Source of the DNA: Pseudomonadota bacterium
GTDB taxonomy: Bacteria > Pseudomonadota > Gammaproteobacteria > Burkholderiales > Burkholderiaceae_C
Length of the DNA: 52,866 nucleotides
Direction of reading: 5' to 3'
Assembly (NCBI GenBank): GCA_963205125.1
Contig: CAUJJO010000067.1
Location: 1 to 52,866 of the forward strand
Shown here: one piece after another, positions 1-52,866 of the stretch
How positions within the stretch are numbered: position 1 is the stretch's first letter
Layout: every line of letters begins with the position of its first letter
The notes under the pieces: generated by a model
Database searches by the model: none
Told to the model about the DNA's origin: nothing
What the model saw: only the letters and a program-made list of their open reading frames with translations
Made by a program: the position numbers and the translations under genes

Positions 1-207
<207 letters not shown>

Positions 208-234
208 TCGGCCCGGCACCGATTCCGGCCTGCC

Positions 235-513
235 ATGGGCATGCGTGTGGTCAACCTGCTGCTGGCAGCGCTGCTGCTGCTGGTGCAGGGCGACCTCTGG
301 CTCGGCCGCTCCAGCCTGCCGCATGTCTGGAAGCTGCAGGGCGAGCTGCAGCAGCAGAACCGCGCCAACGAGGCCGCACGGGCGCGCAACGAGCGCCTGC
401 AAGCCGAGGTCAGCGACCTGCGCGCCGGCCTCGAGATGGTCGAGGAGAAGGCGCGCGCCGAGCTCGGGATGATCAAGCCCGACGAGATCCTCGTGCAGCT
501 CACGCGCCGCTAG
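235..513 (+). CDS. ftsB: Cell division protein FtsB (septum formation initiator)
   Basis: A 92-residue bitopic protein. A short cytoplasmic tip (MGMR) is followed by one membrane helix (about residues 5-20), then a coiled coil rich in Q, N, R and E (about 33-70), then a short conserved tail with KARAELGMIKPDEI. This is the DivIC/FtsB layout: FtsB joins FtsL and FtsQ in the divisome and helps signal activation of septal wall synthesis. Two in-frame ATGs (235 and 241) are possible starts. Its place directly after eno supports the call, as this pairing is widespread. Confidence 0.92.
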   Translation: MGMRVVNLLLAALLLLVQGDLWLGRSSLPHVWKLQGELQQQNRANEAARARNERLQAEVSDLRAGLEMVEEKARAELGMIKPDEILVQLTRR

Positions 514-558
514 CGCGGCCAGCGCCGCCCGCGCAGCCAGCGCAGCATCCCCGCCTCG

Positions 559-1170
559 ATGACCGATCCCCTGTTCCGGCTGCTGGGCAGCCCGGTGAGC
601 CTGCTCGAGCTGCTGGCCTTCGCGCTGGCGCTGTGGATGGTCGCCTGCAACCTGCGCGTCAACCCGCTGGCCTGGCCGCTGGCGATGATCTCCTCGGCGA
701 TGTACGGCTGGCTTTTCCTCGAGAGCCGGCTCTACGGCGAGGCCTCGCTGCAACTGCTCTTCATCGTCGTCGCGGCCTGGGGCTGGCGGCAGTGGCTTGC
801 CGGGCGCGGCAGCGACGGCCAGCCGCTGCGCGTGCATCGCCTGCGCAGCCGGCAGCGCCTGCTGGTGCTCGCCGCGACGCTGGCCGCCTGGCCGCTGCTG
901 GCGCTGCTGCTGCGCCACGCCACCGATTCCGACGTGCCCTGGCTCGACGCCCTGCCCACGGTGGGCAGCATCGCCGGGCAGATCCTGCTCGGGCGCAAGC
1001 GGGTCGAGAACTGGCCGACCTGGCTGGCCGTCAACCTGGTCAGCATCGCGCTCTTCGCGCACAAGGGCCTGTGGCTGACGGTGCTGCTGTACGCCCTCTT
1101 TGCGGCGCTCTCGGTGGTCGGCTGGCGCAGCTGGCAGCGGCTGCAGGCGATCGGGGCCGTGCATGGCTGA
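559..1170 (+). CDS. pnuC: Nicotinamide riboside transporter PnuC
   Basis: A 203-residue membrane protein with about seven hydrophobic helices. It contains the PnuC features NPLAWPLAMISSAMYGWLF near residue 35, WGWRQW near 76, and NWPTWLAVNLVSI near 150. PnuC proteins pass nicotinamide riboside across the inner membrane by facilitated diffusion, and trapping requires a cytoplasmic kinase. The next gene supplies a candidate kinase and overlaps the pnuC stop by eight bases, so the two are probably translated together. The start ATG at 559 gives an N-terminus of normal length. Confidence 0.92.
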   Translation: MTDPLFRLLGSPVSLLELLAFALALWMVACNLRVNPLAWPLAMISSAMYGWLFLESRLYGEASLQLLFIVVAAWGWRQWLAGRGSDGQPLRVHRLRSRQRLLVLAATLAAWPLLALLLRHATDSDVPWLDALPTVGSIAGQILLGRKRVENWPTWLAVNLVSIALFAHKGLWLTVLLYALFAALSVVGWRSWQRLQAIGAVHG

Positions 1171-1837
1171 AGCCATCGTCGTGGCCATCGTCGGCGCCGA
1201 GAGCACCGGCAAGACCCTGCTCGCGCAGGCGCTGGCGCAGCGTCTCTCGCGCGAGCACGGCCTGCGTGCGGCCTGGGTGCCGGAGTGGCTGCGGCCCTGG
1301 TGCGACGAGCACGCCCGCACGCCGCAGCGGGAGGAGCAGGCCGGCATCGCCGCCGCGCAGAGCGCGCTGATCGACGAGGCCGCGCGCGGCCACGACATCG
1401 TCCTCGCCGACACGACAGCGCTCATGACCGCGGTCTACAGCCACACCGTCTTCGGCGACGACTCGCTGGACGCGATGGCGGTGGCCGCCCACCGCCGCTG
1501 CAGGCTGACGCTGCTCACCGGCCTGGACATGCCCTGGGAGCCCGACGGCCTGCAGCGCGACGGCCCGCACGTGCGCCCGCCGGTGGATACGCGGCTGCGC
1601 ACGCTGCTGCACGCCCACGGCTTCGCCTACTCGGTGATCCTCGGCCGCGGCGCGCAGCGCGAGCGCGCGGCGCTGCAGGTGCTGGCACGCGAGCTGGCGC
1701 CGCTGCTGGGCGCAGGCGGTGCAGACAGCACATTCGCCGAAGCGGCAGCCACGCGCGCGGGCGCGCCGCTGCTCCGCGCGGCGACCGCGCCTACTGCACC
1801 GAGCGGCTTGCCGGCGGCTGGTTGCGCCCCGGGGTGA
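1163..1837 (+). CDS. NadR-like nicotinamide riboside kinase (AAA/P-loop)
   Basis: A 224-residue P-loop protein. Walker A is GAESTGKT at residues 11-18. Further on are VPEWLR and an ADTTALMTAVYSHTVFGD segment, both typical of the ribosylnicotinamide kinase domain of NadR. The DNA-binding and adenylyltransferase domains of full NadR are absent. With pnuC it would form a two-gene uptake route: PnuC lets nicotinamide riboside in, the kinase phosphorylates it to NMN. ATG at 1163 lies inside the pnuC end. The last about 35 residues are low-complexity Ala/Pro, and the 3' end runs 47 bases into hslO on the other strand; an upstream true stop was not seen. Kinase specificity is inferred from context. 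Confidence 0.85.
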   Translation: MAEAIVVAIVGAESTGKTLLAQALAQRLSREHGLRAAWVPEWLRPWCDEHARTPQREEQAGIAAAQSALIDEAARGHDIVLADTTALMTAVYSHTVFGDDSLDAMAVAAHRRCRLTLLTGLDMPWEPDGLQRDGPHVRPPVDTRLRTLLHAHGFAYSVILGRGAQRERAALQVLARELAPLLGAGGADSTFAEAAATRAGAPLLRAATAPTAPSGLPAAGCAPG

Positions 1838-2717
1838 ACAGCTCGCCGACGTCGACGGCGTCGAAGCGGTACTGGGCGCCGCAGAACTCGCAGCCGACCT
1901 CGACCGCGCCGCGCTCGGCGATCAGCTCCTCGCTCTCCTGCCGACCCAGGCCACGCAGCATGCCGCGCACGCGATCGCGCGAGCAGTTGCAGGCAAAGCG
2001 CGGCGCCAGCGGTTCGAAGCGCCGCAGCGGCTCCTGCCAGAAGAGGCGGTGCAGCAGCGTCGGCGCCTCCAGCGTCAGCAGTTCCTCGCGCTTCAAGGTC
2101 GCGCCGAGCATGGCGATGCGCTCGAAGGCCTCGCCGGCTGCCGCGTCCTCCTGCGTCGCCGGCAGGCGTTGCAGCAGCAGGCCGGCGGCCGCGTGCTCGT
2201 CGGCGGCCAGCACCAGCCGCGTCTGCAACTGCTCGGACTGGCGCATGTAGAGCTCGAGCATCGCCGCCACGCCCGGCAGCCGCGCACCGTCCGTGTCGCG
2301 CAGCGGCACGATGCCCTGGTAGGGCTGCTGCCCGGGCTGCCGGTCGCGGGGGTCGAGCGTGATCGCGCAGCGCCCGCGGCCGTGCAGGTCGAGCAGCTCG
2401 CCGAGCCCCGCGCCGGGCGCGATCGCGCCGGCCACCGTGGCGGTTGCCCGAAAGGCCAGCTCCGGCTGCACCTCGGCCACCACGAGCTGCAGCGGCCCGT
2501 CGCCGAAGACCTGCAGCACCAGCGCCCCCTTGAACTTGATGTTGGCCTGCATCAGCACGGCCGCGGCCGTCATCTCGCCCAGCAGCGTGCGCACCTCCGG
2601 GGCGAAGGGCTCGCGCTCGGCGCGCCGACGCAGCAGCTCCTGCCAGCCCTCGTCCAGGCGCACCAGCATGCCGCGCACGGGCAGGCCGTCGAAGACGAAC
2701 TTGTGCAGCTCGGACAT
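1791..2717 (-). CDS. hslO: 33 kDa redox-activated chaperonin Hsp33
   Basis: A 308-residue cytoplasmic holdase chaperone activated by oxidation. The C-terminal redox switch is intact: CNC at residues 243-245 and CEFC at 276-279, the CxC-N30-CxxC zinc tetrad of Hsp33. The N-terminal domain starts MSELHKFVFDG and contains LLGEMTAAAVLMQANIKF, a family signature. ATG at 2717 is chosen because the upstream in-frame sequence is low-complexity Arg/Ser and lies over the end of the next gene. The gene starts 5 bases after the carbonic anhydrase stop, so the two are likely one minus-strand unit. It overlaps the kinase gene tail to tail. Confidence 0.94.
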   Translation of the reverse strand: MSELHKFVFDGLPVRGMLVRLDEGWQELLRRRAEREPFAPEVRTLLGEMTAAAVLMQANIKFKGALVLQVFGDGPLQLVVAEVQPELAFRATATVAGAIAPGAGLGELLDLHGRGRCAITLDPRDRQPGQQPYQGIVPLRDTDGARLPGVAAMLELYMRQSEQLQTRLVLAADEHAAAGLLLQRLPATQEDAAAGEAFERIAMLGATLKREELLTLEAPTLLHRLFWQEPLRRFEPLAPRFACNCSRDRVRGMLRGLGRQESEELIAERGAVEVGCEFCGAQYRFDAVDVGELFTPGRNQPPASRSVQ

Positions 2718-2721
2718 CGCC

Positions 2722-3246
2722 TCAATCCACGCGCACGGCCTGCGTGCGATGGTGCTCGGCATGCTCGACGTAGCCCGCCGCACTCTGCACGAGGCCCGCG
2801 ATCTCCTCGGCACTGAGCGCGCGCACGAGCTTGGCCGGCCGCCCCATGATCATCGAGCCGTCCGGGAATTCCTTGCCCTGCGTCACCAGCGAACCCGCGC
2901 CGACGAGGCAGTGGCGGCCGATGCGCGCGCCGTTGAGGATCACCGACTGGATGCCGATCAGCGAGCCCTCGCCTATCGTGCAGCCGTGCAGCATGCACTG
3001 GTGGCCGACGGTGACGCCCGCGCCGAGCTCGAGCACGAAGCCCGGGTCGGTGTGCAGCACGCTGCCGTCCTGCACGTTGCTGCCTTCGCCGATGCGGATG
3101 AGATCGTTGTCCGCGCGCAGCGTGCAGCCGTACCAGACGCTGCTGTGCGCGGCCAGCTCCACGCGCCCGATGACGCTCGCGTTCTCCGCCACCCAGGCCG
3201 TGGGCGCCAGCTGCGGCGCGTGCGCGCCGATTCGATAAAGGGCCAA
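2722..3246 (-). CDS. Gamma carbonic anhydrase-family hexapeptide protein
   Basis: A 174-residue left-handed beta-helix protein of the YrdA/CaiE/gamma-CA family. Hexapeptide repeats run from about residue 14 to 140. Three histidines that would bind metal in the trimer are present at 65, 82 and 87 (SVLHTDPG, GHQCMLHG). Family members are zinc or iron carbonic anhydrases or structural relatives with unproven activity, so the exact reaction is not certain. The start is TTG at 3246 giving MALYRIGAHAP, which matches where relatives begin; no ATG is available nearby. It is divergent from the DUF455 gene and upstream of hslO. Confidence 0.9.
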   Translation of the reverse strand: MALYRIGAHAPQLAPTAWVAENASVIGRVELAAHSSVWYGCTLRADNDLIRIGEGSNVQDGSVLHTDPGFVLELGAGVTVGHQCMLHGCTIGEGSLIGIQSVILNGARIGRHCLVGAGSLVTQGKEFPDGSMIMGRPAKLVRALSAEEIAGLVQSAAGYVEHAEHHRTQAVRVD

Positions 3247-3303
3247 GGCCGCCTCCCCGCCGGTCCACGAAGGACAGGAATGAGCAAAGGGATAATTCTA
3301 GGG

Positions 3304-4116
3304 ATGGAACTGCGCAGCGCCGCCCGCGAGGCCCTGGTCTTGGATGAGCCCGCGGCCAAGGCGCAGGCCGCTGCCGCGCTGCTCGAGGCCTGCCGCGGCG
3401 GCGCCGCGATCGACCCCGACGTGAGCCTGCCGCCGCTGCCCGCAGGCCCCGGCCGGCCGCCGCGGCCGCGGCTCGTCGACCCGGCGGCGCTGCCGCGGCG
3501 CTCGCCCTTCACGCAGGAAGGCCGCGCCACGCTGTTGCACGCCGTCGCACACATCGAGTTCAACGCGATCAACCTCGCGCTCGACGCCGTCTGGCGCTTT
3601 GCCGGCATGCCGCTCGACTACTACCGCGACTGGCTGCGCGTGGCCGCCGAGGAAGGCAGGCACTACGGCCTGCTCGCCGAGCACCTGGCCTCGCTCGGCC
3701 ACGGCTACGGCGACTTCGACGCGCACGACGGCCTGTGGGCGATGGCCGAGCGCACGCAGGAGGACGTGCTCGCGCGCATGGCGCTGGTGCCGCGCACGCT
3801 CGAGGCGCGCGGCCTGGACGCCACGCCGCCGATGCAGCAGCGCCTGCGCCAGGCCGGTGACCTGCGCGCGGTCGAGATCCTCGACCTCATCCTGCGCGAG
3901 GAAGTCGGGCACGTGGCGATCGGCAACCGCTGGTTCCGCTGGCTGTGCGAGCGCGCCGGCCGCGAGCCCACCGCGGCCTACGCCGAGCTCGCGCGCCGCC
4001 ACCGCGCGCCGCGCCCGAAGGGCCCGTTCAACCTCGACGCGCGCCGTGCCGCGGGCTTCAGCGAAGCGGAGCTTGCCGCACTCGGCGAAGGCGCGGCAAA
4101 CCCACGCCAGCCGTGA
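3304..4116 (+). CDS. Ferritin-like DUF455 family protein
   Basis: A 270-residue all-helical protein with ferritin-like di-iron motifs: HIEFNAINLALD near residue 80, EEGRHYGLLAEHL near 117, and REEVGHVAIGNRWF near 200. DUF455 proteins are widespread in proteobacteria and their substrate is not established; a relative is seen next to oxidative-stress and RNA-modification genes. Start choice is uncertain. ATG 3304 gives MELRSAAREAL, as relatives usually begin. ATG 3280 has the better Shine-Dalgarno (AAGGA, five bases away). A GATAAT box at 3291-3296 would place transcription at about 3303, which would make the 3304 start leaderless. The gene is divergent from the gamma-CA gene. Confidence 0.88.
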   Translation: MELRSAAREALVLDEPAAKAQAAAALLEACRGGAAIDPDVSLPPLPAGPGRPPRPRLVDPAALPRRSPFTQEGRATLLHAVAHIEFNAINLALDAVWRFAGMPLDYYRDWLRVAAEEGRHYGLLAEHLASLGHGYGDFDAHDGLWAMAERTQEDVLARMALVPRTLEARGLDATPPMQQRLRQAGDLRAVEILDLILREEVGHVAIGNRWFRWLCERAGREPTAAYAELARRHRAPRPKGPFNLDARRAAGFSEAELAALGEGAANPRQP

Positions 4117-4141
4117 TCGCCCGCGGATCGACGCGCGCCCC

Positions 4142-5377
4142 GTGAACGCCGACGCGCTCTTCGCCCAGCGCAGCTTCATGCGCCTGTGGATGGCGCGGCT
4201 GGCCGGCACCGCGGGCAGCCAGATCCTCATGCTGGCGCTGGGCTGGCAGATGTACGAGCTGACCGGCTCGGCCTGGGACCTGGGGCTGGTCGGCCTGCTG
4301 CAGTTCCTGCCGGCGCTGCCGCTGCTGCTGCCGGTGGGCCAGGCCATCGACCGCTTCAACCGCGCGCGGCTGCTCGCGCTGTGCCTCGTCTGCCAGGTCG
4401 GCATCGCCGCCGCGCTGCTGCTGGCCGAACACGCCGGGCAGATGTCGCGCGGCACCCTGCTGGCGGTGTCGGTGGCGATCGGCGTCATGCGCGCGATCCA
4501 GATGCCCACGCAGCAGGCGCTGGTGCCGCTGCTGGTGCCGCCTGCGCTGCTGGCGCGGGCGATGGCCTTCAGCGCCGCAGGCATCCAGGCCGCCATCATC
4601 GGCGGGCCGGCGGTCGGCGGGCTGCTCTTCGTCGCCGGCGCCAAGACCGTCTACGCCAGTTGCGTGGGCCTGTTCGCGCTGGCCACCGCCTTCGTGGCAC
4701 TCGGCGTGCGCTACCGCCACCAGCGTCCGACCGAGGCCGCCAACCTGCAATCGCTGCTCGCCGGTCTGCGCTTCGTGTTCGCCAACAAGGTCGTGCTGGG
4801 GGCCATCTCGCTCGATCTCTTCGCCGTGCTGCTGGGCGGCGCGACCGCGCTGCTGCCGATGTTCGCCAAGGACATCCTGCAGGTCGGCGCCACGGGCCTC
4901 GGGCTGCTGCGCGCGGCACCCGCGGTCGGCGCGCTGGCGATGTCGGTCGTCCTCACACGCTGGACCATCCGCCGCCGCACCGGCCCGCTGCTGCTGGGCT
5001 CGGTGGCCTTCTACGGCCTGACCATGCTCGTCTTCGGCTGGACGCAGGCGTTCTGGGTCGCGATGGCCGCCCTTGCGCTCGGCGGCGCGGCGGACATGGT
5101 CAGCGTGGTGATCCGGCAGACCCTGGTGCAGATCGACACGCCGGACGCGATGCGCGGGCGCGTGAGCGCCGTCAACGCCGTCTTCATCGGCGCCAGCAAC
5201 CAGCTCGGCGAGTTCCGCGCCGGCAGCGTCGCCGCCTTCATCGGCCCGGTCGGCTCGGTGCTGCTGGGGGGCCTTGGCACCTGCCTCGTCGCCGCCCTCT
5301 GGTGGCGCCTCTTCCCCACCCTCGCCGAGCGCGACGCACTCGCGACCGCGGAGGCGGCGAAGGTCTCGACGCGATAG
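4142..5377 (+). CDS. MFS transporter, MFS_3 (EntS-like) family
   Basis: A 411-residue protein with about 12 predicted membrane helices. It starts NADALFAQRSFMRLWMARL and carries the loop-2 element GQAIDRFNRARLL typical of major facilitators. Late in the protein, VSAVNAVFIGASNQLGEFRAG is a recognisable signature of the enterobactin-exporter-like MFS_3 group. Substrate cannot be read from sequence. GTG at 4142 is used because it begins at the expected N-terminus and follows the DUF455 stop by 25 bases; the upstream in-frame reading is a shadow of that gene. Inner-membrane location. Confidence 0.9.
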   Translation: MNADALFAQRSFMRLWMARLAGTAGSQILMLALGWQMYELTGSAWDLGLVGLLQFLPALPLLLPVGQAIDRFNRARLLALCLVCQVGIAAALLLAEHAGQMSRGTLLAVSVAIGVMRAIQMPTQQALVPLLVPPALLARAMAFSAAGIQAAIIGGPAVGGLLFVAGAKTVYASCVGLFALATAFVALGVRYRHQRPTEAANLQSLLAGLRFVFANKVVLGAISLDLFAVLLGGATALLPMFAKDILQVGATGLGLLRAAPAVGALAMSVVLTRWTIRRRTGPLLLGSVAFYGLTMLVFGWTQAFWVAMAALALGGAADMVSVVIRQTLVQIDTPDAMRGRVSAVNAVFIGASNQLGEFRAGSVAAFIGPVGSVLLGGLGTCLVAALWWRLFPTLAERDALATAEAAKVSTR

Positions 5378-5419
5378 AAAGGGTTGGGGGGCCGAGCCCG
5401 GGCCGATCCTGCCCAGTGC

Positions 5420-5453
5420 TAGTATGTGTACCGTTCTCTGCCCGAGTACACAT
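5420..5453. promoter_or_regulatory. vapBC promoter with operator-like inverted repeat
   Basis: A perfect 8-bp inverted repeat, ATGTGTAC (5424-5431) and GTACACAT (5446-5453), lies two bases upstream of the vapB start. A -10-like TAGTAT (5420-5425) overlaps its left arm. VapB proteins and VapBC complexes commonly repress their own promoter through such repeats, so this is the likely autoregulatory operator. No strong ribosome binding site is seen in front of vapB. Confidence 0.7.
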
Positions 5454-5454
5454 C

Positions 5455-5649
5455 ATGCGCACGAATATCGAGATCGACGACAAGCTCATGAAGGAGGCCT
5501 TGAAGGCCACGGGCGCGAAGACCAAGCGTGAGGCGGTCGAGCTTGGTTTGAAGACCTTGGTGTGGCTGCGGGCGCAGGAGAAGGCGAGGGAACTCAAGGG
5601 CAGGATCCGCTGGGAAGGCGATCTGGACGCCATGAGGACCGACCGGTGA
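5455..5649 (+). CDS. vapB: VapB-family antitoxin
   Basis: A 64-residue protein starting MRTNIEIDDKLM, the ribbon-helix-helix-type N-terminus of the VapB2/DUF2191 antitoxins. TGAKTKREAVELGLKTLV forms the helical part. The C-terminal half (RELKGRIRWEGDLDAMR) would wrap the toxin. Its stop overlaps the start of vapC (GTGA), as usual for antitoxin-toxin pairs. The antitoxin blocks the VapC nuclease and represses the operon. ATG 5455 sits directly after the inverted repeat. Confidence 0.93.
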   Translation: MRTNIEIDDKLMKEALKATGAKTKREAVELGLKTLVWLRAQEKARELKGRIRWEGDLDAMRTDR

Positions 5650-6047
5650 TCCTGGTCGACTCCAGCGTATGGGTCGACTACTTCCGCGCCGCGGACACGC
5701 CCCAGGTCGCCTTGCTCGACTCCTTGCTCGGCCGCATGCCGATTGCCGTGGGCGACCTGATCGCCGCCGAGGTTCTGCAAGGCGTGCGCGACGATCGGCA
5801 GTACACGTGGGTGAAGAAGACCCTGGACCTCTTCGAGCACGTCGACCTGGTGGGCTACGCGCTCGCCGTCCGGGCATCCGAGCACGATCGGGTGCTTCGA
5901 GCCAAGGGCATCACGATTCGCAAGACCATCGACACCCTCATTGCCGCGCGCTGCATCGAAGATGGCCTGACCCTGCTTCACGCCGACCGGGACTTCGATC
6001 CCTTCGTGGAACATCTCGGACTGCGGACCGCTTACTCGGAGACTTGA
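5646..6047 (+). CDS. vapC: VapC-family PIN-domain toxin ribonuclease
   Basis: A 133-residue PIN-domain protein. The acidic metal-binding residues are present: D5 (LVDSSVWVDYF), E42 (AAEVLQG), D96 (KTIDTLIA) and D114 with D116 (HADRDFD). VapC toxins cleave tRNA or rRNA and halt growth when the antitoxin is lost; the RNA target here is unknown. GTG at 5646 is the start, overlapping the vapB stop. With all catalytic residues intact, the pair looks functional rather than decayed. Confidence 0.93.
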   Translation: MILVDSSVWVDYFRAADTPQVALLDSLLGRMPIAVGDLIAAEVLQGVRDDRQYTWVKKTLDLFEHVDLVGYALAVRASEHDRVLRAKGITIRKTIDTLIAARCIEDGLTLLHADRDFDPFVEHLGLRTAYSET

Positions 6048-6102
6048 GCAGAAGGGCTGGCGATCACCCTCTGGCATCCGGATACAGCGATTGATTGCCT
6101 CA

Positions 6103-6125
6103 TTCTCCGTATCTGATGCGGAGAA
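6103..6125. promoter_or_regulatory. Palindromic operator-like site upstream of fic
   Basis: A 23-bp near-perfect palindrome with arms TTCTCCG (6103-6109) and CGGAGAA (6119-6125) around ATCTGAT. Its right flank GCGGAGAAAAGCT (6118-6130) recurs exactly at 6172-6184, inside the first codons of fic. A -10-like TCTAAT at 6153-6158 would start transcription close to the ATG at 6165. The Fic protein ends in a winged-helix-like segment, so self-repression at this site is a reasonable inference. Confidence 0.6.
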
Positions 6126-6164
6126 AAGCTTTCCTTTGCGGCGAATCGAGCGTCTAATCGCCGC

Positions 6165-7298
6165 ATGTCAAGCGGAGAAAAGCTCTACATCTGGCAGGTG
6201 GATGACTGGCCGAACTGGCGTTACGACCTTCCTGCGCTGGCCTCATCGTTGACCGAGGTCAGCCGCGCTCAAGGCGTGCTGCTGGGTCGCCTGGCCGACG
6301 TGGGGCTGACCCTGCGCGATCAGGCAAGCCTTGCCGCCCTCACCGAAGACGTCGTCAAGACCAGCGCGATCGAGGGCGAGCTGCTGAACGTCGAATCGGT
6401 GCGTTCGTCCCTGGCAAGGCGTCTTGGCGTGGACATCGGCGCCGTCGCGCCGACGGATCGGCACGTCGATGGGGTGGTCGAGATGGTGCTGGATGCCAGC
6501 GAGAACGCGGCGGCTGCGCTGACCGCCGAGCGACTGTTCGGCTGGCACGCCGCCTTGTTTCCGACCGGCTATTCGGGCATGAGCCCGATCGCCGTCGGCC
6601 GCTGGCGCGACGATGCCCAAGGCCCGATGCAGGTGGTGTCGGGCCCGGTCGGGCGGCGCAAGCTTCACTTCCAGGCTCCGCCTGCGGACCGGCTCCCTGT
6701 CGAGACCGCAAAGTTCCTGTCATGGGCGAACGCGCAGACCGCCGAGCCTGCGCTGGTGAAGGCGGGTCTTGCGCACCTCTGGTTCGTCACGCTGCATCCC
6801 TTCGACGACGGCAACGGCCGCATCGCGCGCGCGGTGGGCGACCTCTTCCTCGCGCGCGCGGAATGGCCATGGATGCAAGGCAGCCCGCGACGCTTCTACA
6901 GCCTCTCGGCGCAGATCCAGCGCGAGCGCAAGGACTACTACGACGTGCTCGAGCGCACGCAAAAGGGGCCGCTCGTCGTGACCGACTGGCTGTCATGGTT
7001 CCTCGGCGTCCTCGCCCGCGCCGTCGCCAGCGCGCAAACGAAGCTCGACGCGGTGCTGTTCAAAGCGCGCTTCTGGCAAGGCCTTGCGGGAACGCCCCTG
7101 AACGCGCGGCAGGTGAAGCTGCTGAATCGGCTGCTCGACGGCTTCGAGGGCAAGCTCACCAGCAGCAAGTGGGCATCGATCGCCAAGTGCTCGCCCGACA
7201 CCGCGCTGCGCGACATCACCCGGTTGCTGCAACTGGGCGTGCTGAAGAAGTCGCCCGGTGGCGGACGCAGCACCGGCTACGAGCTGCAGGATCGTTGA
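6165..7298 (+). CDS. Fic family protein (AMPylase, class II, DUF4172 N-terminus)
   Basis: A 377-residue Fic protein. The N-terminal part (YIWQVDDWPNWRYD) matches the DUF4172 domain. An inhibitory helix motif SAIEGE lies at residues 67-72 with the obstructing glutamate at 70, N-terminal to the Fic core, which makes it class II. The catalytic motif HPFDDGNGR is intact at 211-219. The C-terminus (about 315-377) looks like a winged helix with a basic wing GGGRST. Fic enzymes transfer AMP or related groups to target side chains; the target here is unknown. It follows vapBC in the same direction and overlaps cysQ by 22 bases tail to tail. GC looks lower than its neighbours, suggesting acquisition. 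Confidence 0.93.
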   Translation: MSSGEKLYIWQVDDWPNWRYDLPALASSLTEVSRAQGVLLGRLADVGLTLRDQASLAALTEDVVKTSAIEGELLNVESVRSSLARRLGVDIGAVAPTDRHVDGVVEMVLDASENAAAALTAERLFGWHAALFPTGYSGMSPIAVGRWRDDAQGPMQVVSGPVGRRKLHFQAPPADRLPVETAKFLSWANAQTAEPALVKAGLAHLWFVTLHPFDDGNGRIARAVGDLFLARAEWPWMQGSPRRFYSLSAQIQRERKDYYDVLERTQKGPLVVTDWLSWFLGVLARAVASAQTKLDAVLFKARFWQGLAGTPLNARQVKLLNRLLDGFEGKLTSSKWASIAKCSPDTALRDITRLLQLGVLKKSPGGGRSTGYELQDR

Positions 7299-8098
7299 GC
7301 CGATGACGCTGCGCGCTCGAACGCCTCGCAAGCACCGCCGCGCGCAACGAAGTGCGGGTTCTCGTAGCCCGGCTTGCCATAACGCAGCGGCTGGCCATCG
7401 AGCGTGCAGACGCTGCCGCCGGCCGCCGCGAGCACCGCGTGGCCGGCGGCGATGTCCCACTCCATCGTGCGGCCCAGGCGCGGGTAGAGGTCGGCCTGCC
7501 CTGCGGCGATCAGGCACAGCTTGAGCGAGGAGCCGGCGTCGATGCGGCGCGCAACGCGCGTGCCGCGCAGGAAAGCGTCCAGCGCCGCGGCGTCGCCGTG
7601 CGAGCGGCTGGCGACCACCGTCGCGCCTTCGGCGGGCTGCGCGCGCACGGTGATCGCGCGCCGGCCGGCCTCGTCCTCGAGCCAGGCGCCCTGCCCGGCC
7701 ACGCCTGCATAAAGCCGGCCAAGCGCCGGTGCGGCGACGACGCCAAGGCGCGGCGCGCCCTGCTCGATCAGCGCGACGTTGACCGTGAACTCGCCGTTGC
7801 GCGCGACGAACTCCCTGGTGCCGTCCAGCGGGTCGACGAGCCAGAAGCGCGGCCCCGCGATCGCCGCGGCGACTTTGCCGCGCGCGGCCATCTCCTCGGC
7901 GACCACCGGCACCTGCGGTGCAAGCGCGCGCAGCGCGGGGACGATGAGCGCTTCGGCGCGCTCGTCGGCCTCGGTGACAGGCGAAGCATCGGCCTTGGCC
8001 TGCACCGCGAAGTCGCGCGCGTAGACGCTCATCACGAGCGCGGCGGCCTCGCGCACGATGTGCACGACGGCTTCGAGATCGGGCAATGCGGCAATCAA
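7277..8098 (-). CDS. cysQ: 3'(2'),5'-bisphosphate nucleotidase CysQ
   Basis: A 273-residue inositol-monophosphatase-fold enzyme. It has the metal-binding motifs VVAEE (near residue 69), [13 protein letters not shown] (near 87-99) and [15 protein letters not shown] (near 215). CysQ removes the 3' phosphate from PAP or PAPS during sulfate assimilation and prevents PAP build-up. It is divergent from cysD, 154 bases away, and its 3' end overlaps fic. The last about 15 residues are low-complexity and may reflect the junction with the accessory island. Confidence 0.92.
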
Positions 8099-8252
8099 AA
8101 CGGCTCCCTGGCGCGGTTGATCGTAATCGTCATGAATCGCTCGCTTGGTCCGGATTTGCTTATGAAAACTCGGTCTGTCGAGTGCAATCGGGCGACCAGA
8201 TACTCGCTACCCTCGTCACGGCCCGCAAGAGGGCACGCCGATCGGAATTCAC

Positions 8253-9170
8253 ATGCTCAGCCCCCGCTTGCCTCGTCCGACCCACCTGCAAGCCCTCGAA
8301 GCCGAGAGCCTGCACATCCTGCGCGAAGTGGTGGCCGAGTGCGAGCGCCCGGTGCTGCTGTACTCCATCGGCAAGGACTCGGCGGTGCTGCTGCGCCTGG
8401 CGCAGAAGGCCTTCTACCCGGCGCCGCCGCCCTTCCCCCTGCTGCACGTGGACACGGGCTGGAAGTTCCGCGCCATGTACGAGCTGCGCGACCGCATGGC
8501 CGCGGAGCTCGGCATGCAGCTCATCGTGCACCGCAACCCCGAGGCCGCCGCGCGCGGCATCAACCCCTTCGACCACGGCTCGGCGCTGCACACCGATCTC
8601 TGGAAGACGCAGGGCCTGAAGCAGGCGCTGGATGCGCACGGCTTCGACGCGGCCTTCGGCGGCGCGCGCCGCGACGAAGAGAAGAGCCGCGCCAAGGAAC
8701 GCATCTTCAGCTTTCGCAACGCCCAGCACCAGTGGGACCCGAAGAACCAGCGCCCCGAGCTCTGGAACCTCTACAACAGCCGCAGGCACCCGGGCGAGTC
8801 GATCCGCGTCTTTCCGATCAGCAACTGGACCGAGCTCGACGTCTGGGAGTACATCCGCCAGGAAGACATCCCCATCGTGCCGCTCTACTTCGCCGCGCCG
8901 CGCCCGGTCGTGCAGCGCAGCGGCACGCTCATCATGGTCGACGACGAGCGCATGCGCCTGCTGCCCGGCGAAGTGCCGCAGACGAAGATGGTGCGCTTTC
9001 GCACCCTGGGCTGCTGGCCGCTGTCGGGCGCCATCGAGTCCAGCGCGCAGACCCTGGAGGACATCATCGCCGAGATGCAGGGCAGCCGCAGCAGCGAACG
9101 CCAGGGCCGGCTGATCGACCACGACCAGGCCGCCTCGATGGAGAAGAAGAAGCAGGAGGGCTATTTCTGA
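8253..9170 (+). CDS. cysD: Sulfate adenylyltransferase small subunit CysD
   Basis: A 305-residue ATP-pyrophosphatase-fold protein with the P-loop [14 protein letters not shown] near residue 37, HVDTGWKF near 70, and [20 protein letters not shown] near 135, all hallmarks of CysD. It catalyses APS formation from sulfate and ATP, driven by the GTPase CysN. The stop TGA at 9168-9170 overlaps the cysN start, indicating translational coupling. The 154-base gap to cysQ must hold both divergent promoters; no clear CysB site could be picked by eye. Confidence 0.97.
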
Positions 9171-11074
9171 TGGAACTCCTGACGGAACTTCCGACGCAAC
9201 TTCCGCTGCAGCGGCAGGACGCCCCCGCCCCGAAGAGCCTGCTGCGCTTCATCACCTGCGGCTCGGTCGACGACGGCAAGAGCACCCTCATCGGGCGCCT
9301 GCTCTACGACAGCAAGACCCTGCTGCAGGACCAGCTCGACGCCGTCGCGCAGGATTCGCGCAAGTGGGGCACGCAGGGCGAGGCCATCGACTTCGCGCTG
9401 CTCGTCGACGGCCTGGCCGCCGAGCGCGAGCAAGGCATCACCATCGACGTCGCCTACCGCTACTTCGCCACCGCGCGGCGCAAGTTCATCGTCGCCGACA
9501 CCCCCGGCCACGAGCAGTACACGCGCAACATGGTCACCGGCGCCTCCGGCGCGGACCTGGCCGTCATCCTCGTCGATGCGCGCAAGGGCGTGCTCGAGCA
9601 GACGCGCCGGCACAGCTGCCTCGTGCAGCTCATCGGCATCCGCCAGGTCGTGCTCGCCATCAACAAGATGGACCTCGTCGGCCACGACGAAGAGGTCTTC
9701 GCGCGCATAGCCGCCGAGTACCGCGCCTTCGCCGCACGCATCGGGCTGGCACAGGTCACGAGCATCCCGATCTCGGCGCTCAGCGGCGCCAACATGACCG
9801 AGCCTAGTGCCGCCATGCCCTGGTACCAGGGTCCGGCGCTGCTGCCGCTGCTGGAGGACTGCGAGGTCGACGAGACGCGGCTGCAGGCCAAGCCGCTGCG
9901 CCTGCCGATCCAGTGGGTGAACCGCCCGAACCTGGACTTTCGCGGCTACTGCGGCCAGCTCGCCAGCGGCGTGCTGCAGCCGGGCCAGCGCGTGCGCATC
10001 CTGCCCTCGGGCCGCAGCACGCGCGTGGCGCGGCTCGTCGGCCTGCACGGCGACGCGCCGCTGGCGCTGGCCGGCGAGTCGGTGACGATCACGCTTGAGG
10101 ACGAGGTCGACGTCTCGCGCGGCGACATCCTCTGCGCCGAGGACAGCCCGGCCGAAGTCGCCGACCAGTTCGAGTGCACGCTGGTGTGGATGGCCGAGGA
10201 GCCGATGCTGCCCGGGCGGCCCTACCTGGTGAAGCTCGGCACCCGCACCGTGGGCGCCACCGTCACCGAGCCCAAGTACAAGCTCAACGTCAACACGCTC
10301 GAGCACCTGGCGGCCAAGCAGCTCGAGCTCAACGAGATCGGCGTCTGCAAGCTGGCGCTGGACCGCGCCGTGCCCTTCGACGCCTACGCCGAGAACCGCA
10401 CGACCGGCGGCTTCATCGTCATCGACCGCATGACGAACAACACCGTGGGCGCGGGCATGCTGCACTTCGCGCTGCGGCGGGCGCACAACATCCATCCGCA
10501 GCACCTGGACGTCGACCAGGCCGCGCGCAGCGCGATCAAGGGGCAGCAGCCCGTCGTGCTGTGGTTCACCGGGCTCTCGGGGGCCGGCAAGAGCACGATC
10601 GCCAACCTGGTCGAGAAGAAGCTGCTCGCCCAAGGGCGGCACAGCTACCTGCTGGACGGCGACAACCTGCGCCACGGCCTGAACAAGGATCTCGGCTTCA
10701 CCGCCGCCGACCGCGTCGAGAACATCCGCCGCGTGGCCGAGGTGGCGCGGCTGATGGTGGACGCCGGGCTGATCGTGCTCACCGCCTTCATCAGCCCTTT
10801 TCGCGCCGAGCGCCGCATGGCGCGCGCGCTGCTGCCCGAAGGCCAGTTCATCGAGGTGCACGTGGACACGCCGCTGGACGTGGCCGAGGCGCGCGACGTG
10901 AAGGGCCTCTACGCCAAGGCGCGCCGCGGCGAGCTGAAGAACTTCACCGGCATCGACTCGCCCTACGAGCCGCCCGAGGCCCCGGAGCTGCGCGTGGACA
11001 CCGCGACCATGAGCGCCGAGGACGCCGCCGAGCGCGTGCTGGCGCTGCTGCGGCAGCGCGGCGTGATCGGCTGA
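9170..11074 (+). CDS. cysN: Bifunctional sulfate adenylyltransferase subunit 1 / adenylylsulfate kinase (CysNC)
   Basis: A 634-residue fusion. The N-terminal part is the CysN GTPase: P-loop GSVDDGKST at 31-39, DTPGHEQYT near 109 and NKMD near 166, followed by two beta-barrel domains. From about residue 460 a CysC kinase domain follows, with P-loop GLSGAGKST near 468-476 and the family motif FISPFRAER. CysN fuels APS synthesis with CysD; CysC phosphorylates APS to PAPS. Both halves keep their nucleotide motifs, so both activities are expected. ATG at 9170 overlaps the cysD stop. Confidence 0.96.
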
Positions 11075-11129
11075 GGGGCGGCGCGCCTTCCACGCCATCC
11101 ACAGCTTCCACGTCTTCCGATCGAGGACC

Positions 11130-11918
11130 ATGGACTTCGAGTGGATCCACGTCGTTGCGGGCCTTGGCGTCGGCTTCGTCGTCGGCATGACCGGCGTCGG
11201 CGGCGGCGCGCTGATGACGCCCATCCTCGTGCTGCTGCTGGGTGTCGCGCCGACGGTGGCCATAGGCACCGACCTGTGGTTTGCCGCGCTCACCAAGCTG
11301 GCCGGCGGCGCGCTGCACCACAGCCGCGGCGTCGTCGACTGGCAGGTGCTGCGCCGCCTCTGCGCGGGCAGCCTGCCGACCTCGGCGGCGCTGCTGCTGT
11401 GGCTGCAGCAGGGCGGCATCACGCCGATGCGCAGCGCCTTCGTGCTGCACCTGCTGGGCGCGGTGCTGCTGCTGACCGCCGCGGCGATGCTGCTCAAGGG
11501 CCGCGTGCACGCCCGCGGGCGCATGCTGCGCCTGCACGATGCGGCGCGCTTCAAGCAATGGCAACCCGCGCTCACGGTGGCTGCCGGCGCGGTGCTCGGC
11601 GCGCTGGTGACGCTGACCTCGGTCGGCGCCGGGGCGCTGGGTGCCGTGATGCTGCTCTACCTCTACCCGCTGCGCATGACGCCGCCGCGCCTGGTCGCCA
11701 CCGACATCGTGCACGCGGTGCCGCTGACGCTGCTGGCCGGCAGCGGCCACGCGCTGCTCGGGCACGTCGAGCTCGGCCTGCTCGCGCAACTGCTGCTGGG
11801 CTCGGTGCCCGGCGTGCTGCTCGGCGCGGCGGCCGCGCACCGCGCGCCGGAGCGCCTGCTGCGCCCGGGCATCGCGCTCATGCTGGTCGTCGTCGGCGCT
11901 CGCCTCGTCACGGCCTGA
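11130..11918 (+). CDS. TauE/SafE family sulfite/anion exporter
   Basis: A 262-residue membrane protein with about seven to eight helices. It starts with GLGVGFVVGMTGVGGGALMTPIL, the TSUP/TauE glycine-rich signature, and repeats a related motif GALVTLTSVGAGALGAVML in the second half, the internal duplication of this family. Family members export sulfite or organosulfonates or take up anions. It lies 55 bases downstream of cysNC on the same strand, so a role in sulfur anion movement is likely but not proven. Confidence 0.9.
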   Translation: MDFEWIHVVAGLGVGFVVGMTGVGGGALMTPILVLLLGVAPTVAIGTDLWFAALTKLAGGALHHSRGVVDWQVLRRLCAGSLPTSAALLLWLQQGGITPMRSAFVLHLLGAVLLLTAAAMLLKGRVHARGRMLRLHDAARFKQWQPALTVAAGAVLGALVTLTSVGAGALGAVMLLYLYPLRMTPPRLVATDIVHAVPLTLLAGSGHALLGHVELGLLAQLLLGSVPGVLLGAAAAHRAPERLLRPGIALMLVVVGARLVTA

Positions 11919-12033
11919 AGCGGCGCCTCGCCGCAGGCAAAGTCACCCCCGGCGGCGTGGATTAGCGGGCAGGCGCATCGCGTACGATGCGCGCGAAAGC
12001 AAGCCTGCACCTCCCTCCTTGGATGAGTCCGCC

Positions 12034-12393
12034 ATGAGCACCGCCAGCTACGACCCCGCGCTCGACGACGAAGAGTTCTTTGCCTACGAAGGCCCGCCCG
12101 AGCTGCGCAAGCCGGTCCTCGAAGCCTTGTCGCAGGTGATCGACCCCGAGCTCGCGATGAACATCGTCGACCTCGGCCTCGTCTACTTCATCAGCATCCA
12201 CGACAAGGAGGTGCGTGCGCACGTGACCATGACCTCCGCCGCCTGCCCGGTGGCCGACATCATCGTCGAGGACACGCGTCACGCGCTGATCGACACGATC
12301 CCCGACGCCAAGGTCGACGTCGAGCTGGTGTGGGAACCCGAGTGGTCGCCCGACCGCATCAGCACGCGCGCTCGCCGCATCATGGGCGGATGA
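12034..12393 (+). CDS. MIP18/DUF59 family Fe-S cluster assembly protein
   Basis: A 119-residue protein of the PaaD/SufT-like MIP18 family: LSQVIDPELAMNIVDLGLVYFI near residue 35 and MTSAACPVADIIVEDTRHAL near 73, with the conserved reactive cysteine. Such proteins help mature Fe-S proteins. ATG 12034 is preferred since GGATGAG lies six bases upstream; a TTG at 12019 would add five residues without a ribosome site. A -10-like TACGAT is at 11983-11988. The stop overlaps the start of the next gene (ATGA), so the two are coupled. Confidence 0.9.
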   Translation: MSTASYDPALDDEEFFAYEGPPELRKPVLEALSQVIDPELAMNIVDLGLVYFISIHDKEVRAHVTMTSAACPVADIIVEDTRHALIDTIPDAKVDVELVWEPEWSPDRISTRARRIMGG

Positions 12394-13526
12394 GCACCGG
12401 CCCCAAACCCCTGTCGCCGGCCGCGCGGCTGGCGATTCCGCTGCTCGTCGTGCTGGTGGCCAGCGCGCTGGTCAGCGGCATCAGCGGCGGCCTGATCCGC
12501 GCGGGCTGGGCGCTTCCCGCCTTCGACGGCTTTCGCTGGGTCGCCCCCGCCGTCATCTCGCACGCCGCGCTGATGATCGGCGGCTTCCTCGGCACCGTCA
12601 TCAGCATCGAGCGCGCGGTCGCGGTGCGGCTGCGCCTGGCCTTTGCCGCGCCGATCACCGCGGGCCTGGCCTCGGTCTGCATCCTCGCCGGTGCGCCGCT
12701 TGCCGGCCACGTGCTGCTGCTCGTGGCCTCGCTGGTCTTCATCGTCGTCAACGTCATCATCGTGCAGCGCCAGCAGGCGGCGCACACGGTGCTGCTGCTG
12801 CTCTCGGCCGCGGCCTGGGCGGTGGGCAACGTGCTGGCGCTGGTCGACGCCGCCGACCTCGTCGCCCTGCCCTGGTGGTTCGGCTTCCTCGTGCTGACCA
12901 TCGCCGCCGAGCGGCTCGAGATGACGCGCCTGATGCGCCGCCCGCGCATCGTCAACCTCGCCTTTCACGCCTGCGTCGTGCTGCTGATGCTGGGTGCGGC
13001 GCTCTCGGTCGTCGACGCGCGCTCGGGTGGAGTGCTCTATGGCGTGGCGCTCGTGCTGTTTTCGGTCTGGCTGCTGCGCTACGACATCGCGCGGCGCACC
13101 GTGCACACCGAGGGCCTGAGCCGCTTCATGGCCGTGTGCCTGCTCGCCGGCCACACCTGGCTGCTGGTGGCGGGGCTCGCCTGGGCGGCGACGGCGCTGG
13201 GCCTGCCGCTGCGCGACACCGCGCTGCACGCCATCGGCCTCGGCTTCGTGATCTCGATGGTGATGGGCCACGCGCCCGTCATCCTGCCGGCGGTGGCGCG
13301 CGTACGCCTGCTCTACGGCTGGCCCTTCTACCTGCCGCTCATCACGCTGCACCTGACGCTCATCGTTCGCCTGGCCGGCGGCCTGGTCGACGACCGCTGG
13401 CGCAGCTTCGGTGCGGCCGGCAACGCCGTGGCCATCGCCTGGTTCGCGCTGACCGTCATCGGCTCCATCTTCGCCGCGCGGCGGCAGGCGCAGCAGCGCC
13501 TGGCGCGCACCCGCGCGCGCGCCTGA
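12390..13526 (+). CDS. Polytopic membrane protein, possibly NnrS-related
   Basis: A 378-residue protein with roughly ten to twelve hydrophobic helices. I do not recognise a firm family. Histidines lie in or at the ends of helices (VISHAALMIGGFLGTVISIE near residue 53, GLGFVISMVMGHAPVILP near 293, FYLPLITLHLTLI near 320), a pattern that recalls NnrS-type heme/copper membrane proteins linked to nitric oxide, but this is only a resemblance. It overlaps the MIP18-family gene by four bases, so it may depend on or serve metal-cofactor maturation. Start ATG 12390. Confidence 0.6.
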   Translation: MSTGPKPLSPAARLAIPLLVVLVASALVSGISGGLIRAGWALPAFDGFRWVAPAVISHAALMIGGFLGTVISIERAVAVRLRLAFAAPITAGLASVCILAGAPLAGHVLLLVASLVFIVVNVIIVQRQQAAHTVLLLLSAAAWAVGNVLALVDAADLVALPWWFGFLVLTIAAERLEMTRLMRRPRIVNLAFHACVVLLMLGAALSVVDARSGGVLYGVALVLFSVWLLRYDIARRTVHTEGLSRFMAVCLLAGHTWLLVAGLAWAATALGLPLRDTALHAIGLGFVISMVMGHAPVILPAVARVRLLYGWPFYLPLITLHLTLIVRLAGGLVDDRWRSFGAAGNAVAIAWFALTVIGSIFAARRQAQQRLARTRARA

Positions 13527-13690
13527 GGCTTGAGCCGCCGCAAGCCGCGTCCATTTGACGCGGCGCGCGGCGCGGCCGGCGGCGACTTTCACGCGCGCAG
13601 CGGCTTACAGTTCGCCCGGCAGGGCGCGGCGCACCGGCACAGCGCCTTCGCCTCGCCCCCCATTCCCATGACTTCTTCCGGAATCGCCCC

Positions 13691-15778
13691 ATGAGCAGCG
13701 TCCGCTACGAGCTGCGCGGTGCCACCGCGCTCATCACCCTGGACTACCCGCCCGTCAACGGCCTGGGCGCGGCGCTGCGCAGCGGCATCGTGCAGGCGCT
13801 CGAACAGGCGCTGGCCGACGGCTCGGTGCAGGCCATCGTGCTCGCCGGCAGCGAGCGCGCCTTCTCCGGCGGCGCCGACGTGAAGGAGTTCGGCACCTCG
13901 CTGGCGACGCAGGAGCCGCGCCTGCCCGCCGTCATCGCCGCGCTCGAGAACGCCGCCAAGCCGGTGGTCGCCGCCATCGGCGGCGTCTGCATGGGCGGCG
14001 GGCTCGAGCTCGCGCTCGGCGCGCACTACCGCGTGGCGCGCGCCGACGCGCAGCTCGCGCTGCCCGAGGTCAAGCTCGGGTTGATGCCGGGGGCCGGCGG
14101 CACGCAGCGGCTGCCGCGCGCGATCGGCGTGGCTCGGGCGCTCGAGATGATCGTCAGCGGCGCGACGATGAAGGCCAAGGCCTTCGAAGGCACGGCGCTG
14201 CTGGACGCCGTGGTCGAGGGCGACCCCGTTCCCGCCGCGCTCGAACTCGCGCAGCAGGTCGTCGCGCAAGGCCTGCCGCGCAAGCGCATCCGCGACCTGG
14301 TGATCGACGACGCGGGCGCGCCGGCGGCGCTGCAGGCGATGCGCGAGTCGGTGGCCAAGGGCTCGAAGTTCCTGCCGGCACCGGGCAAGTGCATCGACGC
14401 CGTCGAGCTCTGCCTGACCACGCCCTTCGACGAGGGCCTCGCGCGCGAGCGCGAGACCTTCCTCGCGCTCATGAGCACGCCCGAGGCGCGCGCGCTGCGC
14501 CACATCTTCGGCGCCGAACGCGCGGCGAGCAAGGTGCCCGGCATCCCCGAAGGCACGGCGCTGCGCACCATCGCGCGCGTCGGCGTCATCGGCGCCGGCA
14601 CCATGGGCGCCGGCATCGCCATGAACTTCCTCTCCGCCGGCATCCCGGTCGTGCTGCTCGAGATGAAGCAGGACGCGCTGGACCGCGGTGTCGCGACCAT
14701 CCGCCGCAACTACGAGGCGACGGTGAAGAAGGGCAAGCTGAAGGCCGAGCAGCTCGAGAAGAACATGGCGCTGCTTGCGCCCACGCTGTCCTACGAGTCC
14801 TTCAAGGACGTCGACCTCGCGATCGAGGCGGTGTTCGAGAACATCGACGTGAAGCGCCAGGTCTTCGGCACGCTCGACACGGTGTGCAAGCCCGGCGCCA
14901 TCCTCGCCTCCAACACCTCCTACCTCGACGTCGACGCCATCGCCGGCTTCACGCAGCGCCCGCAGGACGTGCTGGGCCTGCACTTCTTCAGCCCGGCCAA
15001 CGTGATGCGCCTGCTCGAGGTCGTGCGCGGCGCGAAGACCGCGCCCGACGTGCTCGCCACCTGCATGGCGCTGGCCAGGAAGATCGGCAAGATGGCCATC
15101 GTCTCCGGCGTCTGCGACGGCTTCATCGGCAACCGCATGCTCGCGCGCTACAACGCCGCGGTGGCCGGGCTGATCGCCGCGGGCGCCTCGCCGCAGCAGC
15201 TCGACGGCGCGCTGCAGGCCTTCGGCATGGCGATGGGCCCCTGCCGCGTCGGCGACCTCGCGGGCCTGGACATCGGCTGGGCCACGCGCAAGCGCCGCGC
15301 CGAAGAAGCCGGCGTCCCCTTCGTGCCCATCATCGCCGACAAGCTCTGCGAAGCCGGGCGCTTCGGCCAGAAGACCGGGGCCGGCTGGTACCGCTACGAG
15401 GCCGGCTCGCGCGAGCCGCTGCCCGACCCGGTGACGCAGCAGATCATCGACGCCTACCGCGCCGAGCGCGGCATCGTGCCGCGCGCGGTCGGCGACGCCG
15501 AGATCGTCGAGCGCTGCATGTTCGCGCTGGCCAACGAGGGCGCGCGCATCCTCGAGGAAGGCATCGCCGCGCGGGCGTCGGACATCGACCTCGTCTACCT
15601 CAACGGCTACGGCTTCCCGCGCCACCGCGGCGGGCCGATGTTCAACGCCACGCTCGTCGGCCTGCCCGAAGTCGTCAAGGCGCTGCAGCGCTTCGCCGCC
15701 GAGCCGGGCGCCGAAGCCTTCTGGCAGCCGGCGCCGCTGCTGCTGAAGCTCGCCGCCGAGGGCAAGGGTTTCGGCTGA
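13691..15778 (+). CDS. 3-hydroxyacyl-CoA dehydrogenase / enoyl-CoA hydratase (FadB/FadJ-like)
   Basis: A 695-residue bifunctional beta-oxidation enzyme. Residues 1-190 are a crotonase domain with SGGADVKEFG and GGVCMGGGLELALG for the oxyanion hole and catalytic glutamate E119-type PEVKLGLMPGAGGTQR. From about 295 a Rossmann domain starts with GVIGAGTMGAGIA, followed by the HADH motif HFFSPANVMRLLEVV. The C-terminal domains include GFIGNRML and GYGFPRHRGGPM. It hydrates enoyl-CoA and oxidises 3-hydroxyacyl-CoA. No thiolase gene is adjacent, so it likely works with an enzyme encoded elsewhere. Confidence 0.95.
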   Translation: MSSVRYELRGATALITLDYPPVNGLGAALRSGIVQALEQALADGSVQAIVLAGSERAFSGGADVKEFGTSLATQEPRLPAVIAALENAAKPVVAAIGGVCMGGGLELALGAHYRVARADAQLALPEVKLGLMPGAGGTQRLPRAIGVARALEMIVSGATMKAKAFEGTALLDAVVEGDPVPAALELAQQVVAQGLPRKRIRDLVIDDAGAPAALQAMRESVAKGSKFLPAPGKCIDAVELCLTTPFDEGLARERETFLALMSTPEARALRHIFGAERAASKVPGIPEGTALRTIARVGVIGAGTMGAGIAMNFLSAGIPVVLLEMKQDALDRGVATIRRNYEATVKKGKLKAEQLEKNMALLAPTLSYESFKDVDLAIEAVFENIDVKRQVFGTLDTVCKPGAILASNTSYLDVDAIAGFTQRPQDVLGLHFFSPANVMRLLEVVRGAKTAPDVLATCMALARKIGKMAIVSGVCDGFIGNRMLARYNAAVAGLIAAGASPQQLDGALQAFGMAMGPCRVGDLAGLDIGWATRKRRAEEAGVPFVPIIADKLCEAGRFGQKTGAGWYRYEAGSREPLPDPVTQQIIDAYRAERGIVPRAVGDAEIVERCMFALANEGARILEEGIAARASDIDLVYLNGYGFPRHRGGPMFNATLVGLPEVVKALQRFAAEPGAEAFWQPAPLLLKLAAEGKGFG

Positions 15779-15815
15779 AGCCCGCAGCGCCGCTGCCGCG
15801 CTGCGGACAGCGCGC

Positions 15816-15920
15816 GTGGAGCTCCAGGAAGCGCTGCTCGATGTTGCGCCGGCCGCGGTGGCAGCGCTCGATCAGTGCCTCGACGGTCTGCTTGAAGCCG
15901 CGGAGTCAGCGAACAGCTAG
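15816..15920 (+). other. Short acidic reading frame in the fadB-lysR gap, coding status unclear
   Basis: The 187-base gap between the FadB-like gene and the convergent lysR contains a 34-codon frame starting GTG at 15816 and ending TAG at 15920. It would encode an acidic helix (VELQEALLDVAP through LLEAAESANS). The opposite strand over the same stretch also reads without stops as a basic helix (FKQTVEALIERCHRGR). Neither has a good ribosome binding site. It may be a gene remnant; I give it no function. Confidence 0.2.
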
Positions 15921-15965
15921 CACGGCGCTCTCGTCGGCGAGGCGACCGCGACACAGCGCGGACGC

Positions 15966-16856
15966 TCACCACGCCGCGCGTGCATAACGCGCGACGAGGA
16001 AGTCCAGCAGCACGCGCACGGCGTGCGGGAGGTGGCGGCGGCTCGGGTAGAGCGCCTGCACGGCCAGCGGCGGCAGCGACCACTGCGGCAGCACCGGGCG
16101 CAGCGTTCCTGCGGCCAGGGCCTGGGCGCAGAGGTAGAGCGGCAGCATGGCGATGCCCGCGCCGGCCAGCGCGGCGGCCTGCAGGGAGACCGCCTCGTTG
16201 GCGCCCAGCGCCAGCGCGATGCGCACCGTCTCCGTGCGCCCTGCGCGCGTGAGCTGCCAGCTCGCGCGGCCGTGATGCAGGTGGCCCAGGCAGCGGTGCG
16301 CGGCGAGATCGGCCGGACGCCTCGGCGTGCCCGCGGCCTTCAGGTAGGCCGGCGAGGCGACGAGGACGGAGGCACAGTCCGCCAGGCGCCGCGCGACCAG
16401 CCCGGGATCGGGCTCCAGCGTGATGCGGATGGCGAGGTCGATGCGCGCATCGATGAGGTCGGTCGTGCGGTCCTCGAGCAGCAGTTCGATGCGCAGCTGC
16501 GGGTGCTGCGCGAGGAAGTCGGCCAGCGTCGGCGCGAGCTGCGCGGCGCCGAAGGAGGTGCTGCAGGTCAGGCGCAGCACACCGCGCAGGATGCCGTCGG
16601 CCGGCACGACCTCGTTGCGCACGTCCTCGACCAGCTCCAGCACCGGCAGGCAGCGCCGCAGCGCCTGCTCGCCCGCCTCGGTGAGCGAGACGCGGCGCGT
16701 CGTGCGCTGCAGCAGGCGCACGCCCAGCCACTGCTCCAGCGCCGCGACGTGACGCGTGACCATCGCGCGCGACATGGCCAGCGCCTCGGCGCTGGCGCTG
16801 AAGCTGCCGCGGCGCGCCACCTCGACGAAGACCTGCATCGCGGCAAACCGGTCCAA
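15966..16856 (-). CDS. LysR-family transcriptional regulator
   Basis: A 296-residue LysR regulator. The N-terminal winged helix reads FVEVARRGSFSASAEALAMSRAMVTRHVAALEQWLGVRLLQRTTRRVSLT, and the rest is the periplasmic-binding-like effector domain. TTG at 16856 gives MDRFAAMQVF, the classical start of this subgroup (CrgA/AaeR-like), and has AGGTGA five bases upstream; GTG 16865 and ATG 16922 are alternatives. It is divergent from the MBL-fold gene at 17024, and LysR proteins usually control the divergent neighbour. A dyad that could be its binding site lies at 16877-16890. Confidence 0.92.
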   Translation of the reverse strand: MDRFAAMQVFVEVARRGSFSASAEALAMSRAMVTRHVAALEQWLGVRLLQRTTRRVSLTEAGEQALRRCLPVLELVEDVRNEVVPADGILRGVLRLTCSTSFGAAQLAPTLADFLAQHPQLRIELLLEDRTTDLIDARIDLAIRITLEPDPGLVARRLADCASVLVASPAYLKAAGTPRRPADLAAHRCLGHLHHGRASWQLTRAGRTETVRIALALGANEAVSLQAAALAGAGIAMLPLYLCAQALAAGTLRPVLPQWSLPPLAVQALYPSRRHLPHAVRVLLDFLVARYARAAW

Positions 16857-16876
16857 CGCCTTCACCTGCACGTTAT

Positions 16877-16890
16877 CTGCAATAGTGCAG
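16877..16890. promoter_or_regulatory. LysR-type dyad in the divergent intergenic region
   Basis: CTGCA-N4-TGCAG forms a perfect inverted repeat, enclosed by GTTA (16872-16875) and TAAC (16898-16901). It lies just upstream of the lysR start and about 135 bases upstream of the MBL-fold gene. LysR regulators bind interrupted dyads of this size (T-N11-A type) to control themselves and a divergent target. Assignment rests on position and symmetry only. Confidence 0.5.
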
Positions 16891-16944
16891 CGTATGCTAA
16901 CGGCTTTTTCTCCAGCTTTCATGCAACTAAAGTGCCGCTTCCCC

Positions 16945-16968
16945 TTTTCGTTTTCGTTTTCGTTTTCG
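16945..16968. repeat. Hexanucleotide tandem repeat (TTTTCG)x4
   Basis: Four perfect TTTTCG units lie between the divergent lysR and MBL-fold genes, about 55 bases before the MBL-fold start. The tract is A/T-rich in a G/C-rich genome. A six-base unit would change promoter or leader spacing, not a reading frame, if unit number varied. No evidence of variation is available from one sequence. Confidence 0.8.
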
Positions 16969-17023
16969 CCTTTGCCCGTCCCGGGCTGCGCACCTTCCAT
17001 TCGCTCCGATCGAGGTCTTCCCC

Positions 17024-17905
17024 ATGCTTCGCACCCTCCTCACGCCCATCGCCGTGGCCGCCACGCTGGGCGCCGCCGGCCACGCCACGGCGCAGACACC
17101 CGCCGCGCCCCTGACGGTCCAGGTCCTGAACGCCGACGCCAACAGCTTTCACGTCAACTCGGTCGTGGTGAGCGGCAAGTCCGAGGCCATGGTCATCGAC
17201 GCCGGCTTCACGCGCGCGGACGCGCTGCGCATCGCCGCCGCGGTGCTGGACAGCGGCAGAAGGCTCACCACCATCCTCGTGAGCAATGCCGACCCCGACT
17301 ACTACTTCGGCGCCGAGACGCTCGTGCAGATCTTCCCCGAGGCGCGCGTCGTCGCCACGCCCGCGGTCGCCGAGCGCATCCGCGCCAAGGCCGACGCCAA
17401 GCTGGCCTTCTGGGGCCCCAAGATGGGCGCCAACGCGCCGGCAAAGCCGGTGCTGCCGGGCGCCTTGGCGACGACCACGCTCACCGTGGACGGCCAGGCG
17501 GTGGAGCTGCGCGGCACCAGCGGCCTGCTCGCGCACCGGCCCTACGTGTGGATCCCGTCCATCCGCACCGTGGCCGGCGCCCTGGGCGTGTTCGGCGGCC
17601 TGCACCTGTGGACGGCCGACACGCCGAGCGCCGCCGAGCGCCTGGCCTGGCGCCAGCAGCTCGACGAGATCGCCGCGCTGCAGCCCAGCAGCGTCGTGCC
17701 CGGCCACATGAAGGCCGGCAGTGCACTCGACGCGAGCAGCCTCGCCTACACGCGCGAGTACCTCGCGCGCTTCGACGACGAGGCGAAGAAGGCCGCCAAT
17801 GCCGCAGCGCTGATCGAGACCATGAAGCGCCTCTACCCGGACGCGGCGATGGCCTTGTCGCTGGACATCGGCGCCAAGGTCGTCAAGGGCGAAATGAAGT
17901 GGTGA
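17024..17905 (+). CDS. Periplasmic MBL-fold protein lacking canonical metal ligands
   Basis: A 293-residue protein with a signal peptide (about residues 1-23, ending HATAQ) and a metallo-beta-lactamase fold. The usual HxHxDH metal motif is replaced by SNADPDYYFG near residues 86-95, so the first two histidines and the last one are lost. The usual later D is also absent (AGALGVFGGLHLWTAD), though PGH near 226 remains. Relatives annotated as MBL-fold hydrolases with an altered motif exist, and their activity is not established. The divergent LysR gene probably controls it. The C-terminal third (ALIETMKRLYPDA) resembles the SnoaL-less tail of this subgroup. Confidence 0.85.
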   Translation: MLRTLLTPIAVAATLGAAGHATAQTPAAPLTVQVLNADANSFHVNSVVVSGKSEAMVIDAGFTRADALRIAAAVLDSGRRLTTILVSNADPDYYFGAETLVQIFPEARVVATPAVAERIRAKADAKLAFWGPKMGANAPAKPVLPGALATTTLTVDGQAVELRGTSGLLAHRPYVWIPSIRTVAGALGVFGGLHLWTADTPSAAERLAWRQQLDEIAALQPSSVVPGHMKAGSALDASSLAYTREYLARFDDEAKKAANAAALIETMKRLYPDAAMALSLDIGAKVVKGEMKW

Positions 17906-17918
17906 ACGCCACCCCTGC

Positions 17919-18845
17919 TCAGCGCCTGGCGGCCGGCCGCAGCACGCAGCAGTCGCGCCCGGCGGCCTTGGCGGCGTAGAGCGCTTCGTCGGCCTCGTGC
18001 AGCAGCTCGTCCTGGCTGCTGCAGTCGTCGATGGCGACCAGCCCGACCGAACAGGTGTAGCGCAGCTCGGGCCGCTCGGGCAGCGGCTGCGAAGCGCGCG
18101 TGGCCGACCCCAGGCGCTGCATCACGGCAACAGCCGCCTGCGCGCCGACGCCGGGCAGCAGCACGAGGAACTCCTCGCCGCCGATGCGGCCGATGACGTC
18201 GTCGCGCCGCATCACCGACATCAGCACGCGTGCGAAATCGCACAGCACCAGGTCACCGCGCTGGTGGCCGTGTTCGTCGTTGATGCGCTTGAAGTGGTCG
18301 AGGTCGATCAGCGCCAGCACGCCGCCCTCGCGCCGCGGCGGCTCCAGCGCCGCGGCCAGCGCCTGCATCACGTGGCGCCGGTTGCCAAGGCCCGTGAGCG
18401 GGTCGCTGCTGGCCTGGCGCTCTGCCAGATCACGCGCCAGGCGCAACTCGCGCTCGTCGGTGCGCAGGCCGGAGACATCCTGCGCGATGCACAGCATCGA
18501 GCCGTCCGGCAGCGTCTGCTCGGCCATCGAGAACCAGCGCCCGTCGTGCATGTCGCCCTCGAAGCTGCGCCAGGGCTGCTTGCCACGGCGGCTGGCCGCC
18601 GAGGCCAGCCAGGCCTCGAAGTCCGCTGCCTGGACCACGCTGCCGACGCCGCGGCGGCGTGCCTGGCGCATCGGTTCGACCCAGGTCGGGTGCGTGCCCT
18701 CGTCGACGCCGAAGACGCTTGCAAAAGCGTTGTTGCACCACAGCAGGCAGTCGCCCGCATCGAAGAGGGCGACCAGCATGGGGCTCGCGGCCAGGCCTGC
18801 CAGCAGGGTGCGGGCATGCGGCGCTGGGTCGGCTTCGAAGATCAT
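17919..18845 (-). CDS. PAS-GGDEF diguanylate cyclase
   Basis: A 308-residue cytoplasmic protein: a PAS-like domain at about residues 15-125 and a GGDEF domain from about 140. The catalytic motif is GGEEF, preceded by an intact product-inhibition site RRDD five residues before it. SDPLTGLGNRRH marks the GGDEF start. It should make c-di-GMP from GTP in response to an unknown signal. It is convergent with the MBL-fold gene (13-base gap) and divergent from the binding-protein/kinase cluster at 18974, which suggests a shared regulatory theme. Confidence 0.93.
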   Translation of the reverse strand: MIFEADPAPHARTLLAGLAASPMLVALFDAGDCLLWCNNAFASVFGVDEGTHPTWVEPMRQARRRGVGSVVQAADFEAWLASAASRRGKQPWRSFEGDMHDGRWFSMAEQTLPDGSMLCIAQDVSGLRTDERELRLARDLAERQASSDPLTGLGNRRHVMQALAAALEPPRREGGVLALIDLDHFKRINDEHGHQRGDLVLCDFARVLMSVMRRDDVIGRIGGEEFLVLLPGVGAQAAVAVMQRLGSATRASQPLPERPELRYTCSVGLVAIDDCSSQDELLHEADEALYAAKAAGRDCCVLRPAARR

Positions 18846-18973
18846 GGGAAACGCGTCAGAGCTGATTTTCGGCCGCGGCCGGGAAAACTTCAGCCCGCCG
18901 CGGGCGACGACCCGATGACGACCCGGCGTGCCGGCTCCACAGCCACTATGCTGCCACCGAAGCCCGCACCCGC

Positions 18974-19804
18974 ATGCCTGCCGTCCCCGCTCTCACCACC
19001 CTCGCCGCCCTCACCACCGCCTGCGCCCTTGTCGTCTTCGCCGCCGGCTCGGCGAAGGCGGCCCAGGCCGCGGCGGACGTCCCACCTGCGGCGGCGCCGG
19101 CACAGGCCGCGACGGCGGCGGCGGCCTCGGCGTCGGGCGAGCACACGGCCCCTGCCGCGGGCGGCGTGCTGCGCCTGGTCAGCATCGTGCCCCTCGAGCG
19201 CCCCTCGATGGTCGCCGAGCGCGCGCTGCTGGATCTCGCCTTCGCGCGCGCGCAACTGCACTACACGCTGGAGTTCAACCCGCCCGAGCGCGCGCTCGAG
19301 CGCATGCGCCAGGGCAGCGTCGACGGCGACGTGAGCCGCACCGAGCGCTTCGAGCAGTTTCTGCCCGCAGCGCTGCGGGTGCAGCCGCACCTGCAGAACG
19401 CGTTCCACTTCGCGTTCGGTCGCCCGTCCCTGCCACGGCTGGGCGGCTGGGCCGATCTGCAGCCCTACCGCGTGGCCTACGTCCGCGGCTTTCGAACGGT
19501 CGAGCAGCGGCTTTCCGGCGCGGCGCGGTGCGACGCCACCAGCACCGCGCAGGCCTGCCTGCAGATGGTCGAGCTGCAACGCGTCGACTGGTGCGTGCTC
19601 GGACTCCCCCGCAAGGGAGAACTGCCACCGGACCTGAGCCTCGTCAAGCCGCTGCAGGCGGTGCCGATCGACGCGGCGCGCATCTACCTGTGGCTGCGCC
19701 CGGAGCAGGGCGAAGCCGCCCGTCGCCTGGGCCAAGCCTTGCGGCAGCTCGAGCACAGCGGCGAGCTGCAAGCCCTGATGGCGGCCTATCGTCAGCCCGA
19801 CTAG
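18974..19804 (+). CDS. Periplasmic substrate-binding-like protein (SBP_bac_3 type), copy 1
   Basis: A 276-residue secreted protein. A hydrophobic signal sequence (to about residue 30) is followed by an Ala/Pro-rich linker to about 65. Then comes a family-3-like solute-binding fold: LRLVSIVPLERPSM, FNPPERALERMRQGSVDGDVSRTERFE, LGGWADLQPYRVAYVRGFRTVEQRL, and a terminal helix LEHSGELQALMAAYR. No permease or ATPase gene is nearby. It is immediately followed by a second binding-like protein and a hybrid kinase, so a sensing role is more likely than transport. Only two bases separate its stop from the next in-frame ATG. Confidence 0.82.
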   Translation: MPAVPALTTLAALTTACALVVFAAGSAKAAQAAADVPPAAAPAQAATAAAASASGEHTAPAAGGVLRLVSIVPLERPSMVAERALLDLAFARAQLHYTLEFNPPERALERMRQGSVDGDVSRTERFEQFLPAALRVQPHLQNAFHFAFGRPSLPRLGGWADLQPYRVAYVRGFRTVEQRLSGAARCDATSTAQACLQMVELQRVDWCVLGLPRKGELPPDLSLVKPLQAVPIDAARIYLWLRPEQGEAARRLGQALRQLEHSGELQALMAAYRQPD

Positions 19805-19814
19805 GATGCCGGGC

Positions 19815-20609
19815 ATGCTTGTCGCACGGCTCGAACGGCGTCACCTCCAGCCCGGCCTGCGCGCGCTGGCGCTGCTGGCGGCTCTGCTCGGGTCGGCGCC
19901 TGCGCTCCCTGCGGCGCAGACCATCACCGTTGCGGCCGAGGACGACTGGGCGCCCTATTCCTTCGTGGCACCCGGGCAGACGCAGCCGCAGGGCCTGGCC
20001 GTGGACATCGTGCGCGAGGCCTTCGCGACGCAAGGCATCGAGGTGCGCTTCGTCGGCGTGCCCTTCACGCGCTGCATGTTCCTTGCACGCACCGGGCAGG
20101 TCGCGGGCTGCTTCAACGTGACACAGGTCGCCGACCTGCGCGACGCCTACATCTGGCATGTCACGCCGATGTTCCACGAGGAGCTGGCGATCTTCGGCCG
20201 CAAGGGCAGCCCGCGAACGGACCTCGGCCTCGCCGACCTCGAAGGCAAGCGCGTGGGCTTCACGCTCGGCTACACCTACCCGACGGCCTTCCGCCAGAAC
20301 CCGCGTGTCGAGAAGGTGGCCGCCAAGGGTGACCAGCAACTGCTGGAACTGCTGCTGGCTGGACGCGTCGACTACATCCTCGCCAACACCGCACCGGCCC
20401 GGTTGCGCCTGTCGACGCAGCCGCAGATGCGCGCGGCAATCGAGCGCGTGGGGGTGATCTCGCAGGACGGCTTCTGGCTCGCCTTCACGCGCGCCGACCC
20501 GCAGGGCGAGCAACTGGCGGCCCGCTTCGAGCAGGGTCTTGCCGCGCTGCGTGCCAGCGGCCGGCTGGCGGCGATGCAGGCTGCGCTGCACAAGCGCCTG
20601 GGCTCCTGA
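19815..20609 (+). CDS. Periplasmic substrate-binding-like protein (SBP_bac_3 type), copy 2
   Basis: A 264-residue secreted protein with a signal sequence ending near PALPAAQ. The fold is clearer than in copy 1: ITVAAEDDWAPYSF, GLAVDIVREAFATQGIEVRFVGVPFTRCMFLARTGQVAGCFNVT, LEGKRVGFTLGYTYP and LLLAGRVDYILAN are standard family-3 solute-binding segments. ATG 19815 has AGGA eight bases upstream; ATG 19806 is also possible. It lies 18 bases before the kinase start and belongs to the same operon. No transporter partner is present. The two copies are divergent in sequence, so they probably bind different ligands. Confidence 0.88.
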   Translation: MLVARLERRHLQPGLRALALLAALLGSAPALPAAQTITVAAEDDWAPYSFVAPGQTQPQGLAVDIVREAFATQGIEVRFVGVPFTRCMFLARTGQVAGCFNVTQVADLRDAYIWHVTPMFHEELAIFGRKGSPRTDLGLADLEGKRVGFTLGYTYPTAFRQNPRVEKVAAKGDQQLLELLLAGRVDYILANTAPARLRLSTQPQMRAAIERVGVISQDGFWLAFTRADPQGEQLAARFEQGLAALRASGRLAAMQAALHKRLGS

Positions 20610-20627
20610 AGACCGCAAGGCGCAGCC

Positions 20628-23465
20628 ATGGCTCCGTACGCCCAAGCGCAGCCGGCACAGCAGGGAAAGGCGGCCGCACGGGCCTCGATCGCGCGGCGCA
20701 TCATCGTCCTCATCGTCGTCACCAGCGCACTGCTGTCGACGCTGGCCACCGCCTACTACCTGCACCAGGAGTACCGCCGCGGCGTCGACGAGCTGAACGC
20801 GCAGTTCGACGGGATCGCGCTCAGTCACGTGCCGGCGCTTGCCGCCAACGTCTGGGTGCTCGACCACGAGCAGACGCGCGAGCAGCTCGAGGGCATCCGG
20901 CGCCTGCCCGGCATCGTCGGCGCCACGGTGATCATCGACCCGCCCTGGCCGGCGCTGGAGCAGGAGCAGGCGCAGGGGAAGGCAGTCGCCGACCGCGGCG
21001 CGACGCTGCGCCGCGACTTCGAGCTCAGGTATCGCGCCGCCGGCACCGCCGGCACCGCCGGCACCGATGGCGCAAGCAGCGCAGGCGGCCCGCCGATCGG
21101 CACGCTGCGCGTGACGGCCTCGCTCGACGGCCTGAAGCAGCGCCTGTGGGCCACCGGCGGGCAGATCTTCGGCCTCGAGCTGCTGCGCGCCACGGTGCTC
21201 TCGACGGTGCTCATCCTCGGCCTGCGCCGGCTCGTGACGCGGCGCCTCGAGCGCATCGCCGACTACACCGCGGGCCTGAGCCTGGACAAGCTCGACCAGC
21301 CCGAGCACGCGCCGCCGGGGGCCGCCCAGGGCGGCGACGACATCGACCGGCTCGGCCAGGCCATCGACGGCATGCGCCGGCAACTGCGCGAGGAGGTCGA
21401 CCGCCGCATCGACGTCGAGGCGCGCTCGCGCGGGCTCGAGGTCGAGAAGCAGGCCGCCGAGCTTGCCAACGCGACGAAGAGCGAGTTCCTCGCGTCGATG
21501 AGCCACGAGATCCGCACGCCGATGAACGCCGTGATCGGCATGGCCAACCTCGCGCTGCAGGGCCCGCTGCCGCAGCGCGAGCGCGGCTACGTCGAGCGCG
21601 TGCTGTCGTCGGCGCAGCTGCTGCTGGGCATCCTCAACGACATCCTCGACTACTCCAAGGTCGAGGCCGGCATGCTGCAGATCGAGCATGCCGAGTTCGA
21701 GCTGCAAGGCGTGCTCGACGAGGTCGCCAACCTGGTCGGCCTGCGCGTCGAGGAGAAGGGCCTCGAACTCGTCTTCGACCTGCCCGACGAGCTGCCGCGC
21801 CCGCTCCTGGGCGACGCGCTGCGGCTGCGCCAGGTGCTGCTCAACCTCTGCAGCAACGCCGTCAAGTTCACGCAGCAGGGCGCGGTGACGCTGCGCGTCA
21901 CCACCCGCGAGCGCGGCCCGCGCGAGATCGTGCTCGGATTCGAGGTGATCGACAGCGGCATCGGCATGAGTGCCGCCGAGACGGACACGCTCTTTCGGCC
22001 CTTCACGCAGGCCGACCGTTCGATCGCGCGGCGCTTCGGCGGCACCGGCCTCGGGCTTGCGATCAGCCAGCGGCTGATGCAGCTCATGGGCTCGCGCATC
22101 CGCGTGCAGAGCGTGCCGGGGCAAGGCAGCTGCTTTGCCTTCGACCTGCGCCTGGGCGTGCCCGCGCACTCGGGCGCGGCATCCCGCGGCGCGGGCGGCA
22201 GGCTGCAGGGGCGGCTGCTCGTCGTCGACGACGCCGAGGCCGCGCGCCTGGTGCTGCGGGCGATGGGCACGCGCCTGGGCTTTCGGGTCGATGCCGTCGC
22301 CGACGGCGAGGCCGCGCTGCAGGCGGTGTCCGCGGCCGAGGCGGCAGGGCAGCCCTACCGCATCGTGTTGATGGACTGGCGCATGCCGGGCATGGACGGC
22401 GCCGAGTGCGCGCGCCGCATCGCCGCCGGCACCACGCAGCCGCCCTGCGTGCTGATGGTGAGCGCCCTCGGACGCGACGAGATGCTGCGCCGGCTGCAGG
22501 CGCAGGCGCTGCCGGTGGCCGCCGTGCTGACCAAGCCGGTCACGCCTTCGTCGCTGATCGATGCCTGCCAGGGCGCGCTTGGCCTGCAGCCGGCGCGGTC
22601 ATCGTCGTCACCGTCGTCGTCGTCGTCATCGTCGCCGACGTCCGACCGCACTGCGCGCTACCGGCAACGGCTCGAGGGCCTGCGCGTGCTGCTGGCCGAG
22701 GACAACGAGGTCAACGTCGAGCTCGCCGTCGACCTGCTGCAGCGCGTGGGCCTGCGCGTGCTCGTCGCGCGCGACGGCGAGCAGGCGCTGGCGGCGCTGC
22801 GCGCGCACCCGGTGGATGGCGTGCTGATGGACTGCCAGATGCCCGTCGTCGACGGCCTCAGCGCCGCGCGCCGCATCCGCGAGGAGCCGGCCTGGCGCAG
22901 CCTGCCGGTGATCGCGATGACCGCCAACGCGATGGTCGGCGACCGCGAGCAGGCGCTGGCCGCCGGCATGAACGACCACGTGCCCAAGCCCATCGACGTC
23001 GAGGCCTTGTACGCGGCGCTGGCGCGCTGGCTGCCGCAGGCGCCCGGCGGCGGTAGCGGCGAGACCCCGGGCGCCGCCGAGCCCGGCGGCCTGCCGCCGC
23101 TGCCCGGCATCGACGCCGAGGCCGGCCTGCAGCGCGCGGCGGGCCAGCAGGCGCTCTACCGCCGGCTGCTGCGGCTGTTCGAGCGCCAGCTGCAGCGCTT
23201 CGTGCCCGAGCTGCGCGCGGCGATCGAGGCCGGCGACTATGCCGCGGCGTCCGGGCTCGTGCATGCGCTCAAGGGCGCGGCGTCGACCGTCGGCGCGCAC
23301 GAGATCGACCTCGCGGCGCAGGCGCTCGAGCAGGCGCTTGCCACCGACGCCAGCGGCGCGGCGCGGCGCGCGGCGGTGCAGACGCTGGACGACGAGATCG
23401 ACCGCGTGCGCCCGGGCCTGCAGGCGCTCACTGGACTCCCCTCCGCGCTGCACGCTGCCGGATGA
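20628..23465 (+). CDS. Hybrid sensor histidine kinase with two receiver domains and an Hpt domain
   Basis: A 945-residue inner-membrane kinase. TM1 is at about 25-45, a periplasmic sensor region runs to about 178, and TM2 is at about 180-198, followed by a HAMP-like linker. The H-box SHEIRTPMN carries H293, and the ATPase has FGGTGLGLAI. Receiver 1 has D583 (LMDWRMPG), receiver 2 has D735 (LMDCQMP), and a C-terminal Hpt domain has H879 (VHALKGAAS). This is a complete His-Asp-Asp-His phosphorelay scaffold, BvgS/BarA-like, needing an external response regulator. A poly-serine linker joins the two receivers. It is the third gene of an operon with two orphan binding proteins, which may present the ligand. 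Confidence 0.95.
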   Translation: MAPYAQAQPAQQGKAAARASIARRIIVLIVVTSALLSTLATAYYLHQEYRRGVDELNAQFDGIALSHVPALAANVWVLDHEQTREQLEGIRRLPGIVGATVIIDPPWPALEQEQAQGKAVADRGATLRRDFELRYRAAGTAGTAGTDGASSAGGPPIGTLRVTASLDGLKQRLWATGGQIFGLELLRATVLSTVLILGLRRLVTRRLERIADYTAGLSLDKLDQPEHAPPGAAQGGDDIDRLGQAIDGMRRQLREEVDRRIDVEARSRGLEVEKQAAELANATKSEFLASMSHEIRTPMNAVIGMANLALQGPLPQRERGYVERVLSSAQLLLGILNDILDYSKVEAGMLQIEHAEFELQGVLDEVANLVGLRVEEKGLELVFDLPDELPRPLLGDALRLRQVLLNLCSNAVKFTQQGAVTLRVTTRERGPREIVLGFEVIDSGIGMSAAETDTLFRPFTQADRSIARRFGGTGLGLAISQRLMQLMGSRIRVQSVPGQGSCFAFDLRLGVPAHSGAASRGAGGRLQGRLLVVDDAEAARLVLRAMGTRLGFRVDAVADGEAALQAVSAAEAAGQPYRIVLMDWRMPGMDGAECARRIAAGTTQPPCVLMVSALGRDEMLRRLQAQALPVAAVLTKPVTPSSLIDACQGALGLQPARSSSSPSSSSSSSPTSDRTARYRQRLEGLRVLLAEDNEVNVELAVDLLQRVGLRVLVARDGEQALAALRAHPVDGVLMDCQMPVVDGLSAARRIREEPAWRSLPVIAMTANAMVGDREQALAAGMNDHVPKPIDVEALYAALARWLPQAPGGGSGETPGAAEPGGLPPLPGIDAEAGLQRAAGQQALYRRLLRLFERQLQRFVPELRAAIEAGDYAAASGLVHALKGAASTVGAHEIDLAAQALEQALATDASGAARRAAVQTLDDEIDRVRPGLQALTGLPSALHAAG
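22599..22635 (+). repeat. TCG/TCA trinucleotide tract encoding poly-serine linker
   Basis: About 12 near-perfect TCG/TCA triplets with a few CCG interruptions encode a serine-rich linker between the two receiver domains of the hybrid kinase. Unit gain or loss would keep the frame and alter only linker length. Confidence 0.75.
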
Positions 23466-23549
23466 GCTTGGGAGCGGCCCGGCGCGCTCATCCCCCAGGC
23501 CGGCACCGCAACGCTGTAGCCCGGCACGCGCGGCCGCGCGCCGCGGCGG

Positions 23550-24410
23550 CTACAGGCCGCGCACCATCTCCACGTGCGCGATGCCGGCCTCGTCGAACTC
23601 GGGGCCGCGCGGCTGGAAGCCTGCGCGCAGGTAGAAGGCGGCGGCGCTGGTCTGCGCGTGCAGCAGCACCTCGCGCTCGCCGCGGGCGCGCGCGGCGCCC
23701 ATCAGCGCGTCCAGCACCGCGCGGCCGATGCCGCTGCCGCGCACCGAGGCCAGCACCGCCATGCGGCCGATCTTGGCCGTGCCCGGCACATGCTCGAGCA
23801 GCCGCCCGGTGGCCAGCGGCATCCCCATGCGGTTGTAGGCCACCGCATGCACGCAGCCGGCGTCGGCGGCGTCCCACTCCATCTCGGCGGGGATCCTCTG
23901 CTCGTCGATGAAGACGGCGCTGCGGATCGGCCGCGCGTCGCCTTCCAGCTCCGCCCAGGAGCCCAGCCGCACCCGCGCCGCAGGCTCGCCCGCCTCGAAG
24001 CCCAGCAGCGCCTGCCGCAGCAGCGCCGGCACCGGCCTGGGCTTGCCCGTGGACGGGTCGACGAAGACGTAGACGATCTCGCCGTGCACGAGGCGCGCGT
24101 CCTCGCGCAGGCATGCGCAGGCGATGGCGATCGAGGAGCGCCCGACGTGCGTGCAGCGCAGGCCCAGCGCGAGCAAGTCCTCGTGCCGCGCCGGCGCCTC
24201 GTACTCGAGCGTGGCCTTGCGCACGCGAAGCTCGCCCTGCAGCTGCGCCATCGTCCGGCGGTAGGGCAGCGCCTGCGCGCGGAAGTAGCCGGCGATCGCG
24301 CTGTCGAACCAGGCTAGGTAGTGGCTGCTGAAGACGACGCCGTCCATGTCGACTTCGGCGCGGCGCACGCGCAGGCGCTCGAGGTGACGAAAACCGTGGG
24401 CAGGGCTCAT
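23550..24410 (-). CDS. Acyl-CoA thioesterase-GNAT acetyltransferase fusion
   Basis: A 286-residue two-domain protein. Residues 1 to about 135 form a hot-dog thioesterase of the YbgC/FadM type (VDMDGVVFSSHYLAWFDSA, then RKATLEYEAPARHEDLL). Residues about 150-286 form a GNAT domain, with the acetyl-CoA loop region IGRMAVLASVRGSGIGRAVLDALM and a LHAQTSAAAFYLRAGF tail like ElaA/YjcF relatives. Substrates of both halves are unknown. ATG 24410 overlaps the stop of the upstream hydrolase gene (ATGA), indicating coupled translation. Confidence 0.88.
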   Translation of the reverse strand: MSPAHGFRHLERLRVRRAEVDMDGVVFSSHYLAWFDSAIAGYFRAQALPYRRTMAQLQGELRVRKATLEYEAPARHEDLLALGLRCTHVGRSSIAIACACLREDARLVHGEIVYVFVDPSTGKPRPVPALLRQALLGFEAGEPAARVRLGSWAELEGDARPIRSAVFIDEQRIPAEMEWDAADAGCVHAVAYNRMGMPLATGRLLEHVPGTAKIGRMAVLASVRGSGIGRAVLDALMGAARARGEREVLLHAQTSAAAFYLRAGFQPRGPEFDEAGIAHVEMVRGL

Positions 24411-25342
24411 GGCAGCAATTGTTGCTTCATCGCCGCCGCGGCCGCGTCCAGCGCCAGCGTCGCTTCCCTGATCGCCCGGCCCATCTTGATGAAGTCGTGA
24501 GTCACCCCGCGGTAGAGCTCGAGCGTGACGGCCACGCCGGCCGCGCGCAGGCGATCGGCGTAGGCCAGGCCCTCGTCGAGCAGCGGGTCGCACTCGGCGA
24601 GGATGACGCAGGCGCTGGCCACGCCCTCGAGATCCTCGGCCTGCAGCGGCGCGAAGCGCCAGTCCTCGCGCTGGCCGCGCGGGATGTACTGGTCGAAGAA
24701 CCAGGCGATGGCATCGTCGTCGAGCAGGAAGCCGCGCGCAAAGCGCCGGTGCGACGCGCTGTCGGCATGTGCCGCGGTGCCCGGCGTGATCAGCAACTGC
24801 AACGCAAGAGGCAGGCCGAGCTCGCGCGCGTGGATCGCCGCCACGGCGGCCAGCGTGCCGCCCGCGCTGTCGCCGCCGACGCCAAGCCGCGCGCCGTCGA
24901 GCCCGAATTCATCGCCATGCTCGGCCAGGTGCTGCAAGGCCGCCCAGCTGTCGTCGACGGCGGCCGGGAACGGGTGCTCGGGCGCCAGCCGGTAGTCCAG
25001 CGCGAGCACCGCGCAGCCGCTGCGCAGCGCGAGCTGGCGGCACAGGCTGTCGTGCGTCTGCAGGCCGCCGATGACGAAGCCGCCGCCGTGCAGGTAGAGC
25101 AGCACCGGCAGCCGCGCATGCGAAGGCGCGTAAAGCCGCGCCGGCCGCGGCCGGCCGTCCCCGCCCGGCAGGTCGAGCGCCTGCACCCGCGGCAGCGGCG
25201 CCCGCGGCAGATCGAGCACCTCGGCCGCGGCCACGTAGGCCAGCCGCGCCTGCGGTGGCGACAGGTGATGCAGCGGCGTGCGCCGCGCCCGCCCGATGCG
25301 CTGCAGCAGCTCGGCCATGGCGGGGGTCAACATCGGGTTCAT
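24407..25342 (-). CDS. Alpha/beta hydrolase, hormone-sensitive-lipase family
   Basis: A 311-residue esterase/lipase. It has the HSL oxyanion motif HGGGFVIGG, the nucleophile elbow GDSAGG, ECDPLLDEG for the catalytic aspartate, and GVTHDFIKM for the catalytic histidine. Family enzymes hydrolyse short acyl esters. ATG 25342 gives MNPMLTPAMAELLQRI, as relatives begin; the in-frame upstream stretch runs into the tRNA gene and is not coding. It is the first gene of a two-gene minus-strand operon with the thioesterase-GNAT protein. Confidence 0.93.
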   Translation of the reverse strand: MNPMLTPAMAELLQRIGRARRTPLHHLSPPQARLAYVAAAEVLDLPRAPLPRVQALDLPGGDGRPRPARLYAPSHARLPVLLYLHGGGFVIGGLQTHDSLCRQLALRSGCAVLALDYRLAPEHPFPAAVDDSWAALQHLAEHGDEFGLDGARLGVGGDSAGGTLAAVAAIHARELGLPLALQLLITPGTAAHADSASHRRFARGFLLDDDAIAWFFDQYIPRGQREDWRFAPLQAEDLEGVASACVILAECDPLLDEGLAYADRLRAAGVAVTLELYRGVTHDFIKMGRAIREATLALDAAAAAMKQQLLP

Positions 25343-25449
25343 GAAGAATCGACGCCGCAGGCACCGAGGACAGAATGCCGAGCCCAAGCAAGCAGGGGCC
25401 GGGCGTTGCCGCCAGGCCCCTGAAGCTTCTCTTGAAGTCCTACCGAATC

Positions 25450-25526
25450 TGGTAGGCGCGATTGGACTCGAACCAACGACCCCCACCATGTCAAGGTGGT
25501 GCTCTAACCAGCTGAGCTACGCGCCT
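25450..25526 (-). tRNA. tRNA-Val (GAC anticodon)
   Basis: A 77-base cloverleaf on the minus strand with encoded CCA. The acceptor stem AGGCGCG pairs with CGCGCCT, the anticodon stem CCACC pairs with GGTGG around the loop TTGACAT, and the T-loop has TTCGA. The anticodon GAC reads valine codons GUC and GUU. The acceptor is 7 base pairs without mismatch. Confidence 0.96.
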
Positions 25527-25555
25527 GGAAAGCCCTGCAGTATAGCGAATTTTCG

Positions 25556-26215
25556 ATGCCCTCCATCCTTCACCTCGACGCCGCGCTCGTGCTCGTGAAC
25601 AAGCCCGCCGGCTTGCTCTCGGTTCCCGGGCGCGGGCCTGCGGGCGCGGACTGTGCGTGGGCACGCGTGTTGCCGCTGGCCGGCGATGCCCAGGTCGTGC
25701 ACCGCCTGGACATGGCGACCTCGGGCCTGCTGCTCTTCGCGCGCGGCGCGGCGATGCAGCGTGCGCTCTGCCTGGCCTTCGAGGCGCGCCGCGTCGACAA
25801 GGGCTACGAGGCGCTGGTGCACCGCGGCCCTGACGAGGACCGCGGCGAGATCGCGCTGCCGCTTGCCGCGGACTGGCCGCGCCGTCCGCGGCAGAAGGTG
25901 GACCTCGCACAGGGCAAGCCCAGCCTCACGCGCTGGCAGGTGCTGGCGCGCGAGGGCGCGTGCACGCGCCTGGCGCTGCAGCCGGTGACCGGGCGCACGC
26001 ACCAGTTGCGCGTGCATCTGGCGGCGATGGGCTGGCCCATCGTCGGCGATGCGCTCTATGGCGATGCGCTCTACGGCGATGACGACGGCAATGACGGCGG
26101 CGATACCGCGGGCGCGGACGCGGCGCCACGCTTGATGCTGCACGCCTGCGCGCTTGGACTGGCGCATCCGCTGGACGGGCGCGCGCTGCACTGGCGTTCG
26201 CCGGCACCGTTCTGA
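25556..26215 (+). CDS. RluA-family pseudouridine synthase
   Basis: A 219-residue enzyme that converts uridine to pseudouridine in RNA. The catalytic aspartate is D52 in VHRLDMATSGLLLFA, and GRTHQLRVHLAAMGWPIVGD is the second family signature. Length and lack of an S4 domain fit the short RluA subgroup. An acidic insert near residues 163-183 repeats GDALYGD and adds DDDGNDGGD, an unusual expansion not typical of the fold. Target RNA is not known. It is divergent from tRNA-Val and followed by an SDR gene. Confidence 0.92.
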   Translation: MPSILHLDAALVLVNKPAGLLSVPGRGPAGADCAWARVLPLAGDAQVVHRLDMATSGLLLFARGAAMQRALCLAFEARRVDKGYEALVHRGPDEDRGEIALPLAADWPRRPRQKVDLAQGKPSLTRWQVLAREGACTRLALQPVTGRTHQLRVHLAAMGWPIVGDALYGDALYGDDDGNDGGDTAGADAAPRLMLHACALGLAHPLDGRALHWRSPAPF

Positions 26216-26281
26216 GCCGCGCGGCGCCGCCTTGTGCCGTCCGAGCCCGTGCGGGGCCGCAGCGCGGCTATGCTCGTCGCC

Positions 26282-27022
26282 ATGAGCATCACCCTGTCCA
26301 TCGTCACCGGCGCCTCGCGCGGGCTGGGGCGCGCCGTCGCCGAACAACTGCTTGCGCGCGGCGAGCACGTGATCGCCATCGCGCGCCGCGCGCCCGAGGG
26401 TCTGGCGTCGCCGCGCCTGCAGCACTGGGGCGCGGACCTCGCCGACGCAGGCGCCATCGGCCAGCGCCTGCGCGAGCATCTGCAGGCGCAGGGCGCGCCG
26501 GCCTTCGCGGCCCTTTCGCTGATCAACAACGCCGGCGTGATCTCGCGGCTTGCGCCGCTGGGCGAGGTCGGCGACGAGGACCTGGCGCGCGCGCTGCGCG
26601 TCGGGCTCGAGGCGCCGATGCGCCTGGCCGCGGCCTTCCTCGGCGCCACGCGCGGCTGGGCGATGCCGCGCAGGCTGCTGTTCGTGTCCTCGGGCCTGGG
26701 GCGGCGCGCGATGGCCGGCAGCGCCTCCTACTGCGCGGCCAAGGCGGGGCTGGACCACCTGGCGCGCGCGCTCGCGCTTGAGGAGGCGGCGCAGATCCAC
26801 GGCGCGCGCGTCGTCTCGCTGGCGCCTGGGGTGATCGACACCGACATGCAAGGCCAGTTGCGCGGCGCCGATGCGCAGGCCTTTCCGGAGCGCGAGCGCT
26901 TCGCGGCCTTGCACCGCGAGGGCCTGCTCGACAGCCCGGCGGCGGCTGCGGCGCGCTTGATCGGGTATCTGGACCGGGCGGATTTCGGCGTCAATGCGGT
27001 GGCGGACGTGCGCGACGCGTGA
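26282..27022 (+). CDS. Short-chain dehydrogenase/reductase
   Basis: A 246-residue classical SDR. The cofactor motif TGASRGLG is at residues 9-16, NNAGV near 84, and the catalytic SxxxYCAAKAG segment (VSSGLGRR, SYCAAK) near 140-160. It resembles sepiapterin-reductase/benzil-reductase-like NADPH enzymes. Substrate unknown. ATG 26282 is preferred over a GTG at 26234, since it gives MSITLSIVTGAS. Its 3' end faces pfk across a REP-like element. Confidence 0.9.
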   Translation: MSITLSIVTGASRGLGRAVAEQLLARGEHVIAIARRAPEGLASPRLQHWGADLADAGAIGQRLREHLQAQGAPAFAALSLINNAGVISRLAPLGEVGDEDLARALRVGLEAPMRLAAAFLGATRGWAMPRRLLFVSSGLGRRAMAGSASYCAAKAGLDHLARALALEEAAQIHGARVVSLAPGVIDTDMQGQLRGADAQAFPERERFAALHREGLLDSPAAAAARLIGYLDRADFGVNAVADVRDA

Positions 27023-27070
27023 GCGCGCGCGGGCGCCTGGGTCGCCCGTGGTTCCCGGGTCGTTGCGGCG

Positions 27071-27151
27071 ATCGCGGCTGCCGCCGCTCCTACGGGAAGG
27101 CGGGCTTTCGGGCGACCGCTCCTGGATCGTAGGAGCGGCGGCAGCCGCGAT
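27071..27151. repeat. REP-like element: paired inverted 23-bp palindromes
   Basis: Two 23-bp arms at 27071-27093 and 27129-27151 are perfect inverted copies, separated by 35 bases. Each arm also folds on itself (GCGGC-TGCC-GCCGC). The arm sequence (GTAGGAGCGGC...CAGCCGCGAT) matches the core of REP elements known from Pseudomonas and Xanthomonas. It sits between the convergent SDR and pfk genes, where it could also act as a bidirectional terminator. A second outer inverted repeat GGTCGCCCG (27040-27048) / CGGGCGACC (27109-27117) is also present. Confidence 0.8.
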
Positions 27152-27156
27152 TGCCG

Positions 27157-28215
27157 TCAGCTTCCGAGCATGACGCCGATGCCGCGCGCGGTGGCCAGCA
27201 GCGGGTGCTCGGGCGGCACGGTGCGGCTGCGGTGGGCGACGTCGGCGATGGGCACGCTGTCGATGCGGTCGCACTGCAGCGCGACCATGCGGCCGAACTC
27301 GCCGCGGCGCACGAGCTGCGCGGCGTGGTAGCCAAAGCGCGTGGCGAGCACGCGGTCGAAGGCGGTCGGCGAGCCGCCGCGCTGGACGTGGCCGAGCACG
27401 GTGCAGCGCACCTCGGTGGACAGGCGTTGTGCGAGTTCGTGCTGCAGCAGCACGCCCACGCCACCCAGGCGCAGCGGGTCCGGGCTGCCCTCGATGCGCT
27501 CGCGCACCACGCGCTGCCCCTGCAGCGGCACGCCCTCGCCGATGCAGATCAGCGTGTAGCCCTGGCTGCGCTCACGCTCGCGGCAATGCTCGGCGACGGC
27601 GTCGACGTCCACCGGCAGCTCGGGCAGCAGGATCACGTCGGCGCCGCCGGCGATGCCGCCCTCGAGCGCGATCCAGCCCGCGTAGCGGCCCATGGTCTCG
27701 GCGATCAGCACGCGGCGGTGGCTGCGCGCGGTCGTCTCCAGCCGGTCCAGCGCCTCGGCGACCACCGCCACCGCGCTGTCGAAGCCGAAGCTGCGGTCAT
27801 TGTGCATGAGGTCGTTGTCGATCGTCTTGGGCACGCCGACCACCGGCAGGCCGAGCGCGCCGAAGCGGTGCGCGATGGTCATCGTGCCGTCACCGCCGAT
27901 GGCCACCAGCGCATCCAGCCCGAGCTCGCGCACGAAGTCCATCGCCTGCCCCGAGCGGTCGGCGCCGCCGGCCGCGGCGTCGTGGAAGGGATCGCAGCGG
28001 TTGTGCGTGCCGAGCACCGTGCCGCCCTGCGCGAGCAGGCCCTCGACCGCGTGCACGTCCAGGCTGCGCGTGCGCCGCGTGAGCAGGCCCTCGAAGCCGC
28101 GCTCGATGCCGGTCACGCGCGCACCGCCCTCGTTGACCAGCGCCAGCGTCACCGCGCGGATGACGGCGTTCAGCCCCGGGCAATCGCCCCCGCCGGTGAG
28201 GATGCCGATGTGCAC
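27157..28215 (-). CDS. 6-phosphofructokinase, group III-like
   Basis: A 352-residue PfkA-family enzyme phosphorylating fructose-6-phosphate. The start HIGILTGGGDCPGLN contains the phosphate-donor loop; GGDG is at 107-110, and PKTIDND at 129-135 carries the catalytic aspartate. G in the first motif fits ATP use, while K in the second is typical of pyrophosphate enzymes; this mix is known from the mixed-substrate group. GTG 28215 has GGAG six bases upstream and follows the S10 peptidase stop by one base, so the two genes are one operon. It ends next to the REP-like element. Confidence 0.93.
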   Translation of the reverse strand: MHIGILTGGGDCPGLNAVIRAVTLALVNEGGARVTGIERGFEGLLTRRTRSLDVHAVEGLLAQGGTVLGTHNRCDPFHDAAAGGADRSGQAMDFVRELGLDALVAIGGDGTMTIAHRFGALGLPVVGVPKTIDNDLMHNDRSFGFDSAVAVVAEALDRLETTARSHRRVLIAETMGRYAGWIALEGGIAGGADVILLPELPVDVDAVAEHCRERERSQGYTLICIGEGVPLQGQRVVRERIEGSPDPLRLGGVGVLLQHELAQRLSTEVRCTVLGHVQRGGSPTAFDRVLATRFGYHAAQLVRRGEFGRMVALQCDRIDSVPIADVAHRSRTVPPEHPLLATARGIGVMLGS

Positions 28216-28216
28216 T

Positions 28217-29740
28217 TCAGGCTCCGATTGCAAGCCAAGCCGTGAGGTCGGCGTGCAGCTTGGCCAGGTCCTCGTGCCGCGTGTACATCATGTGGCCGGC
28301 GTCGTAGTAGTGGTGCTCGATGCGCGCGGCGACCTCGGGCGGCACGTCCAGGTGCGCGAGCGACCAGTCGCTGGCGCTGTAGGGCGTGCCCAGGTCGTAG
28401 CGGCCGCTGGCCACGAAGACGCGCAGGTGCGGGTTGCGCCGCAGCGCGCGCGCGAGGTCGGGCGTGGTGCTGGCGTAGGCGTTGCCCTGCGCCTGGCCGC
28501 GGTTCCAGTTCCAGGCCTTGTGCGTGGCGCCGCTGATGAGCTCGAAGCGCCCGGGCAGCGTCATGCCCAGCGTCTGCCCGAAGTAGGCGAGTGCTGCCGA
28601 GGCGTAGGCCGGTGCGATCGCCTCGATGCCGGGGTCGAACTCCCAGTCGTGGCCGCGGCTGGCGGGCATGGGCGCCACCGAGCGCGCCTCCAGTCGCCCG
28701 ACGACCTGGCCGCGCTCGCGCAGTGCCTCGAGAAAGTAGCTGCGGTCGGAGATGCGCAGGTTGAGTGATTCGACGAGCGCAGGCGCAAGCCCGGTGAGCT
28801 GCGCCACGCGCCGCGCCACGCGCGCGCGCCGCGCGCCGCCAAGGCGTGCGCCCTGATGCAGCGCGCCGAGGTACTCCTCCTCGACGAAGGCCTCGGCCGC
28901 CGCACGCGCCGCGGCGGGCGATTGCGCCAGCGTCCCCTTGAGCAGGCCGTGGTACTGCGAGACCTGCGCAAACGCCGGCAGGAAGAGCGCGAAGGGCAGT
29001 TCGTTGGCCGGGTCGAAGGAGAGCGTCTGCAGGTCCATCGCGCAGCTCACCAGCACGAGGCCGGACAGCGGCACGCCCACCGACTGCAGGCTGTCGGCGA
29101 GTGCCGCGCCGCGCGTCGTGCCGTAGCTCTCGCCGGCCACGAACACCGGCGAGCTCCAGCGGCCGTGGCGCGTGAGCCAGGCACGCACGACCTCGGTGAG
29201 TGCGGCGACATCGCCATCCACCGAGAGCATGCGCTTGCGCGCGGCCTCGCTGGCGCAGACCGACCAGCCGGTGTGCGGCGGGTCGATGAAGACGAGGTCG
29301 AAGTGCGCAAGCCAGGTGAGCGGGTTGTCGGCGATGACCCCGGGGCCGCGCGCGGCCGAGGCGTCGTCGGGCACGACGACGCGCTTGGGGCCGAGCGCGC
29401 CCAGGTGCAGCCAGACCGAGGCCGAGCCCGGCCCGCCGTTGAAGGCAAAGCACACGGGGCGCGTGCCCATGCCCTCGGCGGTGTAGACGTAGCTCGTGGC
29501 CATCACCGCGGCCTGCGGCTCGGCCAGCGCCCCGTCGAAGCCCTCGGCCATCACCGGCAGGAACTCGACGCGCGCCTCGTAGCCGAGCGTCGAGGCCGCC
29601 GTCGCCACCGTGCCGAGGGTCACCGCCGGGGGCCGCGCCAGCAGCGCCTCGACGGTCCGGCGCAGCTTGCGGTCGCCTTCGCTTTCCTTGTCCGAAGCGG
29701 TGGACGGGGTGCTTGCGGGGGTTTCGGTCGATTCGCTCAT
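28217..29740 (-). CDS. S10 family serine carboxypeptidase-like peptidase
   Basis: A 507-residue protein. The S10 motifs are present: NGGPGSASVWLHLGALGPK near residue 100, the nucleophile GESYG near 204, SGRYDLGTP for the aspartate and AGHMMYTR for the histidine near 485. No signal peptide is seen; the N-terminus is a Ser/Thr-rich stretch. Bacterial S10 proteins are often annotated as peptidases without proven substrate. It is the first gene of an operon with phosphofructokinase. Confidence 0.92.
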   Translation of the reverse strand: MSESTETPASTPSTASDKESEGDRKLRRTVEALLARPPAVTLGTVATAASTLGYEARVEFLPVMAEGFDGALAEPQAAVMATSYVYTAEGMGTRPVCFAFNGGPGSASVWLHLGALGPKRVVVPDDASAARGPGVIADNPLTWLAHFDLVFIDPPHTGWSVCASEAARKRMLSVDGDVAALTEVVRAWLTRHGRWSSPVFVAGESYGTTRGAALADSLQSVGVPLSGLVLVSCAMDLQTLSFDPANELPFALFLPAFAQVSQYHGLLKGTLAQSPAAARAAAEAFVEEEYLGALHQGARLGGARRARVARRVAQLTGLAPALVESLNLRISDRSYFLEALRERGQVVGRLEARSVAPMPASRGHDWEFDPGIEAIAPAYASAALAYFGQTLGMTLPGRFELISGATHKAWNWNRGQAQGNAYASTTPDLARALRRNPHLRVFVASGRYDLGTPYSASDWSLAHLDVPPEVAARIEHHYYDAGHMMYTRHEDLAKLHADLTAWLAIGA

Positions 29741-29815
29741 GCGCGGGTCCGTGCGGGGGTTGGGAAGGCAGAGGGTGGTGCGGCGGTGCGGCGACGGCGC
29801 GGCGCCGGCGCGGCC

Positions 29816-30802
<987 letters not shown>

Positions 30803-30871
30803 GCGCCAAGCATAGACGGCGGGCCCTGGAAGCTGCGCCGAAGCTGCGCCGCACGCCGTCATCGGCCGGCT

Positions 30872-30889
30872 TGTTGCAGTGCAGCAACA
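30872..30889. promoter_or_regulatory. Dyad TGTTGC-N6-GCAACA in divergent intergenic region
   Basis: TGTTGC (30872-30877) and GCAACA (30884-30889) form a perfect inverted repeat, with the TGCAGTGCA-type centre. It lies 70 bases upstream of the threonine dehydratase-like gene and 103 bases upstream of the small gene at 30992. It resembles TGC-rich sites bound by PhaR-type regulators in betaproteobacteria, but this is only a visual likeness. Confidence 0.45.
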
Positions 30890-30991
30890 CCTGGATGAGG
30901 GGCGATGCCCTACACAGAGGCGCCTCTCTAGATCCTCGTCAGCCCGTGGGCGCGCGATCGCGTTAGAGTGGCTCTGCACTTCGAGCAAGCG

Positions 30992-31216
30992 ATGTCGATC
31001 AACGCCGCCACCGATCACGCGCCGCAGGGCCTGGCCCTTGCGGAGATCATCGAGCTCAAGTGGCTGCTGGGCGGCGAAGGCGTGCGCGTGCACGTCGAGC
31101 GGCTGCAGACCGATGCCGACTACGCGCGCGAATGCCTCGCCCGCGCCGAGGCCTCGCCGCGCGAAACGACGCGCAGGACGGCGCAGCGCCTGCGCCAGCG
31201 CCTGGGTCTGGCCTGA
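30992..31216 (+). CDS. Small conserved-looking protein of unknown function
   Basis: A 74-residue protein, MSINAATDHAP to LRQRLGLA. It contains a helix pattern LAEIIELKWLLGGEGVRVHVERLQTDADYARECL, amphipathic and charged, with no membrane segment. I recognise similar short proteins in Burkholderiales but no function. ATG 30992 is chosen over GTG 30968 because it is the standard start of that pattern. It is convergent with hrpA (34 bases apart). Confidence 0.65.
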   Translation: MSINAATDHAPQGLALAEIIELKWLLGGEGVRVHVERLQTDADYARECLARAEASPRETTRRTAQRLRQRLGLA

Positions 31217-31250
31217 GGCCACACAGCCGTCGACGCGATCGCAGCGGCGC

Positions 31251-34200
31251 TCAGCCCTGCAGAGCCTGCCAGGCCTTGTCCAGCCGCTTGACGCTCACCG
31301 GCTGCGGCGTGCGCAGCTCCTGCGCGAAGAGGCCGACGCGCAGTTCCTCGAGCAGCCAGCGGTATTCCTCGAGCCGCGCGTGCGGCGCGCCCCTGAGCTC
31401 GGCCACGCGGCGCAGCCAGCGCTGCTCGAGCGGGCGCAGTTCGGCCATGCGCGCAGCGTCGCGCGCGGGGTCGGTGCGCAGCTTGTCCAGGCGCATCACC
31501 ACCGCCTTCAGGTAGCGCGGGATGTGCTGCAGCGCAGCCCACTCGGTCTGCGCGAGGAAGCGCTTGCCAAGCAGCCGCTGCAGCTGCGCCGTGATGTCCT
31601 CGGCAACCTCGCGCGGCGGCTTGCTGTCCCGCAGCTTCCTCTGCGCCGCCGCCCACTCGGCGAGCACCGTGCCGGCCAGGCGCGCGACCTCGGCGGCGAT
31701 CAGGTTCAGCCGCGCGCGTCCTTCCTCGATGCGCCGCGCGAAGCCTGCGGCGTCGGTGGGCAGGGGATCGGCGAGGAAGGCGCGATCGAGCGCCACCTCG
31801 ACGATCTGCGCGCGCAGCTCCTCGAGCGTGCCCAGGCTCATGTAGGCCGCGGCCATCTTCTGCAGCTCGGGAATGTTCTTCTCGAGGTACTTCAGCGGTT
31901 CGCGGATCTGCAAGGCGACGAGCCGGCGCAGGCCCGCGCGGTGCGTCGCCGCCGCCGCCTCGGGTTCGTCGAAGACCTCGATCTCGACATGCGTGCCGCG
32001 ATCGACCAGCGCCGGAAAGCCGATCAGCACCTGCCCGCCCTTCTTCAGCTCCAGCAGCTCGGGCAGCTCGCCGAAGGTCCAGGCGGTGAGGCGCTCCTGC
32101 CCCTGCTGCCTCTGCGGCGCCTTCTCCCTCTCCCGCGATGCGGGAGAGGGTTGGGGTGAGGGTGCGCGCGGGAGAGGGGGTTCCTTGGTCCTCAACGCGG
32201 CCAGCGCCTGGAACGCGCTGCGCGCCTCGTGGCCGAGTTCGGCCTTCAGGCGCGCCAGGTCGCGGCCGGCGCCGAGCTGGCGGCCGTGCTCGTCGACGAT
32301 GCGGAAGTTCATGAAGAGGTGGGGGCCGAGCGTCTCCAGCTTGAAGTCGTTGCGCACGACGGGGAGCTGCGTCTTCTCGCGCACCGCATGCAGCAGCACC
32401 TCGAGCAGGCTGCCGTCCGCGAAGGCGTGGCTGGCGGCGAAGTCCTTCGCGTAGTCGGCCAGCGGCAGCAGGCGCGAGCGCGGGCGCTGGTGCAGGCTCT
32501 TGCACAGCGCCACCACCTTCTCCTCGAGCATGCCGGGCACGAGCCACTCGCAGCGCGCCTCGCTGGCCTGGTTGAGCGCGTAGATCGGCAGCGTCACGGT
32601 GAGCCCGTCGCGCGCGTCGCCGGGTTCGTGCAGGTAGGCGGCCGCGCAGTCGATGCCACCCAGGCGCACGGTCGGCGGAAAGGCCGCGGTGGTGATGCCC
32701 GCGGCCTCGTGGCGCATCAGCTCCTCGCGCGAGAGCTGCAGCAGCCCGGGCCGCTTCCTCGCCTCGTGGCGGTACCACTTCTCGAGGCTTGCCGTGCTGC
32801 AGACCTCGGGCGGCAGCTGCTGCTCGTAGAAGGCGTGGATCAGCGCCTCGTCGACGAGCACGTCCTGGCGCCGGGCCTTGTGCTCGAAGGCCTGCACCTG
32901 GCGCACGAGGCGCTGGTTGTGCGCGAGAAACGGCAGCCGCGTCTCGATCTCGCCCTCGACCAGCGCAGAGCGGATGAAGATCTCGCGCGCGCCCTGCGGG
33001 TCGACGCTCGCGTAGTTCACGCGCCGGTTGTTGTAGACGACGAGGCCGTAGAGCGTGGCGCGCTCGAGCGCGATCACCTCGCCGGCCTTCTTCTCCCAAT
33101 GCGGCTCGAGCAGCTGCGTCTTCAGCAGGTGGCCGGCGACCTGCGGGATCCAGCGCGCGTCGATGGCCGCCAATCCGCGGCCGTAGAGCCGCGTCGTCTC
33201 GACCAGCTCGGCGGCCACCAGCCAGCGCCCGGGCTTCTTCGAGAGGTGCGCGCCGGGGTGGCGCCAGAACTTGATGCCGCGCGCGCCGAGGTACCAGTCT
33301 TCGAGGTCGCTCTTGCAGCCGACATTGCCCAGCAGCCCCGAGAGCATCGCAAGGTGGATCTGCTCGTAGGTCGCGGGCGTCGTGTTCAGCCGCCAGCCGT
33401 GCTCGGCGACGACGGTGTGCAGTTGCGCGTGGATGTCGCGCCACTCGCGCACGCGGCGCGGGTTGACGAAGCGCTCGCGCAGGCGCTGCTCCTGCTGGCG
33501 GTTGGAGAGCTTGTGCGGGTGCGCGCCGCCCTCGCCGCCCTCGCCGCTCTCGCCGCCGAAGGGATGACGGCCGCGCCCCTCCTCGATCCACTGCCAGAGC
33601 TTGAGATGGCCCATGAACTCCGAGCGCTCGTCGTCGAAGGGCTTGTGCTTCTCGTCAGCGGCCTGCTGCTGCTCGAGCGGACGGTCGCGCACGTCCTGCC
33701 CCGAGAGCGCGGCGCTGATCACCAGCACCTCGGAAAGCGACTGGCGCTGCACGGCCTCGAGGATCATGCGGCCCACGCGCGGGTCCAGCGGCAGCCGCGC
33801 GAGCTGGCGGCCGATCTCGGTGAGCGCGTTGTCCTCGTCGACCGCGCCCAGCTCGGAGAGCAGCGCGTAGCCGTCGACGATGGCCTTCTTCGGCGGCGCC
33901 TGCAGGAAGGGGAAGTCCTCGACCGCGCCCAGGCCCAGCGCCTTCATGCGCAGGATCACGCCGGCCAGCGAGCTGCGCAGGATCTCGGGGTCGGTGAAGC
34001 GCGCGCGCGCGGCGTAGTCGTCCTCGGCGTAGAGGCGGATGCACACGCCGTCGGCCACGCGCCCGCAGCGCCCGGCACGCTGGTCGGCGGCGGCGCGGCT
34101 GATCGGCTCGACCTGCAGCTGCTCGACCTTGTTGCGCCAGCTGTAGCGCTTGACGCGCGCGAGGCCGCTGTCGACCACGTAGCGGATGCCCGGCACGGTG

Positions 34201-35135
34201 AGCGAGGTCTCGGCGACGTTGGTCGCCAGAACGATGCGCCGTCCGTGGCCGGGCTGGAAGACGCGCTCCTGCTCGGCCTGCGACAGCCGCGCAAAGAGCG
34301 GCAGGATCTCCGGCTGCGGCCCGCCGCGGTGCTGTGCGGCGAGGTGCTTGCGCAGATGGTCGGCGACCTCGCGGATCTCGCGCTCGCCGGGCAGGAAGAC
34401 GAGGATGTCGCCTGCGCCTGCGCGCCAGAGCTCGTCGACGGCGTCGGCGATGGCGTCCTCGAGCTCGAAGTCCTTGCGCTCGTCGAAAGGCCGAAAGCGC
34501 TGCTCGACCGGATAGAGCCGCCCCGAGACCATGATCACCGGCGCCGGCCCGCGCGCCGAGGCGAAGTGCTCGGCGAAGCGCTCGGCGTCGATCGTCGCCG
34601 AGGTGACGACGAGCTTGAGGTCCGGGCGCCTGGGCAGCAGCTGCCTGAGGTAGCCGAGCAGGAAGTCGATGTTCAGGCTGCGCTCGTGGGCCTCGTCGAT
34701 GATCAGCGTGTCGTAGGCGCGCAGCAGCGGGTCGGCCTGCGTCTCGGCCAGCAGGATGCCGTCGGTCATCAGCTTGACCGAGGCGCCGGGCTGCAGCCGG
34801 TCCTGGAAGCGCACCTTGTAGCCGACGACTTCGCCAAGCGGCGTGCCGAGCTCCTCGGCGATGCGCTTGGCCACGCTGCTGGCGGCGATGCGCCGCGGCT
34901 GCGTGTGGCCGATCAGCCCGCGCCCGCCGGCACCCCGCCCGCGCCCGAGCTCGAGCGCGATCTTGGGCAGTTGCGTCGTCTTGCCCGAGCCCGTCTCGCC
35001 GCAGACGATAACGACCTGGTGCTCGCGCAGTGCGCGCGCGATCTCCTCGCGCCTTGCCGAGACGGGCAGCGATTCGGGGTAGCGGATCGGCGGGATGGGA
35101 TGGGCCGCGACCTTCGCGGCCGCGCGCGGCTTCAC
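31251..35135 (-). CDS. hrpA: ATP-dependent RNA helicase HrpA
   Basis: A 1294-residue DEAH-box helicase. Walker A GETGSGKT lies at 46-53, the DEAH box at 147-150 (IIDEAHERS), SATID near 180 and the Q-motif-like QRAGRCGR near 350. The HA2/OB and large DUF3418 C-terminal domains follow. Length fits HrpA, which unwinds RNA and rescues collided or stalled ribosomes. GTG 35135 is the start. A -10-like GATAAT on the minus strand (35150-35145) would make the mRNA almost leaderless. A palindromic repeat inserted in frame adds a low-complexity stretch near residues 985-1005. Confidence 0.95.
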   Translation of the reverse strand: MKPRAAAKVAAHPIPPIRYPESLPVSARREEIARALREHQVVIVCGETGSGKTTQLPKIALELGRGRGAGGRGLIGHTQPRRIAASSVAKRIAEELGTPLGEVVGYKVRFQDRLQPGASVKLMTDGILLAETQADPLLRAYDTLIIDEAHERSLNIDFLLGYLRQLLPRRPDLKLVVTSATIDAERFAEHFASARGPAPVIMVSGRLYPVEQRFRPFDERKDFELEDAIADAVDELWRAGAGDILVFLPGEREIREVADHLRKHLAAQHRGGPQPEILPLFARLSQAEQERVFQPGHGRRIVLATNVAETSLTVPGIRYVVDSGLARVKRYSWRNKVEQLQVEPISRAAADQRAGRCGRVADGVCIRLYAEDDYAARARFTDPEILRSSLAGVILRMKALGLGAVEDFPFLQAPPKKAIVDGYALLSELGAVDEDNALTEIGRQLARLPLDPRVGRMILEAVQRQSLSEVLVISAALSGQDVRDRPLEQQQAADEKHKPFDDERSEFMGHLKLWQWIEEGRGRHPFGGESGEGGEGGAHPHKLSNRQQEQRLRERFVNPRRVREWRDIHAQLHTVVAEHGWRLNTTPATYEQIHLAMLSGLLGNVGCKSDLEDWYLGARGIKFWRHPGAHLSKKPGRWLVAAELVETTRLYGRGLAAIDARWIPQVAGHLLKTQLLEPHWEKKAGEVIALERATLYGLVVYNNRRVNYASVDPQGAREIFIRSALVEGEIETRLPFLAHNQRLVRQVQAFEHKARRQDVLVDEALIHAFYEQQLPPEVCSTASLEKWYRHEARKRPGLLQLSREELMRHEAAGITTAAFPPTVRLGGIDCAAAYLHEPGDARDGLTVTLPIYALNQASEARCEWLVPGMLEEKVVALCKSLHQRPRSRLLPLADYAKDFAASHAFADGSLLEVLLHAVREKTQLPVVRNDFKLETLGPHLFMNFRIVDEHGRQLGAGRDLARLKAELGHEARSAFQALAALRTKEPPLPRAPSPQPSPASREREKAPQRQQGQERLTAWTFGELPELLELKKGGQVLIGFPALVDRGTHVEIEVFDEPEAAAATHRAGLRRLVALQIREPLKYLEKNIPELQKMAAAYMSLGTLEELRAQIVEVALDRAFLADPLPTDAAGFARRIEEGRARLNLIAAEVARLAGTVLAEWAAAQRKLRDSKPPREVAEDITAQLQRLLGKRFLAQTEWAALQHIPRYLKAVVMRLDKLRTDPARDAARMAELRPLEQRWLRRVAELRGAPHARLEEYRWLLEELRVGLFAQELRTPQPVSVKRLDKAWQALQG
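32121..32181. repeat. Palindromic CCCTCTCCC-type repeat inside hrpA
   Basis: CCCTCTCCCGC (32126-32136) and GCGGGAGAGGG (32140-32150) form a perfect hairpin with a 3-base loop, followed by TTGGGGTGAGGGTGCGCGCGGGAGAGGG. This is the shape and sequence of a common proteobacterial intergenic repeat. Here it lies within the hrpA coding region in frame and encodes PSPQPSPASRERE-like residues at about 985-1005. Confidence 0.8.
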
Positions 35136-35197
35136 GGGGCGCGGATTATCGACGGGCGCTGCACCGCAGCATCCCTTGCTGCAAAATCGCGCGCGCC

Positions 35198-36538
35198 ATG
35201 AGCCTCGTCTTCCCGCACACCTTCGTCCCCTGGTTCCGCTCGGTTGCGCCCTACATCCACGCCTACCGCGGCAAGACCTTCGTGGTCGGCGTGGCCGGCG
35301 AGGCGATCGCCGCGGGCAAGCTCAACGGCCTGGTGCAGGACCTGGCCATCCTGCACGCCATCGGCATCAAGCTCGTGCTCGTGCACGGCTTTCGTCCGCA
35401 GCTGAGCGAGCAGCTCGCCGCCAAGGGCAAGACCTCGCGCTTCAGCCACGGCATCCGCATCACCGACCCGGTGGCGCTGGACTGCGCGCAGGAGGCCGCC
35501 GGGCAACTGCGCTTCGAGATCGAGGCCGCGTTCAGCCAGGGCCTGCCCAACACACCGATGGCCAACGCCACCGTGCGCGTGGTCTCGGGCAACTTCCTCA
35601 CCGCGCGGCCGGTGGGCATCGTCGACGGCGTCGATTTCCAGCTCAGCGGCGTCGTGCGCCGCGTCGACGGCGCCACGATCCGCCGCGCCATCGACATCGG
35701 GGCGCTGGTGCTGCTCTCGCCCTTCGGCTTCTCGCCCACCGGCGAGGCCTTCAACCTGACGATGGAGGACGTGGCCACGGCCACCGCGATCGCGCTGCAC
35801 GCCGACAAGCTGCTCTTCCTCACCGAGGTGCCCGGCATCCGCGAGCGGCAGGACGATGCGCAGAGCGACATCGACACCGAGATCGCGCTGGCCGACGCCC
35901 GGCGGCTCGTGGCCGCGATGTCGACGGCACAGGAGCCCAGCGACCCGGCCTTCTACCTGCAGCACTGCGTGGCCGCCTGCGAAGGCGGCGTCGAGCGCTC
36001 GCACATCCTGCCCTTTGCCGTGGACGGCGCGCTGCTGATGGAGATCTTCACGCACGACGGCATGGGCACCATGGTCGTCGACGAGAAGCTCGAGAGCCTG
36101 CGCGAGGCCGGCCACGACGACGTGGCGGCCATCGTCAAGCTGATCGAGCCCTTCGAGCGCGACGGCACCATGGTGCGCCGCGACCGCGCCGAGATCGAGC
36201 GCGACGTCGAGAACTACACGGTGATCGAGCACGACGGCATCATCTTCGGCTGCGCCGCGCTCTACCCCTACCCCGAGGCGCGCACCGGCGAGATGGCGGC
36301 ACTCACCATCTCGCCGGCGGTGCAGAGCCAGGGCGACGGCGAGCGCATCTTGAAGCGCATCGAGCAGCGTGCGCGCGCGCTCGGCCTTTCCAGCATCTTC
36401 GTGCTGACGACGCGCACGATGCACTGGTTCATCAAGCGCGGCTTCGAGCCGGTCGACCCCGACTGGCTGCCCGAGGCGCGCAAGCGCAAGTACAACTGGG
36501 ACCGGCGCTCGCAGGTGCTGGTGAAGAAGCTGGCCTGA
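35198..36538 (+). CDS. argA: N-acetylglutamate synthase ArgA
   Basis: A 446-residue enzyme, the first step of arginine synthesis. Residues 1 to about 280 are an amino-acid-kinase-like domain (FVVGVAGEAIAAGKL, VLVHGFRPQ, GVDFQLSGVVRRVD), and residues about 300-446 are a GNAT domain with the acetyl-CoA site AALTISPAVQSQGDGERILKRIE. The kinase-like domain usually binds arginine for feedback. The start MSLVFPHTFVPWFRSVAPYIHAYRGKTFV is typical. It is divergent from hrpA with only 62 bases between, so the promoters are close together. Confidence 0.96.
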   Translation: MSLVFPHTFVPWFRSVAPYIHAYRGKTFVVGVAGEAIAAGKLNGLVQDLAILHAIGIKLVLVHGFRPQLSEQLAAKGKTSRFSHGIRITDPVALDCAQEAAGQLRFEIEAAFSQGLPNTPMANATVRVVSGNFLTARPVGIVDGVDFQLSGVVRRVDGATIRRAIDIGALVLLSPFGFSPTGEAFNLTMEDVATATAIALHADKLLFLTEVPGIRERQDDAQSDIDTEIALADARRLVAAMSTAQEPSDPAFYLQHCVAACEGGVERSHILPFAVDGALLMEIFTHDGMGTMVVDEKLESLREAGHDDVAAIVKLIEPFERDGTMVRRDRAEIERDVENYTVIEHDGIIFGCAALYPYPEARTGEMAALTISPAVQSQGDGERILKRIEQRARALGLSSIFVLTTRTMHWFIKRGFEPVDPDWLPEARKRKYNWDRRSQVLVKKLA

Positions 36539-36565
36539 TCGGGGCCCACGCAAGGAGAAACGTCG

Positions 36566-36838
36566 ATGACCCGCATGGTGCAGTGCGCCTACCTGAAGAA
36601 GGAGGCGCCCGGCCTCGCCTACGCGCCCTACCCCGGGGAACTGGGCAAGCGCATCTACCAGACCATCAGCGCCGAGGCCTTCGAGCTGTGGAAGCGCCAC
36701 CAGACGATGCTCGTCAACGAGAACCGGCTGAGCCTGGCCGATGCCGGCGCGCGCCAATACCTCGCACAGCAGATGGAGCAGTTCCTCTTCGGCGGCGCCG
36801 CCGACCGCGTCGCCGGCTACGTGCCGCCCAAGGGGTGA
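36566..36838 (+). CDS. yggX: Fe(2+)-trafficking protein YggX
   Basis: A 90-residue protein that matches YggX throughout: [25 protein letters not shown], and [22 protein letters not shown]. YggX protects Fe-S proteins from oxidative damage and handles labile iron. The conserved cysteine C8 in MVQCAY is the one linked to function. It follows argA by 27 bases with GGAG as ribosome site, and is followed by an iron-regulated binding protein. Confidence 0.96.
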
Positions 36839-36877
36839 GCGCCAGCACGGCAAGCCTCGCGATTGCGCCAAGTCAAT

Positions 36878-36892
36878 CGAGAATCGTTCGCA
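36878..36892 (+). promoter_or_regulatory. Fur-box-like site upstream of iron-binding protein
   Basis: CGAGAAT-C-GTTCGCA fits the 7-1-7 Fur pattern at most positions. A -10-like TAAACT is at 36901-36906. The next gene encodes a ferric-iron-binding protein, which makes iron repression by Fur plausible. Confidence 0.6.
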
Positions 36893-36936
36893 ATCTCATG
36901 TAAACTGACGGCATCCCGTTTCCTTGCGGAGTTGCC

Positions 36937-38013
36937 GTGATCCGTTCCTCGCTTTCCCGTCTCAGCGCCTTGGCCTCGGCCGCGGCTGCCGTGCTCGTGG
37001 TTCTCGCCGCGCCGGCTCTTGCCCAGCAAGGCCCGCAAGCCCAGGAAAAGGTGCTCAACATCTATTCCGCGCGGCATTACCAGACCGACGAAGCCCTCTT
37101 CGATGATTTCACCAAGGCCACCGGCATCCGCATCAACCGGGTCGATAGCGACGATGCCGGCGTCGTCAACCGGCTGAAGAGCGAAGGCGCGGCAAGCCCC
37201 GCCGATGTCGTGCTGCTCGTCGACGCCGCCCGGCTGTGGCGCGCCGAGGTGGACGGGCTATTCCAGCCGGTGCGCAGCAAGGTTCTGCAGGAGCGCATTC
37301 CCGCGCAGTTGCGCAGCAAGGACGAGGGCCAGGGGTCGGCGTGGTTCGGGTTTTCGACGCGCGCGCGCCTCATCGTCTACGACAAATCCCGCGTCAAGGC
37401 CGCCGACGTCGACCAGTACGAGAAACTCGCCCTGCCGGTGAACAAGGGCCTGGTCTGTACGCGCTCGGGCTCGCATCCCTACAACCTCTCGCTCTTCGGC
37501 GCGATGCTCGAACATCTGGGGCCCGAGAAGGCCGAAGTCTGGCTCAAGGGCGTGGTGGCCAACATGGCGCGTCCGCCCAAGGGCGGCGACACCGACCAGA
37601 TCCGCGCCGTGGCCAGCGGCGAATGCGGCGTGGCGATCGCCAACAGCTACTACTTCGCGCGCCTGATGCGCTCCAAGAAGCCCGAGGACCGCGAGGTGGT
37701 CGAAAAGGTCGGCGTGCTGTTCCCGAACCAGGCCGACCACGGCACCCACGTCAACGTCGCGGGTGCTGCGGTGGCGCGCCACGCCAAGCATCGCGAGGCT
37801 GCGGTGCAGTTTCTCGAATACCTCTCGAGCGCGCAGGCGCAGGAGTATTTCGCCAACGGCAACAACGAATGGCCGGCGGTTTCCGGCACCGCCCTGGCCA
37901 ATCCGGCCCTGAAGGCGCTGGGCAGTTTCAAGAGCGAGACCGTGCCGATTTCCGTGGTCGGGATGAACCAGGTCAAGGTCCAGCAGATACTCGATCGCGT
38001 CGGCTTCAAGTGA
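36937..38013 (+). CDS. Fe(3+) ABC transporter substrate-binding protein (FutA/FbpA family)
   Basis: A 358-residue periplasmic protein. The signal peptide ends near PALAQQG. LNIYSARHYQTDEALFDDFTKATGI is the family start, and NSYYFARLM near 230 provides the paired tyrosines that bind ferric iron. It delivers Fe(III) to an ABC permease. GTG 36937 is the start, with GGAG six bases upstream. No permease or ATPase gene follows; instead comes an H-NS gene. So the protein either serves a transporter encoded elsewhere or is an orphan. A Fur-like box precedes it. Confidence 0.94.
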   Translation: MIRSSLSRLSALASAAAAVLVVLAAPALAQQGPQAQEKVLNIYSARHYQTDEALFDDFTKATGIRINRVDSDDAGVVNRLKSEGAASPADVVLLVDAARLWRAEVDGLFQPVRSKVLQERIPAQLRSKDEGQGSAWFGFSTRARLIVYDKSRVKAADVDQYEKLALPVNKGLVCTRSGSHPYNLSLFGAMLEHLGPEKAEVWLKGVVANMARPPKGGDTDQIRAVASGECGVAIANSYYFARLMRSKKPEDREVVEKVGVLFPNQADHGTHVNVAGAAVARHAKHREAAVQFLEYLSSAQAQEYFANGNNEWPAVSGTALANPALKALGSFKSETVPISVVGMNQVKVQQILDRVGFK

Positions 38014-38052
38014 GAATCGCGCGGGCGCCGTGCACGGGGAACCGCCGGCTGT

Positions 38053-38058
38053 TATATT
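38053..38058 (+). promoter_or_regulatory. -10 element of H-NS family gene
   Basis: TATATT lies 30 bases upstream of the H-NS start, in an A/T-rich spot of a G/C-rich region. No matching -35 was clear. Confidence 0.4.
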
Positions 38059-38088
38059 TGCGCCGTCCCAACCCTGTGTGGAATGCTC

Positions 38089-38421
38089 ATGGCCAATCGC
38101 CTGAATGACCTGCTCGCCAAGCGGGCCGAACTCGAAAAGCAGATTCTCGAAGTCCAGCGCGAGGAGCGCGCCTCGGCGATCGCCGAGGTGAAATCCCTGA
38201 TGGCGCAGCACGGCTTGACGCTGGCCGACCTCGGCACCCGTTCCGCGGCGAGCACGCCCAAGGCGGGCGGCGCGGCCAAGGCGGGCGGCCCGGCCAAGAA
38301 GGTCGCGCCCAAGTATCGCGATCCGGCGACTAGCCAGACCTGGACCGGCCGCGGCCTGCAGCCGACCTGGCTGCGGCAGGCCCTTGCCGGCGGCGCCAAG
38401 CTCGCCGATTTCCTGATCTGA
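38089..38421 (+). CDS. H-NS family DNA-binding protein
   Basis: A 110-residue protein. An N-terminal coiled coil (LNDLLAKRAELEKQILEVQREERASAIAEVK) for dimerisation is followed by an Ala/Gly/Lys-rich linker and the H-NS DNA-binding core KYRDPATSQTWTGRGLQPTWLRQAL. The TWTGRG form is the betaproteobacterial variant of the AT-hook-like loop. It acts as a nucleoid-associated silencer. ATG 38089 has GGA seven bases upstream; ATG 38083 is also possible. It is the next gene after the iron-binding protein and may have its own promoter. Confidence 0.93.
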   Translation: MANRLNDLLAKRAELEKQILEVQREERASAIAEVKSLMAQHGLTLADLGTRSAASTPKAGGAAKAGGPAKKVAPKYRDPATSQTWTGRGLQPTWLRQALAGGAKLADFLI

Positions 38422-38479
38422 GCGCCGCGGCGCGGAGCATGATCGGCGCATCCCCGTCCTTCGTGGATGCCACGGTCCG

Positions 38480-41400
38480 GTGAACCCGCTCGAACACGCT
38501 CCCCTGCGGTCGCCGCCTGTCAGCCAGGCCTGGCGCGAGCACCGGCTCATCCCCTGCGCACTGGCCGGCACCGGAACCTTCCTCTGCGCCTTCGGCGCCC
38601 ACGCCGCGGCGGGAACCCCGGCCGGCGGCTGCGCGGCAGCCATAGGCGCGGGCATCGGCCTGGCGCTGGCCGCGCAGGCACGGCTTGGCCGCCTCGCCGC
38701 GCTGGCGGCGCTGCCGGGAATCGCGCTGGCGCTGCTGGCACGCGGCTGCGGCCCCGTCATCGCGCTGCTGGCGATGATCTTCGCCGGGGCGCTGCAGGCG
38801 CTGGTTGCACGGGCGCTGGCCCGCGGCAGCTTCGACGTGCGGCTGTGGCGGCCGCGCGATGTCGCCTGGCTGGTCGGCGCGGCCGCGCTGGTGGCGCTGG
38901 TCGCTGCCGCCGGGCTCGGCAGCGCGGCCTTGCTGCCAGCGCACGGCAAGCTGGCCGACGCCCGCGACGTGCCGCCGCTGCTCACGCTGTTCTGGCTCGG
39001 CCTCGGCAGCCTGCTGCTGTGCGCGCTGCCGGCCTGCACGCTGCGGCGCATCGAGCGCCCGCTCACGGCCGGCCCCCTGCTGCTGCGCGCGCTGCTGGCG
39101 CTGGGCAGCCTCGTCGTGCTGGCCGCACCCGCGCTGCAGGCCCATCCACAGGCGCAACTGCTCGTCTGGAGCCTGCCCGTCGTCGCCATGCTCGGGCTGT
39201 GGACGCAGGGCGGCACCGCGATCGCCTCGTCGGTGCTGGCGCTTGCCGCCTGGGGCCTGGGCCTGGCCACCGTCGACGCCAGTGCGGCGGTGCGCAGCCA
39301 GGCGCTCGCGCAGGTCCTGCTGATGCAGGGCATCCTGCTGCTCGCGCATGCCAAGCGCTCCGACACGGTGCGCCGCCAGCGGCGCTGGGAGTGGGCGCTG
39401 GACGGCTCACGCCTGGGCGTGGCCGACTGGCGCGTCAACGGCGCGGAGAGCTTCGTTTCGCCGGTATGGCGCGCGCTGACCGGCTTCGAGGCGGCGAGCT
39501 GGAGCCCGCAGGCCTGGCTGGAGAGCGCGCACCCGGCGGACCGCGCGGCCTTGCAGGCGGCGCTTGCCGAAGTCGCCAGCGGGGCGACCGGGCGCCACCA
39601 GCTCGAGCTGCGCATGCCGCAGCGTGGCGACTGGCGCTGGTTCGAGGCGACGCTGCTCGTCATCGACCGCAACCCCGCAGGCGTGCCGGTGCGCCTGCTG
39701 GCGACGCTGCTCGACGTGCACGATCGCCATCACGCGCAGGAACGCCAGCGCCTGTCGGCAAGCCTCTTCCAGCACCTGCACGAAGGGCTGCTGATCACCG
39801 ACGCCGAACTGCACGCGCTCGACGTCAACCCGGCCTATGTGCAGATCCTGGGCGTCACGCGCGAGGAACTGATCGGCAGCGTACCCGCCCTGCTGCGCCC
39901 CTTGCCGGCCGACCCGCTGGCGCGGCAGCAGCGCGCGGCGATGTGGGCGGCGCTGCGCGAGCACGGCACCTGGCGCGGCGAGCTGCTGGCCCGCCGCCGC
40001 GGCGGCGATGCCTGCACGCTGCAGGTGACCATCTCCACCATCCACGGCCCGCAGGGCGAACTGCGCAACCACGTGCTGGTGATCACCGACGTGAGCGAGC
40101 AGCGCGCGCAGCGCGACCGGCTGGAGCGCCAGGCCCACTTCGACGAGCTGACGCGGCTGCCCAACCGCGCGCGGCTGACGCAGCTGCTGGCCGACGGCAT
40201 GCGCGCGGCCGACCGCGACGGCTACCTGCTCGTCGTCTGCTACCTCGACCTGGACCGCTTCAAGCCGGTCAACGACCGCTTCGGCCATGCCGCCGGGGAC
40301 CGCCTGCTGGCCGAGCTCGCAGCGCGGTTGCGCAGCGCGCTGCGCACGCGCGACAACTGGTCCGATTCGGCGGCGCGGCTGGGCGGCGACGAGTTCGTGC
40401 TCCTGCTGCGCGCCGGCTCGATCGAGGAGGCGCGCATGGCCGTCGACCGCGTGCTGCGCGTGGTCGCCCAGCCCTATGTCGTCGATCCGGCCGAGGAGCC
40501 GGTGCAGGTGACGGCCAGCGTCGGCGCCACCGTCTACCCGATCGACCGCAGCGATGCCGACACGCTGCTGCGCCACGCCGACCACGCGATGTTCGGCGCC
40601 AAGCAGTCCGGGCGCAACGGCTTCCTCTTCTTCGACGCCGAGCACCGCCGCCGCACCGAGGAGCGGGCGCTGTTCATCGGCCGCGTGCAGCAGGCGCTGG
40701 ACCAGGCCGAGCTCGTGCTGCACTACCAGCCCAAGGTCGACATGCGCGCGGGCCGCGTGCTCGGCTTCGAGGCGCTGCTGCGCTGGGAGCATCCGCTGCA
40801 CGGGCTGATCGCGCCGGCGCAGTTCCTGCCGCAGATCGAGAACACCGGCCTGTCCTCGCACGTCGGCGACTGGGTGTTCTCGCAGGCGCTGGAGCACCTC
40901 TCGCAGTGGCGGCGCAGCGGCTTCGAGTTCTCGGTCAGCGTCAACGTCTCGGCCCGCCACCTGCAGGAGCCCGACTTCGCGCAGCGCCTGTCCGAGCTGC
41001 TGGCGCGGCACAGCGAGGGGCTGGCGCCGCACTTCGAGCTCGAGATGCTGGAGACCGCGGCCCACGCCGACATCGAGGCCACCTCGGCACTGCTGGCGCG
41101 CTGCCGGGCGCTGGGCGTGCGCGTCGCGCTGGACGACTTCGGCACCGGCTACTCGACGCTCACCTACCTCAAGCGGCTGCCGGTGGACGTGCTGAAGATC
41201 GACCGCAGCTTCGTGCACCACATGCTCGACGACACCCAGGACCGGGCGATCGTCGAGGGCGTGATCGGCCTGGCGCGCACCTTCGACTGCAGCGTCGTTG
41301 CCGAGGGCGTGGAAAGCCCGGCGCAGGCGCGCGCGCTGCTTGAGATGGGCTGCGACATCGGCCAGGGCACAGGCATCGCCGCACCGATGCCCGCGGCCCA

Positions 41401-41515
41401 GGTGGCCGGCTTCGTGCGCGCCTGGCGCGGCATGTTCGCGCTGACCCCCGCCGCCGCAGGGGAGGACGCGCCCCCCGGCGACGCGCCACGCAGGGAAGGC
41501 AGCGGCGCCGACTAG
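38480..41515 (+). CDS. Membrane-bound PAS-GGDEF-EAL c-di-GMP signalling protein
   Basis: A 1011-residue protein. About the first 300 residues hold eight to ten hydrophobic segments, resembling a MASE-type sensor. Two PAS domains follow (about 300-410 and 430-540). GGDEF is intact at 635-639, though the RxxD inhibition site is missing. The EAL domain is intact at 764 (FEALLRWEHPLHG) with DDFGTGYSTLTYL near 885, so it may be a bifunctional or phosphodiesterase-biased enzyme. GTG 38480 is the start. It sits 10 bases upstream of dnaG and may be cotranscribed with it. Confidence 0.92.
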   Translation: MNPLEHAPLRSPPVSQAWREHRLIPCALAGTGTFLCAFGAHAAAGTPAGGCAAAIGAGIGLALAAQARLGRLAALAALPGIALALLARGCGPVIALLAMIFAGALQALVARALARGSFDVRLWRPRDVAWLVGAAALVALVAAAGLGSAALLPAHGKLADARDVPPLLTLFWLGLGSLLLCALPACTLRRIERPLTAGPLLLRALLALGSLVVLAAPALQAHPQAQLLVWSLPVVAMLGLWTQGGTAIASSVLALAAWGLGLATVDASAAVRSQALAQVLLMQGILLLAHAKRSDTVRRQRRWEWALDGSRLGVADWRVNGAESFVSPVWRALTGFEAASWSPQAWLESAHPADRAALQAALAEVASGATGRHQLELRMPQRGDWRWFEATLLVIDRNPAGVPVRLLATLLDVHDRHHAQERQRLSASLFQHLHEGLLITDAELHALDVNPAYVQILGVTREELIGSVPALLRPLPADPLARQQRAAMWAALREHGTWRGELLARRRGGDACTLQVTISTIHGPQGELRNHVLVITDVSEQRAQRDRLERQAHFDELTRLPNRARLTQLLADGMRAADRDGYLLVVCYLDLDRFKPVNDRFGHAAGDRLLAELAARLRSALRTRDNWSDSAARLGGDEFVLLLRAGSIEEARMAVDRVLRVVAQPYVVDPAEEPVQVTASVGATVYPIDRSDADTLLRHADHAMFGAKQSGRNGFLFFDAEHRRRTEERALFIGRVQQALDQAELVLHYQPKVDMRAGRVLGFEALLRWEHPLHGLIAPAQFLPQIENTGLSSHVGDWVFSQALEHLSQWRRSGFEFSVSVNVSARHLQEPDFAQRLSELLARHSEGLAPHFELEMLETAAHADIEATSALLARCRALGVRVALDDFGTGYSTLTYLKRLPVDVLKIDRSFVHHMLDDTQDRAIVEGVIGLARTFDCSVVAEGVESPAQARALLEMGCDIGQGTGIAAPMPAAQVAGFVRAWRGMFALTPAAAGEDAPPGDAPRREGSGAD

Positions 41516-41525
41516 ACTGCGCCGC

Positions 41526-43484
41526 GTGATCCCCACCGGCTTCCTGCAGGACCTGCTCGCGCGCGTCGACATCATCGAGGTCGTCGGGCGCCACGTCGAG
41601 CTCAAGCGCAGCGGCGCCAACTGGATGGGCCTGTGCCCCTTTCACGCCGAGAAGTCGCCGAGCTTCTCGGTCACGCCGGCCAGGCAGCTCTATCACTGCT
41701 TCGGCTGCGGCGCCGGCGGCGACGCCATCCGCTTCCTCTGCGAGCACACCGGCATGAGCTTCGTCGACGCCGTCGGCGAACTCGCGCAGGGCGTGGGCAT
41801 GCAGGTGCCGCAGGAGGACGTGAGCCCCGAGGAGCGCCAGCAGCGGCAGCGCCTGGCCGAGCGGCGGCTGTCGCTCACCGAGGCGCTCGCCAAGGCCGCG
41901 GCGCATTACCGGCAGGCGCTGCGCCGCTCGCCGCAGGCCATCGCCTACCTGAAGCAGCGCGGCCTGAGCGGCGAGATCGCGGCGCGCTTCGGCCTGGGTT
42001 ATGCGCCCGCGGGCTGGCATGCGCTGGCCAGCGCCTTTCCCGCCTACGACGATCCGGTGCTCGAGGAGGCCGGCCTCGTCCGCGCGAGTCGCCCCGAGGC
42101 GCAGGAAGTGCAGGAGGCGCACGAAGCGCCCGGGCCCGCGGGCGCGAGCCCGGGGTCGACGGAGCCGGCGACCGGCGCCGCACCGCGCCGACGCTACGAC
42201 TGGTTCCGCCACCGCATCATGTTCCCGATCCGCGCCGTCGGCGGCGAGGTGATCGGCTTCGGCGGCCGCGTGCTCGACGACAGCCGGCCCAAGTACCTGA
42301 ACTCGCCCGAGACCGCGGTCTTCAGCAAGGGGCGCGAGCTCTACGGCCTGCACGAGGCGCGGCAGGCCATCCGCGAGCGCGGCCATGCCCTCGTCGTCGA
42401 GGGCTACATGGACGTCGTGGCGCTCGCCCAGCACGGCTTCGCGCATGCGGTGGCGACGCTGGGCACGGCGTGCACCGCCGAGCACGTGCAGAAGCTGCTG
42501 CGCTTCACCGACAGCATCGTCTTCGGCTTCGACGGCGACGCCGCCGGGCGCCGCGCCGCCGCGCGCGCGCTCGAGGCCGCGCTGCCGCACGCCAGCGACT
42601 TGCGGCGCTTTCGCTTCCTCTTCCTGCCGCCCGAGCATGATCCCGACAGCTTCGTGCGCGAGCGCGGCGCCGCGGCGCTCGAGGAAGCGATCGCCGACGC
42701 CGTGCCGCTGTCGCGCCAGCTGCAGGCCCAGGCGGCCGCCGATTGCGATCTCGGCAGCGCCGAGGGTCGCGCCCGCATGCTGGCGCAGGCGCGTCCGCTG
42801 TGGAGCGCGCTGCCGGCCGGCGTGCTGCAGCGCCAGCTGCTGGGCGAACTCGCGCATGCGGCGCAGATGGAGCCCGCCGAACTGTCCGCGCTCTGGCTGC
42901 CCGGGCGCGCCGCCCCGGCGCGGGCGGCCGCGCGCGGCGAGGGCGCGCCGCCGCCCTGGCGCCGCCGCGCCGCGGCCAGCACCCGGCCGATGCCCGCGGC
43001 CTCGTCCGATCTCGCGCTGCGCCTGCTGCTGCGCCATGCCGACTGGTGGGAGCGCCTCTGCGCCGAGGATCACGAGCGGCTGCACGAGCTCGGCGGCGAG
43101 CACGGCGCGCTGGTCGCCTGGCTCGAAGGCCATCTGCTCGAACACGGCGCGCAGACCTGGGCCACGCTCGACGAAGCGCTGCAGGGCCATGCCCTGCATG
43201 CCGCCGCGCGCCGCATCGTCGACCCCGGCTCGCTGCAGGACCGGCACGAGTTCGCCGACCTCGAGCGCGTGCTGCACCGCCTCGGCGAAGCCGCGCTGAA
43301 CGCGCAGATCGCCGAGCTGATCGCTGCCGGCCGCACCGACCGCGAGCAGCTGGACCGCATCGCGCAGCTGCGCCAGCGCGCCAACGAGCACAAGCGACTG
43401 GCCGCAACCGGCGCCGCCGAAGGCGGCCCGCACGGCGCCGCGTCGCCCCAGGAAGGCCGCGAAAACCGCGAAAACCGGGGGTGA
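41526..43484 (+). CDS. dnaG: DNA primase
   Basis: A 652-residue primase that makes RNA primers at the replication fork. The zinc site is intact: C37, H40, C58 and C61. The TOPRIM core is present (EGYMDVVALAQHG, FGFDGDAAGRRAA). The C-terminal domain would bind DnaB helicase. A Glu/Ala/Pro-rich linker (about 190-220) is longer than usual. GTG 41526 is the start, 10 bases after the GGDEF-EAL gene. rpoD follows, keeping the dnaG-rpoD part of the classical macromolecular-synthesis operon, but rpsU is not found upstream. Confidence 0.97.
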   Translation: MIPTGFLQDLLARVDIIEVVGRHVELKRSGANWMGLCPFHAEKSPSFSVTPARQLYHCFGCGAGGDAIRFLCEHTGMSFVDAVGELAQGVGMQVPQEDVSPEERQQRQRLAERRLSLTEALAKAAAHYRQALRRSPQAIAYLKQRGLSGEIAARFGLGYAPAGWHALASAFPAYDDPVLEEAGLVRASRPEAQEVQEAHEAPGPAGASPGSTEPATGAAPRRRYDWFRHRIMFPIRAVGGEVIGFGGRVLDDSRPKYLNSPETAVFSKGRELYGLHEARQAIRERGHALVVEGYMDVVALAQHGFAHAVATLGTACTAEHVQKLLRFTDSIVFGFDGDAAGRRAAARALEAALPHASDLRRFRFLFLPPEHDPDSFVRERGAAALEEAIADAVPLSRQLQAQAAADCDLGSAEGRARMLAQARPLWSALPAGVLQRQLLGELAHAAQMEPAELSALWLPGRAAPARAAARGEGAPPPWRRRAAASTRPMPAASSDLALRLLLRHADWWERLCAEDHERLHELGGEHGALVAWLEGHLLEHGAQTWATLDEALQGHALHAAARRIVDPGSLQDRHEFADLERVLHRLGEAALNAQIAELIAAGRTDREQLDRIAQLRQRANEHKRLAATGAAEGGPHGAASPQEGRENRENRG

Positions 43485-43488
43485 TCGG

Positions 43489-43494
43489 TATAAT
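43489..43494 (+). promoter_or_regulatory. Consensus -10 element between dnaG and rpoD
   Basis: A perfect TATAAT box lies just after the dnaG stop, 269 bases upstream of the rpoD start. No good -35 was seen. The 278-base gap has no other obvious gene; it would be a long leader for rpoD. Confidence 0.55.
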
Positions 43495-43762
43495 CCGCGG
43501 TTTCGAGCAGCGGCAAGAGTGACAGCAGCACCTCCGGGCCCCGACCACCCTCGTCAAGGGTTCGATCACCGGTCAATTTCCCCGCAAGGGCTGCAGCATC
43601 GCGAAGTCACGCAAGCTTGCCCGCCGGCCCCTCGGTCCCTTCGTCAGCGGCAGCACCGGTTCATGGTGCGCGCTGCCGTGCGTGCGCGCCCCGCTTGCGG
43701 CGCGCGCCGCGGCGCGTTCGACCGCGCGCGCAGGGCCGTCACCTCACGAGCCCAGGAACGCC

Positions 43763-46171
<2,409 letters not shown>

Positions 46172-46346
46172 GGCTGGCCGGATACGTGGCCCGCGCCAGC
46201 GGGCTGCCGCACAGCGGCAACGCCGCCTGCGGCGCAGGCACAAGCTGCGCACGTATCTGGACGATCTCCGACCTCGTGTCGAGCCGGGCAAGCACACAGG
46301 GGCCGCGTCAGGGTCAGGAATTCACGACATTACACTTCGATCAGGC

Positions 46347-47324
46347 ATGACCCAGATCGTCGACCGTACCGTCCTCTTCGCCGACCTGCGCGGCAGCACC
46401 TCGCTGTTCGAGACGCTGGGCAACGCCGAGGCGACTTCGGTGGTGACGCACTGCATCAACGCCTTGTCGCAGCCGGTGCAGGCGCAGGGCGGTCATGTCG
46501 TGAAGACGCTGGGCGATGGGCTGATGGCCGTCTTCGTCGAATCGACCGCCGGGGTGCAGGCGGCGATCGCGATGCACGAGGTGCTGGACGCCATGGTGCA
46601 GAAGGGCCATCAGCGCGGCGCCTCGTCGGGCCTGCGCGGGCTGCGCCTGCAGGTCGGCATTGCGCGCGGCGAAGTGGTCGAGATGGCCGGCGACTGCTTC
46701 GGCGATGCGGTCAACGTCGCCGCCCGCCTGCTCGACCACGCCGGGGACAACGAGACCCTGGCGACCGCCGAGGTGGTCTGCGGCCTGGCCGTCGACAAGC
46801 AGGCGCGCTTTCGCAGCCTGGACCGCCTGACGCTGCGCGGACGCGCCGAGCCGGTGCAGGTGCACGTGCTGGGACGGCGACGCGCACGCGGCGACGCCGC
46901 GATCACGCAGTTCGGCGACGTCGCCATCGCCGGCGATCCGCAGGGGCTGCGCCTGGCCTGGGACAAGCACAGCCGCGTCTTCAAGGCGCGCGAGTTGCCC
47001 GCGGTGCTCGGCCGCGGGCCGCAGGCGGCCTTTCGCGTCGACGACTCCCGCGTCTCGCGCTCGCACGCGCGGCTGGACTGGTACGGCGGCAGCTTCCAGC
47101 TCACCGACCTTTCCTTCAACGGCAGCTACGTGCGCTTTGCCGACGGCGAGATCGTCAGCCTGCGCCGCGGCAGTTGCCTGCTGCACGGCGGCGGGACGAT
47201 CGGCCTGGGCTCCTCGCCGGCCGATGCCGATGCGGCCTGCGTGCGCTTCGAGGTCGTGCCCGTCGACGCCGAACCCGCCTCGCACGAGCGCGACACGGTC
47301 TCGGGCCAGCGGCCGATCGACTGA
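46347..47324 (+). CDS. Adenylate/guanylate cyclase-FHA domain protein
   Basis: A 325-residue cytoplasmic protein. The N-terminal half is a class III nucleotide cyclase: VLFADLRGSTSLFE (metal aspartate), TLGDGLMAVF (second aspartate), GDAVNVAARLLD. The C-terminal half is an FHA-like domain (PAVLGRGPQAAFRVDDSRVSRSHARLDWYGGSFQLTDLSFNGSYVRF), binding phosphothreonine. The product (cAMP or cGMP) cannot be told by eye. It lies between rpoD and hemH; hemH starts 15 bases later and may be cotranscribed. Confidence 0.9.
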   Translation: MTQIVDRTVLFADLRGSTSLFETLGNAEATSVVTHCINALSQPVQAQGGHVVKTLGDGLMAVFVESTAGVQAAIAMHEVLDAMVQKGHQRGASSGLRGLRLQVGIARGEVVEMAGDCFGDAVNVAARLLDHAGDNETLATAEVVCGLAVDKQARFRSLDRLTLRGRAEPVQVHVLGRRRARGDAAITQFGDVAIAGDPQGLRLAWDKHSRVFKARELPAVLGRGPQAAFRVDDSRVSRSHARLDWYGGSFQLTDLSFNGSYVRFADGEIVSLRRGSCLLHGGGTIGLGSSPADADAACVRFEVVPVDAEPASHERDTVSGQRPID

Positions 47325-47338
47325 AGCTGCTCGAGCGC

Positions 47339-48373
47339 ATGCGCTTTCGTCCCGAGCCGCCGCAGCAGCCCGCTGCGCCTGCGCGCACGGCCGTGCTGCT
47401 GGTCAACCTCGGCACGCCCGGGCAGCCCACGGCGGCGGCGCTGCGCCGCTACCTGGGCGAGTTCCTGAGCGACCCGCGCGTCGTCGAGATCCCGCGGCTG
47501 CTGTGGCTGGCGATCCTGCACGGCATCATCCTGCGCGTGCGGCCGGCGAAGTCGGCGGCCAAGTACCGTTCGGTCTGGACCGCGCAAGGCTCGCCCCTGG
47601 CCGTCTGGACGACGCGCCAGGCGCTTGCGCTGCAGCAGGCGCTGCACGCACGCGGCCACGACGTCCTGGTGCGGCATGCGATGCGCTACGGCCAGCCGGC
47701 GATGGCCGAGGTGCTCGACACGCTGCGCCGCGAAGGCGCCACGCGCATGCTCGTCCTGCCGCTCTACCCGCAGTACGCCGCCGCCACCACCGGCAGCGTC
47801 GCCGACGCGCTGCACCGCTGGGCACTGCGGGCTCGCCGCGTGCCCGAGCTGCGCAGCATCGCCTCCTACCACGACGACGCCGGTTACCTCGACGCGCTGG
47901 CCGCCAGCGTTCGTGCGCACTGGGCGAAGGCGGGGCGCGCCGGCATGCTGGTGATGAGCTTTCACGGCATGCCGGCGCGCTCGCGCGAGCTGGGCGACCC
48001 CTACCACGACCAATGCCAGGAGACCGCGACCGGGCTCGCGGCGCGCCTGGGCTTGTCCGATGCCGAGTACCGCGTCAGCTTCCAGAGCCGCTTCGGCCGC
48101 GCGAAGTGGCTCGAGCCCTACACCGAGCCGACGCTGCGCGCGCTGGCCGCGCAAGGGCTGGGCACGGTCGACGTGCTCTGCCCGGGCTTTGCCGCCGACT
48201 GCCTGGAGACGCTCGAGGAGATCGCGCAAGAGGGCCGCGACGCCTTCCTCGCCGCAGGGGGCCAGTCGCTGCGCTACATCCCCTGCCTGAACGACGACGC
48301 CGCGTGGATCGATGCGCTGGCGGAGTTGGCCGAGCGCCACCTCGCCGGCTGGGACACGAAACGCCCCGGCTGA
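47339..48373 (+). CDS. hemH: Ferrochelatase
   Basis: A 344-residue enzyme inserting iron into protoporphyrin IX, last step of heme synthesis. The start region LLVNLGTPGQPTAAALRRYLGEFLSDPRVVEIP is diagnostic, and the active-site MSFHGMP segment near 205 carries the catalytic histidine. YPQYAAATTGS and CPGFAADCLETLEEI are also family motifs. ATG 47339 is chosen since MRFRPEPP begins the conserved part; no clear ribosome site. It follows the cyclase-FHA gene closely. Confidence 0.97.
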   Translation: MRFRPEPPQQPAAPARTAVLLVNLGTPGQPTAAALRRYLGEFLSDPRVVEIPRLLWLAILHGIILRVRPAKSAAKYRSVWTAQGSPLAVWTTRQALALQQALHARGHDVLVRHAMRYGQPAMAEVLDTLRREGATRMLVLPLYPQYAAATTGSVADALHRWALRARRVPELRSIASYHDDAGYLDALAASVRAHWAKAGRAGMLVMSFHGMPARSRELGDPYHDQCQETATGLAARLGLSDAEYRVSFQSRFGRAKWLEPYTEPTLRALAAQGLGTVDVLCPGFAADCLETLEEIAQEGRDAFLAAGGQSLRYIPCLNDDAAWIDALAELAERHLAGWDTKRPG

Positions 48374-48381
48374 GCGCAGGC

Positions 48382-49884
48382 TCAGACGCGGTTGCGGCGG
48401 CGCGCGCGCAGCGCCAGCAGCCGCGGCAGCACCAGGATGAGCACCAGCAGCGCCAGCAGCCCGGCCGACACCGGCCGCTCGACGAAGACGCGCCAGTGCC
48501 CTTCGCCGATCGCCAGGCCGTTGCGCATCTGCGCCTCGGCCAGCGGGCCGAGGATCATGCCGATGATGACCGGCGCGGTCGGGAAGTCGAAGCGCCGCAT
48601 CACCACGCCCAGCATGCCGTTGGCGAACATCAGGAAGAGGTCGAAGGCGCTCTGGCGCATGCCGTACACGCCCACCGTGGCGAAGATCAGGATGCCCGCG
48701 TAGAGCGGCGGGCGCGGGATCTCAAGCAGCTTCACCCACATGCCCACCAGCGGCAGGTTCAGCACCAGCAGCATCACGTTGCCGATGTAGAGCGAGGCGA
48801 TCAGCGCCCACACCAGCGCCGAGCTGGTCTCGAAGAGCTGCGGCCCGGCGTTGATGCCGTAGTTCTGCAGCGCCGAGAGCAGGATCGCCGCCGTCACCGA
48901 GGTCGGGATGCCAAGCGTCAGCAGCGGCACCAGCGTGCCGGTCACCGCGGCGTTGTTCGCCGCCTCGGGCCCGGCCACGCCCTCGATCGCGCCGACGGTG
49001 CCGAACTCTTCCTTGTGGCGGCTGAGCTTGCGCTCGACGCCGTAGCTGAGGAAGGTCGGGATCTCGGTGCCGCCGGCCGGGATGGTGCCGAAGGGGAAGC
49101 CCAGCGCCGTGCCGCGCAGCCAGGCCGGCCACGAGCGGCGCCACTCGCCGCGGTTCATGTAGACGCTGTTCAAGGGGTTGCGCTCGCCGCTGCCGCTGCG
49201 CCCCTCGTAGAGCGCGGTGTAGAAGCATTCGCCGACGGCGAAGAGCCCGACCGCCACCAGCACCACCTCGATGCCGTCGAGGAACTCGGGGATGCCTGCG
49301 GTGTAGCGCACCTGGCCGGTGATCTGGTCCAGGCCGACGAGGCCGACCGCCAGCCCGATGAAGAGGCCGGTGAGGCCGCGCAGCGTGCTCTTGCCGAGCA
49401 CCGCGCTCACCGTCGTGAAGGCCAGCATCATCAGCAGGAAGTACTCGGGCGGGCCCAGCTGCACCGCGTACGTGGCCACCAGCGGCGCGAACAGCGTCAC
49501 CAGCACGGTGGCGATGGTGCCGGCCACGAAGGAGCCGATCGCCGAGGTCGCCAGCGCCGCCCCGGCGCGTCCGCTCCTGGCCATCTTGAAGCCCTCGAGC
49601 GCGGTCACCATGGTCCCGGTCTCGCCGGGCGTGTTGAGCAGGATCGAGGTCGTCGAGCCGCCGTACATGGCGCCGTAGTAGATGCCGGCGAAGAAGATCA
49701 TCGACGCCGTGGGCTCGACCTGCGCCGTGATCGGCAGCAGCATGGCCACCGTCACCGCAGGGCCCAGCCCCGGCAGCACGCCGATCGCCGTGCCGACCGC
49801 GCAGCCGACGAAGGCCCACGTCAGGTTGATCGGCGTGCCCGCCGTCGCGAAGCCCTGCAGCAGGTGCGAGAGGATCTCGCCCAT
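48382..49884 (-). CDS. tctA: Tripartite tricarboxylate transporter permease TctA
   Basis: A 500-residue inner-membrane protein with about 11-12 helices. It has the TctA signatures [43 protein letters not shown], and [29 protein letters not shown]. With TctB and a periplasmic TctC it imports carboxylates (citrate or related). ATG 49884 overlaps the TctB stop by one base. The substrate is set by TctC and is unknown here. Convergent with hemH. Confidence 0.95.
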
Positions 49885-50393
49885 CACAGCCACCCGGTGC
49901 CGGTGAGGCCGGGCAGGTTGATCGCCAGCAGCTTGGTGAAGAGCCAGAAGGCCGGCGCGGCGATCAGCGCCCCGGTGGCCACGTCCAGCAGCGTGCGGGC
50001 GAGGCCCCCGCCGCCCTTGCCCTCGGACAGGCGCAGGCCGCGTGCCGCCAGCACGAAGCACAGCGTGCAGCTGAGGATGAAGCCGATCGTCGTGATCAGC
50101 GCCGCGTTGGCAAGCACGCCCGCGGCGACCCAGGCCATCGCGCGCCAGTCGCCGCGCTCCGCGCCCGAAGGCGGCTCCATCTCGCGAAATCCCCCGCGCA
50201 GCGCCTGCGCAAGCAGCAGCAGGCCGAACAGCGCCAGGGCGACGGTCACCACCCAGGGCAGAAAGTTCGGGCCCACGCCCTGGTAGCCCGCCTCACCCGG
50301 GATGCCGATCGCGCCGACGCCAAGCACCGCCGCGACCAGCAGCACGCCCGCGCCGACCAAAGCCTGCCCGCGCCGGTTCCTCGATTCCTGCAT
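49884..50393 (-). CDS. tctB: Tripartite tricarboxylate transporter small permease TctB
   Basis: A 169-residue protein with four predicted membrane helices ([98 protein letters not shown]). GPNFLPW is a typical TctB motif. It forms the transporter with TctA and TctC. ATG 50393 is chosen, 51 bases after the TctC stop. Overlaps tctA. Confidence 0.9.
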
Positions 50394-50443
50394 GCGACCT
50401 CCTCCTTGCCGCCCTCCCTGCCGACCCCCTGCCGGCCCCCGGC

Positions 50444-51403
50444 TCAGACCATGCCGGCCTTGACCATCGTGGCGCGCAGGCTGGCGAATTCGCGGTCGAC
50501 GAACTCGTCGAACTCCTTGCCCGTCATCACCGCCGGGGTCCAGCCGTTCTTCTCGAGCGCCTCGGCCCAGGCCTTGGTCTTCACCGCCTTGAGCACCATC
50601 TCGGTCAGCGCCTTGCGCTGCGCGGCGTCGATCCCCGGCGCCCCGTAGACGCCGCGCCAGTTGCCGATCTCGACGTTGATGCCCTGCTCCTTGAGCGTGG
50701 GCACGTTCACGCCCTTCAGGCGCTGCGGCGAGGTGACGCCGATGGCGCGCATCTTGCCGCTCTCGATGTATTGCTGGAACTCGCTGTGGCCGCTGCCGCC
50801 GATGGTGACGTTGCCGCCGAGGATGGCCGCGGTCGCCTCGCCGCCGCCGCGGAAGGCGACGTAGTTGATCCTGCCCGGGTCGACGCCGACCTCGCGCGCG
50901 ATCATCGCCGCGGCGATGTGCTCGGTCGCGCCGCGCGAGCCACCGCCCCACTTGACGCTGCCCGGGTCCTTCTTCAGTTGCTCGATCACGTCGTGCATGG
51001 TCTTGAAGGGCGAGTTCGCCGGCAGCACGAAGACGTTGTATTCGCTCGTCAGCCGCGCGATCGGCGTGGCCTGCGTCAGGCTGACCGGCGGCTTGCCGGT
51101 GATGATGCCGCCCAGCATCACCGCACCCATCACCATCAGCGCGTTGCCGTCGCCCTTGCTGGCGTTGACGAACTGCGCAAGGCCGATCGCCCCGGCCGCA
51201 CCGCCCTTGTTGTCGTAGGTGACGGTGCTGGCCACGCCCGCCTCCTGCAAGGCCTTGCCCAGCGCCCGGCCGGTGGTGTCCCAGCCGCCGCCGGGGTTGG
51301 CGGGAATCATCATCTTCAGGTTGGCCGCGGCGAAGGCGGGCAAGGGCAAGGCGGCGGCAGCGCTCAGCGCGGCCAGGGACTTCAGAAAGACATCGCGACG
51401 CAT
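50444..51403 (-). CDS. Tripartite tricarboxylate transporter binding protein TctC (Bug family)
   Basis: A 319-residue periplasmic protein. The signal (MRRDVFLKSLAAL to FAAANL) has an RRxxFLK pattern suggesting possible Tat export. PANPGGGWDTTGRALGKALQ, DNKGGAAGAIGLAQFVN and GGSGHSEFQQYIESGKMRAIGVTSPQR are Bug/TctC hallmarks. It binds a carboxylate and passes it to TctAB. ATG 51403 has GAGGAG nine bases upstream. First gene of tctCBA; the 200 bases upstream to hslR hold a 16-bp tandem repeat. Confidence 0.94.
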   Translation of the reverse strand: MRRDVFLKSLAALSAAAALPLPAFAAANLKMMIPANPGGGWDTTGRALGKALQEAGVASTVTYDNKGGAAGAIGLAQFVNASKGDGNALMVMGAVMLGGIITGKPPVSLTQATPIARLTSEYNVFVLPANSPFKTMHDVIEQLKKDPGSVKWGGGSRGATEHIAAAMIAREVGVDPGRINYVAFRGGGEATAAILGGNVTIGGSGHSEFQQYIESGKMRAIGVTSPQRLKGVNVPTLKEQGINVEIGNWRGVYGAPGIDAAQRKALTEMVLKAVKTKAWAEALEKNGWTPAVMTGKEFDEFVDREFASLRATMVKAGMV

Positions 51404-51516
51404 CGGAACGGGCTCCTCTGGACTGGGTGTTGCAGCCGGCCGGGTCCGGCCGGGCGCCGGCCCGATGATCCTGCAAGCCGCGGGCGCGGCGCGCTCCCGC
51501 GGACCCGGGATTTCCC

Positions 51517-51556
51517 GCAAGCGCGCAATCGCGCAAGCGCGCAAACGCGCAATCGC
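51517..51556. repeat. 16-bp tandem repeat upstream of tctC and hslR
   Basis: Two and a half copies of GCAAGCGCGCAAWCGC (51517-51532, 51533-51548, 51549-51556) lie in the divergent gap. The unit is itself a variant of an eight-base GCAANCGC. It may be a regulator site array or simple slippage; function not known. Confidence 0.7.
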
Positions 51557-51603
51557 CCGGCGCAGCGCGGCGCGGCTCAGCCGGTGGCGGAGAATACGCC
51601 GCG

Positions 51604-52026
51604 ATGGCCGACCCGACCCGCAATGAGCGCATGCGCCTGGACAAGTGGCTGTGGGCCGCGCGCTTCTACAAGACGCGCTCGCTGGCGGCCCAAGAGATCG
51701 GTCGCGGCCGGGTCAGCGTCAACGGGCAGCCGGCCAAGGCGGCGCGCGAGCTGCATGCGGGGGACCGCGTGCAGTTGCGCCAGGGCGCCCTCACGCGCGA
51801 GGTCGACGTGCTGGCGCTGAGCCCGGTGCGCGGCCCGGCGCCGGTGGCGCAGGCGCTTTATCGCGAAACGCCGGCAAGCATCGCCGCGCGCGAGGCGGCA
51901 GCCGAGCAGCGCCGCCTGGGCGCCGAGCCCGCCGACAGCCTGCGCGAGGGCCGCCCGACCAAGCGCGACCGGCGCCACCTCGTCGAATGGAACCGCTGGA
52001 GCGCAAGCCTGGACGACAGCGGCTGA
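51604..52026 (+). CDS. hslR: Heat shock protein 15 (S4 RNA-binding protein HslR)
   Basis: A 140-residue protein with an N-terminal S4 domain (MRLDKWLWAARFYKTRSLAAQEIGRGRVSVNGQPAKAARELHAGD) and a basic C-terminal tail (RPTKRDRRHLVEW). Hsp15 recycles 50S subunits carrying nascent chains during heat stress. It lies upstream of grpE with a sigma-32-type promoter between, which fits a heat-shock role. ATG 51604. Confidence 0.93.
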   Translation: MADPTRNERMRLDKWLWAARFYKTRSLAAQEIGRGRVSVNGQPAKAARELHAGDRVQLRQGALTREVDVLALSPVRGPAPVAQALYRETPASIAAREAAAEQRRLGAEPADSLREGRPTKRDRRHLVEWNRWSASLDDSG

Positions 52027-52034
52027 GGGCAAGC

Positions 52035-52062
52035 CTTGAAGCCGGCCCGATCGCCCCCAACT
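52035..52062 (+). promoter_or_regulatory. Sigma-32-type heat-shock promoter of grpE
   Basis: CTTGAAG (52035-52041), 13-base spacer, CCCCAACT (52055-52062) closely match the sigma-32 consensus CTTGAAA-N13-CCCCATNT. It lies about 43 bases upstream of the grpE start. Confidence 0.75.
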
Positions 52063-52104
52063 GCACGCGCGTACCGCGGATCCCGAATGTTCTTTCGAAG
52101 GCAC

Positions 52105-52866
<762 letters not shown>

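What the first reader, a model, noticed from the sequence alone, without database searches (positions are those of the whole stretch)
17919..23465. Candidate sensory system: two orphan binding proteins, a four-step hybrid kinase and a divergent diguanylate cyclase
Two family-3-like periplasmic binding proteins with different sequences lie immediately upstream of a 945-residue kinase with H293, D583, D735 and H879 all intact, and no transporter gene is present. This suggests the binding proteins hand ligands to the kinase's periplasmic domain (about 46-178), so that one relay reads two signals. A PAS-GGDEF cyclase with intact GGEEF and I-site is divergent at 128 bases, linking the relay to c-di-GMP. 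BvgS-like kinases fuse such domains; here they are separate genes, which I have not seen described as a set. No response regulator gene is adjacent.
Basis: partly seen in the sequence, partly recalled or inferred. Interest (0 to 1): 0.75.

Follow-up and report, generated by a model that had tools for sequence, protein, structure and literature searches.

The report
Binding-protein-fed kinase with extra input
A bacterial membrane sensor that probably listens to the outside world through a separate ligand-catching protein encoded next to it, a recurring pairing here carrying an unusual second catcher of different ancestry.

Summary
In detail: a PAS-GGDEF cyclase (minus strand), two binding proteins with signal-like N-termini (SBP1, SBP2) and a 945-aa CHASE5 hybrid kinase lie where stated; all named residues are intact; no ABC permease was found on this contig. 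Interpretation partly supported. (1) A binding-protein gene beside a CHASE5-like sensor is a recurring module: 24 of 29 such kinase/cyclase ORFs in loci seeded on this sensor, against 1 of 25 other kinase/cyclase ORFs in preset stretches of the same genomes and 2 of 30 in control loci. (2) SBP2 looks cognate: it and the kinase share their four nearest relatives among the loci compared. (3) SBP1 is an outsider: 3 relatives in the protein search, another SBP clade, distances anti-correlated with the kinase's. (4) Two SBPs at one sensor are rare: the window, L162 (recent duplication) and L030 (two dissimilar SBPs flanking a GGDEF sensor). 'Two signals, one relay' is possible, unproven. (5) The cyclase link is not conserved in the congener holding a 70% homologue; yet 15 of 45 CHASE5-like sensors are GGDEF proteins. 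Most likely, contact of SBP2 with CHASE5 sets kinase output; SBP1 is an added input or a relic.

The parts
17919..18845 (-). PAS_7-GGDEF diguanylate cyclase, 308 aa, intact GGEEF and I-site RxxD; divergent from SBP1 at 128 bases; link to the relay not conserved where tested
   Evidence: 70% homologue in congener G005 without SBP or kinase on its 7.1-kb contig
18846..18973 (.). 128-base divergent intergenic region between DGC and SBP1; no sigma-70-type consensus found
18974..19804 (+). SBP1: divergent type II binding protein with signal-like N-terminus and no Pfam hit; from a different SBP clade than SBP2; 3 relatives besides itself in the protein search
19806..20609 (+). SBP2: SBP_bac_3 protein with signal-like N-terminus; likely cognate partner of the kinase by co-phylogeny; family with invariant Cys90/Cys102
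20628..23465 (+). 945-aa hybrid histidine kinase: hydrophobic stretch, CHASE5 periplasmic domain (residues 48-173), hydrophobic stretch, HisKA (H293), HATPase_c, REC1 (D583), REC2 (D735), Hpt (H879)
   Evidence: only CHASE5 match found in the own genome

Best explanation
SBP2 and the kinase are a cognate pair of a recurring module in which a free periplasmic SBP is read by a membrane sensor carrying a CHASE5-like domain. Ligand-loaded (or ligand-free) SBP2 docks on CHASE5 (residues 48-173), the signal crosses the membrane to HisKA, and phosphate passes from H293 to D583 and/or D735 to H879 and on to a response regulator encoded elsewhere. SBP1, a binding protein of another clade at the head of the gene row, is a later addition: either a second input to the same kinase or a leftover of another SBP-sensor pair. 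The divergent DGC is at most a co-regulated neighbour. Shown: genes, domains, residues, recurring neighbourhood, co-phylogeny. Inferred: one operon, docking, direction of signalling, relay path, SBP1's role.
For: 24 of 29 CHASE5-like HK/GGDEF ORFs in 30 loci seeded on this sensor have an SBP within 1.5 kb. Controls: 1 of 25 non-CHASE5 HK/GGDEF ORFs in 60 preset 20-kb stretches of 9 of the same genomes, and 2 of 30 in 20 loci around other kinases (Fisher p about 2e-9 and 1e-9). The one same-genome positive (L235) is itself a kinase with a weak CHASE5-profile match, and its SBP is the only one of this profile in those 1.2 Mb. SBP2's four nearest SBPs sit beside the kinase's four nearest CHASE5 sensors; r = 0.66 for SBP2, -0.57 for SBP1, the latter below all 1482 mismatched pairs. 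Over 39 pairs Mantel r = 0.34, reached by 0 of 5000 permutations; nearest SBP locus among the three nearest CHASE5 loci in 24 of 39, about 3.1 expected. L037, the closest relative seen in context, has a single SBP. L106, SBP1's nearest relative in the tree, lies 29 bases before another kinase with a weak CHASE5-profile match. No permease on the contig.
Against: No physical contact was tested. Proximity need not mean function: in P. aeruginosa, SBPs encoded near AgtS and AruS showed no binding to those kinases (PMC11113362; abstract, introduction and discussion read). Co-phylogeny was not corrected for species relatedness; 3.4% of mismatched pairs reach SBP2's r, and own pairs scatter from -0.18 to 0.73. 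CHASE5-like calls rest on an in-house profile; Pfam confirms CHASE5 for the kinase and L162 but not at cut-off for L106, L191 or L030. Five of 29 CHASE5-like sensors have no SBP nearby. The kinase is the genome's only CHASE5 match found, which favours SBP1 using it. P0002 and P0006, close relatives of SBP1 and SBP2, show the same contig count and longest contig, so the tandem may be maintained in a sister.
Confidence: 0.65

Rival explanations
1. One reading: both SBPs dock on the same CHASE5 domain, so one relay integrates two ligands. (A branch of the best explanation.)
For: SBP1, SBP2 and kinase are tightly packed on one strand; the kinase is the only CHASE5 match found in a 92%-complete genome; L162 has two SBPs before one CHASE5 kinase; L030 has one SBP with and one without a Pfam hit, 35% identical, flanking one GGDEF sensor, which resembles the mixed pair here; fused tandem binding domains with different ligand preferences are known in CdgH (PMC5431781, abstract read).
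Against: SBP1's clade does not track this kinase (r = -0.57); L162's pair is a 79%-identical duplication; the closest relative seen has one SBP; two SBPs at 2 of 45 CHASE5-like ORFs and 1 of 7 in the weaker set.
Confidence: 0.32
2. SBP1 is a relic or passenger: the remains of another SBP-sensor pair whose sensor was lost, or an SBP serving some other receptor; only SBP2 matters for this kinase. (The other branch.)
For: Different clade, anti-correlated distances; nearest tree relative paired with a different kinase; 4 matches including itself in the protein search against 166 for SBP2, both from capped candidate lists.
Against: Open, uninterrupted frame with a 97%-identical relative (P0002); one base from SBP2; L030 shows that mixed SBP pairs recur.
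Confidence: 0.38
3. The SBPs are orphan transporter components or scavengers; their place beside the kinase is not functional.
For: 39 permease matches elsewhere in the genome could accept them; documented neighbours that do not interact (PMC11113362).
Against: 24 of 29 against 1 of 25 and 2 of 30 and co-phylogeny of SBP2 with CHASE5.
Confidence: 0.12
4. The divergent PAS-GGDEF cyclase is the dedicated output of the relay, coupling the signals to c-di-GMP.
For: 128-base divergent arrangement; 15 of 45 CHASE5-like sensors carry GGDEF directly, and L166 has a receiver-HD response regulator right after the kinase.
Against: The DGC has no receiver domain to take phosphate; its 70% homologue in G005 has no SBP or kinase in the 5.7 kb visible upstream; the GGDEF gene near the L037 pair is a different protein (35% over 195 aa, no PAS hit).
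Confidence: 0.15

Closest known systems
Adjacent SBP plus sensor kinase couples (LuxP-LuxQ, TorT-TorS, AioX-AioS; names recalled or seen in listings; PMC11113362 says 10 of 11 characterized couples are genetically associated)
   Same: Free periplasmic binding protein encoded next to a kinase it is thought to control.
   Different: Here the SBPs are SBP_bac_3-like, the sensor domain is CHASE5, and two SBPs of different clades precede one kinase.
BvgS/EvgS tandem Venus-flytrap kinases (PMC4352136, PMC5573083; seen in search listing only)
   Same: Two binding modules upstream of a phosphorelay kinase.
   Different: There the modules are fused to the kinase; here they are separate proteins and the kinase has its own periplasmic CHASE5 domain.
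CdgH of Vibrio cholerae (PMC5431781, abstract read)
   Same: Two tandem amino-acid-binding PBPb domains with different ligand preferences, in c-di-GMP signalling.
   Different: Fused to a diguanylate cyclase, no kinase.
NspS-MbaA (PMC5646818, PMC8967002; seen in search listing only)
   Same: Binding protein read by a membrane signalling protein.
   Different: Polyamine-binding SBP and a c-di-GMP enzyme as effector (recalled).
G242 pair (L037; taken as Aquincola tertiaricarbonis because P0129's contig length equals that of G242:C2)
   Same: SBP2 relative (72% over 229 aa) directly before a 909-aa CHASE5 kinase of the same architecture (58.6% over 256 sensor residues).
   Different: One SBP; no SBP1; a different GGDEF gene nearby.

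Membership tests
SBP-activated hybrid histidine kinase pair | SBP gene adjacent to the kinase gene | tested here: met
   repeated in relatives
SBP-activated hybrid histidine kinase pair | no transporter genes beside the SBP | tested here: met
   no permease match on C67; ATPase genes were not searched separately
SBP-activated hybrid histidine kinase pair | SBP binds the sensor domain and changes kinase output | not testable with these tools
   needs protein work
CHASE5 (PF17149) sensor | CHASE5 match over curated cut-off in the periplasmic stretch | tested here: met
   42 bits against cut-off 27, residues 48-173
SBP_bac_3 (PF00497), SBP2 | match over cut-off | tested here: met
   53.4 bits against 26.4
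SBP_bac_3 (PF00497), SBP1 | match over cut-off | tested here: not met
   no family; remote kinship only by profile
BvgS family | binding domains fused N-terminally to the kinase | tested here: not met
   separate ORFs with stops between them
NspS-MbaA type | sensor partner is a GGDEF/EAL protein | tested here: not met
   partner is a hybrid kinase; 15 of 45 CHASE5-like relatives do carry GGDEF
Two-SBP, one-sensor integrator | two SBPs at one sensor conserved in relatives | tested here: inconclusive
   2 of 45 CHASE5-like ORFs (WIN, L162), 1 of 7 in the weaker set (L030); a metagenome sister inferred from contig statistics only

The most novel reading that the evidence does not exclude
CHASE5 is a dedicated docking domain for free binding proteins, shared by kinases and c-di-GMP enzymes, and this locus is a split, two-input version: SBPs of two different clades compete for or jointly occupy one CHASE5 domain, so that one phosphorelay compares two ligands.
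Probability: 0.27. Interest if true: 0.65.

Novelty: new variant of a known kind. Interest (0 to 1): 0.47.

Why it matters
For most sensor kinases the signal is unknown, partly because a separate binding protein may catch it (argued in PMC11113362). If CHASE5 domains are generally read-out domains for neighbouring SBPs, ligands of a whole class of kinases and diguanylate cyclases could be found by screening the neighbouring SBP, which should be soluble and easy to assay. The two-clade pair here offers a natural test of whether one sensor domain can accept two different binding proteins.

Tried and rejected
A scan of genome contigs with the SBP1 alignment gave 21 pattern matches and no confirmed relative, although relatives exist, so that scan was insensitive. 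Of 404 plasmid records with a DNA match, the 20 listed cover mainly the kinase core. PDB sequence search with SBP1 gave 4 weak matches at E 0.015 or worse. 'CHASE5 domain' or 'PF17149' is in no paper of the held library; 'CHASE5' gave 26 papers, the 20 listed having unrelated titles; 'two periplasmic binding proteins' with 'histidine kinase' gave one paper, on a chemoreceptor. These searches cover only the held open-access library. The consensus scan found no sigma-70-type site and 2 terminator-like sites, 1.1 expected. The SBP1 model is too weak (mean pLDDT 52) for pocket analysis; the second structure job was not used. A tandem search with a mixed SBP profile (399 family genomes; 6 candidates scored per genome, list cut) added one tandem, L189, beside a PAS-GGDEF-EAL gene without Pfam CHASE5. 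The idea that the four genes form one conserved cassette was rejected. Contamination was checked only in part: the downstream flank (thioesterase-GNAT, esterase, RluA, SDR, PFK, peptidase) is syntenic with congener G013 (L147), so the contig fits the genus.

Limits of the counts. One search lists 59 places; the 30 fetched loci cover ranks 2 to 32 (two of these share a stretch or ORF with another) plus rank 37 (G240/L055), which was added after one search had shown an SBP there; L055 does not enter the 29, as its CHASE5 ORF has no kinase or GGDEF domain. The cut at rank 32 was made. Of 9 weaker places with about 1.4 kb on each side (L028-L036), 4 of 7 CHASE5-like kinase/GGDEF ORFs have an SBP; the remaining weaker places were not examined. 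The SBP and CHASE5 profiles were trained on the seeded loci, which favours detection there. In the seeded loci 7 of 23 non-CHASE5 kinase/GGDEF ORFs also lie within 1.5 kb of an SBP, in part the same SBPs as the CHASE5 partners. In the first control one of the two positives (L176) lies beside a CHASE5-SBP pair, and 1 of 2 CHASE5-like ORFs there has an SBP; that control comes mostly from congeners, which have few such SBPs, hence the second, same-genome control (60 stretches at preset round coordinates). The 40 of 45 figure includes the window and loci found through SBP1. Apart from proteins named the relatives are unnamed.

Full report
What is there. The window is contig C67 of a 3.8-Mb, 344-contig genome, 92% complete. 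Four ORFs match the finding: DGC 17919-18845 (-), SBP1 18974-19804 (+), SBP2 19806-20609 (+) and a 945-aa kinase 20628-23465 (+). The three plus-strand genes are separated by 1 and 18 bases, which suggests one operon (inference). Pfam gives PAS_7-GGDEF for the DGC, SBP_bac_3 for SBP2, and CHASE5-HisKA-HATPase-REC-REC-Hpt for the kinase; SBP1 has no family. H293, D583, D735, H879, GGEEF and RxxD are all present. GC content of the four genes (0.71-0.74) matches the window (0.72).

SBP1 is a real binding-protein relative. It is about 31% identical to SBP2, its profile aligns with SBP2's at 97.3% probability, a weak model resembles family-3 amino-acid-binding proteins, and its N-terminus is strongly hydrophobic. 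It is rare: 4 proteins in the large database, the window's own included, against 166 for SBP2, also counting its own; both searches scored only about 8000 best candidates.

The pairing recurs. I searched 250 genomes of the family with the kinase's first 271 residues (38 with a match, 59 places) and fetched 30 loci, essentially the 32 best places, with about 6-9 kb on each side where the contig allowed. In them 24 of 29 ORFs with a CHASE5-like stretch plus a kinase or GGDEF domain have an SBP gene within 1.5 kb, commonly directly upstream with overlapping or nearly touching ends, sometimes divergent or convergent. The five misses are L041, L052, L065, L066 and L069. Two controls: in 20 loci around other kinases of congeners and order relatives, 2 of 30 non-CHASE5 kinase/GGDEF ORFs have one; in 60 preset 20-kb stretches of 9 of the seeded genomes, 1 of 25. 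That one, L235, is a hybrid kinase with a weak match to the CHASE5 profile (5e-6) and no Pfam CHASE5; its SBP is the only ORF of this SBP profile in the 1.2 Mb. Fisher p is about 2e-9 and 1e-9. In a weaker set with short flanks it is 4 of 7. Bias notes are in Tried and rejected.

Which SBP belongs to this kinase. I built trees of the SBPs and of the CHASE5-like stretches from 39 relative pairs plus the window. SBP2's four nearest relatives (L037, L040, L038, L039) are the partners of the kinase's four nearest sensors. Distances correlate at r = 0.66 for SBP2 and -0.57 for SBP1; no mismatched pair of 1482 is as low as SBP1, while 3.4% of mismatched pairs reach SBP2's value. Own pairs range from -0.18 to 0.73, median 0.40, so the method is noisy for single loci. 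SBP1 groups with L106 and L050, SBPs that have their own kinases. Closer relatives of SBP1 (P0003, P0004 of Curvibacter) and of the kinase (P0126-P0128) exist, but their neighbourhoods were not on hand.

How unusual two SBPs are. Among 45 CHASE5-like ORFs two have two SBPs: the window and L162 (G472), whose SBPs are 79% identical to each other and 70-85% to the single SBPs of L166 and L067. In the weaker set L030 (G087) has an SBP on each side of a GGDEF sensor, 35% identical to each other, one with and one without a Pfam hit; Pfam does not confirm CHASE5 there. So two-SBP units arose by different routes: duplication in L162, combination of unlike SBPs here and in L030. P0002 (SBP1, 97%) and P0006 (SBP2, 90%) both come from 3 contigs with longest 3561 bases; I infer, without having seen it, that they share a contig and that a sister organism has the same tandem.

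History. In 36 congeners the best-scoring matches of SBP1 and SBP2 are 27% and 30% identical; whole-kinase hits at E 1e-100 in 24 congeners start at residue 151 or later, i.e. in the shared core. The downstream flank is conserved in order in G013. The module is therefore accessory in this genus, gained or widely lost.

Link to c-di-GMP. The divergent DGC has a 70% homologue in congener G005, near the end of a 7.1-kb contig with 5.7 kb visible on the side where SBP1 lies here and no SBP or kinase match there. L037 has a different GGDEF gene about 830 bases upstream. The DGC has no receiver domain. So the DGC is not shown to be part of the system. Yet the module class leans to c-di-GMP: 15 of 45 CHASE5-like ORFs carry GGDEF, and L166, with the same SBP-kinase order, continues with a receiver-HD response regulator (HD_5 match; HD-GYP-like function recalled).

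Mechanism. Most likely SBP2 docks on CHASE5 according to its ligand state and sets autophosphorylation of H293; phosphate then passes through a receiver and H879 to an unlinked regulator. SBP2's ligand is unknown. By hand comparison (recalled binding-site positions of LAO/HisJ, no computed superposition) SBP2 keeps an arginine where amino-acid SBPs hold the carboxylate but has Asn where they have the ammonium-binding Asp, so a classical amino acid is not assured. SBP1 is either a second ligand reader for the same sensor or a passenger. In favour of the former, this kinase is the only CHASE5 match found in the genome and mixed SBP pairs recur (L030).

Verdict. Ordinary in kind, since SBP-fed kinases are known and 10 of 11 characterized couples are genetically associated (PMC11113362; abstract, introduction and discussion read), but with two points of interest: a strong association of CHASE5-like sensors with free SBPs, on which searches found nothing in the held library, and a rare pair of unlike SBPs at one kinase. 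The same paper is the main caution, since three SBPs encoded near kinases there were not found to interact with them.

Noticed in passing
window 23550-24593 (-): A thioesterase (4HBT) and GNAT acetyltransferase fused in one ORF, kept beside the esterase gene in the five congener loci fetched around it (L147-L151).
   Followed up: partly
window 38480-41515 (+): A 1011-aa PAS-GGDEF-EAL protein, a second c-di-GMP gene in the window.
   Followed up: no
L046 (G268:C54) 6697-16001: Three SBP-CHASE5-like units within about 10 kb, two with GGDEF as effector and the third cut by the end of the stretch: a local expansion of the module.
   Followed up: no
L030 (G087:C272) 594-3590: An SBP on each side of a 482-aa GGDEF sensor, all on one strand with ends 19 bases apart or overlapping; the two SBPs are 35% identical and only one has a Pfam hit.
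   Followed up: partly
L189 (G264:C3) 2872-8221: Two tandem SBPs divergent from a 1229-aa PAS-GGDEF-EAL protein whose N-terminal part has no Pfam match; possibly another two-SBP input with a different sensor.
   Followed up: partly
L053 (G180) 4793-11331 and L125 (G334) 4246-11303: One SBP gene between a CHASE5-like GGDEF gene and a large hybrid kinase on the same strand: one SBP might serve two sensors.
   Followed up: no
SBP2 family alignment A4: Cys90 and Cys102 of SBP2 are invariant in all 26 aligned relatives, suggesting a disulfide.
   Followed up: no
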